From a virus, in IMG/VR virus record IMGVR_UViG_3300020233_000010, positions 1-54,137 of that record: DNA of 54,137 nt. One strand, written 5' to 3'. The notes beneath the pieces are model-generated. The model did not search any database. It was not told the DNA's origin and saw only the letters and a program-made list of their open reading frames with translations. The position numbers and the translations under genes are program-made. This document shows positions 1-54,137 of the stretch, piece after piece (position 1 is the stretch's first letter; every line of letters starts with the position of its first letter).

Positions 1-130
1 CACAGCTCTGTTAGCTATTTCGCCATTGACGTTTTTTGTCACAGCTCTGTTAGCTATTTCGCCATTGACGTTTTTTGTCACAGCTCTGTTATCTATTTCG
101 CCATTGACGTTTTTTGTCACATCTCTGTTT
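1..130 (-). repeat. 39-nt in-frame tandem repeats, left contig end
   Basis: About three and a third copies of a 39-nt unit (CACAGCTCTGTTAGCTATTT then CGCCATTGACGTTTTTTGT on the + strand). Each unit encodes 13 residues. Copies differ by only a few bases: GCT/GAT at the variable codon and CATCTCTG in the first copy. The same unit occurs at 54013-54137 and 53343-53452. Confidence 0.95.
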
Positions 131-147
131 GTGTTTGCAGTGCCCAT
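1..147 (-). CDS. N-terminal part of repeat-flanked SAM methyltransferase (continues at 54137)
   Basis: An ATG at 147-145 is preceded by AGGAGAAATCC at good Shine-Dalgarno spacing. The frame is open for exactly 49 codons to base 1 and continues in phase into the frame ending at 53316 when the window is closed into a circle. It encodes a short leader (MGTANT) and then 13-residue repeats of the type NRAVTKNVNGEIA. Joining the two ends directly makes one repeat four residues short (TKNV, 12 nt, missing), which does not break the frame. The catalytic domain is in the segment at 53316-54137. Start and continuity are well supported; the true repeat number is unknown because the contig ends here. Confidence 0.75.
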   Translation of the reverse strand, partial: MGTANTNRDVTKNVNGEIDNRAVTKNVNGEIANRAVTKNVNGEIANRAV

Positions 148-177
148 TTGGATTTCTCCTATTGTATTTTTATAGTG

Positions 178-441
178 TTACTTTGATTTGTTACTAGGTG
201 CGTTACCTTTGTTTTTATTTTCAGCAGCTTCCTTTTCTGCTTTCTCAGCAGCTTCCTTTTCAGCAGCTACTTCTTCGGCTGACTTTTGCTTCTGCTTTAT
301 TTCCTTAGCATCTTTCGCATCAATGAATACATCGGCCAAAGAACTTTCCACTTCGTACTTCTCACCTTCCTTGAACGTTTTAACTTCAAGACCATCTTCA
401 GATCCTTGGCGGGTTGCCGACATCTTTATACACTTACTCAT
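178..441 (-). CDS. Small acidic/lysine-rich protein downstream of the capsid genes
   Basis: 87 residues with an AAGGAGAATATGAA ribosome binding site. The N-terminal half has the pattern of small phage head-region proteins (a K-x-F-x-x-G-x-x-Y-x-V segment followed by LADVFID). The C-terminal half is an Ala/Glu/Lys-rich helix with the repeated motif EKEAAEKAEKEAAEN. It lies after the decoration protein in the head operon, so a minor virion or head-completion role is plausible, but no family is certain. Confidence 0.7.
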   Translation of the reverse strand: MSKCIKMSATRQGSEDGLEVKTFKEGEKYEVESSLADVFIDAKDAKEIKQKQKSAEEVAAEKEAAEKAEKEAAENKNKGNAPSNKSK

Positions 442-542
442 TTCATATTCTCCTTATAAAAAAAGCACCACCACCCGTCCACAGAATTGGGGAAGGAAGG
501 AGAGCAAACCGGCGGCGATGCAAAGGGCACTATCTTAAATCC

Positions 543-938
543 TTATGCCAATGGTGCGAGCGAAGGATTACCACGAACAACGGATGCAGAACTTACCAGT
601 ACAGGGGAAGTTCCTGCTACCGCAGAAATTGCAGCACGGATATACCGACTACCGCCAGTATATCCAACTCGCGTAACTCCATTATCGTTGGCTGCTGTAA
701 CAACAGGAGCAGCGCCATCCAAATCGGCAGCCGCTACAGTTGTAAACGTTGAGTTATCATCCGACTCCTCAATGATATGTGTAAATACAGGGCTAGTACC
801 ACTGGCCAATCCCATATCAAACACCACCATTGCAGCATCGTATCCACGTAGATCAACGCCAGTTCCATCCGCCGTAGCTGTACGAGACAGCGGAAGCAGA
901 GACTGTGCGATATCTACATTACTTTTTAAATCACGCAT
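543..938 (-). CDS. Putative head decoration/capsid accessory protein
   Basis: 131 residues starting MRDLKSN, immediately downstream of the major capsid gene. The sequence has the beta-rich, Ala/Thr/Val-rich character of small HK97-phage capsid accessory proteins: a GVDLRGYDAAMVVFD strand, an EESDDNSTFTTV turn and an R-x-GY-x-GGSRYIRA strand, ending ASVVRGNPS. I recognise the pattern from phage proteins found next to HK97-type capsid genes. The exact role (decoration versus head stabilisation) is inferred from position. Confidence 0.7.
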   Translation of the reverse strand: MRDLKSNVDIAQSLLPLSRTATADGTGVDLRGYDAAMVVFDMGLASGTSPVFTHIIEESDDNSTFTTVAAADLDGAAPVVTAANDNGVTRVGYTGGSRYIRAAISAVAGTSPVLVSSASVVRGNPSLAPLA

Positions 939-982
939 TGTAAAAATCCTCCATTTGGATTATTGAAAAATGTCAGAAAGAT

Positions 983-2266
983 TTATGTAGATATCTTCTG
1001 AATCTTGAACGCTTCAAAATTAACAACGTCGCCACCGACTCGCCGTGTGCTGTAGAACTTAACAAAAGGCTTGGCGGTATAAGGATCGCGAAGAACTCGG
1101 ATGCCGGAACGCTCAACGATAGTATATGCAGCGCCGAAATCACCGAACGCAACAGCCAAAGCATTGGCAGCTACGGCCGCAACATCATTAGCTAGACGAA
1201 CAGGGTATCCCATCAATGTAGCTGGTTGGCCAACTTGAAGATTCGGCTGCCACAGATACTGACCATTAGAATCTTTCAACTTACGGACTGCTCCAACAGT
1301 AGTACGTTTCATCAAGAAGACGGCGCGGTTGCGGTAATCTTCTTTCAATGCAGTTTCCAAATCAATCAATCCATCAAACGTTACAGCAGCAGCAGCTCCG
1401 CTTACCACCTGTTCAATAGTTCCCCATGCTGTGCCAGCCGTATAGCTCATGATTCCGCGTGGCTTGCCAACTCCGGTTCCATTGACATAGGCAGTTGCTT
1501 CTGTACGGCGGAACTTGTCGGCAATCTTACGCGCAAGCCAACCTTCAACACTGAATCCAGTATCGTCAAGCATACGTTGCGTGGCGCGTGGTTCGGCATA
1601 GATTTCGTGAGCAACAATCTCGTTCTTCTTAATCTGCGGCGTTGCAGTTTCAGGACGAGATTCTTTCTCAGCTACCCAGCCAGAAGCAGCTTCGTCTGTA
1701 TCAGAAACCAGCTCCAGAGAATTGCCGGAAATAGTTTCGACAGTTGCAAGCTCGCGCAAAGGTGAGGACTCATTAATGTCAGTGATAATCCGCGCACTCA
1801 TCTGAGGAGTTACCCAATAACCACCGTCAGGATCAGAACCGACAGACAATGCTTTGTACTGGTCAGGCCCCATTCCTTTCTCATCTTTGCGAAGGTACTT
1901 ACCAAAGCTTTTCTGGTAAGCAAGGAACTCCTCAACGTCAATGTTTTTCTCATCGAACTCGCGACCAGTCTTAGAATCCTTAAGGTGTAAGAATGCAGTC
2001 GCAAGTTTAACGGTTGCAGAATCGTCACTGCCAGCACCGGAACGGTTTGCAGCCGTTGCAATAAGATCAACATTGTCGTTGACCTTAGACAGCTTTTCCT
2101 GCCATGCGTCTACATCAGTGTTGAGCTTCGTTACCTTTTCTTCCAGATCGGCAGGAGCGTATCCTTTTTCTTCAATACTTTTCAAGCGCAGATCATTTGC
2201 TTCCTGAAACTGTATGAAGGTAGTAGACAAACCATCTACCGCTGTTTTAACTTCATTGAGATCCAT
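983..2266 (-). CDS. Major capsid protein (HK97 fold)
   Basis: About 427 residues. The first roughly 100 residues are coiled-coil-like (MDLNEVKTAVDGL...; DLEEKVTKLNTDVDAWQEKL), as in the HK97 delta domain that acts as scaffold and is removed by the prohead protease. The rest has the HK97-family pattern: ALSVGSDPDGGYWVTPQ, ESSPLRELATVETISG, then GKPRGIMSY and a C-terminal RVGGDVVNFEAFKIQK segment. I chose the ATG at 2266 because AGAGG lies about 8 nt upstream; an in-frame ATG two codons earlier overlaps the protease stop. Gene order portal, MuF, protease, capsid supports the call. Confidence 0.95.
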   Translation of the reverse strand: MDLNEVKTAVDGLSTTFIQFQEANDLRLKSIEEKGYAPADLEEKVTKLNTDVDAWQEKLSKVNDNVDLIATAANRSGAGSDDSATVKLATAFLHLKDSKTGREFDEKNIDVEEFLAYQKSFGKYLRKDEKGMGPDQYKALSVGSDPDGGYWVTPQMSARIITDINESSPLRELATVETISGNSLELVSDTDEAASGWVAEKESRPETATPQIKKNEIVAHEIYAEPRATQRMLDDTGFSVEGWLARKIADKFRRTEATAYVNGTGVGKPRGIMSYTAGTAWGTIEQVVSGAAAAVTFDGLIDLETALKEDYRNRAVFLMKRTTVGAVRKLKDSNGQYLWQPNLQVGQPATLMGYPVRLANDVAAVAANALAVAFGDFGAAYTIVERSGIRVLRDPYTAKPFVKFYSTRRVGGDVVNFEAFKIQKIST

Positions 2267-2271
2267 TATCA

Positions 2272-3030
2272 TTACCTCTTAGTTATCATCGAATCACTAG
2301 CCTTTTTAATATTGGCCAGCATACCTTTAATTCCAGCATCCCGCTGATCGTTATCAGATTCCTCAACATCACGCTGAGAATTCCACTTGCTAGACATAGC
2401 TTTTGCTATGCTTCTTGAAAATCCTACATCTCGTAGGTAATTTTCTACACTTCTTACACTGTCAAGTTTATCCACTGTTACTTTACCAACAACAGAACCG
2501 CTTTCACTCTTAACAGCTTGTATCTTAGCCCGTTGGTTTGCTGGGAATGTAACTATTGAAATTTCCCACAGATCAACGTTCTTGATTTTCCGCTTCATTC
2601 TATCGCGACTAACTTCAATATCGTTTTCTCGGTCAGGTATCGTAAAGCCGATAGACATGCGGTCAATAGCTTTAGCCTTTAGCAACTCATACGCTTCCAA
2701 TCCTTTTTGCACAGTAAGCACAAGTTTCGCCTCAAAGTATAGACCAGTCTTGTCTTCTTGCAACACTGTTATAGTGCCTATCGGCTGACGAGAGTCGTGC
2801 ATCCATAATAAGCGTATACCTTTGACGCCTTTTTTCTTTAGAGATTCAGCAAAAGCACCAGGAACAATAATGTCACGATCAGAATCAACGTTATTAAATA
2901 CGGAAGCGTAACCTTTAAAAGTTCCTTCTTCTGTAAGTTCCTTAATTTCAAATTCAACGTTGATCCTTCCTTCTTTAGATTCAAGACCATCTTGCCATTC
3001 TTCATCTTCCATACTCAACATTTCAAACAT
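2272..3030 (-). CDS. Prohead maturation serine protease (HK97 gp4 family)
   Basis: 252 residues with the herpesvirus-assemblin/HK97-type pattern: FKGYASVFNNVDSDRDIIVPGAF near residue 40, the catalytic His in LLWMHDS (H78), and the catalytic Ser in DRMSIGF (S126), followed by a WEISIVTFPANQRAKI strand. It cleaves the scaffold region of the capsid protein during head maturation. The Shine-Dalgarno is AGGAGAAATAAATT. The stop codon overlaps the capsid start region, suggesting translational coupling. Confidence 0.93.
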   Translation of the reverse strand: MFEMLSMEDEEWQDGLESKEGRINVEFEIKELTEEGTFKGYASVFNNVDSDRDIIVPGAFAESLKKKGVKGIRLLWMHDSRQPIGTITVLQEDKTGLYFEAKLVLTVQKGLEAYELLKAKAIDRMSIGFTIPDRENDIEVSRDRMKRKIKNVDLWEISIVTFPANQRAKIQAVKSESGSVVGKVTVDKLDSVRSVENYLRDVGFSRSIAKAMSSKWNSQRDVEESDNDQRDAGIKGMLANIKKASDSMITKR

Positions 3031-3044
3031 AATTTATTTCTCCT

Positions 3045-3956
3045 CTATTCAGTCCTATATAGTAGTACACATCTGCATTGAACAATCTGACTCGCAGGGC
3101 CACGTGGATCACCTGGGAATTTCAAAGTGTCAGCCCCAATTGAAAAAGATTCGTTGAATCCAACTCTTTGTCCATCCGCCGCTTCATGGTCCGGTCTTAC
3201 TCTTCCATCTTCTACAGTACCCCACTCCTTAATCGGTGAGAATCCTGTTGATCCTATCGCATCGTTCATGGCACTGTTCGCAGCACTATGCGTTTCCGTT
3301 CTTGCAATCATTATTGAGCGTGTCCGCGCCGTCTGCCTGCCTGTACCACTAATAGAACTGACAATCCCTCTAGCAACATCTCGTGGACCTTTTCCTTCAC
3401 TGATTCCATTAACTATAATACGATTGATCTTTCGTTTCGTCGTTTCGCTAATGGCTTCTGCTTTCTTTAAACCGTTTTCCGCTATATATTCTTTCTGCCT
3501 TCTTATAAACTCGCTATCAACATCCTTCGTTTCAATGCGTACAGATTCTTGCTTACCTTGTATAGAGTTGATAGCAGGTCTTCCTACCTTTTCATATACA
3601 GATCTATAGAATGTTTCAAGCGTCTTACGAATATCAGATAACGTTTCATTTACTGCTACTATTGCAGCTCTTGCCGCCGCTGTATCATTAGTCTCTTCCA
3701 AGTATGCTGTGGCCGCTATAGTCGCCTGTCTTGTTATTGCGGCTGTCATTGATCTTGTCAAGCTACGCTCCAAAGCTAATTGCATTCTTAACTGAACTGC
3801 TATCATCCTTGCACGTTCTCTTCTGTTCCTCGGATTCAATGGTACAAACTTAGTAGTAGGATAGGCTTTCCTTACCAACTTCAATATCGTAGGTTTGTTC
3901 TCATCTAACATCTTAACAATGCCATCTGAATCCATTGATGATATATTCAATTCCAC
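3045..3956 (-). CDS. MuF/SPP1 gp7-like head morphogenesis protein
   Basis: About 300 residues with a long helical N-terminus (RNRRERARMIAVQLRMQL...). The C-terminal domain has the phage Mu F pattern: ARTETHSAANSAMNDA, EWGTVEDGRVRPDHEAADGQRV, and the terminal cysteine segment IVQCRCVLLY. These minor head proteins bind the portal and may be ejected with DNA. The start is uncertain: a GTG at 3956 overlaps the portal stop (TAGTG), an ATG lies at 3935, and the frame is open to 4037. The gene sits between portal and protease, the normal place for MuF. Confidence 0.88.
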   Translation of the reverse strand: MELNISSMDSDGIVKMLDENKPTILKLVRKAYPTTKFVPLNPRNRRERARMIAVQLRMQLALERSLTRSMTAAITRQATIAATAYLEETNDTAAARAAIVAVNETLSDIRKTLETFYRSVYEKVGRPAINSIQGKQESVRIETKDVDSEFIRRQKEYIAENGLKKAEAISETTKRKINRIIVNGISEGKGPRDVARGIVSSISGTGRQTARTRSIMIARTETHSAANSAMNDAIGSTGFSPIKEWGTVEDGRVRPDHEAADGQRVGFNESFSIGADTLKFPGDPRGPASQIVQCRCVLLYRTE

Positions 3957-5320
3957 TATTCCGTACCTGTTTTCTCGTATGCTAATTCTGTCAACGCTCT
4001 TGCGCGTATTTCCCCGACACCTTGATCTATCAACCATAGATTGTAATCTTCTTTGCTAAGATCAAGATCGGTCATTGCTTTGCTCGCATCCTTTGCAGGT
4101 TCTGCTAGGTCAGCGCCAAGCGGTATCATTGTGGCTGACACTAATATCTCATCTCCGTTCGGGTCATCCTTGAATCCTAGTGATTGTCGCTTTTCATTTA
4201 TAGTAAGGAAGTCAGCTTTCGATATACGATCCCAACGTTGCTGGCGGCGCGGTTCCAAAGCTGGACATTCGTCATAGTCTGGCATTATCATTAACGACGG
4301 ATCGTCAAACATTGGAACCAGCCAATTATTTAATTCTGCCAAGATCATTCCAAGCAAAGGAATAATAGTATTGTCCCAAAAGTAAAGTCTCGCTTCTGCT
4401 ACATTGCTAAACGTTGCGCCCTCTGGTAATCCTAATAAGAAAGGAGGGACGCCGAACGCTTGACATATAAATCTTGCGGTTGTTCCTTTGTTCTCAATAA
4501 TAGCCATGTCCTTTGGATTGAAAGACATTCCTTCAAACGATAATCCCTTCTCAAGTATTAAATTCTTATTCGCATTGATAGATCCTGTCTGCTTTTCCTT
4601 TAGCTGATTCATAATGCGGAAATACTCTTTATCCCCAAGTGTCTTATCTGTTTTGATAACTGAGCCGCTGAATACTCCGTTCTTCAACATACTATAGTTC
4701 CATATATCAATCTCGTTATGTTGGTCAATGTTTGAAGCAGCTATAGATATGGGACTTAGACCAAGGAAGTCATCAAACGGATTGAATGTTTTCAAATGCA
4801 GAATCTGTGACTGTCCTGTAAGATCATTGACGGGCCAGTGTACACTTCCATTCGTTGTTGAGTAGCGGTATCCTGTGATAGATTTGCTCCCAGCTATAAT
4901 ACTCATCCTATCGGGGCGCTTAACATATATCTCTCTTGGAGGCGCTGTTTCTCTTGGCGCTACTGCTTCAAAGTAAGTGTTGCCAGTTATATTGTAATAG
5001 CCAACTAAGGAATGGATAAGACGTGCTAAAGATTCCTGAGGATTGGGGCGCTTCAATAGTAAGTTCAGAGGATGATTGAATTCTTCTTCCTTATCACCAT
5101 CACCTTTATGTCTATATAATTTCAGCGGAACACTGGCTGCGCTCCTTGCTACTTCTTCAATACATCTAAATGCTATAACGTTTTTCTTGTAACCTTCTTC
5201 CGATAATTTGATCGGGTTGTTATTGCTCCATATAGGCATGTCTGCTCTTGGACCATATACCAATCCATCGACAGCACTGTCTTTCTCAAACAACGCTCTC
5301 ATTGCTGCTCTAAACTTCAT
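3956..5320 (-). CDS. Portal protein (HK97/lambda gpB-type)
   Basis: About 454 residues. Recognisable portal segments are IAFRCIEEVARSAASVPLKLY, the PNPQESLARLIHSLVGYYNITGN stretch, RPDRMSI, the LSPISIAA region and FGVPPFLLGLPEGATFSNVAEAR. It forms the dodecameric DNA entry vertex. I chose the ATG at 5320 because it overlaps the upstream stop as ATGA and has GGGAGAG upstream; the frame is open to 5368. The C-terminus is rich in acidic and Ala residues. Confidence 0.95.
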   Translation of the reverse strand: MKFRAAMRALFEKDSAVDGLVYGPRADMPIWSNNNPIKLSEEGYKKNVIAFRCIEEVARSAASVPLKLYRHKGDGDKEEEFNHPLNLLLKRPNPQESLARLIHSLVGYYNITGNTYFEAVAPRETAPPREIYVKRPDRMSIIAGSKSITGYRYSTTNGSVHWPVNDLTGQSQILHLKTFNPFDDFLGLSPISIAASNIDQHNEIDIWNYSMLKNGVFSGSVIKTDKTLGDKEYFRIMNQLKEKQTGSINANKNLILEKGLSFEGMSFNPKDMAIIENKGTTARFICQAFGVPPFLLGLPEGATFSNVAEARLYFWDNTIIPLLGMILAELNNWLVPMFDDPSLMIMPDYDECPALEPRRQQRWDRISKADFLTINEKRQSLGFKDDPNGDEILVSATMIPLGADLAEPAKDASKAMTDLDLSKEDYNLWLIDQGVGEIRARALTELAYEKTGTE

Positions 5321-5568
5321 GCTACTTCTCTCCCAACTGGTTCTGATATGTTGGACAATGGACGCCATTCCACAGCAGTATTAAAATCTTCATTTCCACT
5401 GGATGACATATCTTCTTTAAATATTCCGTAGCACCATTTCCCAGGATTGAAAGATACGCCTGTAAAGTGCGCTTCCGAAGTTACATGCTCTGACAATCTT
5501 ATCTCAACCTTCTGTCCTAACATAGGTAGCTGATTGAGAACATGGAACCATCGTTTGGTCTTTATCAT
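5317..5568 (-). CDS. Small DUF551-like protein between terminase and portal
   Basis: 83 residues (85 if the ATG at 5574 is used). It begins MIKTKRWFHVLNQLPMLGQKVEI and ends with an AVEWRPLS segment, which fits the DUF551-type pattern common in small phage proteins (W-x-x-V, LP-x-x-G-x-x-V, and a late WxPL). It is coupled to both neighbours by ATGA overlaps. Function is unknown. Confidence 0.75.
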   Translation of the reverse strand: MIKTKRWFHVLNQLPMLGQKVEIRLSEHVTSEAHFTGVSFNPGKWCYGIFKEDMSSSGNEDFNTAVEWRPLSNISEPVGREVA

Positions 5569-6785
5569 GCCCATCGTATTCTCATTCCACTGTCTGCAAC
5601 TTCTGCATTATAATGGAACCATGCAAGGGCCAAGCTGCATACACAGTCATCATTCAATCCTACTGGCGCAGAATACTTAACACCTGTTCTTGTGTACTCA
5701 TATTCAAAGTTGTCTAGCTCTATAGATATAGGTCCTTCAGGATAAGCTATATCGTGGTGCTGAATTCCTATGGCCAACTTCTCCATTAATAGTTGCTTGC
5801 TAGACTGACTGAATTTGTATCCTTCAACATTTGGATTGGTTTTCTGCAGGTCTTCAAGTATAGGATCTCCAACGCCTGTAGAATCGACGAGTGTTGGAGT
5901 GTCGCCTATCAGACCACTTATAACACGTTTCGTATCTACCCAAGATTTCTGGAATCGTTCAAACCTGCAAACTTCTCCAGCATCATCTATCCCTATACCA
6001 ACTGTCCAATCCATAGTCTTAGCCAAATCCCATCCCCATATAACAGGGTCGCGCTTTGATAATAACTTTATACATGCAACAATGTCAGAAGTTCCGAATG
6101 GATTTCCTGCATCATCACTCGCTTCTGCTTCGTAAAGTTCTTTGAATACATTATCTGGGAGTAGAGATTGGGCATCATCTATTTCTTCTTGGTCAAGTAC
6201 TCCAGCTACAGCAGCGTCTCTTGATGTTATCTTATGGTATTCCATATTCTCAGCACCGGCTTCTGCTTTCCTTGCCAACATATAAAACCAGTTCTTCTTT
6301 CCTTTGACGTTGCCTATAAATCTCAATGGACCTTTAGTAGCTGTCAATGTTGAGCGTACTGCATACCAAGCTTCCTGTCTTATCCGTGATGCCTCATCCA
6401 TAACCGCAGCCCACACATCTTCACCATATAAATTATCTGGCTTCTCTGCAGACTTAAACCATATCTTCGTATCGTTTGGAATTAGGTGTATTGTCATATC
6501 CCCTTCGTTTGCATGATACAGATCTTTTGGAAGGGAACGTTTCATTCTTGTAAATGCAATCTTGGCTTGAGGATAGACTGGGGCAATCCACCAGAAGTTT
6601 CCACCGGCTCTTCCTTGCATAGCCTGTTCAAACAGCCATACTATACAGCCGACAGTTTTTCCGCTCTTTGTTCCCGCTTCTATAACACTATATCTAATGG
6701 CACTGAATATAGCGGCAGTCTGTTTAGGGTACATCCACGGTCTGGTGTAGTGAAATGACTTCGGGGCTTTTCTTGGGTTAGCCAT
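5565..6785 (-). CDS. terL: Terminase large subunit
   Basis: About 406 residues. The N-terminal ATPase has Walker A AGTKSGKT (residues 37-44) and Walker B AAVMDEAS near residue 125. The C-terminal RNase H-like nuclease has its acidic residues in IWGWDLAKTMDWTV, LVDSTGVGD and LNDDCVCSLALAW. It powers DNA packaging and makes the headful or site-specific cut. The ATG at 6785 overlaps the small-subunit stop by 8 nt and follows GGGGAG; the longer reading starts at TTG and is unlikely. This is the second gene of the late arm. Confidence 0.95.
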   Translation of the reverse strand: MANPRKAPKSFHYTRPWMYPKQTAAIFSAIRYSVIEAGTKSGKTVGCIVWLFEQAMQGRAGGNFWWIAPVYPQAKIAFTRMKRSLPKDLYHANEGDMTIHLIPNDTKIWFKSAEKPDNLYGEDVWAAVMDEASRIRQEAWYAVRSTLTATKGPLRFIGNVKGKKNWFYMLARKAEAGAENMEYHKITSRDAAVAGVLDQEEIDDAQSLLPDNVFKELYEAEASDDAGNPFGTSDIVACIKLLSKRDPVIWGWDLAKTMDWTVGIGIDDAGEVCRFERFQKSWVDTKRVISGLIGDTPTLVDSTGVGDPILEDLQKTNPNVEGYKFSQSSKQLLMEKLAIGIQHHDIAYPEGPISIELDNFEYEYTRTGVKYSAPVGLNDDCVCSLALAWFHYNAEVADSGMRIRWA

Positions 6786-7203
6786 TATCTTCAATCTCCC
6801 CTTCCAAAGTAGTACCGCTTATATCCATAGTGAATGGGAATGGTTTTAAACCTTTACCACCGGAAGTAAGATCGATAGCTTTTAGATCGGGAAGTATCTT
6901 AGCAAGCTTGCGGAATTTAAGATCCGCTCTGGTCTTTAATATTTTCGTTCGGGTGAGAGACTTGGCGATAACTAGATTAACGTTATCTGGATTTTCCTTT
7001 GAGTTCTTCGCATTCTTAACAGCATTATTAAGCTCGCCGAGCTCTACATCTATTTTTGCTAAGCCCTGCAGAAGTATAGCGCCGTTTATTCTGTCACGAG
7101 TAGACTTCTTATTGATCGCTCGGTTATGATCGCGCCGAGCTGTTGGGTAGGTCTTTAATGCTTTAGTCTTTGCAACACTGACAGCACTAGATGAACTCGC
7201 CAT
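6778..7203 (-). CDS. terS: Probable terminase small subunit
   Basis: 141 residues, basic and helical, first gene of the leftward arm and overlapping the large terminase. It has the length and position of a DNA-recognising small terminase, but I do not see a diagnostic helix-turn-helix. The C-terminus is acidic (TLEGEIEDNG), a common site for large-subunit contact. The call rests mainly on synteny. Confidence 0.75.
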   Translation of the reverse strand: MASSSSAVSVAKTKALKTYPTARRDHNRAINKKSTRDRINGAILLQGLAKIDVELGELNNAVKNAKNSKENPDNVNLVIAKSLTRTKILKTRADLKFRKLAKILPDLKAIDLTSGGKGLKPFPFTMDISGTTLEGEIEDNG

Positions 7204-7259
7204 TTATAACTACCTCATTTCCTTTTTCTCAACAACGCTCTAAAAGATTTTACTCATAT

Positions 7260-7289
7260 GTTATGGACGTCATATTAATGGGCCGTCAA
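7260..7289 (-). promoter_or_regulatory. Leftward sigma70-like promoter for the terminase/late arm
   Basis: On the minus strand, TTGACG (complement of 7284-7289) is followed after 18 nt by CATAAC (complement of 7260-7265). This matches the -35 box at 5 of 6 bases and the -10 box at 4 of 6. Initiation near 7252 would leave about 50 nt before the terminase small subunit ATG. Confidence 0.45.
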
Positions 7290-7323
7290 TAATGAATGCA
7301 AGCGGTTTAGTTAACTTTATAGC

Positions 7324-7569
7324 TATTTCGCTTGTTTCGCTTTTATTTCGTTTTTGTTTTTTGTAAGTAGCTGTTATTAGTTATTTATTTCGCTTATTTC
7401 TCTTATTTCTCTTATTAATATATTTAATTGTATATATATATTCTATTTGTTAACTATACCTCTGATTTTATTTAGCGATTGGGGGGATTTTTAAAAAAAG
7501 CGAAATGCGAAGTAACATATTAATTTACTTAAAAAATACCGTAACCAGTAGCGAAATAAAAAGCGCAAT
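7324..7569. repeat. ATTTCGCT boxes in opposite orientations around an AT-rich core
   Basis: Exact ATTTCGCT at 7325-7332 and 7387-7394, and the exact complement AGCGAAAT at 7499-7506 and 7550-7557. One-mismatch variants lie at 7334 (GTTTCGCT), 7345 (ATTTCGTT), 7396 and 7405 (ATTTCTCT, 9-nt period) and 7562 (AGCGCAAT). The + oriented boxes are left of the AT-rich core and the - oriented boxes are right of it. The pattern resembles iterons around a DNA unwinding element, or a multi-site operator. Confidence 0.65.
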
Positions 7570-7663
7570 AAATACAAATTAGCCCTAATTTTTTCCTAAA
7601 AAAGTGTAAGCACTCTTCAACCGTAAAGCTTACTGTTACGAAAAATACCTATAAAAATAGCAC

Positions 7664-7692
7664 TTGCCGAGCTTTATTTTTGGTACTACAAT
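7664..7692 (+). promoter_or_regulatory. Rightward sigma70-like early promoter
   Basis: TTGCCG (7664-7669), a 17-nt spacer and TACAAT (7687-7692): 4 of 6 and 5 of 6 matches at ideal spacing. Initiation would be near 7699, about 30 nt before the ATG at 7729. The 12-mer CGCACCCTGTAT overlaps the start point and recurs at 15505-15516, so it may be an operator. Confidence 0.65.
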
Positions 7693-7728
7693 ACGCACCC
7701 TGTATTAACTAATAGAAAGGTATTAACT

Positions 7729-8016
7729 ATGTCAAAGCTTAAAGAAGTAGAGAAAAGGCAGCAATCAGAGGATGATTATATCTTCACTTCCATACAAATA
7801 AAGGCGGGGTTGATGTGGAAGATAGAAGAATTCATTGAGAGTTGTCAAAGAAAAGAAGTCGGTTCAAGAAAAACGGCAGAACAGTTAATGAAGGAAGTTA
7901 ATAAAAAGAAGCTGACTGTAAAACAAGCTAACGATTATTTAAGAAAGAAGATACCTTACTTATCAAAAAGAGCTGTTGTGGAGTTAGCTCTAGAAGAGTT
8001 CTTTAGTAGTAAATAA
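7729..8016 (+). CDS. Small helical protein, possible ribbon-helix-helix regulator with an insertion
   Basis: 95 residues, first gene of the rightward arm. Residues 18-38 (YIFTSIQIKAGLMWKIEEFIE) look like the strand and first helix of a ribbon-helix-helix protein. The last 18 residues (LSKRAVVELALEEFFSSK) look like the second helix. They are separated by about 40 lysine-rich residues, which is unusual for that fold. Position beside the box-rich intergenic region would suit a regulator or origin-binding protein. The fold and function are inference. Confidence 0.75.
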   Translation: MSKLKEVEKRQQSEDDYIFTSIQIKAGLMWKIEEFIESCQRKEVGSRKTAEQLMKEVNKKKLTVKQANDYLRKKIPYLSKRAVVELALEEFFSSK

Positions 8017-8033
8017 ATCGTAAGGAGCGCGTA

Positions 8034-10040
8034 ATGTCTAAGAAAGATATGCTCGACGATTTGAAAAGAAGCGGATTGACAGAGGCAGATGCTAAGAAGC
8101 TTAAATTAAAATCGCTTACCCCAGAGCAAACTTACAAACTGATAAAAGAGAAGATAGAATCCTACGAAATTCCATACTTTGATATTAATGGAAAGTTAAT
8201 AGGATTTAGCCGGTATAGATATATAGGTAAGAAGAAGGGATTTAAATCTAAAGAAGTAAAGCCACAACGATATAGCCAAAAGAGAGACACCGATTCTCAC
8301 TTATACTTCCCACCATTAGTAAAGTGGACGGACATAGCTAAAGATGTTTCCAAATCTATCATTATTACAGAGGGGGAAAAGAAAGCGGCCAAATCTTGTA
8401 AAGAAGGATTGCCGACTATAGGACTAGGAGGTGTATGGTCTTTTATGAGTAAGAGATCTAATAAAGAAGTTATTGATGATTTTCTAAGTATAGAGTGGAG
8501 AGAACGAGAAGTTTCATTGCTGTTTGACAGTGACCTAGCCACGAATGAGAATGTAAAGAAAGCTCTTAACAAGCTAGCAGTACAGCTAACTAAGTTAGGA
8601 GCCATTGTGTATATAGGATACCTGAAAGAAGATCATGGTGAGAAGGTGGGGCTAGACGATTTTTTACTGAACCATACTATAGAAGATGTAGACAACCTAG
8701 AATATGAATCTTATCAACTTGGTCCGCAACTATGGAACATGAATGATGAAGTTGCATTTCTAGAAGACACTGGATCTTACTATGTTGTAAACGTACGAAG
8801 ACTGTTCACATCAAATTCTCTAACTACAGGCACATTCGCCAGTAGAAGACATTCTGTAACGATAGATGATAAAATGAAATACGTTAATACATTTTCTGAA
8901 TGGAGTAAATGGCCGCAGAGGAGAACGCATAGTAAATTAGTATACGAACCTGGACAGAAGTTAGTAGCAGAAGATAATAGCTTAAACGTATGGCAAGGAT
9001 GGGGATGCGAACCAAAAGAAGGAGACGTTGCAATATGGCATGAGTTTATAGATTATTTATTTTCTGAAGATGAAGATTTTAAGAAGTGGTTTATACAGTG
9101 GATAGCGTATCCTCTACAACATCCAGGAACCAAGCTGTACACATCCGTCTTACTACATGGCATGGAGCAAGGAACAGGCAAGAGTATACTAGGGTATATA
9201 ATAGGTAAGATCTACGGAGATAATTTCGGTGTGATTTCTCAAGAAGATATGCACGGAACGTTCAATGAGTGGTCGGTCAATAAACAGTTTCTAATGGGCG
9301 AAGAACTGACCGGAACAGATAGACGAAGAGACGCCGATAGAATAAAGAACCTGATCACTAGAGAACACGTAACTGTAAACGCCAAGTTCCAACCATCCTA
9401 CTCTGTTAGAGATTGTATAAATTATCTACTGAACAGCAATCACCCCGATGCACAATTCCTAGAAGATAAGGACAGGCGAGCCGCTGTATACGAAGTCAAT
9501 AAGGAACCGAAGAGCGCTAAGTTCTATAAAGACTTGGGAAAATGGAAAGACGGAGACGGACCATCTGCACTTTTCTATTATCTATTAAACGAAGTGGATA
9601 TATCTAAGTTTGATCCTAACGGAAAAGCGCCGCTGACAGTAGCCAAGCAAGAAATGATAGACATGTCACGTTCAGACCTAGACGCCTTTGCTCATAGCAT
9701 AATAGAAGACCCGAACAATGTTATTGTCCATAGTGGAATAGCGATAAAGAGAGATTTGTTTACGGCAACAGAGCTGGTAGACATATACTGTCAAGATGAT
9801 CAACAGAGACCCGCCACCATTGCCTTGTCCAAAGCTTTGAAGCGAGCCGGACTAGCTAAGATGTCTGAGACACTTACCAAATCTGGTTCTAAGAAACTAT
9901 GGGCCGTTAGAAATATAGATAAATGGCGTAAGAGCGATGGAAAGCAAAGAGCGGCGGAGTACGATGGGGAATCTTTAAAGAGAAGGAAAAGTAATGTAGT
10001 CAGTTTTTCAAAGATGAAGGAAGGGAAAGATGAAGTATAG
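8034..10040 (+). CDS. Primase-helicase (DUF3854 TOPRIM-like plus DUF5906/D5-type SF3 helicase)
   Basis: 668 residues. The N-terminal part has a TOPRIM-like DUF3854 pattern: SIIITEGEKKAAK near residue 105, LPTIGLGGVWSF, EVSLLFDSDLATNENV, and a GLDDFLL end. The C-terminal part is a superfamily 3 ATPase with Walker A GMEQGTGKS near residue 376, Walker B-like QFLMGEEL, then LLNSNHPDA and DRRAAVYEV. Such proteins prime and unwind DNA at phage replication forks. The ribosome binding site is AAGGAGCGCGTA. It lies directly downstream of the candidate origin. Confidence 0.93.
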   Translation: MSKKDMLDDLKRSGLTEADAKKLKLKSLTPEQTYKLIKEKIESYEIPYFDINGKLIGFSRYRYIGKKKGFKSKEVKPQRYSQKRDTDSHLYFPPLVKWTDIAKDVSKSIIITEGEKKAAKSCKEGLPTIGLGGVWSFMSKRSNKEVIDDFLSIEWREREVSLLFDSDLATNENVKKALNKLAVQLTKLGAIVYIGYLKEDHGEKVGLDDFLLNHTIEDVDNLEYESYQLGPQLWNMNDEVAFLEDTGSYYVVNVRRLFTSNSLTTGTFASRRHSVTIDDKMKYVNTFSEWSKWPQRRTHSKLVYEPGQKLVAEDNSLNVWQGWGCEPKEGDVAIWHEFIDYLFSEDEDFKKWFIQWIAYPLQHPGTKLYTSVLLHGMEQGTGKSILGYIIGKIYGDNFGVISQEDMHGTFNEWSVNKQFLMGEELTGTDRRRDADRIKNLITREHVTVNAKFQPSYSVRDCINYLLNSNHPDAQFLEDKDRRAAVYEVNKEPKSAKFYKDLGKWKDGDGPSALFYYLLNEVDISKFDPNGKAPLTVAKQEMIDMSRSDLDAFAHSIIEDPNNVIVHSGIAIKRDLFTATELVDIYCQDDQQRPATIALSKALKRAGLAKMSETLTKSGSKKLWAVRNIDKWRKSDGKQRAAEYDGESLKRRKSNVVSFSKMKEGKDEV

Positions 10041-10067
10041 AATACTTAAAATAATAGGAGCGGTATT

Positions 10068-10283
10068 ATGATATTAGAAGATCATGAAAAGAAAAGATTT
10101 GTTAAGTGGCTTCGTACACAAGCAGAAAGTAGTAGAGGCTTGGCTGAAGAATTTAAAAAATCGCCTGGATCAGTTATGGAACACCTTGCAAAGAGAGAAT
10201 CCTATATGATTGCAGCCTATATTCTTGTAGCTAAAGACTTAGAAAGCAGGGAACCTATGTCTATAGGGGACGACGATGAATAG
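10068..10283 (+). CDS. Small hypothetical protein
   Basis: 71 residues with a clear AGGAG site. Mixed-charge helical protein (DHEKKRFVKWLRTQAES...) with an acidic tail (SIGDDDE). It resembles small helical proteins found beside phage replication genes but I cannot name a family. It overlaps the next gene by 8 nt. Confidence 0.75.
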   Translation: MILEDHEKKRFVKWLRTQAESSRGLAEEFKKSPGSVMEHLAKRESYMIAAYILVAKDLESREPMSIGDDDE

Positions 10284-10536
10284 AACTTTGGTAGTTACCG
10301 GCAATCAGATGAAAGTTCTGAAGAAAGCACTGGGATTGAATATGAGAAAAAGAATATTCAGAAATCACTATGTAGATAAAGCAGATTCTAAAGTATGCAA
10401 TCAGTTAGTGCATCTTGGAGCTATGGTGAAAGTGACTAAAGTTAAAGACGACACCTGCTTCTTTGCTGTAACCAATTTTGGAAAAGAGATAGCAATAAGA
10501 GGAGCGACGATGGATGTCGTTGCTAATATAAAATGA
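10276..10536 (+). CDS. Small basic hypothetical protein
   Basis: 86 residues, preceded by GGGGA. The layout (an N-terminal helix, then NQLVHLGAMVKVTKVKDDTCFFAVTNFG) suggests a small helix-plus-beta-hairpin domain like a winged helix. No family is recognised. It couples to the following short ORF through an overlapping ATGA. Confidence 0.75.
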   Translation: MNRTLVVTGNQMKVLKKALGLNMRKRIFRNHYVDKADSKVCNQLVHLGAMVKVTKVKDDTCFFAVTNFGKEIAIRGATMDVVANIK

Positions 10537-10649
10537 TAGAAGATATATTCACATACACAATAGGTTCTGTAATGGGCGCTGTATTTCTAAATCTTACAGG
10601 TAGTGTACCGGCAATATTCCAGCAAGTGATGATGGAAGTGCTGAGATGA
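10533..10649 (+). CDS. 38-residue hydrophobic peptide
   Basis: Starts at an ATG overlapping the previous stop and ends in an ATGA overlap with the next gene, so it fills the gap in a coupled series. The middle (YTIGSVMGAVFLNLTGSVPAIF) is hydrophobic enough for one membrane helix. There is no strong Shine-Dalgarno; translation would rely on coupling. Confidence 0.55.
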   Translation: MIEDIFTYTIGSVMGAVFLNLTGSVPAIFQQVMMEVLR

Positions 10650-10831
10650 AGAAGGAGTGCATATCAATGCCATACACTGTTGCAAAAAGATATATTCTAT
10701 CTTATAGAAAGGCTGCATCCGATCATGGACATCCTCTTACTCATTTAGAATTAATGGTGAAAATGAAAAAGGTAGATAAGGTGTTTAAGATACTTAATAA
10801 TTGTATTGAAGTAAGAGAATTACAGAGATGA
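10646..10831 (+). CDS. Small basic hypothetical protein
   Basis: 61 residues starting MKKECISMPY, overlapping both neighbours by ATGA. Basic and helical (VAKRYILSYRKAASDHGHPL). Its first six residues nearly match those of the next gene (MKKECI), probably because both ATGs sit in the same GAGATGAAGAAGGA context rather than through homology. Confidence 0.7.
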   Translation: MKKECISMPYTVAKRYILSYRKAASDHGHPLTHLELMVKMKKVDKVFKILNNCIEVRELQR

Positions 10832-11055
10832 AGAAGGAATGTATTAAGTGCCATGTAGAAAAAGATGAAGAAGAGGGATTCTATAAAAGCGGCTGTCATA
10901 AAAGCGGCTACAATAATATATGTAGGTTATGTTGTAGAGAATCTTTTAAGAAAGGTAGGATTGGTAGAAAGAACAGGGCATTGCCAAAAATGAAAAATAA
11001 AGAATGGAAAGAGATAGAAAATGTTCTGCACAATATAAACAAGGCGATGAGATGA
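10828..11055 (+). CDS. Small zinc-binding protein
   Basis: 75 residues. Cysteines are arranged CIKCHVEK near residue 5 and CRLCC near residue 32, with GFYKSG between them. This is the C-x2-C...K...F...C-x2-C pattern seen at the front of small phage zinc-ribbon and HNH proteins, but the HNH catalytic part is absent. The C-terminus is basic. A nucleic-acid-binding role is possible. Confidence 0.75.
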   Translation: MKKECIKCHVEKDEEEGFYKSGCHKSGYNNICRLCCRESFKKGRIGRKNRALPKMKNKEWKEIENVLHNINKAMR

Positions 11056-11258
11056 GTATAGAAAATGAGTTTGTAGATGTAGATTTTGAAAAGCAGAGTG
11101 GGGAAACTTTTAAAGCTATAAGATTTTTTGATGGTGTAGAACATGTATGGATACCCTGTTCTGTTATTGGCTCAATAGTGTTATGCACTGGCAAAGATTT
11201 AAAAGGGGTAACAGTGGGAGTGAAAAGATGGTTCGCAGAAAAGGAGGGGTTAGTATGA
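11052..11258 (+). CDS. Small hypothetical protein
   Basis: 68 residues from MSIENEFVDV, with the ATG overlapping the upstream TGA. Beta-rich and acidic (VDVDFEKQSGETFKAIRFFDG). No family recognised. A longer reading from 11004 exists but would overlap the upstream gene and lacks a ribosome binding site. Confidence 0.7.
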   Translation: MSIENEFVDVDFEKQSGETFKAIRFFDGVEHVWIPCSVIGSIVLCTGKDLKGVTVGVKRWFAEKEGLV

Positions 11259-11698
11259 AAGAAGAACCGTGTGAAGGATGCGGAAAATTGTTTATGGTGT
11301 GCAGGCATTGCAAAATCGCTATACCGTTAAACTTACTAGACGGAGTACATATAGGGCATTGCTTTAAATGCTTTAATAATGTTACAGAACCTTGCCCAGA
11401 AATAACTGACTACAAAGAGGAGAAGAATGTTAGTGAGAAAAAAGTTGTAGAATACGCAGAATCTCTAGATAGTATGACTACACTAACCGATTCTACTAAT
11501 AAAAAACCACTTTCAATAGAAGAATTAGTATCTCTATTAAAAATAGCAGCGGATGATTTGGATGAGGCGGCATTTACAATACAAGAATGGGTAAGTGAAG
11601 ATTTCCGCCTTGATAGGGATGATAGGCAGAAAGCAAGAAATGATTTTAATAGTTTTCGTGATAAAGCCGCAGCCATCAGAGAGGCTATAAAAGAATGA
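11255..11698 (+). CDS. Zinc-ribbon protein with helical C-terminus
   Basis: 147 residues, started by GGAGG before MKEEPCEGCGKL. The first 50 residues hold CEGC, CRHC and CFKC pairs, enough for one or two zinc sites. The rest is helical and acidic, including a conserved-looking LVSLLKIAADDLDEAAFTI stretch. Function unknown. It is coupled to the next gene by ATGA. Confidence 0.75.
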   Translation: MKEEPCEGCGKLFMVCRHCKIAIPLNLLDGVHIGHCFKCFNNVTEPCPEITDYKEEKNVSEKKVVEYAESLDSMTTLTDSTNKKPLSIEELVSLLKIAADDLDEAAFTIQEWVSEDFRLDRDDRQKARNDFNSFRDKAAAIREAIKE

Positions 11699-11841
11699 AC
11701 ATTTACGAATTTATGTCAGATAGCCCTATTCTAAGTTTCTTTATAGTATTGATTATAGGGATAACTATTAGCGAGTCATTCGGATATTATTTTGAGAGCA
11801 AGTCGTGTAAGAAATTCCATGAAGATATAGAAGGAGATTAG
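11695..11841 (+). CDS. 48-residue single-pass membrane protein
   Basis: The ATG overlaps the previous stop and the ORF ends two bases before the next ATG. Residues 12-24 (LSFFIVLIIGITI) form a membrane helix, followed by a short charged tail with one Cys. Its GAAGGAGATT end is the ribosome binding site of the next gene. This is one of several tiny membrane proteins in this arm. Confidence 0.65.
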   Translation: MNIYEFMSDSPILSFFIVLIIGITISESFGYYFESKSCKKFHEDIEGD

Positions 11842-11843
11842 AA

Positions 11844-12221
11844 ATGGAAAATGGTGAGATAGAAATAGGATTGCTTAGTTATGAGCAAGTAGATAAACTA
11901 ATTCATAAGATAGAAGGATTTAATTGTAAAGATAAAACACCTTTGTATTCTTGTGGATGGGATAAAGGTGGGCCATTGATTGACAAATACAGTGTGTCTA
12001 TTATGATCTTAAAAGATAAGGAGGGAATTGTATTAGGAACTGCGGCTAGGATAGACGGAATGCCTGAGAACTATTGGGTACGTGGCACAAGAACATTGGA
12101 TGCAGTAACAAGGGCTATAATAGTAATGTGGAAGCGCGGCGAGTATGTAACTAGAAAAGATCTGGAGGATTTAAACTGTGAGCATGAAGACAAAAGTGAA
12201 ACGGAAGGAAAGAGCGAATAA
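11844..12221 (+). CDS. Hypothetical protein
   Basis: 125 residues with AAGGAGATTAGAA upstream. Alpha/beta composition, with LLSYEQVDKLIHKIEGFNCK near the start and an acidic, Glu-rich end. No family recognised. Confidence 0.75.
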   Translation: MENGEIEIGLLSYEQVDKLIHKIEGFNCKDKTPLYSCGWDKGGPLIDKYSVSIMILKDKEGIVLGTAARIDGMPENYWVRGTRTLDAVTRAIIVMWKRGEYVTRKDLEDLNCEHEDKSETEGKSE

Positions 12222-12303
12222 TGCCCGGAAATTGAAAGTAAGAATGAAGCGGGCTAGTAATAGGAAGAAAGAAAATACTGCAAGACTTATAATGCCAATA
12301 TAA
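12178..12303 (+). CDS. Very basic ~40-residue peptide, uncertain
   Basis: A GTG at 12178 follows TGGAGG at 9 nt spacing; an in-frame ATG lies at 12184. The product (from MKTKVKRKERANNARK) is almost entirely Lys/Arg-rich and ends just before the next gene's ribosome binding site. It overlaps the end of the previous gene in another frame. It could be a nucleic-acid-binding peptide or a chance ORF. Confidence 0.4.
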   Translation: MSMKTKVKRKERANNARKLKVRMKRASNRKKENTARLIMPI

Positions 12304-12308
12304 GGAGA

Positions 12309-12521
12309 ATGGACTTGCCTAAGATAATAGAAGTTAGGGTGCATAGTAAATTTGGGGGTAAAGATGGGCCATGGACTGTTTCTGTAATAGATAGCGATGG
12401 TATGCAAGTCATAAACAAAAGAGAATGTAGTTCTGAAGATGAAGCTGAGATATTTAAAGAGGGTATAGAACAGGGGATTTCACTATTAAATTTTAAAGGA
12501 GAATGGATTTGTCAAACATAG
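12309..12521 (+). CDS. Small hypothetical protein
   Basis: 70 residues with AAGGAGAATGG upstream. Beta-rich, beginning MDLPKIIEVRVHSKFGGKDG, and containing ECSSEDEAEIFKEGI. Its start resembles that of the next ORF (MDL-x-x-I-x-E-x), but similarity does not continue. Function unknown. Confidence 0.7.
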   Translation: MDLPKIIEVRVHSKFGGKDGPWTVSVIDSDGMQVINKRECSSEDEAEIFKEGIEQGISLLNFKGEWICQT

Positions 12522-12709
12522 TAGAAATTAAACTAAAAGATAAGAACGATCTTAAAGCAAATTTGGAAATTCTAAAGCGCAGTATGCCAGAATTGAAAGA
12601 GCATATAAAATTAACGGCTGAGATGCGAAAAGCAAGTTACGATTCCCATATAGAAACGGGATTTACACCAGAGCAAGCTTTAGAACTGTGCAAGCAACTA
12701 TCAATATAG
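12503..12709 (+). CDS. Small helical hypothetical protein
   Basis: 68 residues, overlapping the previous gene by 19 nt, with AAAGGAGAATGG as ribosome binding site inside that gene. Helical and charged. The end (HIETGFTPEQALELCKQL) is the pattern of small phage proteins with a short helix-turn-helix-like close. No function assigned. Confidence 0.7.
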   Translation: MDLSNIVEIKLKDKNDLKANLEILKRSMPELKEHIKLTAEMRKASYDSHIETGFTPEQALELCKQLSI

Positions 12710-12723
12710 AAAGGAGAGTGGAA

Positions 12724-13245
12724 ATGAGCGATTCAAAAACAATGGTCAGTCAGTTGGAAGAAGTGTTTAAAGAAAACATTAACAGTGTAGAGATGGGCGT
12801 TTTCAAACGTGAGATGCAGAGATTGCAAACTATGGAAGTAGAATTCGTACGGTTGCGTGAAGAACATAAGGTGCTAACCACTGACTATGATGATCTTTCT
12901 AAGATTCTAAGTTCTTATAAGGAAAGTATAGACGGCATTGAGTTGAGGGAAAAAGATTTAAATGAAGAAGAAGATAAGATGGAACTTAAAAAAGTTGAAT
13001 TAACAATAAAAGAATCTTTGTTAGAATTAAAAGAAAAACACTCAAATTCTAGAGTGGAAGATCATAAGGAAATGGTGAAGTTGATATTCCGTGGGCCGGT
13101 ATTTAAAAAGTCTGTTATTGAGAATGGAACAAGAGATGAAATGAATCCTACAAGTATAAATGAAAATGGATCTATGTCATACCCTATGAGGGAGAACGGT
13201 CTGAATAAAAATAGTACAATAACTACTAAGGAAGAGGAGACATAG
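12724..13245 (+). CDS. Coiled-coil protein
   Basis: 173 residues with AAAGGAGAGTGGAA upstream. A long heptad-rich segment, from about residue 30 (FKREMQRLQTMEVEFVRLRE) to about residue 115, predicts a coiled coil rich in Glu and Lys. The C-terminal 50 residues are polar and Asn-rich and look disordered. Possible scaffold or oligomerisation role; no family recognised. Confidence 0.75.
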   Translation: MSDSKTMVSQLEEVFKENINSVEMGVFKREMQRLQTMEVEFVRLREEHKVLTTDYDDLSKILSSYKESIDGIELREKDLNEEEDKMELKKVELTIKESLLELKEKHSNSRVEDHKEMVKLIFRGPVFKKSVIENGTRDEMNPTSINENGSMSYPMRENGLNKNSTITTKEEET

Positions 13246-13246
13246 A

Positions 13247-13417
13247 ATGGGTCTTCTAAAGAAAATACTAGGTTGGATAATGGTGTCAATTGTAGCGGTG
13301 TTTATTATAGGAGGGATGGTAATTTCGTTTGGTATAGCTGAGACGGTTTCTATATTATTAATATCTGGTACATTAACTGTTCTTGTCGTTGTAGGTCTAT
13401 TTTTAGTAATGAACTAG
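13247..13417 (+). CDS. 56-residue two-helix membrane protein
   Basis: AGGAGACATAG precedes MGLLKKILGW. Two hydrophobic segments (about residues 11-28 and 34-54) are joined by a short polar turn, so it probably spans the membrane twice. It sits between a coiled-coil protein and a Tat-signal protein. An early host-membrane function is possible. Confidence 0.7.
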   Translation: MGLLKKILGWIMVSIVAVFIIGGMVISFGIAETVSILLISGTLTVLVVVGLFLVMN

Positions 13418-13426
13418 GAGAAATGA

Positions 13427-13723
13427 ATGGATATCAGCAGAAGAAATTTCTTAAAGATATCAGCGATAGGAATAATTGCTGCTCCAATAGCATTAGAAGC
13501 ATTTAATACAGATGCGGTTAAGAAATTAAAATGGGATAAGTATGAAGAATTCATAAGTGAGAAAGATAGACCAGCGATTGGTATAGCAGAACTTAAAGAT
13601 ATTAATAGCAATGGGTTTTCTATAGGTATGTCCCCTAGAACAGGGGATTTATGGAGCGATTTCTATAGGGATAAATTATATATATTTGAAAAAGAAAATT
13701 GGATAGAAATTAAAGGGGGATAG
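13427..13723 (+). CDS. Small protein with a twin-arginine (Tat) signal
   Basis: 98 residues. The N-terminus SRRNFLKISAIGIIAAPIAL is a textbook Tat signal: the S-R-R-x-F-L-K motif at residues 4-10, then a hydrophobic stretch with Ala-rich end. The mature part of about 70 residues has GFSIGMSPRTGDLWSDF and ends IFEKENWIEIKGG. That tail resembles phage structural-protein segments in which a GDLW motif precedes a Y-x-W strand. Export of an early phage protein by Tat would be unusual. Confidence 0.75.
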   Translation: MDISRRNFLKISAIGIIAAPIALEAFNTDAVKKLKWDKYEEFISEKDRPAIGIAELKDINSNGFSIGMSPRTGDLWSDFYRDKLYIFEKENWIEIKGG

Positions 13724-13724
13724 A

Positions 13725-14015
13725 ATGAGTATGAAAAATCACGCTGAAATACTAGGTCACAAAGTAAAAGATAAAGTAACAGGATTCAAGGGTGTAGCGA
13801 CGTCTATCAGTTTTGATCTTTACGGGTGTGTTCAAATAATTATACATCCGCCTATGGATAAGGAAGGAAAGCATAAAGACGGAATGTGGTTTGATATAGC
13901 AAGAGTAGAAATAACGCATAGTAAACGTGTTATGCCGGTTCCTAAGTTTGAAATTAATAACGAGGAAGCTATATTGAAAGCAGAAAAAGGAGCGGCAGAA
14001 AAGCCATTGCCATGA
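13725..14015 (+). CDS. Conserved small phage protein (KVKDKVTGFKG family)
   Basis: 96 residues. The motif HKVKDKVTGFKGVATSISF followed by GCVQIIIHPP and WFDIARVEI is one I recognise from small proteins in many phages, annotated as hypothetical. It looks like a small SH3-like beta barrel. The ATG at 13725 and the one two codons later are both possible. It overlaps the next gene by ATGA. Confidence 0.75.
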   Translation: MSMKNHAEILGHKVKDKVTGFKGVATSISFDLYGCVQIIIHPPMDKEGKHKDGMWFDIARVEITHSKRVMPVPKFEINNEEAILKAEKGAAEKPLP

Positions 14016-14179
14016 TAACGAAATTAGAACTGTTTCTACTTACGCTGGTTGTGGTATTTATGTTGATGATGCTGTTTAATAGTGAAGAGAATCGTACTAT
14101 ACAAACAAGATACGAGGAATGCGTAAATCAGCTACCGTTTAAATCTGGTCCTGGGGATGCGACATACAAAGGAGAATAG
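14012..14179 (+). CDS. 55-residue membrane-anchored protein
   Basis: The ATG overlaps the previous stop. Residues 7-22 (LFLLTLVVVFMLMMLF) form one membrane helix, followed by a soluble tail of about 33 residues with one Cys. A GGAG sequence at its 3' end serves the next gene. Confidence 0.6.
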   Translation: MITKLELFLLTLVVVFMLMMLFNSEENRTIQTRYEECVNQLPFKSGPGDATYKGE

Positions 14180-14181
14180 GA

Positions 14182-14475
14182 ATGAAACTATCAATAAAGA
14201 TGGTGAAATATCTTTCTGATATTATCTACAATAGCAAAGTAGATAGAAGGAATGGGCCAGTAGTGATGATAGGAGATGTTAGACATGGAAGATATGATTC
14301 TATCAAGATTGAGAATGATAAAACATCTGGTCTTACTGTATCTTTTAGATGGAGGGGTGTTGAGATAGGGACAGAATGGGCAGATGGCGTGCAGTTTGAA
14401 GGAGACGGATCGCTAACTTTAGAAAAGATATACGGCACTGTAGAATTGATTATTGATAATTACATAGGAACATAA
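14182..14475 (+). CDS. Hypothetical protein
   Basis: 97 residues, ribosome binding site AAAGGAGAATAGG. Beta-rich, with RHGRYDSIKIENDKTSGLTV and VSFRWRGVEIGTEW. No family recognised. It belongs to the coupled early small-gene series. Confidence 0.72.
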   Translation: MKLSIKMVKYLSDIIYNSKVDRRNGPVVMIGDVRHGRYDSIKIENDKTSGLTVSFRWRGVEIGTEWADGVQFEGDGSLTLEKIYGTVELIIDNYIGT

Positions 14476-14477
14476 AA

Positions 14478-14894
14478 ATGAATATAATAAAGCAAGAAAT
14501 TAAAACATTTATAGAAAAATTGATATGCGGTAGTTGTAAAGGAGAAATGAAATTCTCTGGAAATGTTCTAAGCGGCAACCCTCCTATACAAATACATATC
14601 TGCGATAGTTGCGCGGTAGTGCAGGAAGTGAAGGGGGATACATACCCAAAGACAAGTTATGAATATGTAGATGTAAAGAAAAAGGGGTTAGAGTTTAGAG
14701 ATTATGGAATTACATATACTAATTCGCTAGGGGGCGCTGATTATAAAAGTGTATGTGTAACTAAGAACGCTCTGAAAGGAACTATAAAAACTATAAAAGA
14801 TTTAGGAGGGTGGAACATAACAGTAGAAGACTCTGCCACAGAAATAATAATTTACTATGATAGTAAGTTTTCAGACGGGGTGGATGATGGGTAA
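14478..14894 (+). CDS. Zinc-ribbon hypothetical protein
   Basis: 138 residues. CGSCKGEM near residue 18 and CDSC near residue 41 form a four-cysteine zinc ribbon. The remainder is alpha/beta and ends in an acidic strand. Start context is weak, but the ORF follows its neighbour by two bases. Function unknown. Confidence 0.72.
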   Translation: MNIIKQEIKTFIEKLICGSCKGEMKFSGNVLSGNPPIQIHICDSCAVVQEVKGDTYPKTSYEYVDVKKKGLEFRDYGITYTNSLGGADYKSVCVTKNALKGTIKTIKDLGGWNITVEDSATEIIIYYDSKFSDGVDDG

Positions 14895-15138
14895 GTTAAT
14901 TATCTTACTATCAGTATTCCTATCTGCATGTAATCCAGTTACAGATATTAGAGTGGTGAATGAGGCGGTAGGAAATGGGGATGGTGTAGTTATAGATATA
15001 GAAGCAGGGGAAACATCTTGTTCTTATCTTGTTAGGAAAGTGCCGGCGGAAGATTGCTGGGGTAATCCTAATCTATTATTCTGTAATAATTCTTGGTTAG
15101 AATTACAAGGATGCAAATCAATAAGGAAAATACAATGA
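14887..15138 (+). CDS. Small lipoprotein
   Basis: 83 residues starting MGKLIILLSVFLSAC, a short type II signal peptide with lipobox LSAC and the lipidated Cys at residue 15. The mature part has several cysteines (SCSY, CW, CNN, GCK) that could form disulfides in the periplasm. An adjacent ATG at 14884 is also possible. It could be an early surface or superinfection-exclusion factor; that role is inference only. Confidence 0.72.
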   Translation: MGKLIILLSVFLSACNPVTDIRVVNEAVGNGDGVVIDIEAGETSCSYLVRKVPAEDCWGNPNLLFCNNSWLELQGCKSIRKIQ

Positions 15139-15398
15139 CGATAATGACGATAGATTTAGTAATGGACCGTATAAAATCAGCAACAAGGTATTCACCAATA
15201 GCTGTCTTCCATAGTGTAGGTGAAGGAAAGTTAGATGCGCTTTTTGCATCAACAGTTATGACAGAAATAAAAATTAGGAAGGAGGGTAAATTTCTAGTTG
15301 GCGTCTATCATCAATACATGGATCTAAGAAAAATATATAAGGAATTGAAAAGCGCAATGGAAGGACTATCAAGCGGCCATGATTTAACATTCCACTAG
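15135..15398 (+). CDS. Hypothetical protein, last gene of the first early cluster
   Basis: 87 residues from MTIMTIDLVMDRIKSATRYS, with AAGGAAAATACA upstream and an ATGA overlap with the lipoprotein gene. Alpha/beta composition, no family recognised. It is followed by about 860 nt without genes. Confidence 0.7.
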   Translation: MTIMTIDLVMDRIKSATRYSPIAVFHSVGEGKLDALFASTVMTEIKIRKEGKFLVGVYHQYMDLRKIYKELKSAMEGLSSGHDLTFH

Positions 15399-15679
15399 AA
15401 ACTGTATACATACACGCCACCTTTAAGAGCTAAACATGTATATGAGATACATCTTACCTGGTGAGGATTGCGGCAAACAACCAGTACCCGCAACAAGCTG
15501 GCAGCGCACCCTGTATGTCCACTATATTACCATGCTAGGGTCGCTGTAAACGCCACCACTGCCAGCCTGTATATTGCGGCTATGGTTAACCGTAATCCCT
15601 TTAAAACGGCTATACAAAGCCTGAAAATAAATTCACGATTTCTAACCCCTATAGATATAGTATATGGCAATAAATACAG

Positions 15680-15709
15680 TTGCAACTGATTGTATTGTAT
15701 AGGGATAAT
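15680..15709 (+). promoter_or_regulatory. Candidate sigma70-like promoter P1
   Basis: TTGCAA (15680-15685), 18-nt spacer, GATAAT (15704-15709): 4 of 6 and 5 of 6 matches. It precedes the second early gene cluster by about 550 nt. Confidence 0.4.
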
Positions 15710-15716
15710 AAAAAGC

Positions 15717-15746
15717 TTTATTTATAGTAAAACAAGCCGTTATAAT
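15717..15746 (+). promoter_or_regulatory. Candidate sigma70-like promoter P2
   Basis: A perfect TATAAT (15741-15746) with a weak TTTATT box at 15717-15722 (18-nt spacer). It is tandem to P1. A start near 15753 would give a leader of about 500 nt before the ATG at 16257. Confidence 0.4.
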
Positions 15747-16065
15747 GAACACACAGCATGTCGCTACCTTATATAAGGAAAGCCGCTAGGGTCAAGTGCC
15801 AGTAACCCACCATAGTTAAACTGCTAACCCACAAATCCAAATCCTCCAAGCGGGGTGTGCAACTAGCGCAATGTAAGTTGATCGGTAATGTTTTCCAAAC
15901 TGGTCAGGGTGTCACGGTAAACTTTCACCCACACGCTAAGTCTGCATCAGGCCGAAAGAAAAATATTATCTTTCATCAATGCCAGTGCATCACCGTTATG
16001 CAAACTGTTGAAGAGCCTGGAAGTGAGTTGGGCACTATATTCCAGATTGTCGTTTAGCAGTATGC

Positions 16066-16125
16066 CAGAATCAAAATGATTAACTGTACTGTAGGAAAGT
16101 GTGACAGAATCCAAATGGATTAACT
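16066..16125 (+). promoter_or_regulatory. Two operator-like dyad repeats
   Basis: CAGAATCAAAATGATTAACT (16066-16085), and at 16105-16125 the same pattern with CC/GG in place of C/G in the arms. Each contains a small dyad (AATCA..TGATT; AATCC..GGATT). The extra C in one arm is matched by an extra G in the other, so symmetry is kept. Start-to-start spacing is 39 nt. Could be a paired protein-binding site. Confidence 0.4.
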
Positions 16126-16142
16126 ACACCATAACCGCGACG

Positions 16143-16217
16143 CCACTATCTTACGATCTTACAACCCTGCAGATAGTGGTCAGTGTTTTTGAAACAAAGC
16201 ATTGACCACTGTCTGCA
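16143..16217 (+). promoter_or_regulatory. Competing RNA hairpins in a leader
   Basis: Segment 1 (CCACTATCT, 16143-16151) is perfectly complementary to segment 2 (AGATAGTGG, 16171-16179). Segment 2 is also the core of a longer stem: 16168-16185 pairs with 16200-16217 over 18 bp, 16 Watson-Crick and two G-U, with a 14-nt loop. Segment 2 cannot pair with both, an attenuator or switch layout. No U-run follows the long stem, so it is not a simple terminator. It ends 39 nt before the ATG at 16257. Confidence 0.55.
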
Positions 16218-16256
16218 TGGTGCAAACAGTACAAACTAATAAAGGAAAACATCCCA

Positions 16257-16604
16257 ATGAAACTTATTAAAAATGAAAACGAAAATAATTCTGCTGTATT
16301 TTTCAATGCAGTAGTTGCAGAATTTAATAAGCTTACCGATACAGGCGAGACAGCAGAGCGGTTAGATGATTGTTCTATAACGTTCGTTGACAACGCTACT
16401 GTCTTTATTGAATCTGAAAACGAAGATAAAAATTACATGGTTAGTTTCTACGTCAATGATGATGACGATCTTACATTTGAAATTAATAAAGGTATAGACT
16501 GCATACGCCAACGTCATTATGAATACACGATAGATGGCGAATTTTCAAACAGCATGTCAGCCGCTAAGGAACTTGACTTTATCGTATCGTTAATTAAATT
16601 GTAA
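16257..16604 (+). CDS. Acidic hypothetical protein
   Basis: 115 residues, ribosome binding site AAAGGAAAACATCCCA. Strongly acidic, with an Asn/Asp-rich middle (FYVNDDDDLTFEINKG) and a helical end. First gene after the structured leader. No family recognised; small acidic early phage proteins are often DNA mimics or enzyme inhibitors, but nothing here proves that. Confidence 0.72.
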   Translation: MKLIKNENENNSAVFFNAVVAEFNKLTDTGETAERLDDCSITFVDNATVFIESENEDKNYMVSFYVNDDDDLTFEINKGIDCIRQRHYEYTIDGEFSNSMSAAKELDFIVSLIKL

Positions 16605-16614
16605 GGGGAGTGTC

Positions 16615-16815
16615 ATGTCTAAAGAAATTATAATATCGGAAAAATATTCCAGGTCTTATGTCAGTCGGGAAATGGCTGTTAAGGTTGCAGAAGGTTTTGA
16701 CTGTAGATTTATAATAATGAAAACTGAATCGGGCAGGTACATGCCGGTCTTAGTTGGCCATGACGCTATAGCATCGGGAGCAGTGAATACTAACTTAGTA
16801 TGCATACTAACTTAA
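16615..16815 (+). CDS. Small hypothetical protein
   Basis: 66 residues with AGGGGAGTGTC upstream. Alpha/beta composition (SRSYVSREMAVKVAEGFDCR). No family recognised. Confidence 0.65.
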   Translation: MSKEIIISEKYSRSYVSREMAVKVAEGFDCRFIIMKTESGRYMPVLVGHDAIASGAVNTNLVCILT

Positions 16816-16886
16816 TGGTGATAGGTTAAATTCAACACTGCCATGGAAGGCTTTTTTATTTTCAATACTTATAAAGGAGAAATCCA

Positions 16887-17081
16887 ATGAATAGAAAAGT
16901 AACGGCAATGATGGTGGATGATTGGATAGCTGAACATATGAATACTGAATTAGAAAAGTATGATGTTGAGATATATGTTGAACATGAAATGACTGGAAAA
17001 TGGTCTATGACATTTGCAGAATTCAAAAAGATTTTAAAGAACTTTCCAACAGGAAAATTTGTAGTAACTACTATTAACTAA
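16887..17081 (+). CDS. Small hypothetical protein
   Basis: 64 residues with AAAGGAGAAATCC upstream, the same leader repeated before the next gene. Acidic, with EKYDVEIYVEHEMTGKWSM. Function unknown. Confidence 0.68.
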   Translation: MNRKVTAMMVDDWIAEHMNTELEKYDVEIYVEHEMTGKWSMTFAEFKKILKNFPTGKFVVTTIN

Positions 17082-17096
17082 TAAAGGAGAAATCCA

Positions 17097-17321
17097 ATGA
17101 CAGATACATTCGGAAAACCGGCACAGCCAAGAATACTAAGCAGACGTGAGATTGATAGGAAGTTGCAGAGAGCAATCAAAACAACTTACGCTTCGTTGCT
17201 TGATATTGAATTGCAGATACATAGGTTGCAAGGAAACTCCCTAGAGACAAGAAGCAGTCTAGTTTCTATAAGAAATAACCTAGCTTCTGTAATAAAATAT
17301 TTAAAGGAGATAAGGAAATGA
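17097..17321 (+). CDS. Small basic helical protein
   Basis: 74 residues, AAAGGAGAAATCC upstream. Helical and basic (SRREIDRKLQRAIKTTYASL). No family recognised. Overlaps the next gene by ATGA. Confidence 0.7.
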   Translation: MTDTFGKPAQPRILSRREIDRKLQRAIKTTYASLLDIELQIHRLQGNSLETRSSLVSIRNNLASVIKYLKEIRK

Positions 17322-17569
17322 GCAGCATGTCTTATTGCAGATTTGAAAATACACAGAAAGATTTCAGCGAGTGTTGCATGGTGCTGAAACATATATTCCA
17401 AGAAAGAGAAGAAAGGCTGGAAGGCAGTGAGTTGGAAGCCGCGAAAAGTATTGTACAAGATATTATTGACTTTGTTGAATTCTACAAGGACGAAGAATTG
17501 TTTAGCTTTGAAGAAGAGAAGACTGGCACTGACTTTATGGAAATGATACAAGGAGAAGGAAATGATTAA
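17318..17569 (+). CDS. Small acidic hypothetical protein
   Basis: 83 residues from MSSMSYCRFENTQKDFSECC. This start is typical of a small phage family I have seen annotated only as hypothetical: M-S-Y-C-R-F-E-N-T followed by a helix with D-C/x-x-L. Glu-rich C-terminal half. Confidence 0.75.
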   Translation: MSSMSYCRFENTQKDFSECCMVLKHIFQEREERLEGSELEAAKSIVQDIIDFVEFYKDEELFSFEEEKTGTDFMEMIQGEGND

Positions 17570-18020
17570 GACAGAAGAAGAAGCGAAAAGATTATCAGAA
17601 GAGACTGCCGAATTCCATTCAAAAAATATTATTTCTTTAATAGAAAAGATATTGAATGAAGGAGCGGGTATAGAAACTACAAAATATTTTTCAAAGTTTT
17701 GCATGGAGGGGTTAAGAGTTACAGTTAGAGAATTCAGATTTGATATTTTTTACCATGCAGAAGACGCCGCTATAGATGTAGATGTTTTTTGCAAGGATAG
17801 AAAGATATCATGCAGGTCTGCATCTATCGGTCTTATCAGTATGAAATCTATTTTTGAAATGTTGGAAATGATTATCAAAGTCTACAGAGCAAGAAGTGCA
17901 GTAGTGTTAACAAGGAAGCAGTTCGAAGCTATGGTGGTAGCGGGTTCTATAGCCAAAGATGATTTTGTAATAAATGCAAACCCACCTAGCAACCGCGCAT
18001 CTTCCAAGTTAGATTCATAA
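17562..18020 (+). CDS. Hypothetical protein
   Basis: 152 residues, AGGAGAAGGAA upstream, overlapping the previous gene by 8 nt. Mixed alpha/beta, with FRFDIFYHAEDAAIDVDVF. The last 15 residues are polar and basic. No family recognised. Confidence 0.72.
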   Translation: MIKTEEEAKRLSEETAEFHSKNIISLIEKILNEGAGIETTKYFSKFCMEGLRVTVREFRFDIFYHAEDAAIDVDVFCKDRKISCRSASIGLISMKSIFEMLEMIIKVYRARSAVVLTRKQFEAMVVAGSIAKDDFVINANPPSNRASSKLDS

Positions 18021-18061
18021 TTGATTACTCCAATCACTTAAATTAATAAAGGAGAATTAAA

Positions 18062-19210
18062 ATGGTCAGTCAATTTGACATAGAAAAAATGCAGAGAGTT
18101 GAAGTTCGTGTATTCCTAAATCTTATGGGTGTAGTATACAAACGACATCCTAAGACGGCTGGGGCTATACGAGACCTCGCATTAAAATATACAGAAAGGT
18201 ATCCAGAAAAAGCTGTAGAAATGTTCGGCGCTGTTAAGTACGGCAACAAGAACGCTTCAATAGTTGACTCCCCTAAATCTAAAGATGTAGACGACATCGT
18301 GACTTCTGTTGTCAACATATTAAGCAAGGAGCATGGTGCATCGCTTCATAGCATTAAGAAAGACGTTGTGAGTTTTGCGAAAGAAGTTGCGAAAGAAGTT
18401 GCAATACAGGAGATGGGAATTTACCGTCCGCTTGAATTAAAACAGAAAGGTAAGAAATCTGTAAAGCTTAAAGGTGTATTGCCAAAACAGTTTGAGAAAT
18501 TGCTACAGCTTGCCCATAGGCGTAGAAACATTTTAATGGTAGGGCCAGCCGGTTGTGGAAAGACATATATAGCAGGTAAGATTGCAGAGGCGTTAGGATT
18601 AAGCTTTGCATCTCAGTCATGCAGTGAGGGTATGAGCGAAACAGCTTTCACAGGATGGTTGATGCCTATAGGTAAGCAAGGAACATTTGAATACGTGCAG
18701 AGTGAGTTCGTCCGAATCTATGAAGGTGGTGGTGTATTCTTACTTGACGAAATAGATGCCAGTGATTCTAATGTTCTAGTCTTCATGAACCAAGCACTTG
18801 CCAATGATGGATTCTACTTACCACAACGACACAATAAGCCGTTCATAAAAAAGCATAAGGACTTTGTCGCTATCGCAGCCGCTAACACGTTCGGCAATGG
18901 TGGAGATGCAATGTACGTTGGACGCAACCAGTTGGATGCAGCTACACTTGATAGATTCAAGATCGGTACTGTGTATATGGATTACGACGAAACAGTTGAG
19001 AAGGCTTTGATACAAACAAGATGCGAGTTGGTATACGAATGGGGAATTTTGATAAGGGAAAAGATTACCCGTCATAACTTACGCAGAATTCTATCTACTC
19101 GCGTTATGATTGATTCAGTAGAAATGCGCGAAGAAGGTTGGTCACTTAAAGAAATAAGTGATGCGTACTTTTCTGATTGGAGCCGTGAAGAACTGAGGAT
19201 GGTTGCATGA
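18062..19210 (+). CDS. CobS/MoxR-like AAA+ ATPase
   Basis: 382 residues. The AAA+ core has Walker A MVGPAGCGKTYIAG at residues 158-171, the FTGWLMPIG pore-like segment, Walker B GGVFLLDEIDAS near residue 225, the sensor region AIAAANTFG and a LDAATLDRF arginine-finger helix. The N-terminal 130 residues are helical. This is the CobS branch, whose members act with a vWA-type partner to remodel targets. The partner-like gene follows directly with an ATGA overlap. Confidence 0.88.
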   Translation: MVSQFDIEKMQRVEVRVFLNLMGVVYKRHPKTAGAIRDLALKYTERYPEKAVEMFGAVKYGNKNASIVDSPKSKDVDDIVTSVVNILSKEHGASLHSIKKDVVSFAKEVAKEVAIQEMGIYRPLELKQKGKKSVKLKGVLPKQFEKLLQLAHRRRNILMVGPAGCGKTYIAGKIAEALGLSFASQSCSEGMSETAFTGWLMPIGKQGTFEYVQSEFVRIYEGGGVFLLDEIDASDSNVLVFMNQALANDGFYLPQRHNKPFIKKHKDFVAIAAANTFGNGGDAMYVGRNQLDAATLDRFKIGTVYMDYDETVEKALIQTRCELVYEWGILIREKITRHNLRRILSTRVMIDSVEMREEGWSLKEISDAYFSDWSREELRMVA

Positions 19211-20115
19211 ATATTGTAGAGACTAAGGATGTAAGAAGGATCGGTGTGGTTGAGTCTATACACTTTGAATCTCTAATAGACTTGATAGATACGTCAGAGA
19301 ACAGTGTTTCTATACACGACAATAGATGGGCCTACCGTAAACATATATCCATGACAGATTTAAGCGGTAAGGATCCTAGATGGTTTGGAAAAGGTAATAA
19401 TAACTATAAAGATGTTATGGACAAAGCTTTAAGCGGAGACCCCGCTATGCTTGAAAATCTTAATGATAAAATTTCACTATTCAAAAAAGGAGAGATGGAA
19501 AATAAGTTTGAAAGTAGATCTGTTAAAAAAGCAAAGCGTAAGAAAGTAAGAGCAGAGTTTGGTGAAGAAATAGACATACATAAAGTATACCAAGGACAGT
19601 TAGATAAGGCGTGGTCGTCCCACAAGAGAATAGAAATAGATGTGGAACACCACTTAGTAACTTTGTTTGTTGATGTTGGCGGCTTAAGAAATGAAAAAGT
19701 TTCTGATTCTTTATGGAGAGCGGCTGTAGCTGTAAAGGTGGCGGATGATTTAATCAAAGCAGGTAAGTCGGTACAGGTTGTAATCGGCAGCTCCTGCACT
19801 AACCTGCACAGCGAAGCAGAAGTTGTAATGACCAGTATAGTAGTTAAGAAATACAATGAGCCACTGAGCATGGAGCGGCTTGCTGCTATGTCACATCTTG
19901 GGTTCCACCGTACATTCAACTTCGGAGCAAGAGCATTTTCTACAGGCAGTATAAGTAGAACTATGGGATACAGTTCAGATCATTGCGAAACTATACCGCC
20001 TATACAGATGTATGAAGATGTAGAATCTGGCAGTGTTAAGTACATCTACATTCCAAGGTGTCTTAGTTTGTATGACGCTAATATGGCTATAGACAATATC
20101 TATAAAGGGTTTTGA
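19207..20115 (+). CDS. vWA-like partner of the CobS-type ATPase (DUF7192-like)
   Basis: 302 residues. The C-terminal half starts with a hydrophobic strand ending VDVGGLRNEKVSDSLWRAA and continues as alternating strands and helices (VADDLIKAGKSVQVVIGSS). This resembles the von Willebrand A-like protein that accompanies CobS-like ATPases in phages. The usual MIDAS DxSxS is not intact (VDVGG instead), so metal binding is doubtful. Pairing is inferred from adjacency. Confidence 0.7.
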   Translation: MNIVETKDVRRIGVVESIHFESLIDLIDTSENSVSIHDNRWAYRKHISMTDLSGKDPRWFGKGNNNYKDVMDKALSGDPAMLENLNDKISLFKKGEMENKFESRSVKKAKRKKVRAEFGEEIDIHKVYQGQLDKAWSSHKRIEIDVEHHLVTLFVDVGGLRNEKVSDSLWRAAVAVKVADDLIKAGKSVQVVIGSSCTNLHSEAEVVMTSIVVKKYNEPLSMERLAAMSHLGFHRTFNFGARAFSTGSISRTMGYSSDHCETIPPIQMYEDVESGSVKYIYIPRCLSLYDANMAIDNIYKGF

Positions 20116-20116
20116 T

Positions 20117-20242
20117 ATGGACAGCTTAGATTACATAATATCTTTTCTAATAGTTATGCTGGGTCTATCAATATATTTTATAGTGTTGGACTTGCTTGTA
20201 TCTTTGGTCACTAGAATTATAATAATCTTTAAGAGAAATTAG
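20117..20242 (+). CDS. 41-residue membrane protein
   Basis: ATG at 20117 immediately follows the previous stop. Nearly the whole product is hydrophobic (SFLIVMLGLSIYFIVLDLLV), with a basic C-terminal KRN. One or two membrane passes. There is no strong ribosome binding site; coupling is likely. Confidence 0.55.
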   Translation: MDSLDYIISFLIVMLGLSIYFIVLDLLVSLVTRIIIIFKRN

Positions 20243-20246
20243 TATT

Positions 20247-20318
20247 ATGGATAAAATAGATGCACTGATTATAATAAGTTCTTTAAATACGGTTTTAATT
20301 TTAATATTTATTTACTAA
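20247..20318 (+). CDS. 23-residue hydrophobic micro-peptide
   Basis: MDKIDALIIISSLNTVLILI then FIY, a single membrane helix, just after the 41-residue gene. AGAGAAATTAGT is a weak ribosome binding site. It may be a real micro-protein or chance; the position in a run of tiny membrane proteins favours real. Confidence 0.35.
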   Translation: MDKIDALIIISSLNTVLILIFIY

Positions 20319-20330
20319 GGAGAGCAGAAA

Positions 20331-20726
20331 ATGATGTATCAAATAGTACAGACAAAAGTGCGTGGATTTAAAACGGGTATGGCTTTAGGAGCTGAGAAGG
20401 CGACTAAGAAAAGAGAACGTAGAATGAAGAAAGATAAAGTCTTGTTTGAAACTGACAATCTTCAAGAAGCAAGGAAGTCATTGGACAATCACTTTGATAG
20501 ATACATACACTATACAGAAGAAGCGTTGAAGAAGCGTTCAGGGGAGAAACTTTCAAAGGGCGATCTGGTCTTCTTTCACAACCACGATCTGCAAAGGAAG
20601 AGACAGAAGAGTGGTGTAGTTACTAACCAGTCAGATTTCGATAACGTATGTATAGTCACCATAGTAGATAAAGAAAAAGTTGTATGGTGCATAAATCGCA
20701 TAAATGTTTGGAAGGAGGTTGCGTAA
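20331..20726 (+). CDS. Basic hypothetical protein
   Basis: 131 residues, AAGGAGAGCAGAAA upstream. Very Lys/Arg-rich (EKATKKRERRMKKDKVLFET). A C-terminal part (KLSKGDLVFFHNHDL, then VCIVTIVDKEKVVWCINRINVW) looks like a small SH3-like beta barrel. Possible nucleic-acid or ribosome contact; not recognised. Confidence 0.72.
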   Translation: MMYQIVQTKVRGFKTGMALGAEKATKKRERRMKKDKVLFETDNLQEARKSLDNHFDRYIHYTEEALKKRSGEKLSKGDLVFFHNHDLQRKRQKSGVVTNQSDFDNVCIVTIVDKEKVVWCINRINVWKEVA

Positions 20727-20995
20727 TGGATGATAGTCCAAAACTTAATACTGTTCTTAGCTATAAGAAAGTAAAGAAAGGGTTATGGCCGTTCAGAAAA
20801 ACAGTTCTTGTTCCGTATTGTAAATTTAACAGAGGTGGGGATACTGTACGATGTCTGTGTCCTTTATGTTTAGTTGGATGTGGGTATGATCGGCTAGTAG
20901 AAAATAGAATTGTAAAGACAGAACACTTGGCTGTATGCAGTACATGCAATACTGAATTTGTTTCTATAGGCGTAAGGAGACTTAACAATGGCTAG
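20726..20995 (+). CDS. Zinc-ribbon hypothetical protein
   Basis: 89 residues, GGAGGTTGCGTA upstream, overlapping the previous stop. CLCPLC and CSTCN cysteine pairs flank a helix, forming a zinc ribbon. The N-terminus is basic (YKKVKKGLWPFRKTVLV). Function unknown. Confidence 0.72.
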   Translation: MDDSPKLNTVLSYKKVKKGLWPFRKTVLVPYCKFNRGGDTVRCLCPLCLVGCGYDRLVENRIVKTEHLAVCSTCNTEFVSIGVRRLNNG

Positions 20996-21362
20996 AATTA
21001 ATCTTGGCAATCACATAGACAAACTTTTTTTAATGAAGCTTGAAATTGATAGAGAGGAGGTGAAGATAAAGAAGCTGAAAGACAAGTACGAAAAAGTAAG
21101 AGAGGCTGTATATAACAAAGTAAGTAAGGAAGATCTTGATGGTGGCAAGGGTAAGCTTGCAAAAGTATCTCTGGTAAGAACTGAGTCGCCATCTATTGAG
21201 GACTTTGATAAGTTTTTCAAATTCGTTATTCGTAATAAGTCAAAAGACTTGATAGCACGTAAAGTAAATTCAAAAGCATGGAGGGAACGTTTAGAAGCCG
21301 GTAAGAAAGTCCCAGGAGTTGAGAAGTTTGTAAAGATAACGATGCGTCTTTCTAAAATCTAA
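20988..21362 (+). CDS. Conserved phage protein found beside ssDNA-binding protein
   Basis: 124 residues. The N-terminal helix (DKLFLMKLEIDREEVKIKKL) is coiled-coil-like. The C-terminal half follows a pattern I recognise from phage replication clusters: a gene-K-A-x-V strand, PSIEDFDKFFKFVIRNK, LIARKVNSKAWRERLEAGK, and PGVEKFVKITMRLSK. Members sit next to polymerase and ssDNA-binding genes, as here. Biochemical role is not known to me. Confidence 0.78.
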   Translation: MARINLGNHIDKLFLMKLEIDREEVKIKKLKDKYEKVREAVYNKVSKEDLDGGKGKLAKVSLVRTESPSIEDFDKFFKFVIRNKSKDLIARKVNSKAWRERLEAGKKVPGVEKFVKITMRLSKI

Positions 21363-21372
21363 GGAGATAATT

Positions 21373-21507
21373 ATGAAAGAAAAGTTAGCAGACTATAGTG
21401 AATCAGAAATCCGAAACATGACATACCAAGAATTGATGGAGGTGTTAAAGAACAGCACTGAGAGCAATGAAAGGTTGTTGAACAGCAGACTAGATAAAGG
21501 AGTGTAG
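21373..21507 (+). CDS. 44-residue helical peptide
   Basis: AAGGAGATAATT precedes the ATG at ideal spacing, and the ORF ends four bases before the next gene. Charged and helical (YSESEIRNMTYQELMEVLKN). No family recognised. Confidence 0.65.
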   Translation: MKEKLADYSESEIRNMTYQELMEVLKNSTESNERLLNSRLDKGV

Positions 21508-21511
21508 TAAA

Positions 21512-22351
21512 ATGGCAGCTAAGAAAAAATCAGTGACAAAGAAAAAGATGGCGGTAAAGAAGAAAGGAACAGGGACTGCTATGGTAAGTATGTCAGACCT
21601 GAAGAAGAAGATGGCTGAAGAAGCTGTTGAAGAATCTAAACGTTTGGACGGTGGTGAAAGCAGTTTCATTAGTATCAAAGGTGGAAGCTTTACTTACCAA
21701 GGGGCAGATCTTGGGGATACGCTTGAAGTTGTCATTCTGGATTTCGTTAGTGAGAATTCTTACTACACTTCGTATGATCCAGACAACCCCTCGTCTCCAG
21801 GATGTTATGCCATAGGTAGGGAGAAGAACAAATACCTTACCCCACTACCTGACTGTGCAAAGTTGCAGGATAAAGAAGGATGCGAAGATTGTTGGGCCAA
21901 CGAATGGGAAAGTGCAGATACCGGAAAGGGTAAAGCATGTAAGAATACCAAACGCATTTCTGTAATCTCTACTTCTGATCTTGAAGATGTAGATACCGCA
22001 GAAAATGCAGATGTCGCTTTTATTCGTGTACCACCTACCAGTGTTAAATCTTTTGAAAAATTTGCAAAGGGTGTGACAAAGATTCATAAGGAAATGATTT
22101 ATGGTATGGTGGTGGAAATATCTTTTGATGATGACTCCGATTACGAAGCTTTGTTGTTTAAAGCTGTTCGTCCTATTGATGACGTTGGCATACTAACTAC
22201 CATCATTGAAAAGAAGGAACAGTATAAAGAAGAGTTGGAAGAACCTACTGACATTTCCAACTATAACGAACCGAAAAAGAAAAAGGGTAAGTCATCTTCT
22301 AATAAATCTTCTTCTAAAAAGAAAGGACGTAGCAAGATGTCTCGAAAGTAA
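21512..22351 (+). CDS. Putative ssDNA-binding replication protein with lysine-rich tails
   Basis: 279 residues. The core (about 50-230) follows the pattern of a family found beside phage DNA polymerases: FISIKGGSFTYQGADLGDTL, SYDPDNPSSPGCYAIGRE, CEDCWANEWESADTGKGKAC, KNTKRISVIS. It is probably a single-stranded DNA-binding or recombination accessory protein. The cysteines (CAKL, CEDC, GKAC) could hold zinc. Unusually, both ends are histone-H1-like: AAKKKSVTKKKMAVKKK at the front and KKKKGKSSSNKSSSKKKGR at the back. A strong terminator follows. Confidence 0.7.
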   Translation: MAAKKKSVTKKKMAVKKKGTGTAMVSMSDLKKKMAEEAVEESKRLDGGESSFISIKGGSFTYQGADLGDTLEVVILDFVSENSYYTSYDPDNPSSPGCYAIGREKNKYLTPLPDCAKLQDKEGCEDCWANEWESADTGKGKACKNTKRISVISTSDLEDVDTAENADVAFIRVPPTSVKSFEKFAKGVTKIHKEMIYGMVVEISFDDDSDYEALLFKAVRPIDDVGILTTIIEKKEQYKEELEEPTDISNYNEPKKKKGKSSSNKSSSKKKGRSKMSRK

Positions 22352-22363
22352 AAACAACTATAG

Positions 22364-22394
22364 AGCGCGGCTGTGATAGGCCGCGCTTTATTTT
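22364..22394 (+). terminator. Rho-independent terminator
   Basis: AGCGCGGC (22364-22371) and GCCGCGCT (22380-22387) form an 8-bp GC-rich stem with an 8-nt loop, followed by TTTATTTT. It lies 13 nt after the ssDNA-binding-type gene. It may lower expression of the downstream polymerase operon relative to the abundant binding protein. Confidence 0.9.
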
Positions 22395-22408
22395 AGGAGA
22401 ACATTAAG

Positions 22409-22609
22409 ATGGCGAATATAAAAGCACTAGAAAACTGGACTGAGCTAAACAAGAAGATAAACAGTTTCAGTCTGAAAGGTTTGATAGTTCTGCTAGACCA
22501 AGAAAAGAATGGTTCTAATAGAAGATCATTTGTAAGAAGGATACACCAAAAAATTACTAGGATGCGCGGCGTTCAAGAAAGAGAAAAGCTAATGAGGAAT
22601 TCAAAGTGA
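22409..22609 (+). CDS. Small helical protein before the DNA polymerase
   Basis: 66 residues, TAGGAGAACATTAAG upstream. Helical and basic, with LKGLIVLLDQEKNGSNRRSF then VRRIHQKITRMRG, a pattern common in short ORFs adjoining phage polymerase genes. It overlaps the polymerase start by ATGA. Function unknown. Confidence 0.72.
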   Translation: MANIKALENWTELNKKINSFSLKGLIVLLDQEKNGSNRRSFVRRIHQKITRMRGVQEREKLMRNSK

Positions 22610-24435
22610 TAGTACCTCTGGATTTTGAAACAGAATCTATTGAGAAAAGACCTGAATATCCGCCGAAGCCGGTAGGTGTAGCGGTAAGGTTTGGACGCGG
22701 TGGGTATCGTTATCTTGCTTGGGGACACCCGACAGAAAACAACTGTACAAAGACCGAAGCTAATAAAGTGGTGCGGGATATTTTTAGGAACCATACTCCA
22801 TTAATGCACAATGCAGCATTTGATATAGATGTTGCTATGTCTTTCATGGGCGCAAAGTTTCCTAAGGATTTCCATGATACTTTGTTTCTTGCATACCTAC
22901 ACGATCCAAGGGATAAAAGTCTTAGTCTCAAACCGCTTGCAGAAAAGTATCTTGGTATGTCGCCAAAAGAACAGGACATGTTGAGAGAATGGATACTTGC
23001 TAATGTTCCTGAGGCGTTGCCAGAAACAAAAAAGAATCCTGCAGGAAAGTATATATGCAGAACTCCAGGAATGTTGTGCGCCAAGTATGCAAGAGGGGAT
23101 ATTATTAGAACAGAAAAACTTTTCAAACTGTTCTACCCATATATAAAAGACAATGGAATGCTTGAATCGTACGAAAGGGAAAAGCGTGTAATGCCTGTCT
23201 TCAATGATATGTCTGAAGGCGGTGTTAAGGTAGCTGTAAGAAGATTGAAAAAAGATGTTAGGAAATGGCAATCAAGAAGGGAAGGTATTGGAAAAGTAAT
23301 TCGCTCACGTTTAAAAACAAAAGACTTAGACATAAGCAGCCCGAAGCAGTTAGCAGATGCGCTTGATAGAACAGGTAAGATCATACACTGGATAAAGACT
23401 CCTAAGGGAAATAAGAGTACTAGCCGTGAGAACTTAATAACTACCTGCATAGATAAGAAGTTGGTGGAACTACTTTCTATCTACGCTGTCTATGGAACTT
23501 ACATAAGCACATTTGGATTGCCATGGATTGAAGCAGCAGAAAAGTCTAACGGATATATCCATCCTAACTTTAACCAAGTAAGATCGCCAGATGAATACGG
23601 CAGTGGAAGTAAGGGAACAAGAACAGGAAGACCGTCTAGTAACAATCCAAACTTTTTCAATGTACCAAGGAATCCAAATGATCCAAGTATTAAATGGACA
23701 ATGGAGTTGCCAAGGTTGCGGGAATATTTAATACCAGATGAAGGATGTGTTTTTCTTAACAGAGATTACAGTCAACAAGAGTTAAGAATACTAGCGCACT
23801 TTGAAGACAGTGTTTTGATGCAGGCATACTTGAAAGATCCTACTATGGATGTTCACGCTTTTATTGGGGGATTGATAACAGAGTGTACCGGCCTAGTATT
23901 CCCAAGGAAGCATATCAAGGTTCTCAACTTCGGAGTTGTCTATGGTATGGGAGTTCCAGGTTTGATGAAGAAGATAGGGTGTAGTCGTGAAGAAGCATCT
24001 TCTCTTAAGAAAGCTCATGCAAAGGCGCTGCCAGCAATAGGAGATTTGAATAAAGAAATAAAACGAATGTCAAAACGTGGAGATCCTATTGTTACGTGGG
24101 GCGGACGACAATACTACACTGAAGAGCCGAAGATTATAAATGGTCACTTAAGAAAGTTTGAATACAAACTATTAAATTATCTTATACAAGGTAGCGCGGC
24201 CGACGTAACTAAGGAAGCGATGTGCAGAGTAGCTTCTGATTTAAAATCTGATAGTCGTGTAGTGTTGCAGGTGTACGATGAATTGATGATTAATGTTCCT
24301 AAAGGTACTGAGAAAAAGAACATGAAGTTGCTACAAGAATCAATGGAGTCTGTACAGATGGATGTACCTATGTTGAGTGACGGTAAGAAATCTTCTATTA
24401 GTTGGGGCAAAGCAAAGCCATACGAGGTGAGATGA
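22606..24435 (+). CDS. Family A DNA polymerase with 3'-5' exonuclease
   Basis: 609 residues. The proofreading exonuclease (about 1-190) has Exo I LDFETE (D6, E8), Exo II HNAAFDID and a YARGD-type Exo III. The polymerase has motif A NRDYSQQELRILAH (D387), motif B RKHIKVLNFGVVYG (about 434-447) and motif C VYDEL (D556). Motif C has Tyr where bacterial Pol I and T7 have His (HDE). There is no 5'-nuclease domain. It replicates the genome and must incorporate any modified thymidine made by the 27.7-33.4 kb operon. Confidence 0.95.
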   Translation: MIVPLDFETESIEKRPEYPPKPVGVAVRFGRGGYRYLAWGHPTENNCTKTEANKVVRDIFRNHTPLMHNAAFDIDVAMSFMGAKFPKDFHDTLFLAYLHDPRDKSLSLKPLAEKYLGMSPKEQDMLREWILANVPEALPETKKNPAGKYICRTPGMLCAKYARGDIIRTEKLFKLFYPYIKDNGMLESYEREKRVMPVFNDMSEGGVKVAVRRLKKDVRKWQSRREGIGKVIRSRLKTKDLDISSPKQLADALDRTGKIIHWIKTPKGNKSTSRENLITTCIDKKLVELLSIYAVYGTYISTFGLPWIEAAEKSNGYIHPNFNQVRSPDEYGSGSKGTRTGRPSSNNPNFFNVPRNPNDPSIKWTMELPRLREYLIPDEGCVFLNRDYSQQELRILAHFEDSVLMQAYLKDPTMDVHAFIGGLITECTGLVFPRKHIKVLNFGVVYGMGVPGLMKKIGCSREEASSLKKAHAKALPAIGDLNKEIKRMSKRGDPIVTWGGRQYYTEEPKIINGHLRKFEYKLLNYLIQGSAADVTKEAMCRVASDLKSDSRVVLQVYDELMINVPKGTEKKNMKLLQESMESVQMDVPMLSDGKKSSISWGKAKPYEVR

Positions 24436-24436
24436 A

Positions 24437-24655
24437 ATGACAGATGAAATGGCAGATGAAGAAAAAATACTTTGGATGTTTGAAGAAGTGCATGGTGAGA
24501 TGACTGGAAGTTGTTATACAGAAGTTGAGTATGATGACTTCGGAAAAGCTATAGAAGTTTCTGTAATGAAAGGCGGTAATGTATGTTGGAGCGAAAGTAA
24601 AGCAGACTTAGTTTTTTCCTATTTGATAAAGATACATTTTAAAGAGGGTGCATAA
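24437..24655 (+). CDS. Small acidic hypothetical protein
   Basis: 72 residues, starting MTDEMADEEKILWMFEEVHG, one base after the polymerase stop. Strongly acidic. No family recognised. Overlaps the next start. Confidence 0.65.
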   Translation: MTDEMADEEKILWMFEEVHGEMTGSCYTEVEYDDFGKAIEVSVMKGGNVCWSESKADLVFSYLIKIHFKEGA

Positions 24656-25317
24656 TGGCTAATAAATTTTCAACATCATATTCCCGTTGGAGCGTGTTTA
24701 ATAATTGTCCTTTCCAATACGATTGTAAATTTAACAAAAAGATTCCAGAGGAGCAGAGATACTTTTCTGAGCGCGGCAATATCATCCATGCAAAAGCAGA
24801 ACACTTTGTCAAAGGTAACATAACAGGAATGCCGGATGAGCTGAGTAAATTCTCGTCTGACTTTCGTTCTTTAAGAAACTGTGGTGCAAAGACAGAAATA
24901 GATGTAGCCATAAATAAAGATTGGAATCCTTCTTTTGGCACAGACTGGGATAACGTATGGGTAAGAGCGAAAGTAGATGCGCTTGGATTCCTATCAGAAA
25001 AGGAAGCAGTGGTGGTAGATTATAAGACAGGGAAAGTATATGATAGCCATAAAGGGCAAGGAGAATTGTATGCTCCGCTGGTACTAGCGCACTATCCAAA
25101 GATAAAGATAATGCACGTTGAATTCTGGTATCTAGACAGTGGGGAATATAGTGAAGTAACTTACTTGCCGAAGAAGTTGAAAGATTTAAAGATGCAGTGG
25201 ACGGATAGATTTAAGAAGCAAGAAGCTGCTAAGAAGTTCAAAGCAACTCCAAGTACAAAAGCTTGTCAGTGGTGCAGCTTTAGAAAATCAAAAGGAGGAG
25301 TATGTAAGTATGGCTGA
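24655..25317 (+). CDS. PD-(D/E)XK nuclease, Cas4/RecB-like with probable Fe-S cluster
   Basis: 220 residues. The motif sequence is Cas4/RecB-like: an early Cys in FNNCPFQY (C18), RGNIIHAKAEHF, the Asp in VRAKVDALG, the D-x-K of VVDYKTGK, and GELYAPLV as the QxxxY-type helix. The C-terminal CQWCSFRKSKGGVCKYG gives three more cysteines, so a 4Fe-4S cluster is likely. Probable single-strand exonuclease in recombination or end processing. Confidence 0.88.
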   Translation: MANKFSTSYSRWSVFNNCPFQYDCKFNKKIPEEQRYFSERGNIIHAKAEHFVKGNITGMPDELSKFSSDFRSLRNCGAKTEIDVAINKDWNPSFGTDWDNVWVRAKVDALGFLSEKEAVVVDYKTGKVYDSHKGQGELYAPLVLAHYPKIKIMHVEFWYLDSGEYSEVTYLPKKLKDLKMQWTDRFKKQEAAKKFKATPSTKACQWCSFRKSKGGVCKYG

Positions 25318-25600
25318 CGAATTAGAATCAAGTATAGAATCAAAGTTCAAAACCTATGTAGAAAGTAGAGGAGGGGTATGTTTAAAACTAACCCCGGAAG
25401 GACAGAAAGGTTGGCCGGATAGGTTAGTGGTTTATGAAGGCGGTCACTTCTTCATAGAGTTAAAGCGTAAAGGAAAGGAGCCGAGGAAGTTGCAGTGGTA
25501 CAGAATAAATAAATTAAAGAGGATGAGACATGCCGCCTTTTGGACAGACAACATCGAAGAAGCAAAAAGAATCTACAACAGAGAAGTTGGTTCCTCATAA
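25310..25600 (+). CDS. VRR-NUC domain nuclease
   Basis: 96 residues, the whole protein being a VRR-NUC domain: GWPDRLVVYEGG with the catalytic Asp (D37), FFIELKRKGKEPRKLQ with E50 and K52, and a final DNIEEAKRIY helix. VRR-NUC enzymes are structure-specific nucleases, typically acting on branched DNA. It overlaps both neighbours and is coupled with the SNF2-type helicase. Confidence 0.92.
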   Translation: MADELESSIESKFKTYVESRGGVCLKLTPEGQKGWPDRLVVYEGGHFFIELKRKGKEPRKLQWYRINKLKRMRHAAFWTDNIEEAKRIYNREVGSS

Positions 25601-27701
25601 ATATTGGGTGAAGGCTTTAGAGTTTGTAATTAAAAGATCATCAGCAGGATTATTTCTTGCTCCAGGAAAAGGTAAGACATCAATAATTTTAACTATGCTT
25701 GAAATATTGATAGCTAAAAAGATATCAAAGAACATGTTGGTGGTGGCCAAGTCAAGAATTATTTATAACGTGTGGCCAAAAGAAATAAAGAAGTGGGGAT
25801 TTGATCTTAGTCATACTATTCTGCATGGAGTACAGAAAGATAAGAACTTTCAAAAAGATGTAGATGTGTATCTAATAAATTATGAAGGGTTGTTATGGTT
25901 AGAAAAGAAAATGAAGGGGAAGTTGAAACATAAATTTGATATCCTAGTGTTGGACGAATCAAGTAAGATAAAGAATACGAAGTCAAAGCGTTTCAAAGTT
26001 GTAAGACGTATAGCCAAGTTATTTAATAAGAGATATATACTAACCGGCTCTCCCATACCTAACGGCTTAAAGGATATCTTTGCTCAAATTTTCGTATTAG
26101 ATTTAGGGGAAGCACTTGGTAAATTCAAGACGCAATTTCTTGTCGAGTATTTCTATCCAAGCGGATTTAAAGGTCACGACTGGAAGATAATTCCTGGAGC
26201 AGATAAGCTTATATACAAAAAGTTGAAAGGGCTTATTCTACGAATAGGAAAAGAGAAAGATGAGTTGCCGCCACTACATATAGTAGATAAGATAGTGCCG
26301 TTGCCAGTAGAAGCTCAGAAAATATACGATGAATTTGAAGAAGAATTTATTGTAGAATTAAAACAAGGATTGGTAATCGCTTCTAATGCTGGCGTAAGAA
26401 CTCAGAAGTTAAGGCAGATTACAAGCGGTAGTGTGTACGGTGAAGATAAGAAAGTAATAGAAATACATAATGAAAAGATTGAAGAACTTGAAGAAATAAT
26501 AGATGAGCTGCAAGGAAATCCATGCTTAGTGGCATATGAATTTAATCACGAACTTGATAGGTTGATGAAATCATTTCCTAAAGCAAAGCATATAGGAAAA
26601 GGTGTATCGCTTAAAGAAGGAATTAAGATAGAAGATGATTGGAATGCTGGTAAGATTCCTGTACTGTTCGGACAGATAAGTGCTATAGCGCATGGATTGA
26701 ACTTGCAAGAATCAGGACACCACCTTGTTATATTCAGTATGACATGGAACCTTGAAGATTATGAACAGTTGATACAAAGATTATGGAGGCAAGGTCAGAA
26801 GAACGAAGTTACTGTTATAAGATTATTAATGGAGGATACGATAGATGAGTTGATGGTTAAAGTAATAGATAAGAAAGATGCTGTACAAAAAGATTTACTT
26901 AATGCACTAGAAGAAATATATGGAGGAGAGATGGTTGCAAAGAAAAAGGATGTCAAGATGAAAGTTAACAAAGAAGTGATGGATGCTGTTAAGGAGTTTG
27001 CTAACAAATCTAAAATATCAATGCCGATCTTTGGTAAAGATAAGTTCGCTCCACAAGCTTTTTGTCTTGGGGTATTGGCAATTCTATCAAGATCTAGCCA
27101 TTCAGGTCTGCAAGATTTAATCTATAAACTAACAGGAAAGGAGGTGCTACATATAAACGAGTTGATACCGCTATATAAAAAAGCAGAGAAGGAAGTGCTT
27201 GAAGGAATGGCGGTAGAGAAAGATGATATAGGTAATCTGCATCCATGTGATGTTGCCGGTCTAAAGAAATATTCTGGTAGCAAAAAGGATGGTAAGATTA
27301 TAGACCCGAAAGAATACATTAACCAACCGGAGTACATGAACATGAATAAGAAGACTGACAATTCAAAATCCAAAATGTCTAGTAAGAAAAAGGTAGCGCC
27401 GAAGAAGAAAGCAGTAACGAAGACAGCGACGAAGAAGAAAGCAGTAACGAAGACAGCGACGAAGAAAGAAGAAACTTCTACAGCACTGGCTTACGATGCT
27501 AAGAAGAAAGTGACAGTTGGAAGCGGTGTTCCTATTATGCCAGCAAGGAAAGCTGTTCTTGGTATGATACCTACTGGTAAGAAAGGTATCGGCTACGGCA
27601 GCCTTGTATCTAAGATGATTGAAGCAGGAACTTCTCAGAAGAGAGCGGAGAATACTATTCGCGCTATGGCTGGTAAGAAGTTCATAGTTATCGGAGGATA
27701 G
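25530..27701 (+). CDS. SNF2/SF2-type DNA helicase with lysine-rich C-terminal extension
   Basis: 723 residues. Helicase core (about 20-455): Walker A LAPGKGKTS, DILVLDESSKIKN (motif II), YILTGSPIPNG (motif III), and C-terminal GLNLQESGHHLVIFS with QLIQRLWRQGQ (motifs V-VI). GAGG before the ATG supports this start despite a 71-nt overlap with the VRR-NUC gene. Residues 468-723 are an extra region with a lysine/threonine-rich stretch containing two identical 30-nt repeats and a winged-helix-like end. An internal ATG at 26931 has GGAGGAG just upstream. Confidence 0.92.
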   Translation: MPPFGQTTSKKQKESTTEKLVPHKYWVKALEFVIKRSSAGLFLAPGKGKTSIILTMLEILIAKKISKNMLVVAKSRIIYNVWPKEIKKWGFDLSHTILHGVQKDKNFQKDVDVYLINYEGLLWLEKKMKGKLKHKFDILVLDESSKIKNTKSKRFKVVRRIAKLFNKRYILTGSPIPNGLKDIFAQIFVLDLGEALGKFKTQFLVEYFYPSGFKGHDWKIIPGADKLIYKKLKGLILRIGKEKDELPPLHIVDKIVPLPVEAQKIYDEFEEEFIVELKQGLVIASNAGVRTQKLRQITSGSVYGEDKKVIEIHNEKIEELEEIIDELQGNPCLVAYEFNHELDRLMKSFPKAKHIGKGVSLKEGIKIEDDWNAGKIPVLFGQISAIAHGLNLQESGHHLVIFSMTWNLEDYEQLIQRLWRQGQKNEVTVIRLLMEDTIDELMVKVIDKKDAVQKDLLNALEEIYGGEMVAKKKDVKMKVNKEVMDAVKEFANKSKISMPIFGKDKFAPQAFCLGVLAILSRSSHSGLQDLIYKLTGKEVLHINELIPLYKKAEKEVLEGMAVEKDDIGNLHPCDVAGLKKYSGSKKDGKIIDPKEYINQPEYMNMNKKTDNSKSKMSSKKKVAPKKKAVTKTATKKKAVTKTATKKEETSTALAYDAKKKVTVGSGVPIMPARKAVLGMIPTGKKGIGYGSLVSKMIEAGTSQKRAENTIRAMAGKKFIVIGG
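27401..27460 (+). repeat. Two exact 30-nt tandem repeats in the helicase tail
   Basis: 27401-27430 and 27431-27460 are identical and encode two copies of a ten-residue Lys/Thr/Ala unit (KKKAVTKTAT). A similar KKKSVTKKK stretch begins the ssDNA-binding-type protein at 21512. Confidence 0.95.
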
Positions 27702-27702
27702 C

Positions 27703-28599
27703 ATGATCGAAAGAAATTTAGATACGTTTCTGTACTGGATAAAGGAACGGCATTCTATATTTCTTAAGAAGGAATCAGGTAGGGTTGCGCCATGGACGGC
27801 CGACCCGATCCTTCAGGAATATAAGTTTACCAATCCATTCAGACAAAACGACAGGGTTACAAGGGAGCTTGCCAGTAGACTGACAGGATATGTTCATGAA
27901 GATGCTATCTTTAATGCAATAATAATATTCAGAATGTTCAATCTTGACTCTACTTATGGGAAGCTGTACGCCAGCAATCTTACAAATAAATGGAGTACTG
28001 CAAAAGCAAAGAAGATATTGCATAAAAGAAAAGAACAGGGTCATAAAGTTTTTACTGGAGCATACATAATAACGAACAGTGGAAGTACTAGATCAAAGAT
28101 AGATTTAGTATGTGAAGCTGTAGGCAGTATTCTGAAAGATACAGATTCTATTGTAAAAGACATTAAAGAATCTAACTCTCTTGAATATGCGTGTTCTGTA
28201 TTGGAAAGGTATCTTATGGTTGGTAAGTTTATATCTTACGAATTAGTCACTGACCTACGACATACTCATATCCTTCACAACGCCAAAGATATTTATACAT
28301 GGGCTAATCCTGGACCTGGATGTAAGCGCGGAATCCATCGTATTCTATTTGACACAGTGCGTGGCGACTTGCCGAGAGGACTGGTATTGAATAATGTTAA
28401 GGTGTGTGTTGACTACCAAGAAGAAATGAAAAAGCTGCTTAAGATAGTGCAAAAGAAATTAGGAAAGCTTAAGAACTTTCAGAAGACTGTATTTGAAATG
28501 CGTGACATAGAGCATAGCTTATGCGAATTTGATAAGTACATGCGTGTTAAGAATGGTGAAGGCAGACCACGAAGTAAATACCCAGGAGGTAAGAGATGA
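27703..28599 (+). CDS. 5-hmdU DNA kinase helical-domain / thymine pyrophosphorylase-type protein
   Basis: 298 residues. The pattern is that of the helical (glycosylase-related) family linked to thymine hypermodification: FLYWIKERHSIFLKK, APWTADPILQEYKFTNPFRQ, NDRVTREL, FNAIIIFRMFN, FTGAYIITNSG, FISYELVTDLRHTHIL and TWANPGPGCKRGIHRI. Family members are annotated as 5-hmdU DNA kinase (helical domain) or alpha-glutamyl/putrescinyl thymine pyrophosphorylases, and I cannot tell which activity applies. They act on hydroxymethyluracil already in DNA. First gene of the coupled modification operon, next to the helicase. Confidence 0.85.
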   Translation: MIERNLDTFLYWIKERHSIFLKKESGRVAPWTADPILQEYKFTNPFRQNDRVTRELASRLTGYVHEDAIFNAIIIFRMFNLDSTYGKLYASNLTNKWSTAKAKKILHKRKEQGHKVFTGAYIITNSGSTRSKIDLVCEAVGSILKDTDSIVKDIKESNSLEYACSVLERYLMVGKFISYELVTDLRHTHILHNAKDIYTWANPGPGCKRGIHRILFDTVRGDLPRGLVLNNVKVCVDYQEEMKKLLKIVQKKLGKLKNFQKTVFEMRDIEHSLCEFDKYMRVKNGEGRPRSKYPGGKR

Positions 28600-29723
28600 A
28601 GATACTGATATGTCTTCCAGCTATACAAGATTACGGTGGTATTATAAATCATGCTGAACATCTTATTCATGGACTTAACTATATAGGGCATGATGTAGAT
28701 TTTGTAAAGATAGAAAATAAAGAAAAGATTACCAAGTCTTCAGTCTCAAGACCTCTATTCCATAATACTTTTTCTGGAATACCTCTTGATCAAAAAGTTG
28801 GATGGGCATTTCCACCAGAGAACAGAGTGCCGATTAGATCTGTAAATTGGAAGTCGTACACTTCTAAATATGATCTAGTTATTTGGGAGTTTCCAGCGCC
28901 ATCAAAAGGGTATGAAGATGTTATGGAGAAGATGTATAATATAAAAACTCCGCAGATAATGTTCGTACACGATGGCAACATGGAAAGGATGTACCCACGT
29001 ATAGCAAAGTTCAAAGATAAGTTTGAGTTCTTTGCTTGCGTTCATCCTTGCGCTCTTGGCAATGCAGAAGCTATGAGTATAGAAAATAGAAGACTGATAG
29101 TAAATCCCCAAGCTTTAGGAAGGCGTATGGTTAACTATACAGTGTACAGAAAAAGAGGAAGAACTGTATGCTCGTTTCAAACCTTTAAAGGTTGGAAGAG
29201 AGTAGATGAGTTTATCCGCGCTATACCAATGTTAAGTGCGAAGCATGTTACGGTAGGAGGAGGAGGAATAGAATATCATTACATGACCAGTAAGAACAAG
29301 CGCAAAGAAAAGTACGGTCGTATATGGGAACACGCCTGTTCAGCAGGAATGAAATACATTGGCTATGTTTCTGAGAGTGAAAGAGATGATGTATTAAAAT
29401 CTTCAAGACTACTTATTGACGCTTCTTGGTCTAAAAGATATTCTCAATATGGAAGTCATTTCAATCGTGTAATGGTTGATGCGATAATAAAAGGGTGCAT
29501 ACCTGTTCTACGAGATTTAGCTATGGTTGACAACGGAATATTCAAACCAGAAATAAACTACATTGAAATACCTTACGACTGCTCTACTGAAGAGTTCGCA
29601 GGTATAGTTGACAAAGCTCTTAGTATGAATTTTATTATGTGCAGAGACATGATAAAGTGGTCACAGAAAATAATTAAGAAAAAGTTTGATAGTAGAGTAG
29701 TAGCAAAAAGATTACTGGCATAG
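28596..29723 (+). CDS. GT-B glycosyltransferase (GT4-like)
   Basis: 375 residues. The N-terminal Rossmann domain has LPAIQDYGGIINHAEHLIHG followed by GHDVDFV, a GT4-type opening. The C-terminal domain has the FQTFKGWKRVDEFIRAIPML strand-helix and GYVSESERDDVLKSSRLLID followed by the donor-site-like SHFNRVMVDAIIKGCIPVL. It probably transfers a sugar from an NDP-sugar. Within this operon the acceptor could be a hydroxymethylated base in DNA, but a surface or virion target cannot be excluded. It overlaps its upstream neighbour by ATGA. Confidence 0.85.
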   Translation: MKILICLPAIQDYGGIINHAEHLIHGLNYIGHDVDFVKIENKEKITKSSVSRPLFHNTFSGIPLDQKVGWAFPPENRVPIRSVNWKSYTSKYDLVIWEFPAPSKGYEDVMEKMYNIKTPQIMFVHDGNMERMYPRIAKFKDKFEFFACVHPCALGNAEAMSIENRRLIVNPQALGRRMVNYTVYRKRGRTVCSFQTFKGWKRVDEFIRAIPMLSAKHVTVGGGGIEYHYMTSKNKRKEKYGRIWEHACSAGMKYIGYVSESERDDVLKSSRLLIDASWSKRYSQYGSHFNRVMVDAIIKGCIPVLRDLAMVDNGIFKPEINYIEIPYDCSTEEFAGIVDKALSMNFIMCRDMIKWSQKIIKKKFDSRVVAKRLLA

Positions 29724-29732
29724 GAGAATTGT

Positions 29733-30440
29733 ATGAGTCGCAAGATAGTAGTTTTTCCGAACAGAGAAAAAGGATACAGAGGAACAGCACGAAGATGGGG
29801 GGTGCGTGAAAGAGTTAGAAAAGAGATACGTCTTGTCCTTATCAATGGTACTGGAAGTAGTGGTACGAAATACATCAGTAAAGTTTTTCAAGCTATAGGT
29901 ATGGATATGCCGCACGAAAGAACAGGTGCAGACGGATCTGTTACGCACTACTTCCATACAGACCACGAATGGTATCCTATGTTTCCGTGGTATGAAGGAT
30001 GCGCTCATGTAGGAGAAAGAAGATCTGACTATATATTTGAAAATGAATTCCTTGCAGTAAGACATCCTTTGAAAGTTATAGCAAGTATGACGTCTTCATT
30101 TGATAGGATGGATTTTGAATTCTTAGAAGAGACAGGCGTTATAGAGTACGGTATAGAACCTAAGATACTAAGAGCTATGAATGCGTATTACTATGCTAAT
30201 GCTAAGATGGAGAAATCCTCTTCGTTCATATTTCAGTTGGAGACTATGGAGAAGTCGTGGTCTAAGATATGTAAGAAGTTAGGAATAGGTAAAGTTGACT
30301 TTCCTATTGTAAAGGTGCAGAATAGAAATACTGGATACAGAGCGCCCAAGGAAATACAGTGGGAAGACATTGAAAAGGTAGATTCAGATCTTACACTTAA
30401 GATAAAGAAAATGGCAAGGAGATATAAATATGAGGTATGA
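29733..30440 (+). CDS. Sulfotransferase-like P-loop protein
   Basis: 235 residues. After a basic leader the strand-loop-helix LVLINGTGSSGTKYISKVFQ (about 34-53) is a PAPS-sulfotransferase-type P-loop. The second signature is FLAVRHPLKVIASMTSSF near residue 110, matching the 3'-phosphate-binding R...S motif. An FQLETMEKSWSKICKKLGI helix closes the fold, as in sulfotransferases. It could alternatively be a divergent kinase. It lies in the hypermodification operon and overlaps the radical SAM gene. Confidence 0.75.
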   Translation: MSRKIVVFPNREKGYRGTARRWGVRERVRKEIRLVLINGTGSSGTKYISKVFQAIGMDMPHERTGADGSVTHYFHTDHEWYPMFPWYEGCAHVGERRSDYIFENEFLAVRHPLKVIASMTSSFDRMDFEFLEETGVIEYGIEPKILRAMNAYYYANAKMEKSSSFIFQLETMEKSWSKICKKLGIGKVDFPIVKVQNRNTGYRAPKEIQWEDIEKVDSDLTLKIKKMARRYKYEV

Positions 30441-31389
30441 ACAGGAACCGCCTTTTTGTATACAGATGGAGATGACCGAAGGATGCAATCTCTATTGCGA
30501 TTTCTGTGGGCTACAGGGTATAAGAACCAAGAAAGAAAAGAACCTGAAGTTCTTAACTGTAAATCTTGCTGAAAAAATATCGTTGCAGATATCAAAGGCA
30601 GGATGGAATTCTAGAGTAGAATTTGCTATGCACGGAGAGCCTACTATGAATCCTAATGCAGCAGAAATAATAGAAGTGTTCAGAAAGAACATTCCTAAAG
30701 TTCATTTGATGATTACAAGTAACGGAGGAGGGTTGATAAAAGATTCTTACAATGCTATAGAAAAGCTATTTGATGCAGGACTTAATGTATTGGCTCTAGA
30801 CAGTTACGAGTATGTGAACATAGTACCCAAGATTTTAGGTAAGATAGAAAAAGAATGTGCATCATTTGAAACTCATTTCTATCCTGAAGAAAAGAACATA
30901 AGCCCTCATAACAGATATCCATTATCTGCAAGAAAATTAATAGTAGTTAAAGATATTTCTGTGGCTGATAAGGGGAATCATTCTAAACTGAATAATCATT
31001 GCGGAGCAGCAGCGCCGTTAGATTTCAGCGCATCTAATAAGAAGTGCGCCAAACCTTTTAGAGAAATAAGTGTACGATGGAATGGAGCTATATCTATATG
31101 CTGTAATGATTGGCGCGGCGAGTATAAGTGCGGCAACGTTTCAAAAGAGTCTATAGAAAAAATATGGAACGGAAAAGCTTTTTCTATAGCTAGGAAATTT
31201 CTATACAATGGTATGCGTGATTTTAGTCCTTGCCATGGATGTGATGCGACAAGTTATAGAATAGGATTGCTACCAGATAAGAAAGGAAAGTTTGATTTAC
31301 GAAAACCATCTTCTAAAGATAAGAAAGATGTGAAGGAGTTTACAAACGGTAGAGCATTTACTATTAAAGTAAAAAGGGAGTGGGAATAA
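30430..31389 (+). CDS. Radical SAM protein with SPASM-like C-terminal cysteines
   Basis: 319 residues. The radical SAM motif CNLYCDFC (C19, C23, C26) is followed by HGEPTMNP (the GE motif) and LMITSNGGG. The C-terminal region has cysteines at CAKPF, ICCNDW, KCGNVS and CHGC, with the typical GAISICCNDWRGEYKCGNV layout of a SPASM auxiliary-cluster domain. Radical SAM enzymes occur in known phage thymine-hypermodification clusters, but a SPASM-type member normally acts on peptides or larger substrates. Substrate unknown. Confidence 0.88.
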   Translation: MRYEQEPPFCIQMEMTEGCNLYCDFCGLQGIRTKKEKNLKFLTVNLAEKISLQISKAGWNSRVEFAMHGEPTMNPNAAEIIEVFRKNIPKVHLMITSNGGGLIKDSYNAIEKLFDAGLNVLALDSYEYVNIVPKILGKIEKECASFETHFYPEEKNISPHNRYPLSARKLIVVKDISVADKGNHSKLNNHCGAAAPLDFSASNKKCAKPFREISVRWNGAISICCNDWRGEYKCGNVSKESIEKIWNGKAFSIARKFLYNGMRDFSPCHGCDATSYRIGLLPDKKGKFDLRKPSSKDKKDVKEFTNGRAFTIKVKREWE

Positions 31390-32405
31390 TGAAGGTATTA
31401 AGTGTAAGGAATGTAAACTGTGCATACTATGAAGGTATGCAGTTATTGAAAGATGAGGGAAGGTTAATATCCCCAAGAGGTATGGATACGTTAGAAGTTC
31501 CTTGTCCTGTGGCTACTGTATATCAAAATCCTACAGAACGTGTTTGTATGATATCAGAACGAGACGCCAACCCATTCTTCCATCTGTTTGAAAGTATATG
31601 GATACTAGCAGGTAGAAGAGATGTTGAATGGCTTGCTCAATTCAATAGCAACATAGCTAACTTTAGTGACGACGGAGAGCTGTTCCATGCAGGATATGGA
31701 TACAGATTAAGGAAGCAGTTTGGAATGGATCAGATAGATGAGGCAATGGAAGTTCTAAAAGAAAGCGAAGATACGCGCCAAGCAGTATTGCAGATATGGA
31801 ATTGCATAACAGATTTGAATTGTGACAGTAAGGATATTCCGTGTAACGACATTATATTTTTAAAGATACGCGGCGGTCGTCTTAACATTACAGTCTGTTG
31901 TAGAAGCAACGATGTTATTTGGGGTGCGTATGGTGCAAACGTTGTGCAGTTTTCTATGCTGCAAGAATATATAGCTACTAAGCTCGGAATTGAAGTAGGG
32001 ACGTATACTCAGATATCAGATTCATTCCATGCGTATATTGAGAACCCTCAGTTTGAAACTATGATATTGTGGTCAAATGAAGTGGCGAAAATGAAAGCTG
32101 TTCCTGATCTATACAGAATGGTATATATACAGCCCTACCCGATTATGGACGTACCAGATAAATGGGATGAAGATGCTAAGATTTTTGTAGACCATAGCTT
32201 ATATGGAATACAGGATAATGCAGAATATAAGTTGTATAGAAATAAATGGTTCCGTAAAGTTGCCTGTCCAATGTTTCTATGTTGGAAGCAGCATAAGATT
32301 AACGGTACTGGATTATCTAAGACAAATCTTATACAAGCAACGGACTGGCGCAAAGCGGCGGAACAATGGTTTGCCAAAAGGGAGGACATAAAATGCAGTG
32401 GTTAA
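31389..32405 (+). CDS. Thymidylate synthase-family enzyme, probable dUMP hydroxymethylase
   Basis: 338 residues. Thymidylate synthase-fold signatures are ANPFFHLFESIWILAGRRDV, the catalytic Cys in DIPCNDIIF (C152), CCRSNDVIWGAYGANVVQFS and DSFHAYI. The usual PCH is PCN here. Phage members either make dTMP or hydroxymethylate dUMP for incorporation as 5-hydroxymethyluracil. Location beside the DNA-kinase/pyrophosphorylase gene favours hydroxymethylation. The ATG at 31389 overlaps the radical SAM stop (TAATG) and follows GGGAG. Confidence 0.88.
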   Translation: MKVLSVRNVNCAYYEGMQLLKDEGRLISPRGMDTLEVPCPVATVYQNPTERVCMISERDANPFFHLFESIWILAGRRDVEWLAQFNSNIANFSDDGELFHAGYGYRLRKQFGMDQIDEAMEVLKESEDTRQAVLQIWNCITDLNCDSKDIPCNDIIFLKIRGGRLNITVCCRSNDVIWGAYGANVVQFSMLQEYIATKLGIEVGTYTQISDSFHAYIENPQFETMILWSNEVAKMKAVPDLYRMVYIQPYPIMDVPDKWDEDAKIFVDHSLYGIQDNAEYKLYRNKWFRKVACPMFLCWKQHKINGTGLSKTNLIQATDWRKAAEQWFAKREDIKCSG

Positions 32406-32986
32406 AGACAGCAAGATTGGGTGGACAGGTGCAGAGATGCCATACGATTCCTACAGTTCAGAAACATCATTCGGTAGCGGAACATTCATTTAATTGCATA
32501 GTGATAGCTAACCATATATGCAATGAGCTTAATAGAATATATTTTATGGTTGATCTATCTCCTACAGCAGTGTGCTCCTATCTTTTAATACATGACATAC
32601 CAGAGTCATACACTGGAGATATTCCTGCAAATGTAAAAAAGGACTGTACAGCCATTAAGGAGAATCTTTATTTACTTGAAGAAATATGGATGAAAGAAAA
32701 TATACCAGAATATGCTTCGCAGTACACCACTATGACACCTTTAGAAAAGGAAGTTGCATCGTTGGCAGATTCGTTGGAGTTTGTAATGTTCTGTACAGAT
32801 GATTTTGAAATGGGGAATAGATCTCCTGTATTCTTGGAAGCATACAGACGTGGTTGTGAGTATGCAGAATCGAAGTCTGAAATAAAAGAACTGTTGTTAA
32901 CTTCGGAAATAGCAAAAAAGATAACGGAAAGGGCGCGTTACTTAATGCTTTCTATTGGGTGGATACATCAAGGAGCAGAGAAATGA
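32393..32986 (+). CDS. HD-domain nucleotide phosphohydrolase (YfbR-like)
   Basis: 197 residues, ATG at 32393 with GGAGG upstream. HD motifs: QKHHSVAEHSF (first His and AEH), LLIHDIPESYTGDIPA (the HD pair and E/TGD), and a late LADSLEFVMF Asp. This is the 5'-deoxynucleotidase/YfbR type. In hypermodifying phages such enzymes remove normal dTMP or related nucleotides so that the modified precursor is used. The specific nucleotide is inferred. Confidence 0.85.
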   Translation: MQWLKTARLGGQVQRCHTIPTVQKHHSVAEHSFNCIVIANHICNELNRIYFMVDLSPTAVCSYLLIHDIPESYTGDIPANVKKDCTAIKENLYLLEEIWMKENIPEYASQYTTMTPLEKEVASLADSLEFVMFCTDDFEMGNRSPVFLEAYRRGCEYAESKSEIKELLLTSEIAKKITERARYLMLSIGWIHQGAEK

Positions 32987-33357
32987 ATTTAAAAAGAGCA
33001 ACTGCATGGCAGAGTATAGCAAATAGTGATGTACTGTCTTTATCAGAATCAGAAAAGAACTACGGATCAAGTTGGAAGAAGCGCGGTGGTGTAGATAGCT
33101 TTATGATGTTAGCAAGGAAGTGGGATAGGTTGGAATTGCAATGTAAGAAAGAGGATTGGAACATACTTGAAGCAACTATTAAAGATGGAAGGGAAGAAGG
33201 GTTGCTTGATGACATTGGAGATTTACGAAGATACTTGCTACTGGTAGAAGCGGAAGTTCGCCAGCGTATGTATGATGCAGCAGAAAAAGTAAAGAAAGAA
33301 AATATTGAAGTTACCAGAATAGGGGATGCAGAATCAAGCTACATAAACCAAGATTAG
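32983..33357 (+). CDS. Small conserved protein, possible nucleotide-pool helper
   Basis: 124 residues, AGGAGCAGAGA upstream, overlapping the HD gene by ATGA. Central pattern KNYGSSWKKRGGVDSFMMLARKWDRLE, then GLLDDIGDLRRYLLLVEAEVR. I recognise this from small phage proteins near nucleotide-metabolism genes. The YGxxW...D...D layout recalls all-alpha NTP pyrophosphatases (MazG-like/Nmad), but the fold is unproven. Last gene of the rightward arm. Confidence 0.75.
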   Translation: MNLKRATAWQSIANSDVLSLSESEKNYGSSWKKRGGVDSFMMLARKWDRLELQCKKEDWNILEATIKDGREEGLLDDIGDLRRYLLLVEAEVRQRMYDAAEKVKKENIEVTRIGDAESSYINQD

Positions 33358-33718
33358 CAAACCACTATGCAGCCATACAGGCAATACCCACACAGTTTAG
33401 TAGGTTATTAATGCCAGCCCTGTGCGCGTGTAATGCCCTGTACGGCTGTATGCTTTGCCACGTTTTACCCCAACGTGCCGCTACGGGCTTAGAGATTAGC
33501 CTAGCAAGCAATACAAGCGCCCTATACGCTACCGCTTGCACACCTATGGCTAGGCGGCGCTTGCAAGCGGCTTTTTGCCCTGTACATGGCCGCTTAACTG
33601 GTATGGCAAATTGCTTGCCGTACACGCCACCATACGACCGCTGATTACACCCACAACCCCTCCCACACTGGCAACCCGTTCCAGTGCCTAGTTACCAACC
33701 CACCTAGAATTCAAAATA
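33358..33718. other. Convergent intergenic region, GC-rich island
   Basis: 361 nt between the ends of the two arms. It is clearly richer in G+C, and in C on the + strand, than the surrounding purine-rich genes. It contains several short inverted repeats (ACGTT..AACGT near 33459; GGCAA..TTGCC near 33605; CACTGG..CCAGTG near 33668) and a terminator-like hairpin. It also has one ACGCCACC motif (33621-33631) and CCCTGTAC twice (33436, 33578). ORFs on both strands lack ribosome binding sites and look like chance. Confidence 0.65.
33532..33576 (+). terminator. Probable terminator of the rightward arm
   Basis: CCGCTTGCA (33532-33540) pairs with TGCAAGCGG (33562-33570) over 9 bp with a 21-nt loop, followed by CTTTTT. 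It is placed where rightward early transcription should stop before meeting the leftward genes. Confidence 0.55.
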
Positions 33719-33919
33719 CTACTTACCTGTTTTTTCCTTAAAGATTTTATCCCACTCAGTTTTGAGCAAGTCAGTCTTTCCACGAAGTTCTTCCATCTCT
33801 GCATCGGTAGGTTCCGTCCTTCCGTCAGCAGCCATCTCTTGTTGCAACTGGTTAACCCGCATCATTACAGTTAACGCTGTTGCGCTCATGTCTAAAAGCA
33901 ATAACGCATTTGCACCCAT
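33719..33919 (-). CDS. Small protein in the lysis region
   Basis: 66 residues. A hydrophobic N-terminus (MGANALLLLDMSATALTVMM) precedes a charged coiled-coil-like segment (VNQLQQEMAADGRT...MEELRG). This layout is common for small accessory proteins next to phage lysis genes. It directly follows a lipoprotein gene; a spanin-like pairing is possible but unproven. Last gene of the leftward arm. Confidence 0.65.
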   Translation of the reverse strand: MGANALLLLDMSATALTVMMRVNQLQQEMAADGRTEPTDAEMEELRGKTDLLKTEWDKIFKEKTGK

Positions 33920-34276
33920 CTACTTACCCTCCGCTTCTGTCAATACAAATTGTATCGCTGTGATAATGCTAAGAGCAGTAGACAAATTACTGTCATAGTC
34001 AGAAACATTATTAAGTTTCTTGGCTGTAGCCACTGCACTTCTCGCCACTTCAACATCTTCAAATAAACTATCAAGCTTTTTCATTTGCGAATCTGACAGT
34101 CTATTTTGCTTAGCCATGTTTGTAGCAGTGATGAGAATTTCTTGGTAAGCAATCTCAAACTTCTGTTCAGGATTATTGAAAGTTCCCAAACTAGCACAAG
34201 AGGCAAGGCCAAGAACAGCAACAACAAGAAACATAGTTTGTACATATGCAAGTCTCAATCTAATTGTGTTCTTCAT
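33920..34276 (-). CDS. Lipoprotein in the lysis cassette
   Basis: 118 residues. Type II signal peptide with lipobox LASC (FLVVAVLGLASC) and lipidated Cys near residue 27. The mature part is helical (QMKKLDSLFEDVEVARSAVA). It may be an outer-membrane spanin-type protein or a superinfection factor. Coupled to the holin-like gene by ATGA. Confidence 0.7.
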   Translation of the reverse strand: MKNTIRLRLAYVQTMFLVVAVLGLASCASLGTFNNPEQKFEIAYQEILITATNMAKQNRLSDSQMKKLDSLFEDVEVARSAVATAKKLNNVSDYDSNLSTALSIITAIQFVLTEAEGK

Positions 34277-34494
34277 GGCGTCCCTCCGGTTACTTTCGAT
34301 ATTGCTTTACGGGTTCTCAGTGCTTGATAATCTTTTAAGAAACTTACCAACCCACCAACCCCAAGAACTATCCATGCAGACTGAGAAATATCAGAAAGTG
34401 CAAGTTCCGAGTTCTGTTGGAACAGAGCAAGTATGCCAGTTAAAAATAATGTTAAAGAAGCGATCAATGCTCCTAGTGTAGTTTCTATCTTCAT
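34273..34494 (-). CDS. Holin-like two-helix membrane protein
   Basis: 73 residues, AAAGGAGAAATTAAA upstream. Two membrane segments (about residues 7-24 and 38-53) are separated by a short polar loop, with a basic C-terminus (RTRKAISKV). This is the size and topology of a class II holin, and it lies near the endolysin. Confidence 0.65.
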   Translation of the reverse strand: MKIETTLGALIASLTLFLTGILALFQQNSELALSDISQSAWIVLGVGGLVSFLKDYQALRTRKAISKVTGGTP

Positions 34495-34508
34495 TTTAAT
34501 TTCTCCTT

Positions 34509-34997
34509 TTATTTAACTTCTGACCCAGCGGGAACACCCGGGATGCCTTTTATGGTTACCACTCCCCCGGACACTTTTACTGGAATCCACTTCTCCGCTC
34601 CACTTTCTTTAAGTTTTCCATCAGACGGATCATTATAATATGCTGTGACAGCAAAGAAATAATCTCCACTAGGATCAGACGCGCAAGATAGGTCTGAAAG
34701 TTGTATTGTGTCTGATGACATTCCAGGGATATCCAATGGAATTGTTTTGAAGTCGCCTACAGTTTTTGAACAGTAATAAAAATATCCATCGGTAGATGAG
34801 GTGTTAGCATTCCAAAATGCCTTTGTCGCCATCTTGCCGGATATGTCTATGAATATTTTAGGAGTTGATACCGTTGTAGGGGTTGGCTCCGCCTTAACAG
34901 GCTTTACAATTTCTACGTCATTTATAATACCTATTGAAAATACGAACGGAAATAGTAACAGGGTTAGTAACAATTTCTTAATCATCTTCATCTTCAT
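34509..34997 (-). CDS. Secreted hypothetical protein
   Basis: 162 residues. Sec-type signal peptide (KKLLLTLLLFPFVFSIG). The mature part is beta-rich with a polar linker (KAEPTPTTVSTPK) and two cysteines (YYCSK and LSCAS). The N-terminus repeats ATGAAG codons after AGGAGG, so the start could be 34997, 34991 or 34985. Function unknown; possibly a virion or envelope component. Confidence 0.65.
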   Translation of the reverse strand: MKMKMIKKLLLTLLLFPFVFSIGIINDVEIVKPVKAEPTPTTVSTPKIFIDISGKMATKAFWNANTSSTDGYFYYCSKTVGDFKTIPLDIPGMSSDTIQLSDLSCASDPSGDYFFAVTAYYNDPSDGKLKESGAEKWIPVKVSGGVVTIKGIPGVPAGSEVK

Positions 34998-35007
34998 CCT
35001 CCTTTTT

Positions 35008-35550
35008 TTAAATAAAATCTTTTAAAATTTTTCTTAACTTACCTTTACCTCTACTCAGTCTGCTCTTAACTGTTCCTATAGGTATGTCCAGCATATTAGA
35101 AACAGACTCTACAGAGTAGCCTTCTAAATAACATAGTACAATAACTTCTCTGTGCATTTCTTTCATCTGTCCTACCAGCGTAACCATAACTTTACTATAT
35201 AGACTATCAGTTTCATAGTCTTTAGACGCACATCTATGTTCGCAACTATCTGCATAAATTTCTTCTACAGATCTATTCAGTATTTTCCGACTACCCTTTC
35301 TGCAATCATCTATAAACATATTTCTTAATACTCGTCTAATCCAACTTTTAGGATGTTCTACTGTAGGAATATTTTCTACACTATGAAGTCTTACGCAAAG
35401 ATCTTGCACAAGGTCTTCAGCATCCTGAAAGTTATTAGTCATTGTATAGGCCAGATAAACAAAGTAACTTCTATTCTTATCTATAAATAAGCAATACTCC
35501 TTACAACTTTTAGGAGAAGGTGGGTATTCTATAGATACAGAACATTCCAT
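35008..35550 (-). CDS. ECF-type RNA polymerase sigma factor
   Basis: 180 residues. Region 2: DAEDLVQDLCVRLHSV and PKSWIRRVLRNMFIDDCRKG (-10 recognition and core binding). Region 4: MHREVIVLCYLEGYSVESVS followed by IPIGTVKSRLSRGKGKLRKI, a helix-turn-helix for -35 binding. Region 3 is missing, as in ECF factors. Encoded inside the late/lysis cluster, it could redirect host polymerase to late or post-late promoters. I see no anti-sigma gene beside it. Phage-encoded ECF factors are uncommon. Confidence 0.9.
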   Translation of the reverse strand: MECSVSIEYPPSPKSCKEYCLFIDKNRSYFVYLAYTMTNNFQDAEDLVQDLCVRLHSVENIPTVEHPKSWIRRVLRNMFIDDCRKGSRKILNRSVEEIYADSCEHRCASKDYETDSLYSKVMVTLVGQMKEMHREVIVLCYLEGYSVESVSNMLDIPIGTVKSRLSRGKGKLRKILKDFI

Positions 35551-35552
35551 TT

Positions 35553-36071
35553 CTATTCAGCTAAAGTTTCTTCACACAATACTATTCCACGCTTTCCATC
35601 TGTATTAGTTGAGTATCGCCATTCTTTATATCCTCTTGATGCTTTAATAGTATCAGATTCGCACATAGATCCTATATCAACCCTTCCTATAGACTTACCT
35701 TTTAAATTATTGGTGTAAGAATACATCGGCCTAGTTAACCTTTCCATTCCTAAGTAGTGAAGTTCTGCAACTCTCCATTCAAAAGTCCCATCACATACCA
35801 ATGACTGTTCCGTAGTAAGTGGATTCATATTCTTAACTATAAGATTCAATGCTGGCGTCCATTGCCTTGGAACTTTATAAAACTGCTCATCAGAAATTAC
35901 ATAGCACCAAGTTCCTAACCCTATATCTACTTTTAGATATATTGAATCTCTATATCTTTTCAACTTTGAATCCATTAAAAGTGGAAGCATAGATTGAGAA
36001 TATAATTCTGCACTCACATTGACAGGAACAATTGAAAATAAAAACATAAAACTTATAAGTAACCTTTTCAT
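35553..36071 (-). CDS. Secreted hypothetical protein next to the sigma factor
   Basis: 172 residues with a Sec signal peptide (LLISFMFLFSIVPVNVSAE, probable cleavage after VSA). The mature part is about 150 residues with four or more Cys (TWCYVI, VCDG, MCES, LCEE) that may form disulfides. It starts just upstream of the sigma gene. Function unknown. Confidence 0.7.
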   Translation of the reverse strand: MKRLLISFMFLFSIVPVNVSAELYSQSMLPLLMDSKLKRYRDSIYLKVDIGLGTWCYVISDEQFYKVPRQWTPALNLIVKNMNPLTTEQSLVCDGTFEWRVAELHYLGMERLTRPMYSYTNNLKGKSIGRVDIGSMCESDTIKASRGYKEWRYSTNTDGKRGIVLCEETLAE

Positions 36072-36083
36072 TTATCTATCCTC

Positions 36084-36356
36084 CTACCTTCCTTTTATTA
36101 AAACATCCAATCGTCTTTGGGTTCTTCCTAACTTCTTTTCTTCACTACGACTAAGTACACCATCTAACTTTCTATCAGATAAATAATCAATCTCATCTTG
36201 AAGATCATTTAATTGCTGTTGCCTCAACATAGCTTTTATTCCTACAGTCTGTTCTAGCACTTCTACTTCTGTAACATACCTATCCTCTGCCGCAATAGTA
36301 AGGCCGCCAATAGACAGAACCAGAACAATAATACTTGATAGAACTTTAACATCCAT
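36084..36356 (-). CDS. Membrane-anchored coiled-coil protein
   Basis: 90 residues from MDVKVLSSIIVLVLSIGGL, with GAGGAAATATGAA upstream; the longer reading starts at TTG. One N-terminal membrane helix or signal anchor, then a charged helical part (RQQQLNDLQDEIDYLSDRKL). Topology fits an inner-membrane spanin. Confidence 0.65.
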   Translation of the reverse strand: MDVKVLSSIIVLVLSIGGLTIAAEDRYVTEVEVLEQTVGIKAMLRQQQLNDLQDEIDYLSDRKLDGVLSRSEEKKLGRTQRRLDVLIKGR

Positions 36357-36357
36357 T

Positions 36358-36819
36358 TCATATTTCCTCAAAGTGAACTAGATCATCAAAGTGTTGATCG
36401 GAAAAATCCCTATCCTTATCCCAATCTCCGCCCCATCTTAACGGGTGTCCCATATGTCTAGCCGTCCCCTGTACAAATCCAGCAAAGTGATAGAACTGTC
36501 CCATGTCTTTAACGTATGCAGTGAATTCTGCGCGCTGTTCTTTAGTCAGATTATTTATAAATGAGGGTGTCCTAGGCCAAGGAATCTTTCCATTAGTAAA
36601 CGGCGCAACGTCACCGGCTTCCGATGGCGATCTATTATGCTTACCGTCTTTTTCTATCTTAGAACGTTTCGCATCGAACAACTTTTTCTGTTCAGTATTA
36701 GGACGGTATCCTTTTATAAAGGTATTGTCATAATGCTTTACAACTTCTCCAAACACTTTCTGTATATTCTCAGTGGTAGTATCTTTTTCATGTTCTGAAT
36801 TTTGAGAATAGGAAGGCAT
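36358..36819 (-). CDS. Endolysin, M15-type peptidase
   Basis: 153 residues from MPSYSQNSEH (GAGGAG about 7 nt upstream). The peptidase signature is the zinc His in GKHNRSPSEAGDVAPF (H61) with Asp D70, NGKIPWP, LRWGGDWDKDRDF and the terminal DLVHFEE with H150. This is the L-alanyl-D-glutamate/VanY-like peptidase type used by many Gram-negative phages (as in T5) to cut peptidoglycan cross-links. No signal peptide, so a holin is needed for export. Confidence 0.88.
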   Translation of the reverse strand: MPSYSQNSEHEKDTTTENIQKVFGEVVKHYDNTFIKGYRPNTEQKKLFDAKRSKIEKDGKHNRSPSEAGDVAPFTNGKIPWPRTPSFINNLTKEQRAEFTAYVKDMGQFYHFAGFVQGTARHMGHPLRWGGDWDKDRDFSDQHFDDLVHFEEI

Positions 36820-36820
36820 A

Positions 36821-37102
36821 TCAATTCTCCTCATGGGTTCCTGCTATATGATTGTTAAGAATTGTTTCTATAGCTTTTATGTCACTAGCATTTCCGCTTA
36901 TCCTAACATCGTACGAAGATATCCAAACTCCTTGTGCGCTTTGTATTTTAGATACATCATTGACAGCGCCTTCTAAATTAATAACTGAATTCCAAACTCC
37001 GCCCATTATTACACCTAGAAAAATAGTAAGAACATTCTGAATAGTAATTCCCTTCTCTGCTTTAGCATCTGTAACTGGCTGACTGCATTTTTCTGTATTC
37101 AT
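36821..37102 (-). CDS. Holin-like or tail-tip-associated membrane protein
   Basis: 93 residues from MNTEKCSQPVTDAKAEKG; the ATG overlaps the tail-tip stop (TAATG). One hydrophobic segment (IQNVLTIFLGVIMGGVWNSVI) precedes a coiled-coil-like segment. It is between the tail tip and endolysin genes, a common place for an XhlA-like or holin protein. Confidence 0.6.
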   Translation of the reverse strand: MNTEKCSQPVTDAKAEKGITIQNVLTIFLGVIMGGVWNSVINLEGAVNDVSKIQSAQGVWISSYDVRISGNASDIKAIETILNNHIAGTHEEN

Positions 37103-40100
37103 TATTGCGCTCCTACTTTTTGCCACGTTGTCGATCCATTAGTGTTGATATACAAAACTCCTGCAGATGTGGCCCATAAAGAACCTTTACTTGCAGAATG
37201 AGTTGGTGCGGATGTCACCCCAGAAGGTAGCAATCTTACAGTTGCTTTTCCAAGTGTACCAGCGCCGTACACCCCATAACCAGATGAAGATGTAACCTGC
37301 ACAGCAATGCCGTTATTACTTCCAACATCTAAAGCTTTAGCCCCTAACGATAGAGCGCCAGAATACAAATTTCTTAAATCTTGTGTGGGCCTGTTGCCAT
37401 TGCTAGATGTGTTGGTTGCGGTTATAGCTACAGAATCTATTCCTTCCGCCCAGAACGCCGCTGCATTCCCAGTTCCAGTTCTTGCTCTTAACGCCAGACG
37501 TGCGCTACTTAAACTAAGGCTGCCAAAATCACCTACCACCCAATCACTCCCATCTAACCTCTGTCCTATAGAACAAAGCATTTCTACAGTGCCATCCCCT
37601 CTATTTCCTATAACGTACATTTCATTGTTAGATTCATCTATTACTATAGACTTATCCGTAGAAAGTTGCGTAGGAACTATAACAGCCATCGCTCCATGTG
37701 CCAATAACGCATTAGACCCGGACGTTGGAATGCCAGTTAGATTTCCCTCTCCTGTAGTTGTAGACTTGCCAGTGTAGGTGAACACATCAAGATTGTTTTG
37801 AGAATTTATTACTATAGCTTTGTTAGTGCCGGAAGATGCAAAGTCCGTGGTATCTGCAATAGTTAAGGAAGCAGCGTTGGCAGAACTTGCATTAGGAGCA
37901 TGGCTTCCACTGGTGTAAATGACAGGGGAATGAACAGCCCCAGCCTCCAATAGACCTGTAATAAGTAGACGAGAATTATCCCACGTCATCTTATCACCAT
38001 TTGATTTTCCTATTGAAAACTTAGGAGCGCCAGATGAGAAGCCAAGAAAGAATCCTGTTCCTGTGTCAAACGCCGTCTGTCCTGATCTTATATTACCCTG
38101 CGTCAATTCTAGACCGGGAGTCGCGTCTCTAATAGAATCCAAATCTGCTTGTTCTGTAGCTACTACTGCCCATGTAGATAAATTCCACCTTCTAAGCTCG
38201 TTAGTATTCGTGTTGTACCACAAATCCCCTAATGCGTTTGCAGTAGGTGTAGAAGTAGAGTAGAAAGTTGTAACTCTTCCATTCGCTGTTGCTTGCGCGT
38301 CCTGTCCCGCTGTTAGTGCAGCAATTATGTCTGTGTCCTGTAAGACTAGCCACGTACTTCCACTATACTGATAGGTCTTATTACTATCGTTTGTATCAAC
38401 CCATATATCGCCAATAACCATTCCAGACGTTGGAGCTGTTGTTTGATAGAAAGATTCTATCTTACCATCGGCAGCAGCTTGAGAAGCAGCCGCATCATTA
38501 AGTGCCTGTTGTATATCTGTGTCCCTTACAATTACCCAAGCTGTTCCACTGTATCTATACTGTTTATTCTTATCATTTGAGTCAAACCATATATCACCAG
38601 ATACCATTCCAGAAGTTGGAGCAGTCGTCTGTACATAAGTTGTTACGGCAGTTGATCCTTTTGCATTTCTTGACAGGTATACATTATCTATTTTACATAT
38701 TACTCCATTCGGTCCTGGCTTCGCTATTTGAAGTTTTGCATACGCAATATCACTACCGCCACTAAGACCTGTAAAAATAAGACTTGCTTTGAAATCAGAC
38801 CAAGAACTTTTAACAAGAGGATTGAACGATACAAATCCTAAGTTAGTTCCCGCAGCATTAAATCCGACTATACGCATATCCATCGTACTTGCGCCGGATG
38901 TTGTGGCGTAAATATATCTTCCGCTTATCTCAAACACTTCCCCATCTGTTGCAGTAAACGCTCTTGAATTTGCCCATACCCAATTTACAGTTGTGTCTAA
39001 TACTAATGCAGCCGTAGAATTCTCACCTAGTGTGGCGCTTATAGTAGGCTTCTCGCCGCCCGTTCCTGTCAGCTCCCAATAATCAGTATCGCCAGCAGCT
39101 TGTTGATAAAAGTTAGGATCGCCCAAAACATTACTGTCTGTGCCTGTAGTCGCATAATCATCAGGCTTTGAGATTCCTGTTATGTTTGCCCAGACCGCGT
39201 CTGTTGTAGAAACAATGCTATTCCAATCTGTACCATTCCACCTATGCAATTCAAGCGTATCTGTTTGATACCATAAATCTCCTATAGCAGTTGCAGTTGG
39301 AACACTGGTAGATGCAGAGTAGAAAGTTGTTATAGCAGCAGAAGCGGAACCGCTAGTGCCCTGAACACCGCTTGTTGCTCCGGCCGGTTCCCAAGTACTT
39401 ACATTTCCAGATGTATCTACTGCTCTTACCCAATAGTATCGTATAGTTCCATTAGCTTTAGGAATTAAAACGCCGTCACTTGATAGCTGAAATATTCTTG
39501 ATGCCAGCGATCTATCATTAGTAGTGGCTTCCCAAACTTCAACATTTAATAAATCTGCATCAGATGGATTTACCCATGACAATCCTATACCACCAGATAC
39601 ACTACCGTCCGCAGCTAGAGTAGATGGTGGACTTGGCGCGGCTGTCTTTCCTACTACTGTATGGCCAGAAACTGTCAGCCAAGAACTACGCACGCCTAGA
39701 GAATTTACCGCTCTAACTCTTACGTCATAACTTATTCCATCCTGAACTGGCGAAACATAGGTACTTACAGCAGCTAACCCGAAAGAAGGTGAGACAGGGA
39801 TGAACGTCGAGTCTGCATTCTTTTTATGTTCTATCTCGTACCCTGTTACAAATATATCATCTGAAGCTGTCCAGCTTGCAAGTATTCTAGAAACTACAGT
39901 CCCATCTCCCATTAATAATAGTTGTGCAGTACCAGATGAAAGAGTAAGGCTAGTAGGAGCAGCAATAGCAGATGGATCTGGTAAGTTAGTATCTGGCGGC
40001 GTTGGTATTCCTGCAGGTATTGTTCTGTCGTAGACAGTCGGTTCATGCTCTACAACTGCAAATTCCAATGTTCCGTTCATCTTCAATCTTATACTTACAA

Positions 40101-41640
40101 CTCTGAATTTTTTATTAGTCCATCCAGGGGTTGTATGGGTTATATAGATAACTTCTCCTATCTCAACTTTCAAAGCCGTAAGGGTCGCATTGAATGTAAC
40201 TACAATTCCCTGTCTTGATTTCTTAAGAGCAGTTTCTGCAAGATACAATGCTCTATAAGGATTAGTTTCAAACGGCAAGCTAATTTCATTTTCAAGAAGT
40301 AGACCATTATCCTCACTTAGATAAGTAGCGTCTTCCTTAACTACTAAGTCACTCTGCCATTTCTTAACAGGATTTATATACCTTATCTTAATTCTGTTAA
40401 GCTTTGATTTCTTTGAGCCTCCAGAAAAAGACCATGCTCCGGTTATATTATCTTCATTGAATGTAAATGTAGGGGTCTCATCTTTTTCAATTACTAATTT
40501 ATATTTTCCACCAGTAAATGGAAGGAATCCTCTACAGCTTGTAAGCATTAATTGAAGATTGTCTATTACACTGTTTGCAGTATTCAGTCTTCCGTTAAAT
40601 TCAAAGAAGGGGATTTGGAAATCCATAGCAGCGTTGTTTGCAAATGCAGTGTTGGCTCTTGGTTCATAGTTTAAGAATATTCCTATCTTACTTGTAACTC
40701 TATATCTTGTTGTATCATTCGGCACTGTGAATGTATCGCCAACTGCAGGATTGTTAGTGCCTGTATCTATAGAAGTAGTAGTGTCCCCAATTCCATGCCC
40801 TACTTGATTTATTAACCATCCTGTTGGAGCACTGGTTCTGGCATCCATCTTTGTATCACAGTAATCGGCGGCATCTTTAAAAGACTGAACATCTATTTCT
40901 GAAGACGTCAACCCTTTTCCATATATAGAATTAGTAAGGTAGTCATAAATACATAGAGCAGGGTTGCTAGAATATCTTACTACGCTGTCTCTAACATCAA
41001 GAACTTTCTTACCCCTAACTTCACATGTTATTCTTGGGAAGGTTGAGAACGCGTCTGCATTCCATGTAAATCTAAGATGCAGATACGCAAGGCCAGAAAG
41101 TTTATGAGCAGTTGTCCAATCTGTATAGCTGTTAAGCAGTAAAGATATTGCTCCTTGGCCGGTAGTTCCTTTTGATATTGTCGGCGTACTGATCTTAGAT
41201 AGAAACTTAGCATCGTCCCACTTAATACCATTTACAAATATTTCATCTATATCTTCAATCTCACCTTCACTTAGCAACAAAGCAATGTCTAGATTTTCAT
41301 TTGGATTAACAGTTCCTGAAACACCCACAAAAACTCTTATTCCTCCTACCAACCTTGCTCCATATATAACAGGTATCTTTTCTATGTTACTAGATTTGTT
41401 AAGTAGAACACCTTTCTCAGAATCAAATTCCGAAGCGCCGAAGTCGCCAAGATCACCAAGATCAGGACCAGTGAAATATCCATAGATAGCCTTCCCTATG
41501 TTTACTGAGCTATCAACGAAATAATTTATTCCATCTCCAATCTCATCAACGCCATCTTGTATTAAATCTACGGCGCTCTCACCTATATCAACTATCTTTC
41601 TAGTGAAGGGGTTATTAAAGAACCCACTTTGATCTGACAT
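37102..41640 (-). CDS. Tail tip attachment / central fibre protein (gpJ-like)
   Basis: 1512 residues. The N-terminal ~540 residues match the lambda gpJ-type tip pattern (IPVIYGARLVGGIRVFVGVS; SSEIDVQSFKDAADYCD). Two fibronectin III-like domains follow (about 550-760; SWTASDDIFVTGYEIEHKK, IGLSWVNPSDADLLNVEVWE). Next come four copies of a roughly 55-residue module with GDLWYQTDTLELHRWNGTDW-type motifs (GDLW/GDIW). The C-terminal fibre ends with a GSLWATSAGVLYINTNG strand. It forms the tail tip and binds the host receptor. Confidence 0.92.
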   Translation of the reverse strand: MSDQSGFFNNPFTRKIVDIGESAVDLIQDGVDEIGDGINYFVDSSVNIGKAIYGYFTGPDLGDLGDFGASEFDSEKGVLLNKSSNIEKIPVIYGARLVGGIRVFVGVSGTVNPNENLDIALLLSEGEIEDIDEIFVNGIKWDDAKFLSKISTPTISKGTTGQGAISLLLNSYTDWTTAHKLSGLAYLHLRFTWNADAFSTFPRITCEVRGKKVLDVRDSVVRYSSNPALCIYDYLTNSIYGKGLTSSEIDVQSFKDAADYCDTKMDARTSAPTGWLINQVGHGIGDTTTSIDTGTNNPAVGDTFTVPNDTTRYRVTSKIGIFLNYEPRANTAFANNAAMDFQIPFFEFNGRLNTANSVIDNLQLMLTSCRGFLPFTGGKYKLVIEKDETPTFTFNEDNITGAWSFSGGSKKSKLNRIKIRYINPVKKWQSDLVVKEDATYLSEDNGLLLENEISLPFETNPYRALYLAETALKKSRQGIVVTFNATLTALKVEIGEVIYITHTTPGWTNKKFRVVSIRLKMNGTLEFAVVEHEPTVYDRTIPAGIPTPPDTNLPDPSAIAAPTSLTLSSGTAQLLLMGDGTVVSRILASWTASDDIFVTGYEIEHKKNADSTFIPVSPSFGLAAVSTYVSPVQDGISYDVRVRAVNSLGVRSSWLTVSGHTVVGKTAAPSPPSTLAADGSVSGGIGLSWVNPSDADLLNVEVWEATTNDRSLASRIFQLSSDGVLIPKANGTIRYYWVRAVDTSGNVSTWEPAGATSGVQGTSGSASAAITTFYSASTSVPTATAIGDLWYQTDTLELHRWNGTDWNSIVSTTDAVWANITGISKPDDYATTGTDSNVLGDPNFYQQAAGDTDYWELTGTGGEKPTISATLGENSTAALVLDTTVNWVWANSRAFTATDGEVFEISGRYIYATTSGASTMDMRIVGFNAAGTNLGFVSFNPLVKSSWSDFKASLIFTGLSGGSDIAYAKLQIAKPGPNGVICKIDNVYLSRNAKGSTAVTTYVQTTAPTSGMVSGDIWFDSNDKNKQYRYSGTAWVIVRDTDIQQALNDAAASQAAADGKIESFYQTTAPTSGMVIGDIWVDTNDSNKTYQYSGSTWLVLQDTDIIAALTAGQDAQATANGRVTTFYSTSTPTANALGDLWYNTNTNELRRWNLSTWAVVATEQADLDSIRDATPGLELTQGNIRSGQTAFDTGTGFFLGFSSGAPKFSIGKSNGDKMTWDNSRLLITGLLEAGAVHSPVIYTSGSHAPNASSANAASLTIADTTDFASSGTNKAIVINSQNNLDVFTYTGKSTTTGEGNLTGIPTSGSNALLAHGAMAVIVPTQLSTDKSIVIDESNNEMYVIGNRGDGTVEMLCSIGQRLDGSDWVVGDFGSLSLSSARLALRARTGTGNAAAFWAEGIDSVAITATNTSSNGNRPTQDLRNLYSGALSLGAKALDVGSNNGIAVQVTSSSGYGVYGAGTLGKATVRLLPSGVTSAPTHSASKGSLWATSAGVLYINTNGSTTWQKVGAQ

Positions 41641-42204
41641 TTATGGCTTCCCCCATTGTAAGTCTGTTATTATTTCAGAAGCGAAATTTAATCCTAAGTC
41701 ACCAGGAAAATATATTTCTTGGTCTTTAGTATTAGTACGCCTTCCTGCTACCTTTTTAAAATCTGACATATGAGAAGCGACAGACCATGTGATTGTACTT
41801 ACCCCACTTTCTGGGTCTTCACTTAAACTAAAATTTTCTATACGGCCATCGAATAAAAGAACAGGGTCTATCACCGAAGTTCCAGAAGAATCAAAGAATC
41901 CCATCTGCCATTGCACAACTTCATCAACATAATTTTCTGTTAATGCTACGCTTATGTTTGCCTGATTAACCCCAGAAAAACTGACAGACATACTTCCTAC
42001 TGTCAGTACCGTTTCTTCAGTAATAGAACTTATAGAAAGTAGATTGCCAGATGCAAGATATGAATTTCCGCCAGCAGTAACATTTTTATAAGCATCTGTT
42101 AAATATTGCGGCGTAGCGAATCCCATTTTAATAAGTGAAAACATTTCTACTTCTTGTTTAGCTACTTCGGTCAGTAGTCCAGATGTCATATTTCTATTAG
42201 CCAT
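41641..42204 (-). CDS. Tail tip/baseplate hub protein (DUF2163/gpL-like)
   Basis: 187 residues directly upstream of the tip gene. Beta-rich, with SSITEETVLTVGSMSVSFSG and DPVLLFDGRIENFSLSEDPE, the pattern of lambda gpL/DUF2163-type tip proteins. The end has a QEIYFPGDLGLNF segment. Supported by order: tape measure, this pair, tip. Confidence 0.78.
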   Translation of the reverse strand: MANRNMTSGLLTEVAKQEVEMFSLIKMGFATPQYLTDAYKNVTAGGNSYLASGNLLSISSITEETVLTVGSMSVSFSGVNQANISVALTENYVDEVVQWQMGFFDSSGTSVIDPVLLFDGRIENFSLSEDPESGVSTITWSVASHMSDFKKVAGRRTNTKDQEIYFPGDLGLNFASEIITDLQWGKP

Positions 42205-42806
42205 TAGCTCAACACCTCCTCTACACCAAATCCTAATCTGAAAAACGTATCAAAAGAAGCGTTGTATTCTGGCAGATCAGTATCAAGTGAGACAGTAAAC
42301 GGAACGCTGTTAACAGTTATTGCAGCGTTGTCTGAATATGCTGTAACCATAGGCGGTTTTATATTTACAGTTGCAGTTCCTGTTCCATCGCTGTTGGGGC
42401 TGTTGGTCGCCATATAAACTTTTGTATTTCCCGCTACATTTAGAATATCGCCAGCTTTAAGAATTGCAGTTTGGTTAGCAGTCCACCCATCTGTTATCAA
42501 CGTGCTTCCTGTCTGTCCAGCTCCTTTAACAACCGGCGTTCCTGTTGCTATACCTTTAGGAACTGCAAGATCTGGCGGTATAACTGTGAAGGTACTGAAG
42601 ATTCCTTCTTGCAACATTAGAAAAGCGTACAGTTCCCTAAGATCAGCTTCTTTCATAACAGGATAGTTAAGATTAAAGCGCCACAGATGACCTCCAACTT
42701 TTCGTACCTGTCTTTTTCCTGAATGGGTCTTGCTTGCAAAGTTTCTATTAACAGAAATAAGACCTATCGTTCTAAACGCTACTGTTGTCGGTAGTGTGCC
42801 ACTCAT
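42204..42806 (-). CDS. Minor/distal tail protein
   Basis: 200 residues between tape measure and hub genes. N-terminal beta pattern (KRQVRKVGGHLWRFNLNYPV, then LRELYAFLMLQEGIFSTFTV), an inserted beta domain of about 90 residues, and a FRLGFGVEEVLS end. Similar to minor tail proteins of T5/lambda-type tails in position and size. Confidence 0.75.
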   Translation of the reverse strand: MSGTLPTTVAFRTIGLISVNRNFASKTHSGKRQVRKVGGHLWRFNLNYPVMKEADLRELYAFLMLQEGIFSTFTVIPPDLAVPKGIATGTPVVKGAGQTGSTLITDGWTANQTAILKAGDILNVAGNTKVYMATNSPNSDGTGTATVNIKPPMVTAYSDNAAITVNSVPFTVSLDTDLPEYNASFDTFFRLGFGVEEVLS

Positions 42807-44797
42807 CTTATCGGCCCTCCATCTCTACCCCTATCGTTATAGGCGGCTTGTATCATTCCAATTATTTGTCCACGCCTTGAAGCTAATAAGCTGGCCATTC
42901 CTCTAGAATCTATAGTGCTTATATTAAAAGTAACATTAGCAGACCCACCGCCCACCGCTCCAAGATTTTCATTAGATGTAACAGTGCCGGAACTACGAGG
43001 AGTGAATAGTTCTGGGCCACGCTCACCGACTATGTAAGACTTACCTGCTCTTGCGGAACCGCCATCTGCAAGCGCAGCAGTCACGGCCGTAGATGCCCCG
43101 CCTGTGAAGAAGCCGAATATTCCCCTAACAAGTTTTGAAACTATAGCAACGCGAATTATCTCAGTTGCCACCTGTCTCATAATTCCCGAAACAATATCCC
43201 CGAAACTTTGGAAACTGGTTATAGAAGATGTAAGCGAAGATGATATTGAGGATTCAAACCCAGAACTGAATGTCTTAGCTATTCCTAAAGATTTATCAGT
43301 ACCTTTCTTAGTTGATTCTGCCATTCCTTTTGCCATATCGTCAAAGTATGCTTGGACTGCTTCTGTAGTTTCTGGAACAATAGAATTTCCTACCAAAACA
43401 TTTTTGAAGTTTTCAAACCATCCTATAGCTGTATCCAGCCCACCTTGAATTCCTGACAGTGCATCCATGAATCCTGTAGAAAACCAATTCCTTATTGATT
43501 CCCAAACATCTTGCGCTATGCGTTTTATATCTTCACCCCATACATTCCATACCGCTAACGCTCCAGCAGTGAATCCTATAATAGCAGCGGCAATAGTTCC
43601 TGCAGGAAAGGCGAACGCTAGCGCAAACAATTTAATAAATGGACCAAGCGCAAGCATTATAGGGCCAGCCGCCGCGAATATTCCTGCTATCTTAAGAGCA
43701 GTCTTAACAGTCTCGCCATCCAAGTTTGTAAACCAAGTTATCGCCTCGCCTATCTTTCCAATGAATTTTTCTATCGCGGGCAAGTTAGCTTCTAAAGCAT
43801 TGACCAATGTTTCCCCTAAAGGAACCGCCGCTTGTGCAACTTTATTTTTAAGCAGTGTCATTCTATCGCCAAAAGTCAACGTTTTTTCTGCGGTACTAGC
43901 AATTAAACCACTCGTTCCTTTAAGAGCTTCTCCGAGATTGGTTATGTCAAAAACATTATCTCGTATAGCTTTGGATAATCGTTGTGCTCCTTCTGCTCCG
44001 AATATACTTGTTGCAACGCTCAACGCTTCTGTTTCTGTCTTTGCTTCCTTAACTCTTTTGATAGCCTCACCCAACGATTCCCTAAGTGGAAGACCTGCAT
44101 CTGCAAACTTTCTTAATGCAGCGTTCAATCCTGGACCTATTCTACTCCAAGCAAATCCTGCAGCGTTCATATTCCCCATCAACTCTGCAGTTTCTGAGGC
44201 TGTAAATCCTGCATTCTGCAATACTACGCCATAAGTATTTAACTGAGTTACTAACTTTCCAAATCCAATACCAGAATTTTGAGTGATCTTGAACATCTTA
44301 TCCATAAGATCAACACCATCTTCAGCAGGTATCTTCCATTGCTTCAAAGCTGTTCCAAAAGCTGTCGCATTACTAACTGCATTCTCACCAAGCATTCTAG
44401 AAACGTTACCAACATTACGAGTAAGTTCCTGAAGAACAGGGCCAGTTGCTCCGGTCAAAGTATTTAACGCGGATATAGCATTGGATGCTTCCGCCGCACT
44501 AATAGGAATTGATTGATACACCGCTTCAAAATCTTTCTTAAGTATTTCTAACTGCTTTCCTGTAGCGCCTGTTCCCGCACGAATATTATTCTCAGCCTCT
44601 TGGAAAGCATCTGACAATTTAACCAGAGCAAACGCCGCGCCAACTAAAGGAGCAGTGAATCTGGTGGTCATAGTTCTACCGGCAGATGAAATATTCTTAC
44701 CAAAAGCAGATATATTAGATCTAGATCTTTGCATTCCAGCTTCAAACTTTCTGGCATCTAAACCAAGTTTAACAATTAACGAATCTATGACAGCCAT
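42803..44797 (-). CDS. Tail tape measure protein
   Basis: 664 residues. The N-terminus fits the TMP core (IVKLGLDARKFEAGMQRSRS), followed by long helical, Ala-rich sequence, a hydrophobic stretch (AGIFAAAGPIMLALGPFIKLFALAF) and a C-terminal GPELFTPRSSGTVTSNE segment seen in many tape measures. It sets tail length and passes through the membrane at injection. The short length predicts a short tail. Confidence 0.92.
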   Translation of the reverse strand: MAVIDSLIVKLGLDARKFEAGMQRSRSNISAFGKNISSAGRTMTTRFTAPLVGAAFALVKLSDAFQEAENNIRAGTGATGKQLEILKKDFEAVYQSIPISAAEASNAISALNTLTGATGPVLQELTRNVGNVSRMLGENAVSNATAFGTALKQWKIPAEDGVDLMDKMFKITQNSGIGFGKLVTQLNTYGVVLQNAGFTASETAELMGNMNAAGFAWSRIGPGLNAALRKFADAGLPLRESLGEAIKRVKEAKTETEALSVATSIFGAEGAQRLSKAIRDNVFDITNLGEALKGTSGLIASTAEKTLTFGDRMTLLKNKVAQAAVPLGETLVNALEANLPAIEKFIGKIGEAITWFTNLDGETVKTALKIAGIFAAAGPIMLALGPFIKLFALAFAFPAGTIAAAIIGFTAGALAVWNVWGEDIKRIAQDVWESIRNWFSTGFMDALSGIQGGLDTAIGWFENFKNVLVGNSIVPETTEAVQAYFDDMAKGMAESTKKGTDKSLGIAKTFSSGFESSISSSLTSSITSFQSFGDIVSGIMRQVATEIIRVAIVSKLVRGIFGFFTGGASTAVTAALADGGSARAGKSYIVGERGPELFTPRSSGTVTSNENLGAVGGGSANVTFNISTIDSRGMASLLASRRGQIIGMIQAAYNDRGRDGGPIR

Positions 44798-44809
44798 TAC
44801 ACTTTTCCT

Positions 44810-45007
44810 TTAACTTTTAAGTCTAGCTTCTGCTTTGTGCGCCAATTCATCTTTCTTACGATCTTCATTCTCTAATGTGAGAAATGCTTGCCACTCGCTA
44901 ATCTCATGACTGCTAATTCTAACAAGCATTTCTCGTACCGTCATCCCGCCCAACTCACGCGCTAGAGAGAAGAAGAATCTTCGCTCGTGGTTGGTTCTGA
45001 GTTTTTT
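44810..45007 (-). CDS. -1 frameshift extension of the tail assembly chaperone
   Basis: After the A AAA AAC site the -1 frame is open for about 65 codons and ends at 44812-44810, 13 nt before the tape measure start. It encodes RFFFSLARELGGMTVREMLV and then ISSHEISEWQAFLTLENEDR, the pattern of the second half (T domain/DUF4035-like) of phage tail chaperones. It has no start codon of its own; translation by -1 frameshifting from the 45351 start gives a fusion of about 180 residues. Confidence 0.85.
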   Translation of the reverse strand, partial: KKLRTNHERRFFFSLARELGGMTVREMLVRISSHEISEWQAFLTLENEDRKKDELAHKAEARLKS

Positions 45008-45351
45008 ACTAACTGCTCCACATCTTCACCACTTAAACCGCTAAGACGTTGAGCCACTGAGAACACTTTGTCCAAGGCAGATGCACTCTTTTTTCCTAGC
45101 TCGACAGCATCTTCTTTAGAAAACATTCTAGAACCGTCTTCATTAACTACAGTTAACGCTACCAAACGAGCGCGTAGATTTTTATGGTTAACCTGAACAT
45201 CCTTTCCTTTCATGCTAATGGATTCAGATTCAAACATATCCCTTTCTTCGCCAGTCAGTCCTCTAACTAGAACGCTACCATCCCATTCTGTTACTGGTAC
45301 GTTCTCAGTTTTAAGATCATCCGCTGCAAATATATCTTCACGATTCAACAT
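44962..45351 (-). CDS. Tail assembly chaperone, zero-frame product (gpG-like)
   Basis: 129 residues. MLNREDIFAADDLKTENVPV start, then VTEWDGSVLVRGLTGEERDMFE, a pattern typical of tail chaperones. Position between tail tube and tape measure fits. Ribosomes that do not shift stop at 44962; a fraction should shift at 45001-45007 into the longer form. The G/GT ratio controls tail assembly in lambda. Confidence 0.9.
   Translation of the reverse strand: MLNREDIFAADDLKTENVPVTEWDGSVLVRGLTGEERDMFESESISMKGKDVQVNHKNLRARLVALTVVNEDGSRMFSKEDAVELGKKSASALDKVFSVAQRLSGLSGEDVEQLVKNSEPTTSEDSSSL
45001..45007 (-). promoter_or_regulatory. Slippery heptamer A AAA AAC
   Basis: On the minus strand the zero-frame codons are GTA AAA AAC, giving the canonical X XXY YYZ heptamer A AAA AAC in the correct phase. 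A -1 shift leads to CTC AGA ACC AAC CAC and into the extension frame. It lies about 14 codons before the zero-frame stop. Confidence 0.88.
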
Positions 45352-45401
45352 TTTAGTATTCTCCTTATATCGGGTTGTGATTAATGAGTGCCCTATTTAA
45401 C

Positions 45402-45809
45402 TTATGCTGTTGCTCTTGCCAGTGTTCCGGCAGATTGGATTGAGATACTGGTCGTAGCAAGATCTCCAATTGAATTTCCTAATGGCGGGTAGTTCTCAAG
45501 AATACCTGTACCACTGTAGGAAGGATTTGAAGTTCCGACCGCGCTAGAAGTAGGTTTAAGAGTTACTGTAAATGTAGTACCCACCAATGGAAACAGTATA
45601 GAATCCAGTTGAGATGCGGCGAAATCTTGTGCCAACTCAACATCCATAGACCAGTCTTTCAAACCGCCAAGTCTCCGCCTTGTATCGTCGCCCATAACCG
45701 TACTGTCTTGCAATTCAGCAGCGTAGTTAATAGTAACTGACTTTACATTAGCAGAAACATCATTACCACCAATAACAACAGACGCATCTGTTAAAACTAT
45801 CTTTGCCAT
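45402..45809 (-). CDS. Tail tube-like protein, paralogue 1
   Basis: 135 residues. Beta-rich, with DASVVIGGNDVSANVKSVTI, then ELQDSTVMGDDTRRRLGGLKDWSM. The D-x-T-x-x-x-x-D-T-R-x-R-x-G-G-L-K motif recurs in the next gene, so the two share ancestry. One may be the main tail tube and the other a tube or terminator variant. Confidence 0.78.
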   Translation of the reverse strand: MAKIVLTDASVVIGGNDVSANVKSVTINYAAELQDSTVMGDDTRRRLGGLKDWSMDVELAQDFAASQLDSILFPLVGTTFTVTLKPTSSAVGTSNPSYSGTGILENYPPLGNSIGDLATTSISIQSAGTLARATA

Positions 45810-45821
45810 TTTACTTCTCCT

Positions 45822-46550
45822 TTATTTAATACCAACTGAAACAACAAACGCTATAGAAGGTGATGTTCCACCTATCGTATAATTAATTCTCCACCAATCA
45901 TCAGTTATAGATCCTGCTACTGGAGTCGCCCACTCAGAACTGACTATTGTTTTCTGACTGAATGTAAATCTATTTGATGGAGATGCAAACCCAGAAGCAC
46001 TATCGCTCTGTACTACAACATCAAGTGTAGGGGATGTTCCACCAGCACTTAATACATGCAGAGCAGCAAACATTTTCTGTGAAGACGAAACTGCTCCCAA
46101 CTGTCTTGCCGTACTATTACCGCTTGCAGATAATGTTCCATTCAACATTATAGTTCCGCGTATCAAACCATCCTTTGAAGATTCACCTTCAACTGAGAAT
46201 GAGAACATGTCACCTATGGAAGCTCCAGGGTTATATACTCCTACGGTTACAGGCATAAAGAACCCTACCTCACCGGCCACTCCTGCTATAGGACCGACTG
46301 TCATAGGTACATCTATAAGACCAATTTTATTAAATAATATATCATCAACATTATCAACGCCGCCGCTCCAATACCCTTCATGAGCAAAAGTTGATACTTT
46401 CAAACCGCCCTGTCTAGTTCTTGTGTCTTGCCCGAATGTAGTGTTGTCTTGCATTTCTGCACTATAATCTAAAGCCAGAGCGTTCATATCGCCAGAAAAA
46501 TCGTATCCATCTACATACAGTTTGCAGTTTTGCAGAACTTGTTTTGACAT
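45822..46550 (-). CDS. Major tail tube-like protein, paralogue 2
   Basis: 242 residues. N-terminal half: NCKLYVDGYDFSGDMNALAL and EMQDNTTFGQDTRTRQGGLK, parallel to the 135-residue paralogue. The C-terminal half adds about 100 residues of beta sequence (GTSPTLDVVVQSDSASGFAS) resembling an extra surface domain. Position before the terminator genes supports a major tail protein. Confidence 0.82.
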   Translation of the reverse strand: MSKQVLQNCKLYVDGYDFSGDMNALALDYSAEMQDNTTFGQDTRTRQGGLKVSTFAHEGYWSGGVDNVDDILFNKIGLIDVPMTVGPIAGVAGEVGFFMPVTVGVYNPGASIGDMFSFSVEGESSKDGLIRGTIMLNGTLSASGNSTARQLGAVSSSQKMFAALHVLSAGGTSPTLDVVVQSDSASGFASPSNRFTFSQKTIVSSEWATPVAGSITDDWWRINYTIGGTSPSIAFVVSVGIK

Positions 46551-46562
46551 TTTATCTATCTC

Positions 46563-46976
46563 CTATACTTCATTTATGTTAGTTCTAAACCTCATAACTC
46601 CATGCCTAGTTATACCATCCGGGTCTAAAGATACATTGGAAGAAAATTCGTGCATCATTCCTGCAAAGCTGAACCCTGCTACACTAAGACTAGATTTATG
46701 CAGCAAGTCATATATGCGTTCCATTATCTGCCTAGTTTCTTTTGTCCCTCTATACCTAGACCATATATGGATATTGTTAAGAACAACTTGACCGGCCTTA
46801 CCCATAGTAGAATCGTCTGTTGCACTATGCTCGCCTATCGCTACATGCGGAAATGAAGTTCCGTCTTGACTTACATGATCGTGTATTCCACCTGTAGCTA
46901 GTGCAGTAAGAGTTGCATCACCATCTAGCTTACTAAATATTGCTTTCTGTAATTCTAAGACTCCATTGGTACTCAT
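46563..46976 (-). CDS. Tail terminator/completion protein (DUF3168)
   Basis: 137 residues. ELQKAIFSKLDGDATLTALA, then FPHVAIGEHSATDD and IHIWSRYRGTKETRQIMERI, the DUF3168 pattern (lambda gpU/SPP1 gp17-type). It caps the tail tube at the head end. Confidence 0.88.
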   Translation of the reverse strand: MSTNGVLELQKAIFSKLDGDATLTALATGGIHDHVSQDGTSFPHVAIGEHSATDDSTMGKAGQVVLNNIHIWSRYRGTKETRQIMERIYDLLHKSSLSVAGFSFAGMMHEFSSNVSLDPDGITRHGVMRFRTNINEV

Positions 46977-47425
46977 TTTGAAATCCCCCTTAATACACTT
47001 TTAACAGCTTTCTCAATTTTCTTAGTAGCTTTCGGAGCTACAAAGTCGAAAGCAGGTTGAAGCCATGGACGCGGTTCCATATTCTGTGTGCCGAATTCTA
47101 AATATTCTCCATACTTGGCTTGGCTTATATCATTTATTCCTATAGAAATACTCAATCCTTTATTGCTTGGAATCGCTTGAATAGAATTAACCAAGTTACC
47201 AAGATCAATTCCTGGAGGCTCATCAGACGCAGATGCAGTGTGCGAAACACTTTTTCTTGTATAGGTTATTCCTGTCTTTGCTTCACGCATAGAATCTATA
47301 ATACTATTTCTAAGGTCGTTACCGGCTTCAAAAACTGCCTTGGCAACTTCTGCAGTTATAGCACTAGGAAGCTTACCAAGTTTTCTACTTAGCGATTTTC
47401 CACCTGTAATACTTAGAATAGACAT
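46973..47425 (-). CDS. HK97 gp10-like head-tail protein
   Basis: 150 residues. Pattern: a helix (VAKAVFEAGNDLRNSIIDSM), then GITYTRKSVSHTASA, PPGIDLGNLVNSIQA and YGEYLEFGTQNMEPRPWLQP. The EFGT...P.PWLxPA end is diagnostic for the HK97 gp10 family (tail completion). Confidence 0.92.
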   Translation of the reverse strand: MSILSITGGKSLSRKLGKLPSAITAEVAKAVFEAGNDLRNSIIDSMREAKTGITYTRKSVSHTASASDEPPGIDLGNLVNSIQAIPSNKGLSISIGINDISQAKYGEYLEFGTQNMEPRPWLQPAFDFVAPKATKKIEKAVKSVLRGISK

Positions 47426-47763
47426 TATGTACCTACACCTTCTTCAGCTATTATTTCCAACCACTGATCATCTTCGTTAATATTTATTGAAGACTTTATA
47501 TTAAAAATTCTTGAATTAAAATTCACTCTCATACCTGTAGTTATTCCTGATCTATATCTTATCGTTATCTTATGGGTAACTTCTGATTGTATCTGCATAG
47601 CTCTTAGTTTTTCAAATCCTTTGAGCGGCTTTACCCTTGCCCATACAGTAGCGAATGTCGCCCATGAAATAGTCTTACCACCGTATCCATCGTCAACTTC
47701 AGTAGAATTTTCAATTATAATTCTTTTATCTAATTCGCCAATAGAACACGTGTCTTTGCTCAT
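47425..47763 (-). CDS. Head-tail adaptor (HK97 gp7/SPP1 gp16-like stopper)
   Basis: 112 residues. IGELDKRIIIENSTEVDDGY, then GGKTISWATFATVWARVKPL and HKITIRYRSGITTGMRVNF, the standard phage head-tail joining pattern. It closes the connector after packaging. Confidence 0.92.
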   Translation of the reverse strand: MSKDTCSIGELDKRIIIENSTEVDDGYGGKTISWATFATVWARVKPLKGFEKLRAMQIQSEVTHKITIRYRSGITTGMRVNFNSRIFNIKSSININEDDQWLEIIAEEGVGT

Positions 47764-48389
47764 AACGTTATAATCCTATAGCTTGACCACAACATCTCAG
47801 CTTCGGATTCACTAGCCGCTTTCTCAACAGAATCTCCACGGCACTGAAACATTTTAGAAATAAGCTTTAGCATTCCATCTCGCAATTCTTGAGGCACATC
47901 TTGTGGAGCTATTCCATACCCACATACAAATACTATTTCAATACCATTCGCAACTCTTGCAGTAGTAGGCCAGCTAGAACCAGAACGTACCACTATCCTT
48001 CCTGGCTCACTTACTGAATCTACAAAGTAATTACTAGAAGCCCATACAGTAGCGACATCTGCATCGTCATAGGTTGTTATTGACGTTATAGATTGCAATG
48101 GCGCTTGCGGTAAATCTATGCTGTCTCTATTGTGGGGTATGTCTGCTCCTTGCCTAGTACCGTCCCACCAATCATGAGAAGAATTAAAACTTGGCCAGTT
48201 ATCAAGAAATAATTTCCATGTCTGTGTAATCAATGCTCTGCGTGTAAATCTTTCGCACATACGCCTTGACGAAACTATTAATTCTGATATAAAAGCATCT
48301 TCATTATTATCATCTTGCTTTATATAATCCCGCACTTGCTGCATAGTTACAGGTTCTACAGATGGCGCTGTTACTAATAAAGTATTCAC
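47760..48389 (-). CDS. Head-tail connector (HK97 gp6-like)
   Basis: 209 residues. VEPVTMQQVRDYIKQDDNNE, then DAFISELIVSSRRMCERFT and RRALITQTWKLFLDNWP are typical of gp6-like connectors. The middle (LPQAPLQSITSITTYDDAD) and the GYGIAPQDVPQELRDGMLKL end complete the family pattern. It attaches below the portal. Confidence 0.92.
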   Translation of the reverse strand: MNTLLVTAPSVEPVTMQQVRDYIKQDDNNEDAFISELIVSSRRMCERFTRRALITQTWKLFLDNWPSFNSSHDWWDGTRQGADIPHNRDSIDLPQAPLQSITSITTYDDADVATVWASSNYFVDSVSEPGRIVVRSGSSWPTTARVANGIEIVFVCGYGIAPQDVPQELRDGMLKLISKMFQCRGDSVEKAASESEAEMLWSSYRIITL

Positions 48390-48688
48390 TATCCTACCTC
48401 CTTCCTTCTAGCATAGAATTCGTAATTTTCTGTACCTATTATATTTCCAGTTCCTATGAATCTGCCTATATGTCTTCCTGGCTTTGCCATAGTCCAATCT
48501 ACATAATAAATTCCTGTTCCTTCTTTAACCAGTTCAGAATCTGTTCCAAATACATATGTAGTTTCTACACCATCTGGCTCTCTAATCTTAAAGTTTATAG
48601 TAGTAGGATCTGCTATTGTTCCTGCAGTATCTTTGAATGTAGCTTTCAATCTTCTACTATCACCAACGTCATACGCTATAGTTGTCAT
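48389..48688 (-). CDS. Small head-region beta protein
   Basis: 99 residues. An Ig-like beta pattern (DSRRLKATFKDTAGTIADPT, TINFKIREPDGVETTYVFG, then VDWTMAKPGRHIGRFIGTG). Such domains are common in small phage capsid-associated or connector-adjacent proteins. It overlaps both neighbours. Confidence 0.72.
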   Translation of the reverse strand: MTTIAYDVGDSRRLKATFKDTAGTIADPTTINFKIREPDGVETTYVFGTDSELVKEGTGIYYVDWTMAKPGRHIGRFIGTGNIIGTENYEFYARRKEVG

Positions 48689-51336
48689 TATGAAACTCCT
48701 ATACTTATAGATTGACCTGTATCTGCTATTGAAGTATCTGGCCCAGAATCTACATAAGTTATGTACCCAGATGGAGGAACTTGGCTGGTAGTTTGTACTA
48801 TTGGAGCCGTAGCCACTAAAGAAAGATCAGCAGAAGGAACGGATAAAGATATATTCTTAGTAACTTCAACAGTTGGCGCACTAGAAACAAGAACAAGATC
48901 AGCAGATGGTACAGACATTTGCTTGTTATTAGAAGCCGATACTATAGGAGCTGTCGATGTTAAAGATAGATCTGCCTTGTCTATTGTTATAAATTTATCT
49001 ATACTTAAAGATGGAGACGTAGCTACTAAAGAAAGATCAGCAGATGGTACAGATAAAGATATATTTTTAGTAACCGCAACAGTTGGAGCAGTTGTGCTAA
49101 GAATTAAATCAACACTTGCTGGAACCAACTGAGCTTTGTTAGATAAAGTAGAAGACGGTGCAGTAGTAGATAGTAATAAATCTACAGCCGGTACAGATAT
49201 AGATATATTCTTACTTACTGATACAGAAGGTGCAGATGAAGACAGCATTAAATCAGCAGCCGGTATACCTACATCTATGTTATTTCCTACACTTATAGAA
49301 GGTGCAGATGAAGACAGTAATAAATCGGCAGTAGGTACAGATATAGAAATATTTTTAGTAACCGCAACAGTAGGAGCAGATGAAGATATTAACAAATCGG
49401 CTGCAGGAACATTAATACCTATACTATTCCCCGCTGCAACAGTTGGGGCAGATGAAGATAGCAATAGATCAACGGTCGGTACAGATATAGAAATATGCTT
49501 ACTTACCGCAACAGTAGGAGCAGACGAAGATAGTAGTAAATCAGCAGGCGGCGTTACTATACCAATAGCATTTGATAAAGAAACAGTTGGAGCCGTAGTC
49601 GATAGCAATAGATCAACGGTCGGTACAGATATAGATATGTTTTTAGTAACCGCAACAGTTGGAGCTGTAGCCGATAGTAATAGATCAGAAGAAGGTGTCG
49701 ATAAAGATATGTTTTTAGTAACGGCGACAGTTGGAGCCGTAGCTGATAGTAATAAATCAACAGAAGGAACAGATACATCTATACTATTTCCTACAGTTAC
49801 AGTTGGAGCTGTAGAATCCAATAGTAAATTAGCAGTAGGGACGGATAAAGAAATATTTTTAGTAACTGCAACAGTTGGCGTTGATGTTGTTAGAGAAAGA
49901 TTGGTCGTAGGAACACCTATACTGGTTCCTCCAGTCGTATAAACAATCGTAATCTTTGCGGCTTGAGTTGTATTCCTGCCATAATCCTGGAATTGCCAAC
50001 GTGCTCCCGTTGATCCGCCATTTTCCTTTAAAACAACTCCTAATGCGTTGCCCGACGCCCAGCCAGCTCTATCAACTATCTCCTGAATAATGGCCGTTGC
50101 ATCATCAAGCGTCAGCCAGCTCTCATCTAACCAGTCACCCCCAGAAGTGTATGTTCTGTCAACTAATGCTGTTGTTTGCGCTATTTGTGATGGACGGTTA
50201 GAGCTGCCAAACACTGCAACGTTATCAACATTAAAGCCTTGCATTCTTGTGACAATATTGACAGCGCCATTCGTCCACTTCATAAATATTTCTATGGTGG
50301 CGCTACTTATGGTGGCTCCATTCGGAATAGTTACATTCGTCCAAGCCATTCCCATATCGTAGGGAACACCGCTTGCTAAGCCGACTCTACTACCATCTGA
50401 ATCCTGCCCGCTCGCCTGCCATGATGAATCATTAGTCTCTTGCCCATCGCGATCATTAGCGCCGACTTGTACAGGGCCAAAAGTAGGATCAAACCTTATA
50501 TTGCCAGCGGGTAAGGAATTAAGTTGCGCGGCTTTAGCGCCGACGAACATATAAGTCCCACCGCCGAACTGATTTTCTGTATCAATCCAAATCCGCTTGG
50601 TAAGTTTTACATTCTGTTCGTTATCTTTACCTCCGGCATAGGCGTAATCAATTGGCATGAAAGCAAGAAGGTTATCAAGTGAATCCCTTAGCTCAATTGG
50701 AAAATCTGAATCGTCAAAATCATCAGGAGCAACTATGCCATTCTTTACAATCTTTGGGATATCAGACAGATCAATCTTAAACACCATACCGAAATAGGTT
50801 TGATTAATCGGTGTACTTGGCGCGGGTATTAATGCTCTTGTGGATGCACTTAAAACAACATCTAATTTAAGCCTGTCACCATTCGCGCTTAAATCAATAT
50901 CAACACCAGTGAAGATATTAGCCCACTTTGCAGATAGTCCAATGGGTAATTGTTCTTCGCCAGTATCAAAATATTCAACATTTGAATTTAGATTTGATCG
51001 CTGATATGACGGGGAGCCAGATAAATCAGAAAATGATCTAGTTGGAAAATGGACATATCCCATTCTTTGCAAGCGAAAGAAAACATTGTTCTGCCCTTGC
51101 CTACCACCAAAGCCAAACCAGCCATCAACGCCTGACTTCCTGCCTACCGAATAATGATAAGCCGCACTCTCAACCTTCCAGCCATCCAAAGGTGTGGTTG
51201 AGGGGGTGGGAGTGAAATCTACTGGCTGGCTACCTACTCCAAAATGGAGCGAGTTAAATCCAATGACAGTTTTAACTGATCCACCAATATCATAGGATTT
51301 ACTATTAGCAGTCCTCCTATTAATTATCTCAGCCAT
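48688..51336 (-). CDS. Large structural protein with sixteen 24-residue repeats
   Basis: 882 residues. The first ~490 residues form a globular part of mixed beta (GFNSLHFGVGSQPVDFTPTP ...; ATIEIFMKWTNG; LTLDDATAIIQEIVDRAGWA). After residue ~490 there are about sixteen imperfect 24-residue units, such as ISVPTADLLLSSSAPTVAVT. Many alternate between TKNIS and GNSID-type ends, suggesting a 48-residue superrepeat. The end is a short YITYVDSGPDTSIADTG tail. It lies among connector genes, so a head fibre or decoration role is plausible; no family recognised. Confidence 0.8.
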   Translation of the reverse strand: MAEIINRRTANSKSYDIGGSVKTVIGFNSLHFGVGSQPVDFTPTPSTTPLDGWKVESAAYHYSVGRKSGVDGWFGFGGRQGQNNVFFRLQRMGYVHFPTRSFSDLSGSPSYQRSNLNSNVEYFDTGEEQLPIGLSAKWANIFTGVDIDLSANGDRLKLDVVLSASTRALIPAPSTPINQTYFGMVFKIDLSDIPKIVKNGIVAPDDFDDSDFPIELRDSLDNLLAFMPIDYAYAGGKDNEQNVKLTKRIWIDTENQFGGGTYMFVGAKAAQLNSLPAGNIRFDPTFGPVQVGANDRDGQETNDSSWQASGQDSDGSRVGLASGVPYDMGMAWTNVTIPNGATISSATIEIFMKWTNGAVNIVTRMQGFNVDNVAVFGSSNRPSQIAQTTALVDRTYTSGGDWLDESWLTLDDATAIIQEIVDRAGWASGNALGVVLKENGGSTGARWQFQDYGRNTTQAAKITIVYTTGGTSIGVPTTNLSLTTSTPTVAVTKNISLSVPTANLLLDSTAPTVTVGNSIDVSVPSVDLLLSATAPTVAVTKNISLSTPSSDLLLSATAPTVAVTKNISISVPTVDLLLSTTAPTVSLSNAIGIVTPPADLLLSSSAPTVAVSKHISISVPTVDLLLSSSAPTVAAGNSIGINVPAADLLISSSAPTVAVTKNISISVPTADLLLSSSAPSISVGNNIDVGIPAADLMLSSSAPSVSVSKNISISVPAVDLLLSTTAPSSTLSNKAQLVPASVDLILSTTAPTVAVTKNISLSVPSADLSLVATSPSLSIDKFITIDKADLSLTSTAPIVSASNNKQMSVPSADLVLVSSAPTVEVTKNISLSVPSADLSLVATAPIVQTTSQVPPSGYITYVDSGPDTSIADTGQSISIGVS
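48785..49920 (-). repeat. 72-nt imperfect tandem repeats
   Basis: About sixteen units of about 72 nt in frame with the 882-residue protein. The coded motif is x-[VT]-P-x-x-D-L-L-L-S-x-x-A-P-T-V-A-V-T-K-N-I-S. Most substitutions are conservative, indicating old duplication with selection. Confidence 0.85.
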
Positions 51337-51387
51337 TTACTATATCCCTTTGTACAGATTCAACTCATCTACTATTTTAAACCATTA

Positions 51388-51843
51388 TTAATTAAGCTCA
51401 AAGACACCGTTGGCAGAAGGAGTGACTGTAAGAGTGTTGCCGGTTGTCACACTAAATTGAGAAGTAGATAGTTGAGAACGGCATACTAATTTCTGCAGTC
51501 CAGCAGACGCGCCACTTGTTACACTGTATACGACACCGAATTTTGCAGCACTAATACTTCCACCGGAAGCAGACCAGATAGCGGCTGTTGCATCGAAACG
51601 CATTTCTTTAGCAGATGCACCAGTTGCCCACGTAACTCCGGTCAAAGCTTTTCCGCCTAGAACATAACCATTGGCGGAAGCCACTTCTCCGGTCACTTGG
51701 CTCCGTGTAGAAAGTGTATCTGTCGCAGCGTTAGACGCGCTTGTAAACAAACCGAGATTGAAAGTATCAGACCCAAGATTGATAGTCCCATCTGCCATAT
51801 ACTGCTTGAACTTGTTATAAAACTTCCACGCGCTTGTTGCCAT
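51388..51843 (-). CDS. Phage structural protein, Ala/Ser-rich
   Basis: 151 residues, GGAGGAATAGAAA upstream. The N-terminus (WKFYNKFKQYMADGTINLGS, then DTFNLGLFTSASNAAT) is a pattern I recognise from phage structural proteins of unknown role, with later TGVTWATGASAKEMRFDATA and LVCRSQLSTSQF. Probably a virion surface or decoration component. Confidence 0.75.
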   Translation of the reverse strand: MATSAWKFYNKFKQYMADGTINLGSDTFNLGLFTSASNAATDTLSTRSQVTGEVASANGYVLGGKALTGVTWATGASAKEMRFDATAAIWSASGGSISAAKFGVVYSVTSGASAGLQKLVCRSQLSTSQFSVTTGNTLTVTPSANGVFELN

Positions 51844-53323
51844 TTTCTATTCCTCCGTTACTTTCAATATTAGCCGTATAGATCTCGGCTCCTTTTTCCA
51901 TCATGTAAGAAATCAATCCATCTCCATGAACATTCAATTCAAACTCTCCTCCAACGCTCTTAACAAATTCTTTAAAATCGTTGGCTTGGTCTACCATCCA
52001 TTCATTGCAAAGAAAATCTTTATTAAGACACGTTACTTTCCGCACCTCCTTTCCATCATTTTCTGATTGTATATACGCATGGTGGTTCCCATCCATATAA
52101 CAAGAATCAAATCCATACACATCCATTCTTCTAAATCCTAACATTCTCATCAACCATATAGTACGCAACGCTACTGTTGAACCGCCTATTACAAAGTGAT
52201 AATTTCCAAAGTAATAATTATCTAATACTTTCTTTTCTTCTGTACCGTCATCCAAAGAATGAAAGATGTAAAGTTCTTGGTCTTTCAGTGCTTCAAATAT
52301 TGATGGATGACATTGTGAAGCTATAAAATACTTACATCCTTCAATTGGCTTCTTTACAAACTTCAGATTTATTTCTCTTGCATCTACCATCACCATTACA
52401 GAAGGTTTCATTCCTCTTTCTATCAGCCAATCGTGCGTTCCATTAACTGCTACCAACTTAGTTCCTTCGTTATACTGACACCGCAAATCTATATATGTCT
52501 TATTCAAACTTGGTCCGCCAGCTACTACAGCAATAGATTGATCGTTGATCGGATACGGCTGTGCTTGCGGCAACTGTAACTTTATATTCGATTCAATATT
52601 TGAAATACGTTTAGACAGCGGAGTATTTAGCTTTAATCCATCTTTGTTTATTTTCTGCTTCTCACCGTTAAGATTAAACAAGTCAGGATTGACAAAGTCT
52701 TTAACAGCTTCTTTATCAAATTTTTGACCCAGAAATACTTCGATCACCTCCTCCAGCTCGTCATAGTTACCGCGCACAATAGATTCCGATGATATTAATC
52801 TACAGTTATTTACCGATTGGACAAGATCCCTTATTCTAAACAAATATTCCTCAACCCATTCAGACCAGAAATCTTCGCCTTGTTGTAAATGGTGGTTCAT
52901 AAAAGAACGGATGCAAGATTTAACTATGTCTTCTTTATCCCTTGTCACTACTATCCACTTAGCATCTGGAAAGCTGGTATTCCACGGCCTCCACATCAAT
53001 GCAAGCTTGGCGTCTTTATATAGCCACTGACCGCCAAGATATCCGTTAGATAATATTAGCTGTTCTGTTATAAAAGCAAGGTCCACAGGGTTGTCAAAAC
53101 ATGCAGCCGGTAAAGGACTAATTCCAAACATGTCATAACCATGTGAAGATAGTAATGTACGAACAGCGCCGTCCCTTATACTACTGTTCTCGTAAAATCC
53201 TACAGGGTTACTAATATTAGGATTCGCACACTCACCAATCCAAACCCCATGCCTTGCAACAATGCCCGACACCATAGAAGTGCCAGATCGCGCCGGTCCG
53301 GTAATAAGTATAGGACTATCCAT
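51815..53323 (-). CDS. Sulfotransferase-MptE-like (DUF115) fusion protein
   Basis: About 502 residues. The N-terminal ~230 residues are sulfotransferase-like: P-loop ILITGPARSGTSMVSGIVAR, WIVVTRDKEDIVKSCIRSFM as the 3'-phosphate site, and a LEEVIEVFLGQ helix. The C-terminal ~240 residues are MptE/DUF115-like: SIAVVAGGPSLNKTYIDLR, VAVNGTHDWLIERGMKPSVM, VMVDAR, IGGSTVALRTIWLMRMLGFR and DVYGFDSCYMDGNHHAY. DUF115 proteins take part in sialic/pseudaminic-type surface glycan transfer. The chosen ATG (53323) has GGAGG 8 nt upstream. Confidence 0.85.
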   Translation of the reverse strand: MDSPILITGPARSGTSMVSGIVARHGVWIGECANPNISNPVGFYENSSIRDGAVRTLLSSHGYDMFGISPLPAACFDNPVDLAFITEQLILSNGYLGGQWLYKDAKLALMWRPWNTSFPDAKWIVVTRDKEDIVKSCIRSFMNHHLQQGEDFWSEWVEEYLFRIRDLVQSVNNCRLISSESIVRGNYDELEEVIEVFLGQKFDKEAVKDFVNPDLFNLNGEKQKINKDGLKLNTPLSKRISNIESNIKLQLPQAQPYPINDQSIAVVAGGPSLNKTYIDLRCQYNEGTKLVAVNGTHDWLIERGMKPSVMVMVDAREINLKFVKKPIEGCKYFIASQCHPSIFEALKDQELYIFHSLDDGTEEKKVLDNYYFGNYHFVIGGSTVALRTIWLMRMLGFRRMDVYGFDSCYMDGNHHAYIQSENDGKEVRKVTCLNKDFLCNEWMVDQANDFKEFVKSVGGEFELNVHGDGLISYMMEKGAEIYTANIESNGGIENGNKRVEVL

Positions 53324-54137
53324 TATCATTGCCTCCACTTTCACCGTTGACGTTTTTTGTCACAGCTCTGTTATCCATTTCGCCATTGACGTTTTTTGTC
53401 ACAGCTCTGTTACCCATTTCGCCATTGACGTTTTTTGTCACAGCTCTGTTGGCGTTTTCAACTATAAACATTCCATTAAATAATAAGTCCCGCGCATCTG
53501 TAACAGTACCGAAGTGTTCTAGAACTTTTAACCACCATTTGAACGGTCTGACGGTTAGATGCAGAACCTCACCCATCTGTTTTCCGAAATGATCTTCATG
53601 GAAACATATATGGAAAAAAGCTTTGTCACATCTTTCCACAATATTTTCTATCACCTCAGTTACATAGAACTCTGGTATATGTTCCATGACATCGCAACAA
53701 TACCCTATGTCCGAATGTTTTAGTCCTACTATCTGTTCCCATAGATTTCCTATAATAAGCTTGTCACCTATCTTCTCTTTCACTTCCTTATCTAAACAGT
53801 TATCAGCTATGTCTACCATCTGTACCTGCAATCCACATTCATGGAAGAACAGGCTTGCTCTACCAGTACCAGATCCGAAGTCTGTTATTGACGATCCAGT
53901 GTCTGGCTTAGCTGTCATCATAAAAGGCATTATCATGTTCTCTCCAGGAGAAAATGTCCGGTAATCATCGTTCATCCATGCCTTACTGTATTTTTCTCTT
54001 TCTACATCGCTTTCGCCATTGACGTTTTTTGTCACAGCTCTGTTATCTATTTCGCCATTGACGTTTTTTGTCACAGCTCTGTTAGCTATTTCGCCATTGA
54101 CGTTTTTTGTCACAGCTCTGTTAGCTATTTCGCCATT
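53316..54137 (-). CDS. Class I SAM methyltransferase flanked by 13-residue repeats (C-terminal part)
   Basis: Catalytic domain of about 190 residues. Motif I ITDFGSGTGRASLFFHE, acidic end of strand 2 in MVDIADNCLD, and DVMEHIPEFYVTEVIENI identify a Methyltransf_11/25-type enzyme. FFHICFHEDHFGKQMGEVLH follows. Before it are at least three repeats and after it three (NRAVTKNVNGEMG, NRAVTKNVNGEMD, NRAVTKNVNGESG). The gene continues across the window end to the ATG at 147. The stop overlaps the sulfotransferase-MptE gene. Substrate unknown; neighbours suggest glycan or small-molecule methylation. Confidence 0.85.
   Translation of the reverse strand, partial: NGEIANRAVTKNVNGEIANRAVTKNVNGEIDNRAVTKNVNGESDVEREKYSKAWMNDDYRTFSPGENMIMPFMMTAKPDTGSSITDFGSGTGRASLFFHECGLQVQMVDIADNCLDKEVKEKIGDKLIIGNLWEQIVGLKHSDIGYCCDVMEHIPEFYVTEVIENIVERCDKAFFHICFHEDHFGKQMGEVLHLTVRPFKWWLKVLEHFGTVTDARDLLFNGMFIVENANRAVTKNVNGEMGNRAVTKNVNGEMDNRAVTKNVNGESGGNDNG
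53343..53452 (-). repeat. 39-nt repeats, C-terminal block
   Basis: Three copies of the 39-nt unit after the methyltransferase domain, differing from the N-terminal block mainly at the codon for the variable residue (CAT/CCC/ATC in place of GCT/ATC). Same reading frame and unit length. Confidence 0.93.
54013..54137 (-). repeat. 39-nt repeats, N-terminal block at the right contig end
   Basis: Three full copies and the start of a fourth, running into the window end. With the block at 1-130 they make six full units and one cut unit before the methyltransferase domain. Confidence 0.95.

Follow-up and report, generated by a model that had tools for sequence, protein, structure and literature searches.

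A gene run behind the DNA polymerase gene

A total of seven open reading frames (ORFs) on the + strand, running in the same direction and mostly overlapping, were found at positions 27703-33357 of the window, that is, the full 54,137-nt stretch of the record IMGVR_UViG_3300020233_000010, which belongs to an uncultured phage. A direct terminal repeat of 66 bp (positions 1..66, with the second copy at 54072-54137) indicates a complete, circularising contig. The successive spacings between genes 1 to 7 were -4, +9, -11, -10, -16 and -28 bases, those of gene 6 being computed with its start at 32390. Upstream of gene 1, moreover, the run reached without interruption as far back as 22606. This upstream part (22606..27701, + strand) holds the gene for the DNA polymerase, of family A, one short ORF, a pair of nuclease-like ORFs and an SNF2-type helicase gene, with spacings of +1, -1, -8, -71 and +1. 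The seven genes are therefore the tail of a longer replication and modification run. The first-pass annotation, which had described a compact operon of seven coupled genes, was right about the seven genes at this place, which do not, however, form a free-standing unit. The polymerase and the helicase were regular neighbours in related loci, and the same core was found again in dozens of divergent viral contigs, a recurrence far above chance.

Gene 5 (31380..32405, + strand) encodes a member of the thymidylate synthase superfamily (phrog_5131, E 6e-111), whose nearest solved structure was the CMP 5-hydroxymethylase MilA (E 3e-19). It has the catalytic Cys (C155) and an Asn that recognises uracil (N187), the latter being kept in 150 of 151 relatives and aligned with an Asp in MilA, and the pair C155-N156 was present in all 151. 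Judged from these residues, gene 5 is a predicted dUMP 5-hydroxymethylase, i.e. a 5-hydroxymethyl-dUMP-type synthase, rather than a thymidylate synthase or a CMP hydroxymethylase. Gene 6 (32366..32986, + strand, with an alternative ATG at 32393) encodes a YfbR/DatZ-like HD phosphohydrolase (dNMP/dNTP hydrolase) matching PF12917 (E 8e-16) and phrog_7076 (E 2e-18), with DatZ and YfbR among its PDB matches. Finally, gene 7 (32959..33357, + strand, with an ATG at 32983) encodes a small conserved protein, whose copy in the window had no match to curated families, including Pfam; its family comprised 46 ORFs in the fetched loci (19 once near-copies were removed), with a strong invariant core, SYGxSWKxRGG...DDIxDLRRYL, in a 17-member alignment. 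The initial descriptions of genes 5, 6 and 7, as a thymidylate synthase/dUMP hydroxymethylase homologue, an HD phosphohydrolase and a small conserved protein, were all borne out.

The product of gene 1 (27703..28599, + strand) matched PF18723 over its whole length (E 9e-56). This family was formerly named aGPT-Pplase1, and its name derives from the 5-hmdU DNA kinase. In the AlphaFold model (pLDDT 92), the predicted fold resembles HhH DNA glycosylases, with 8-oxoguanine DNA glycosylases filling the first five Foldseek ranks (E no better than 0.045, TM 0.33-0.51). The motif GPGxxRG and a set of R/D/C/E/K residues were invariant across 37 relatives, in kinase and glycosyltransferase contexts alike. 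Gene 1 is thus a probable DNA/5-hmdU-binding core subunit without a kinase domain. Its annotation as a 5-hmdU DNA kinase/thymine-pyrophosphorylase is not supported, and a kinase role was rejected, as gene 1 has no P-loop and PF18748, the P-loop 5-hmdU DNA kinase, was not found in the whole window by a search that detects it in the phages YuA and Sonora. In the M6-group phage YuA, the PF18723 protein adjoins a P-loop kinase that is a distinct protein (gp13, PF18748). The GxxxxGK[ST] sites of the window were found only in one AAA ATPase and two structural proteins. Similarly, the amino acid:DNA transferase PF18724 was not found in the window, the same search being positive for YuA, Sonora and two related loci (L051 and L054). 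Since neither family was found in an apparently complete contig, the known kinase/amino-acid pathway is probably not the one encoded. Nevertheless, YuA shares the core of gene 1 and gene 5 homologues, and together with the type of gene 5 this makes the cluster very probably one for 5-hydroxymethyluracil-based DNA hypermodification, as first proposed.

Genes 2 to 4 and the partners of the core

Gene 2 (28596..29723, + strand) encodes a putative GT-B glycosyltransferase, referred to as the 'GT50' family in this analysis. Its match to Glycos_transf_1 (E 1.3e-4) reached 22.0 bits, under the Pfam cut-off of 26.4, and the profile of its family gave only weak matches against the PDB, to a glycosyltransferase and to Alr3699. 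On these matches, the earlier GT-B assignment stays putative. Relatives of gene 2 adjoin HMUDK_hel, TS or rSAM genes in loci L011, L017, L109 and L159. Among 50,697 phage records, neither gene 2 nor gene 3 had a near relative. The TAGT domain, one of the four glycosyltransferase families in the radical SAM loci, was present in most relatives but was not detected in the window by profile; for the TAGT member of phage T6, the proposed role is the addition of a second glucose to phage DNA (PMC13390438). Furthermore, related loci hold sugar-activation genes of the heptose-7-P kinase (6e-73) and heptose-1-P adenylyltransferase (3e-24) types, as well as NTP transferase and mannose-P-isomerase-like genes. 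Overall, glycosylation of 5-hmdU in DNA is well supported by comparison.

Gene 4 (30430..31389, + strand) encodes the radical SAM-SPASM protein recognized at first reading, with Radical_SAM (2e-10) and SPASM (7e-12) both above the Pfam cut-off, an invariant CxxxCxxC and at least 177 viral relatives. The nearest solved structure to its family profile was BtrN, a 2-deoxy-scyllo-inosamine dehydrogenase (E 3e-14). A relation to YuA gp12, the radical SAM candidate of the M6 group, was rejected, as the two had nothing in common beyond the Cys motif. Among 55 deduplicated radical SAM loci, 49 had one of the four glycosyltransferase families, 49 had gene 5 and 44 had gene 1, while a kinase-like gene appeared in one, without a PF18748 match, and the amino acid transferase in none. 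The radical SAM gene thus travels with glycosyltransferases and not with kinases. Within the literature searched, no paper was found tying a sulfotransferase or a radical SAM enzyme to hypermodified phage thymidine.

A set of 47 deduplicated loci with gene 1 and gene 5 homologues was sampled without regard to kinase or glycosyltransferase. A kinase only was found in 19 of them, a glycosyltransferase only in 21, both in 2 and neither in 5 (Fisher p 1e-6 for the exclusion), where the glycosyltransferase families were defined from the same loci and glycosyltransferases or kinases outside the known families were not counted. This label switched at least 7-9 times along the gene 1 tree, and a tree-aware test restricted to independent, well supported branch pairs pointed in the same direction without reaching significance (about 6 vs. 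1, median p 0.125). Beside the core of genes 1 and 5, the kinase and the glycosyltransferases therefore mostly replace each other. Genes 2 to 4, which had been said to fit no pathway, would belong to this recurrent alternative, with a glycosyltransferase in the place of the kinase, and with radical SAM and sulfotransferase genes in an accessory, tailoring role.

Gene 3 (29733..30440, + strand) encodes a putative PAPS-type sulfotransferase without a Pfam match of its own, two of its relatives matching Sulfotransfer_3 just under the cut-off. The 3'-phosphate motif R-x7-S (R110-x7-S118) was invariant in six relatives and the H/E/D core was intact. For the structural model (pLDDT 74), sulfotransferases were the best three Foldseek matches (E ~1e-2, TM 0.31-0.42). 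A P-loop kinase was rejected for gene 3, as shikimate and NMP kinases ranked lower and the 3'-phosphate motif was present. However, its sulfate-donor loop (GTGSSGTK) departs from the family, with SSGTK against R[SC]GT[TM] in relatives: a Ser stands at the Arg site, and a Lys, two residues past the Gly, where four out of five relatives have Thr. Because of these substitutions, gene 3 may have weak or altered sulfotransferase activity, or none. The description as a sulfotransferase-like P-loop protein agrees with the 3'-phosphate motif and, at low scores, with the fold matches, but not with the donor loop. More generally, the profile searches proposed at first reading recovered PF18723 and SPASM, but neither PF18748 nor a family for gene 3.

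With regard to context, which rests on six phages, the sulfotransferase occurred with core genes and with a glycosyltransferase in 6/6, and APS kinase accompanied the gene 3 relative in 1/6 (E 9e-61). APS kinase is very rare in phages (five matches in 50,697 phage records) and was not found in the window. In another lineage, it immediately follows the genes for TAGT, a putative second sulfotransferase and a radical SAM protein. This second family (L152, L156, L091) is assigned as putative from motifs and neighbourhood, and profile comparison gave no support for its homology to gene 3. Taken together, sulfation is plausible, with the reservation of the altered donor loop of gene 3.

Proposed pathway and competing explanations

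The cluster is likely to make a glycosylated and further tailored 5-hydroxymethyluracil in phage DNA. From the gene content, the protein families, the absence of a detectable kinase or amino acid transferase and the repeated co-occurrence in relatives, we infer the base and its sugar, the order of the steps, what genes 1 and 4 do, and the sulfate as follows. Gene 5 would convert dUMP to 5-hydroxymethyl-dUMP, gene 6 would probably clear competing dTMP/dTTP or other deoxynucleotides, and the phage polymerase would build 5-hmdU into DNA. There, gene 1 would bind and probably expose the base, which in other phages it would hand to a separate P-loop kinase, while here its partner would be gene 2, adding a sugar to the 5-hydroxymethyl group. 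Then, gene 4 may alter this sugar through an oxidation or another C-H reaction like that of BtrN, and gene 3 would possibly sulfate it with PAPS as the donor. The end product is probably undescribed, in agreement with the initial suggestion. A more specific form is put forward tentatively, with doubt as to its holding in full, namely a thymine carrying a radical-SAM-altered, sulfate-ester sugar, with APS kinase as the donor supply in some phages and PF18723 as a general subunit presenting 5-hmdU to a kinase or a glycosyltransferase.

Glycosylated 5-hmdU without sulfate, in which gene 3 would be a decayed or repurposed P-loop protein and the glycosyltransferase and radical SAM enzyme alone would act, is a sub-version of the proposed pathway that appears less likely than not: the altered P-loop, the lack of APS kinase in the window and the absence of gene 3 from most radical SAM loci agree with it, while the intact R-x7-S motif and H/E/D core, and the APS kinase next to a gene 3 relative in one phage, argue against it. 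A pathway of the M6/ViI type, where gene 1 would pyrophosphorylate 5-hmdU, an amino acid or amine would substitute and the radical SAM enzyme would rearrange the product as in M6, is improbable. The name of the gene 1 family and the radical SAM gene also held by the M6-like SN1 cassette (PMC9476957) are in line with such chemistry, whereas the negative PF18748 and PF18724 searches, the dissimilarity of YuA gp12 and gene 4, and the counts in the 55 radical SAM loci speak against it. Pathways for surface glycans or peptides commonly include sulfotransferases, GT-B enzymes and SPASM proteins, so that genes 2 to 4 could instead act on glycans of the host surface or on a peptide and be chance neighbours of a simple 5-hmdU system. 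This is very improbable, as the radical SAM and glycosyltransferase genes sit among 5-hmdU genes in most of the 55 loci, the sulfotransferase accompanied core genes in all six phages, and the genes overlap in the window.

Comparison with known modification systems

What is known of thymidine hypermodification is mainly a kinase-dependent chemistry of the amino-acid type. The present data indicate another branch, widespread among phages of many environments, in which 5-hmdU would receive a sugar that is then tailored. The '5-hmdU kinase helical domain' would thereby be recast as a common core that changes partners, and a new DNA-modifying radical SAM chemistry is predicted, possibly along with sulfate chemistry, which if true would amount to enzyme-catalysed sulfation of a glycan attached to DNA. 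Such bases would have consequences for restriction, type IV defence, phage DNA sequencing and tool enzymes.

Phage M6 carries 5-hmdU-derived bases (PMC6449724, PMC9476957). The M6/YuA/SN1 type (5-NedU pathway) resembles the window in the core of dUMP hydroxymethylase and PF18723 near a family A polymerase and in having a radical SAM gene. However, it holds a P-loop 5-hmdU DNA kinase, an amino acid:DNA transferase and a PLP enzyme, while the window has a glycosyltransferase, a sulfotransferase-like protein and an unrelated radical SAM-SPASM enzyme instead of kinase and transferase; no PLP family was detected among the window proteins scanned, a part of the ORFs. The cytosine hydroxymethylation and glucosylation of T-even phages is alike in that the hydroxymethyl base is made at the nucleotide level and the sugar is added on DNA, and the TAGT family is common to T6 and the loci related to the window. 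In contrast, the base is cytosine there and uracil here (Asn at the specificity site), and the window has a different GT-B instead of TAGT, together with sugar-tailoring enzymes.

The DNA of Bacillus phage SP-15 has a glycosylated, acid-bearing thymine derivative, glycosylated 5-(4,5-dihydroxypentyl)uracil, and the phage has carbohydrate genes, but this base and the cluster of 10 genes behind it (UDP-glucose dehydrogenase and uridylyltransferase among them) do not correspond to the genes of the window, and neither 'radical SAM' nor 'sulf' appears in the text of the SP-15 paper (PMC5977210). BtrN, which of all solved structures matched gene 4 best in sequence, has a free amino-cyclitol as its substrate in an antibiotic pathway, and the identity of gene 4 to it is low. 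Finally, Brevibacterium phage LuckyBarnes carries in one run (gp38-gp41) a TS, two TAGT glycosyltransferases and a PF18723 protein; a kinase and an amino acid transferase were searched for and not found, no report on its base chemistry was found, and, unlike in the window, the cassette has no radical SAM or sulfotransferase gene. As this phage is cultured and carries the core cassette, the core prediction is directly testable in it.

Gene content of the phage and the seven-gene run

The window comprised an entire viral contig of 54,137 bases, which is probably complete given its direct terminal repeat of 66 bp, despite being classified as linear in the database. Since it encoded a terminase, portal, protease, major head protein, tape measure and J-like fibre, the phage is siphovirus-like by gene content. 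Seven genes were confirmed on the + strand at 27703-33357, where the first-pass annotation had placed them, with overlaps between nearly all of them, continuing a gene run whose first member, at 22606, was a family A polymerase gene. The roughly 350 bases between the convergent gene runs (33365-33719) held overlapping and probably spurious ORFs on both strands, with no strong terminator-like site evident. Past the convergent end, a phage RNA polymerase sigma factor was found on the - strand (35008-35550; phrog_1740, E 8e-25), and a + strand gene pair at 18062-20115 encoded a MoxR/CobS-like AAA ATPase and, after it, a DUF7192 protein.

Regarding the individual genes, gene 2 was similar to GT-B glycosyltransferases (GTs), scoring under the Pfam cut-off, and gene 5 was a thymidylate synthase (TS) relative whose nearest solved structure was the CMP hydroxymethylase MilA. 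The base-recognition site had Asp in MilA and Asn in gene 5 and 150 of its 151 relatives, including gp17 of phage YuA, annotated as a putative deoxyuridylate hydroxymethyltransferase. Gene 6 was a YfbR/DatZ-like HD hydrolase (Pfam, PHROG and PDB matches), and gene 7 a small conserved protein for which a family match was sought and none found.

Gene 1 and the kinase/amino-acid pathway

Gene 1 had been taken for a 5-hmdU DNA kinase-type protein, a reading that was abandoned, as it had no P-loop and matched only the helical family PF18723, over its full length (Pfam, E 9e-56). Its structure was predicted confidently (pLDDT 92), and the best five PDB matches of the model were all helix-hairpin-helix 8-oxoguanine DNA glycosylases (weak E, TM 0.33-0.51), which suggests a DNA-binding, base-exposing protein. 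In YuA, a member of the M6 group, the PF18723 protein gp14 adjoined a separate P-loop kinase, gp13 (PF18748), in a cluster also holding the amino acid:DNA transferase family PF18724 (gp10); the paper on SN1 names these parts by older terms (PMC9476957). When whole records were searched, both PF18748 and PF18724 were detected in YuA, Sonora and kinase-type relatives, and neither turned up in the window, in the 30 viral records of GT type or in phage LuckyBarnes. Such an apparent absence is strong but not absolute, because the profiles overlook certain divergent members (PF18724 went unmatched in two records of the kinase type). The known M6-type kinase/amino-acid pathway is thus unlikely for the window.

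Kinases and glycosyltransferases among relatives

The gene 5 scan yielded 80 viral loci. Among 47 deduplicated loci holding genes 5 and 1, scored for four GT families, 19 had only a kinase, 21 only a GT, two had both and five neither (Fisher p 1e-6), and the amino acid transferase appeared in 12, the kinase being present every time. Along the gene 1 tree, a minimum of 7 to 9 switches of the kinase/GT label were counted, and the swap is recent in places, since the closest relative of the window by identity (L001) is of the kinase type. The exclusion is taken as a strong tendency rather than a proven rule, as independent pairs on strong branches only gave about 6 vs. 1 (p 0.125). Three kinase-type clusters (L001, L054 and L078) also carried FAD-dependent oxidoreductase-like (DAO) and acetyltransferase-like genes, which we take to resemble the aminomethyl-dU (PaMx11-type) route.

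At least 177 relatives of gene 4 were found, and 55 deduplicated loci contained a GT (49), gene 5 (49), gene 1 (44), a kinase-like gene (one) and no amino acid transferase. This pattern is not background, because no more than 375 of the 50,697 phage records had a gene 1 homologue. One frequent partner in gene 4-type loci was the TET-associated glycosyltransferase (TAGT), a family annotated as DNA glucosyltransferase in T-even phages (PMC13390438). At L147:2730-9990, a pair of TAGT genes was flanked by two radical SAM genes of the gene 4 type, and an adjacent protein resembled B12-binding radical SAM enzymes; this may be another variant of base-sugar tailoring. The sole genome-collection match of the gene 4-type family was a Patescibacteria MAG contig (L171, JAGWWT010000024.1) with polymerase, helicase, GT47, PF18723, gene 5 and HD genes. 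It most likely derives from a phage that was binned together with a patescibacterium, which may hint at the host.

Proposed sugar tailoring, possible sulfation and the likely pathway

Gene 4 was a radical SAM-SPASM enzyme, and the solved structure closest to it was BtrN. Gene 3 had sulfotransferase features: relatives scored slightly below the Pfam cut-off for Sulfotransfer_3, the 3'-phosphate motif was invariant, and its three best Foldseek matches were sulfotransferases with marginal scores. However, its P-loop (GTGSSGTK) departs from that of its relatives (R[SC]GT[TM]), making activity of this putative enzyme less likely.

Five further phages had gene 3 relatives, and each also carried genes 1 and 5 plus a GT (in L087, a TAGT-like protein slightly below cut-off); one of these contigs (L002) carried an APS kinase elsewhere in the genome (E 9e-61). 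In another lineage (L151:5945-10571, L152:5945-10571 and L154:4023-8649), five adjacent genes encoded a different radical SAM protein, a TAGT, a putative second sulfotransferase family, a gene 4-type radical SAM protein and an APS kinase. The gene 4-type gene came after those for TAGT and the putative sulfotransferase and was overlapped by the APS kinase gene; the flanking sequence retrieved held neither PF18723 nor a homologue of gene 5. APS kinases are rare in phages (matches in 5 of 50,697 records). Together with the context of the gene 3 relatives, they support sulfation as a step of the wider system, and in the window phage itself such a step is plausible.

Sugar-activation or sugar-modification genes were present in related loci, namely a fusion of a cytidylyltransferase-like domain and a mannose-phosphate-isomerase-type cupin (L018, L029, L042), homologues of heptose-7-phosphate kinase (L109; rfaE_dom_I, 6e-73) and heptose-1-phosphate adenylyltransferase (L019/L020), an NTP transferase (L004, L170) and an FkbM methyltransferase (L111). 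The kinase homologue in L109 hints at heptose as the sugar; the same phage has a GT50-type (gene 2 family) glycosyltransferase and radical SAM pair (L109:7676-15778).

In the most likely pathway, gene 5 would convert dUMP into 5-hmdUMP, gene 6 would control the deoxynucleotide pool, the polymerase would incorporate 5-hmdU into DNA, gene 1 would bind it there, gene 2 would glycosylate it, and gene 4, perhaps also gene 3, would tailor the sugar. The predicted gene 5 step is well supported by its residues and by the core common to M6-type phages, glycosylation by gene 2 is proposed on comparative evidence, and we infer what genes 3 and 4 catalyse and how gene 1 takes part.

Both hydroxymethyl bases bearing sugars and thymidines of the amino-acid type are already known. 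A 5-hmdU branch joining PF18723, glycosyltransferases, radical SAM-SPASM and sulfotransferase had no report in the literature searched, which left out the main thymidine-hypermodification papers. Finally, in the Brevibacterium phage LuckyBarnes (NC_047851, L172; PMC6588365), gp38-gp41 form a single run of TS, two TAGTs and a PF18723 protein. From this TS-TAGT-TAGT-PF18723 composition, its DNA probably carries glycosylated 5-hmdU and, being cultured, it offers the quickest route to test this branch.
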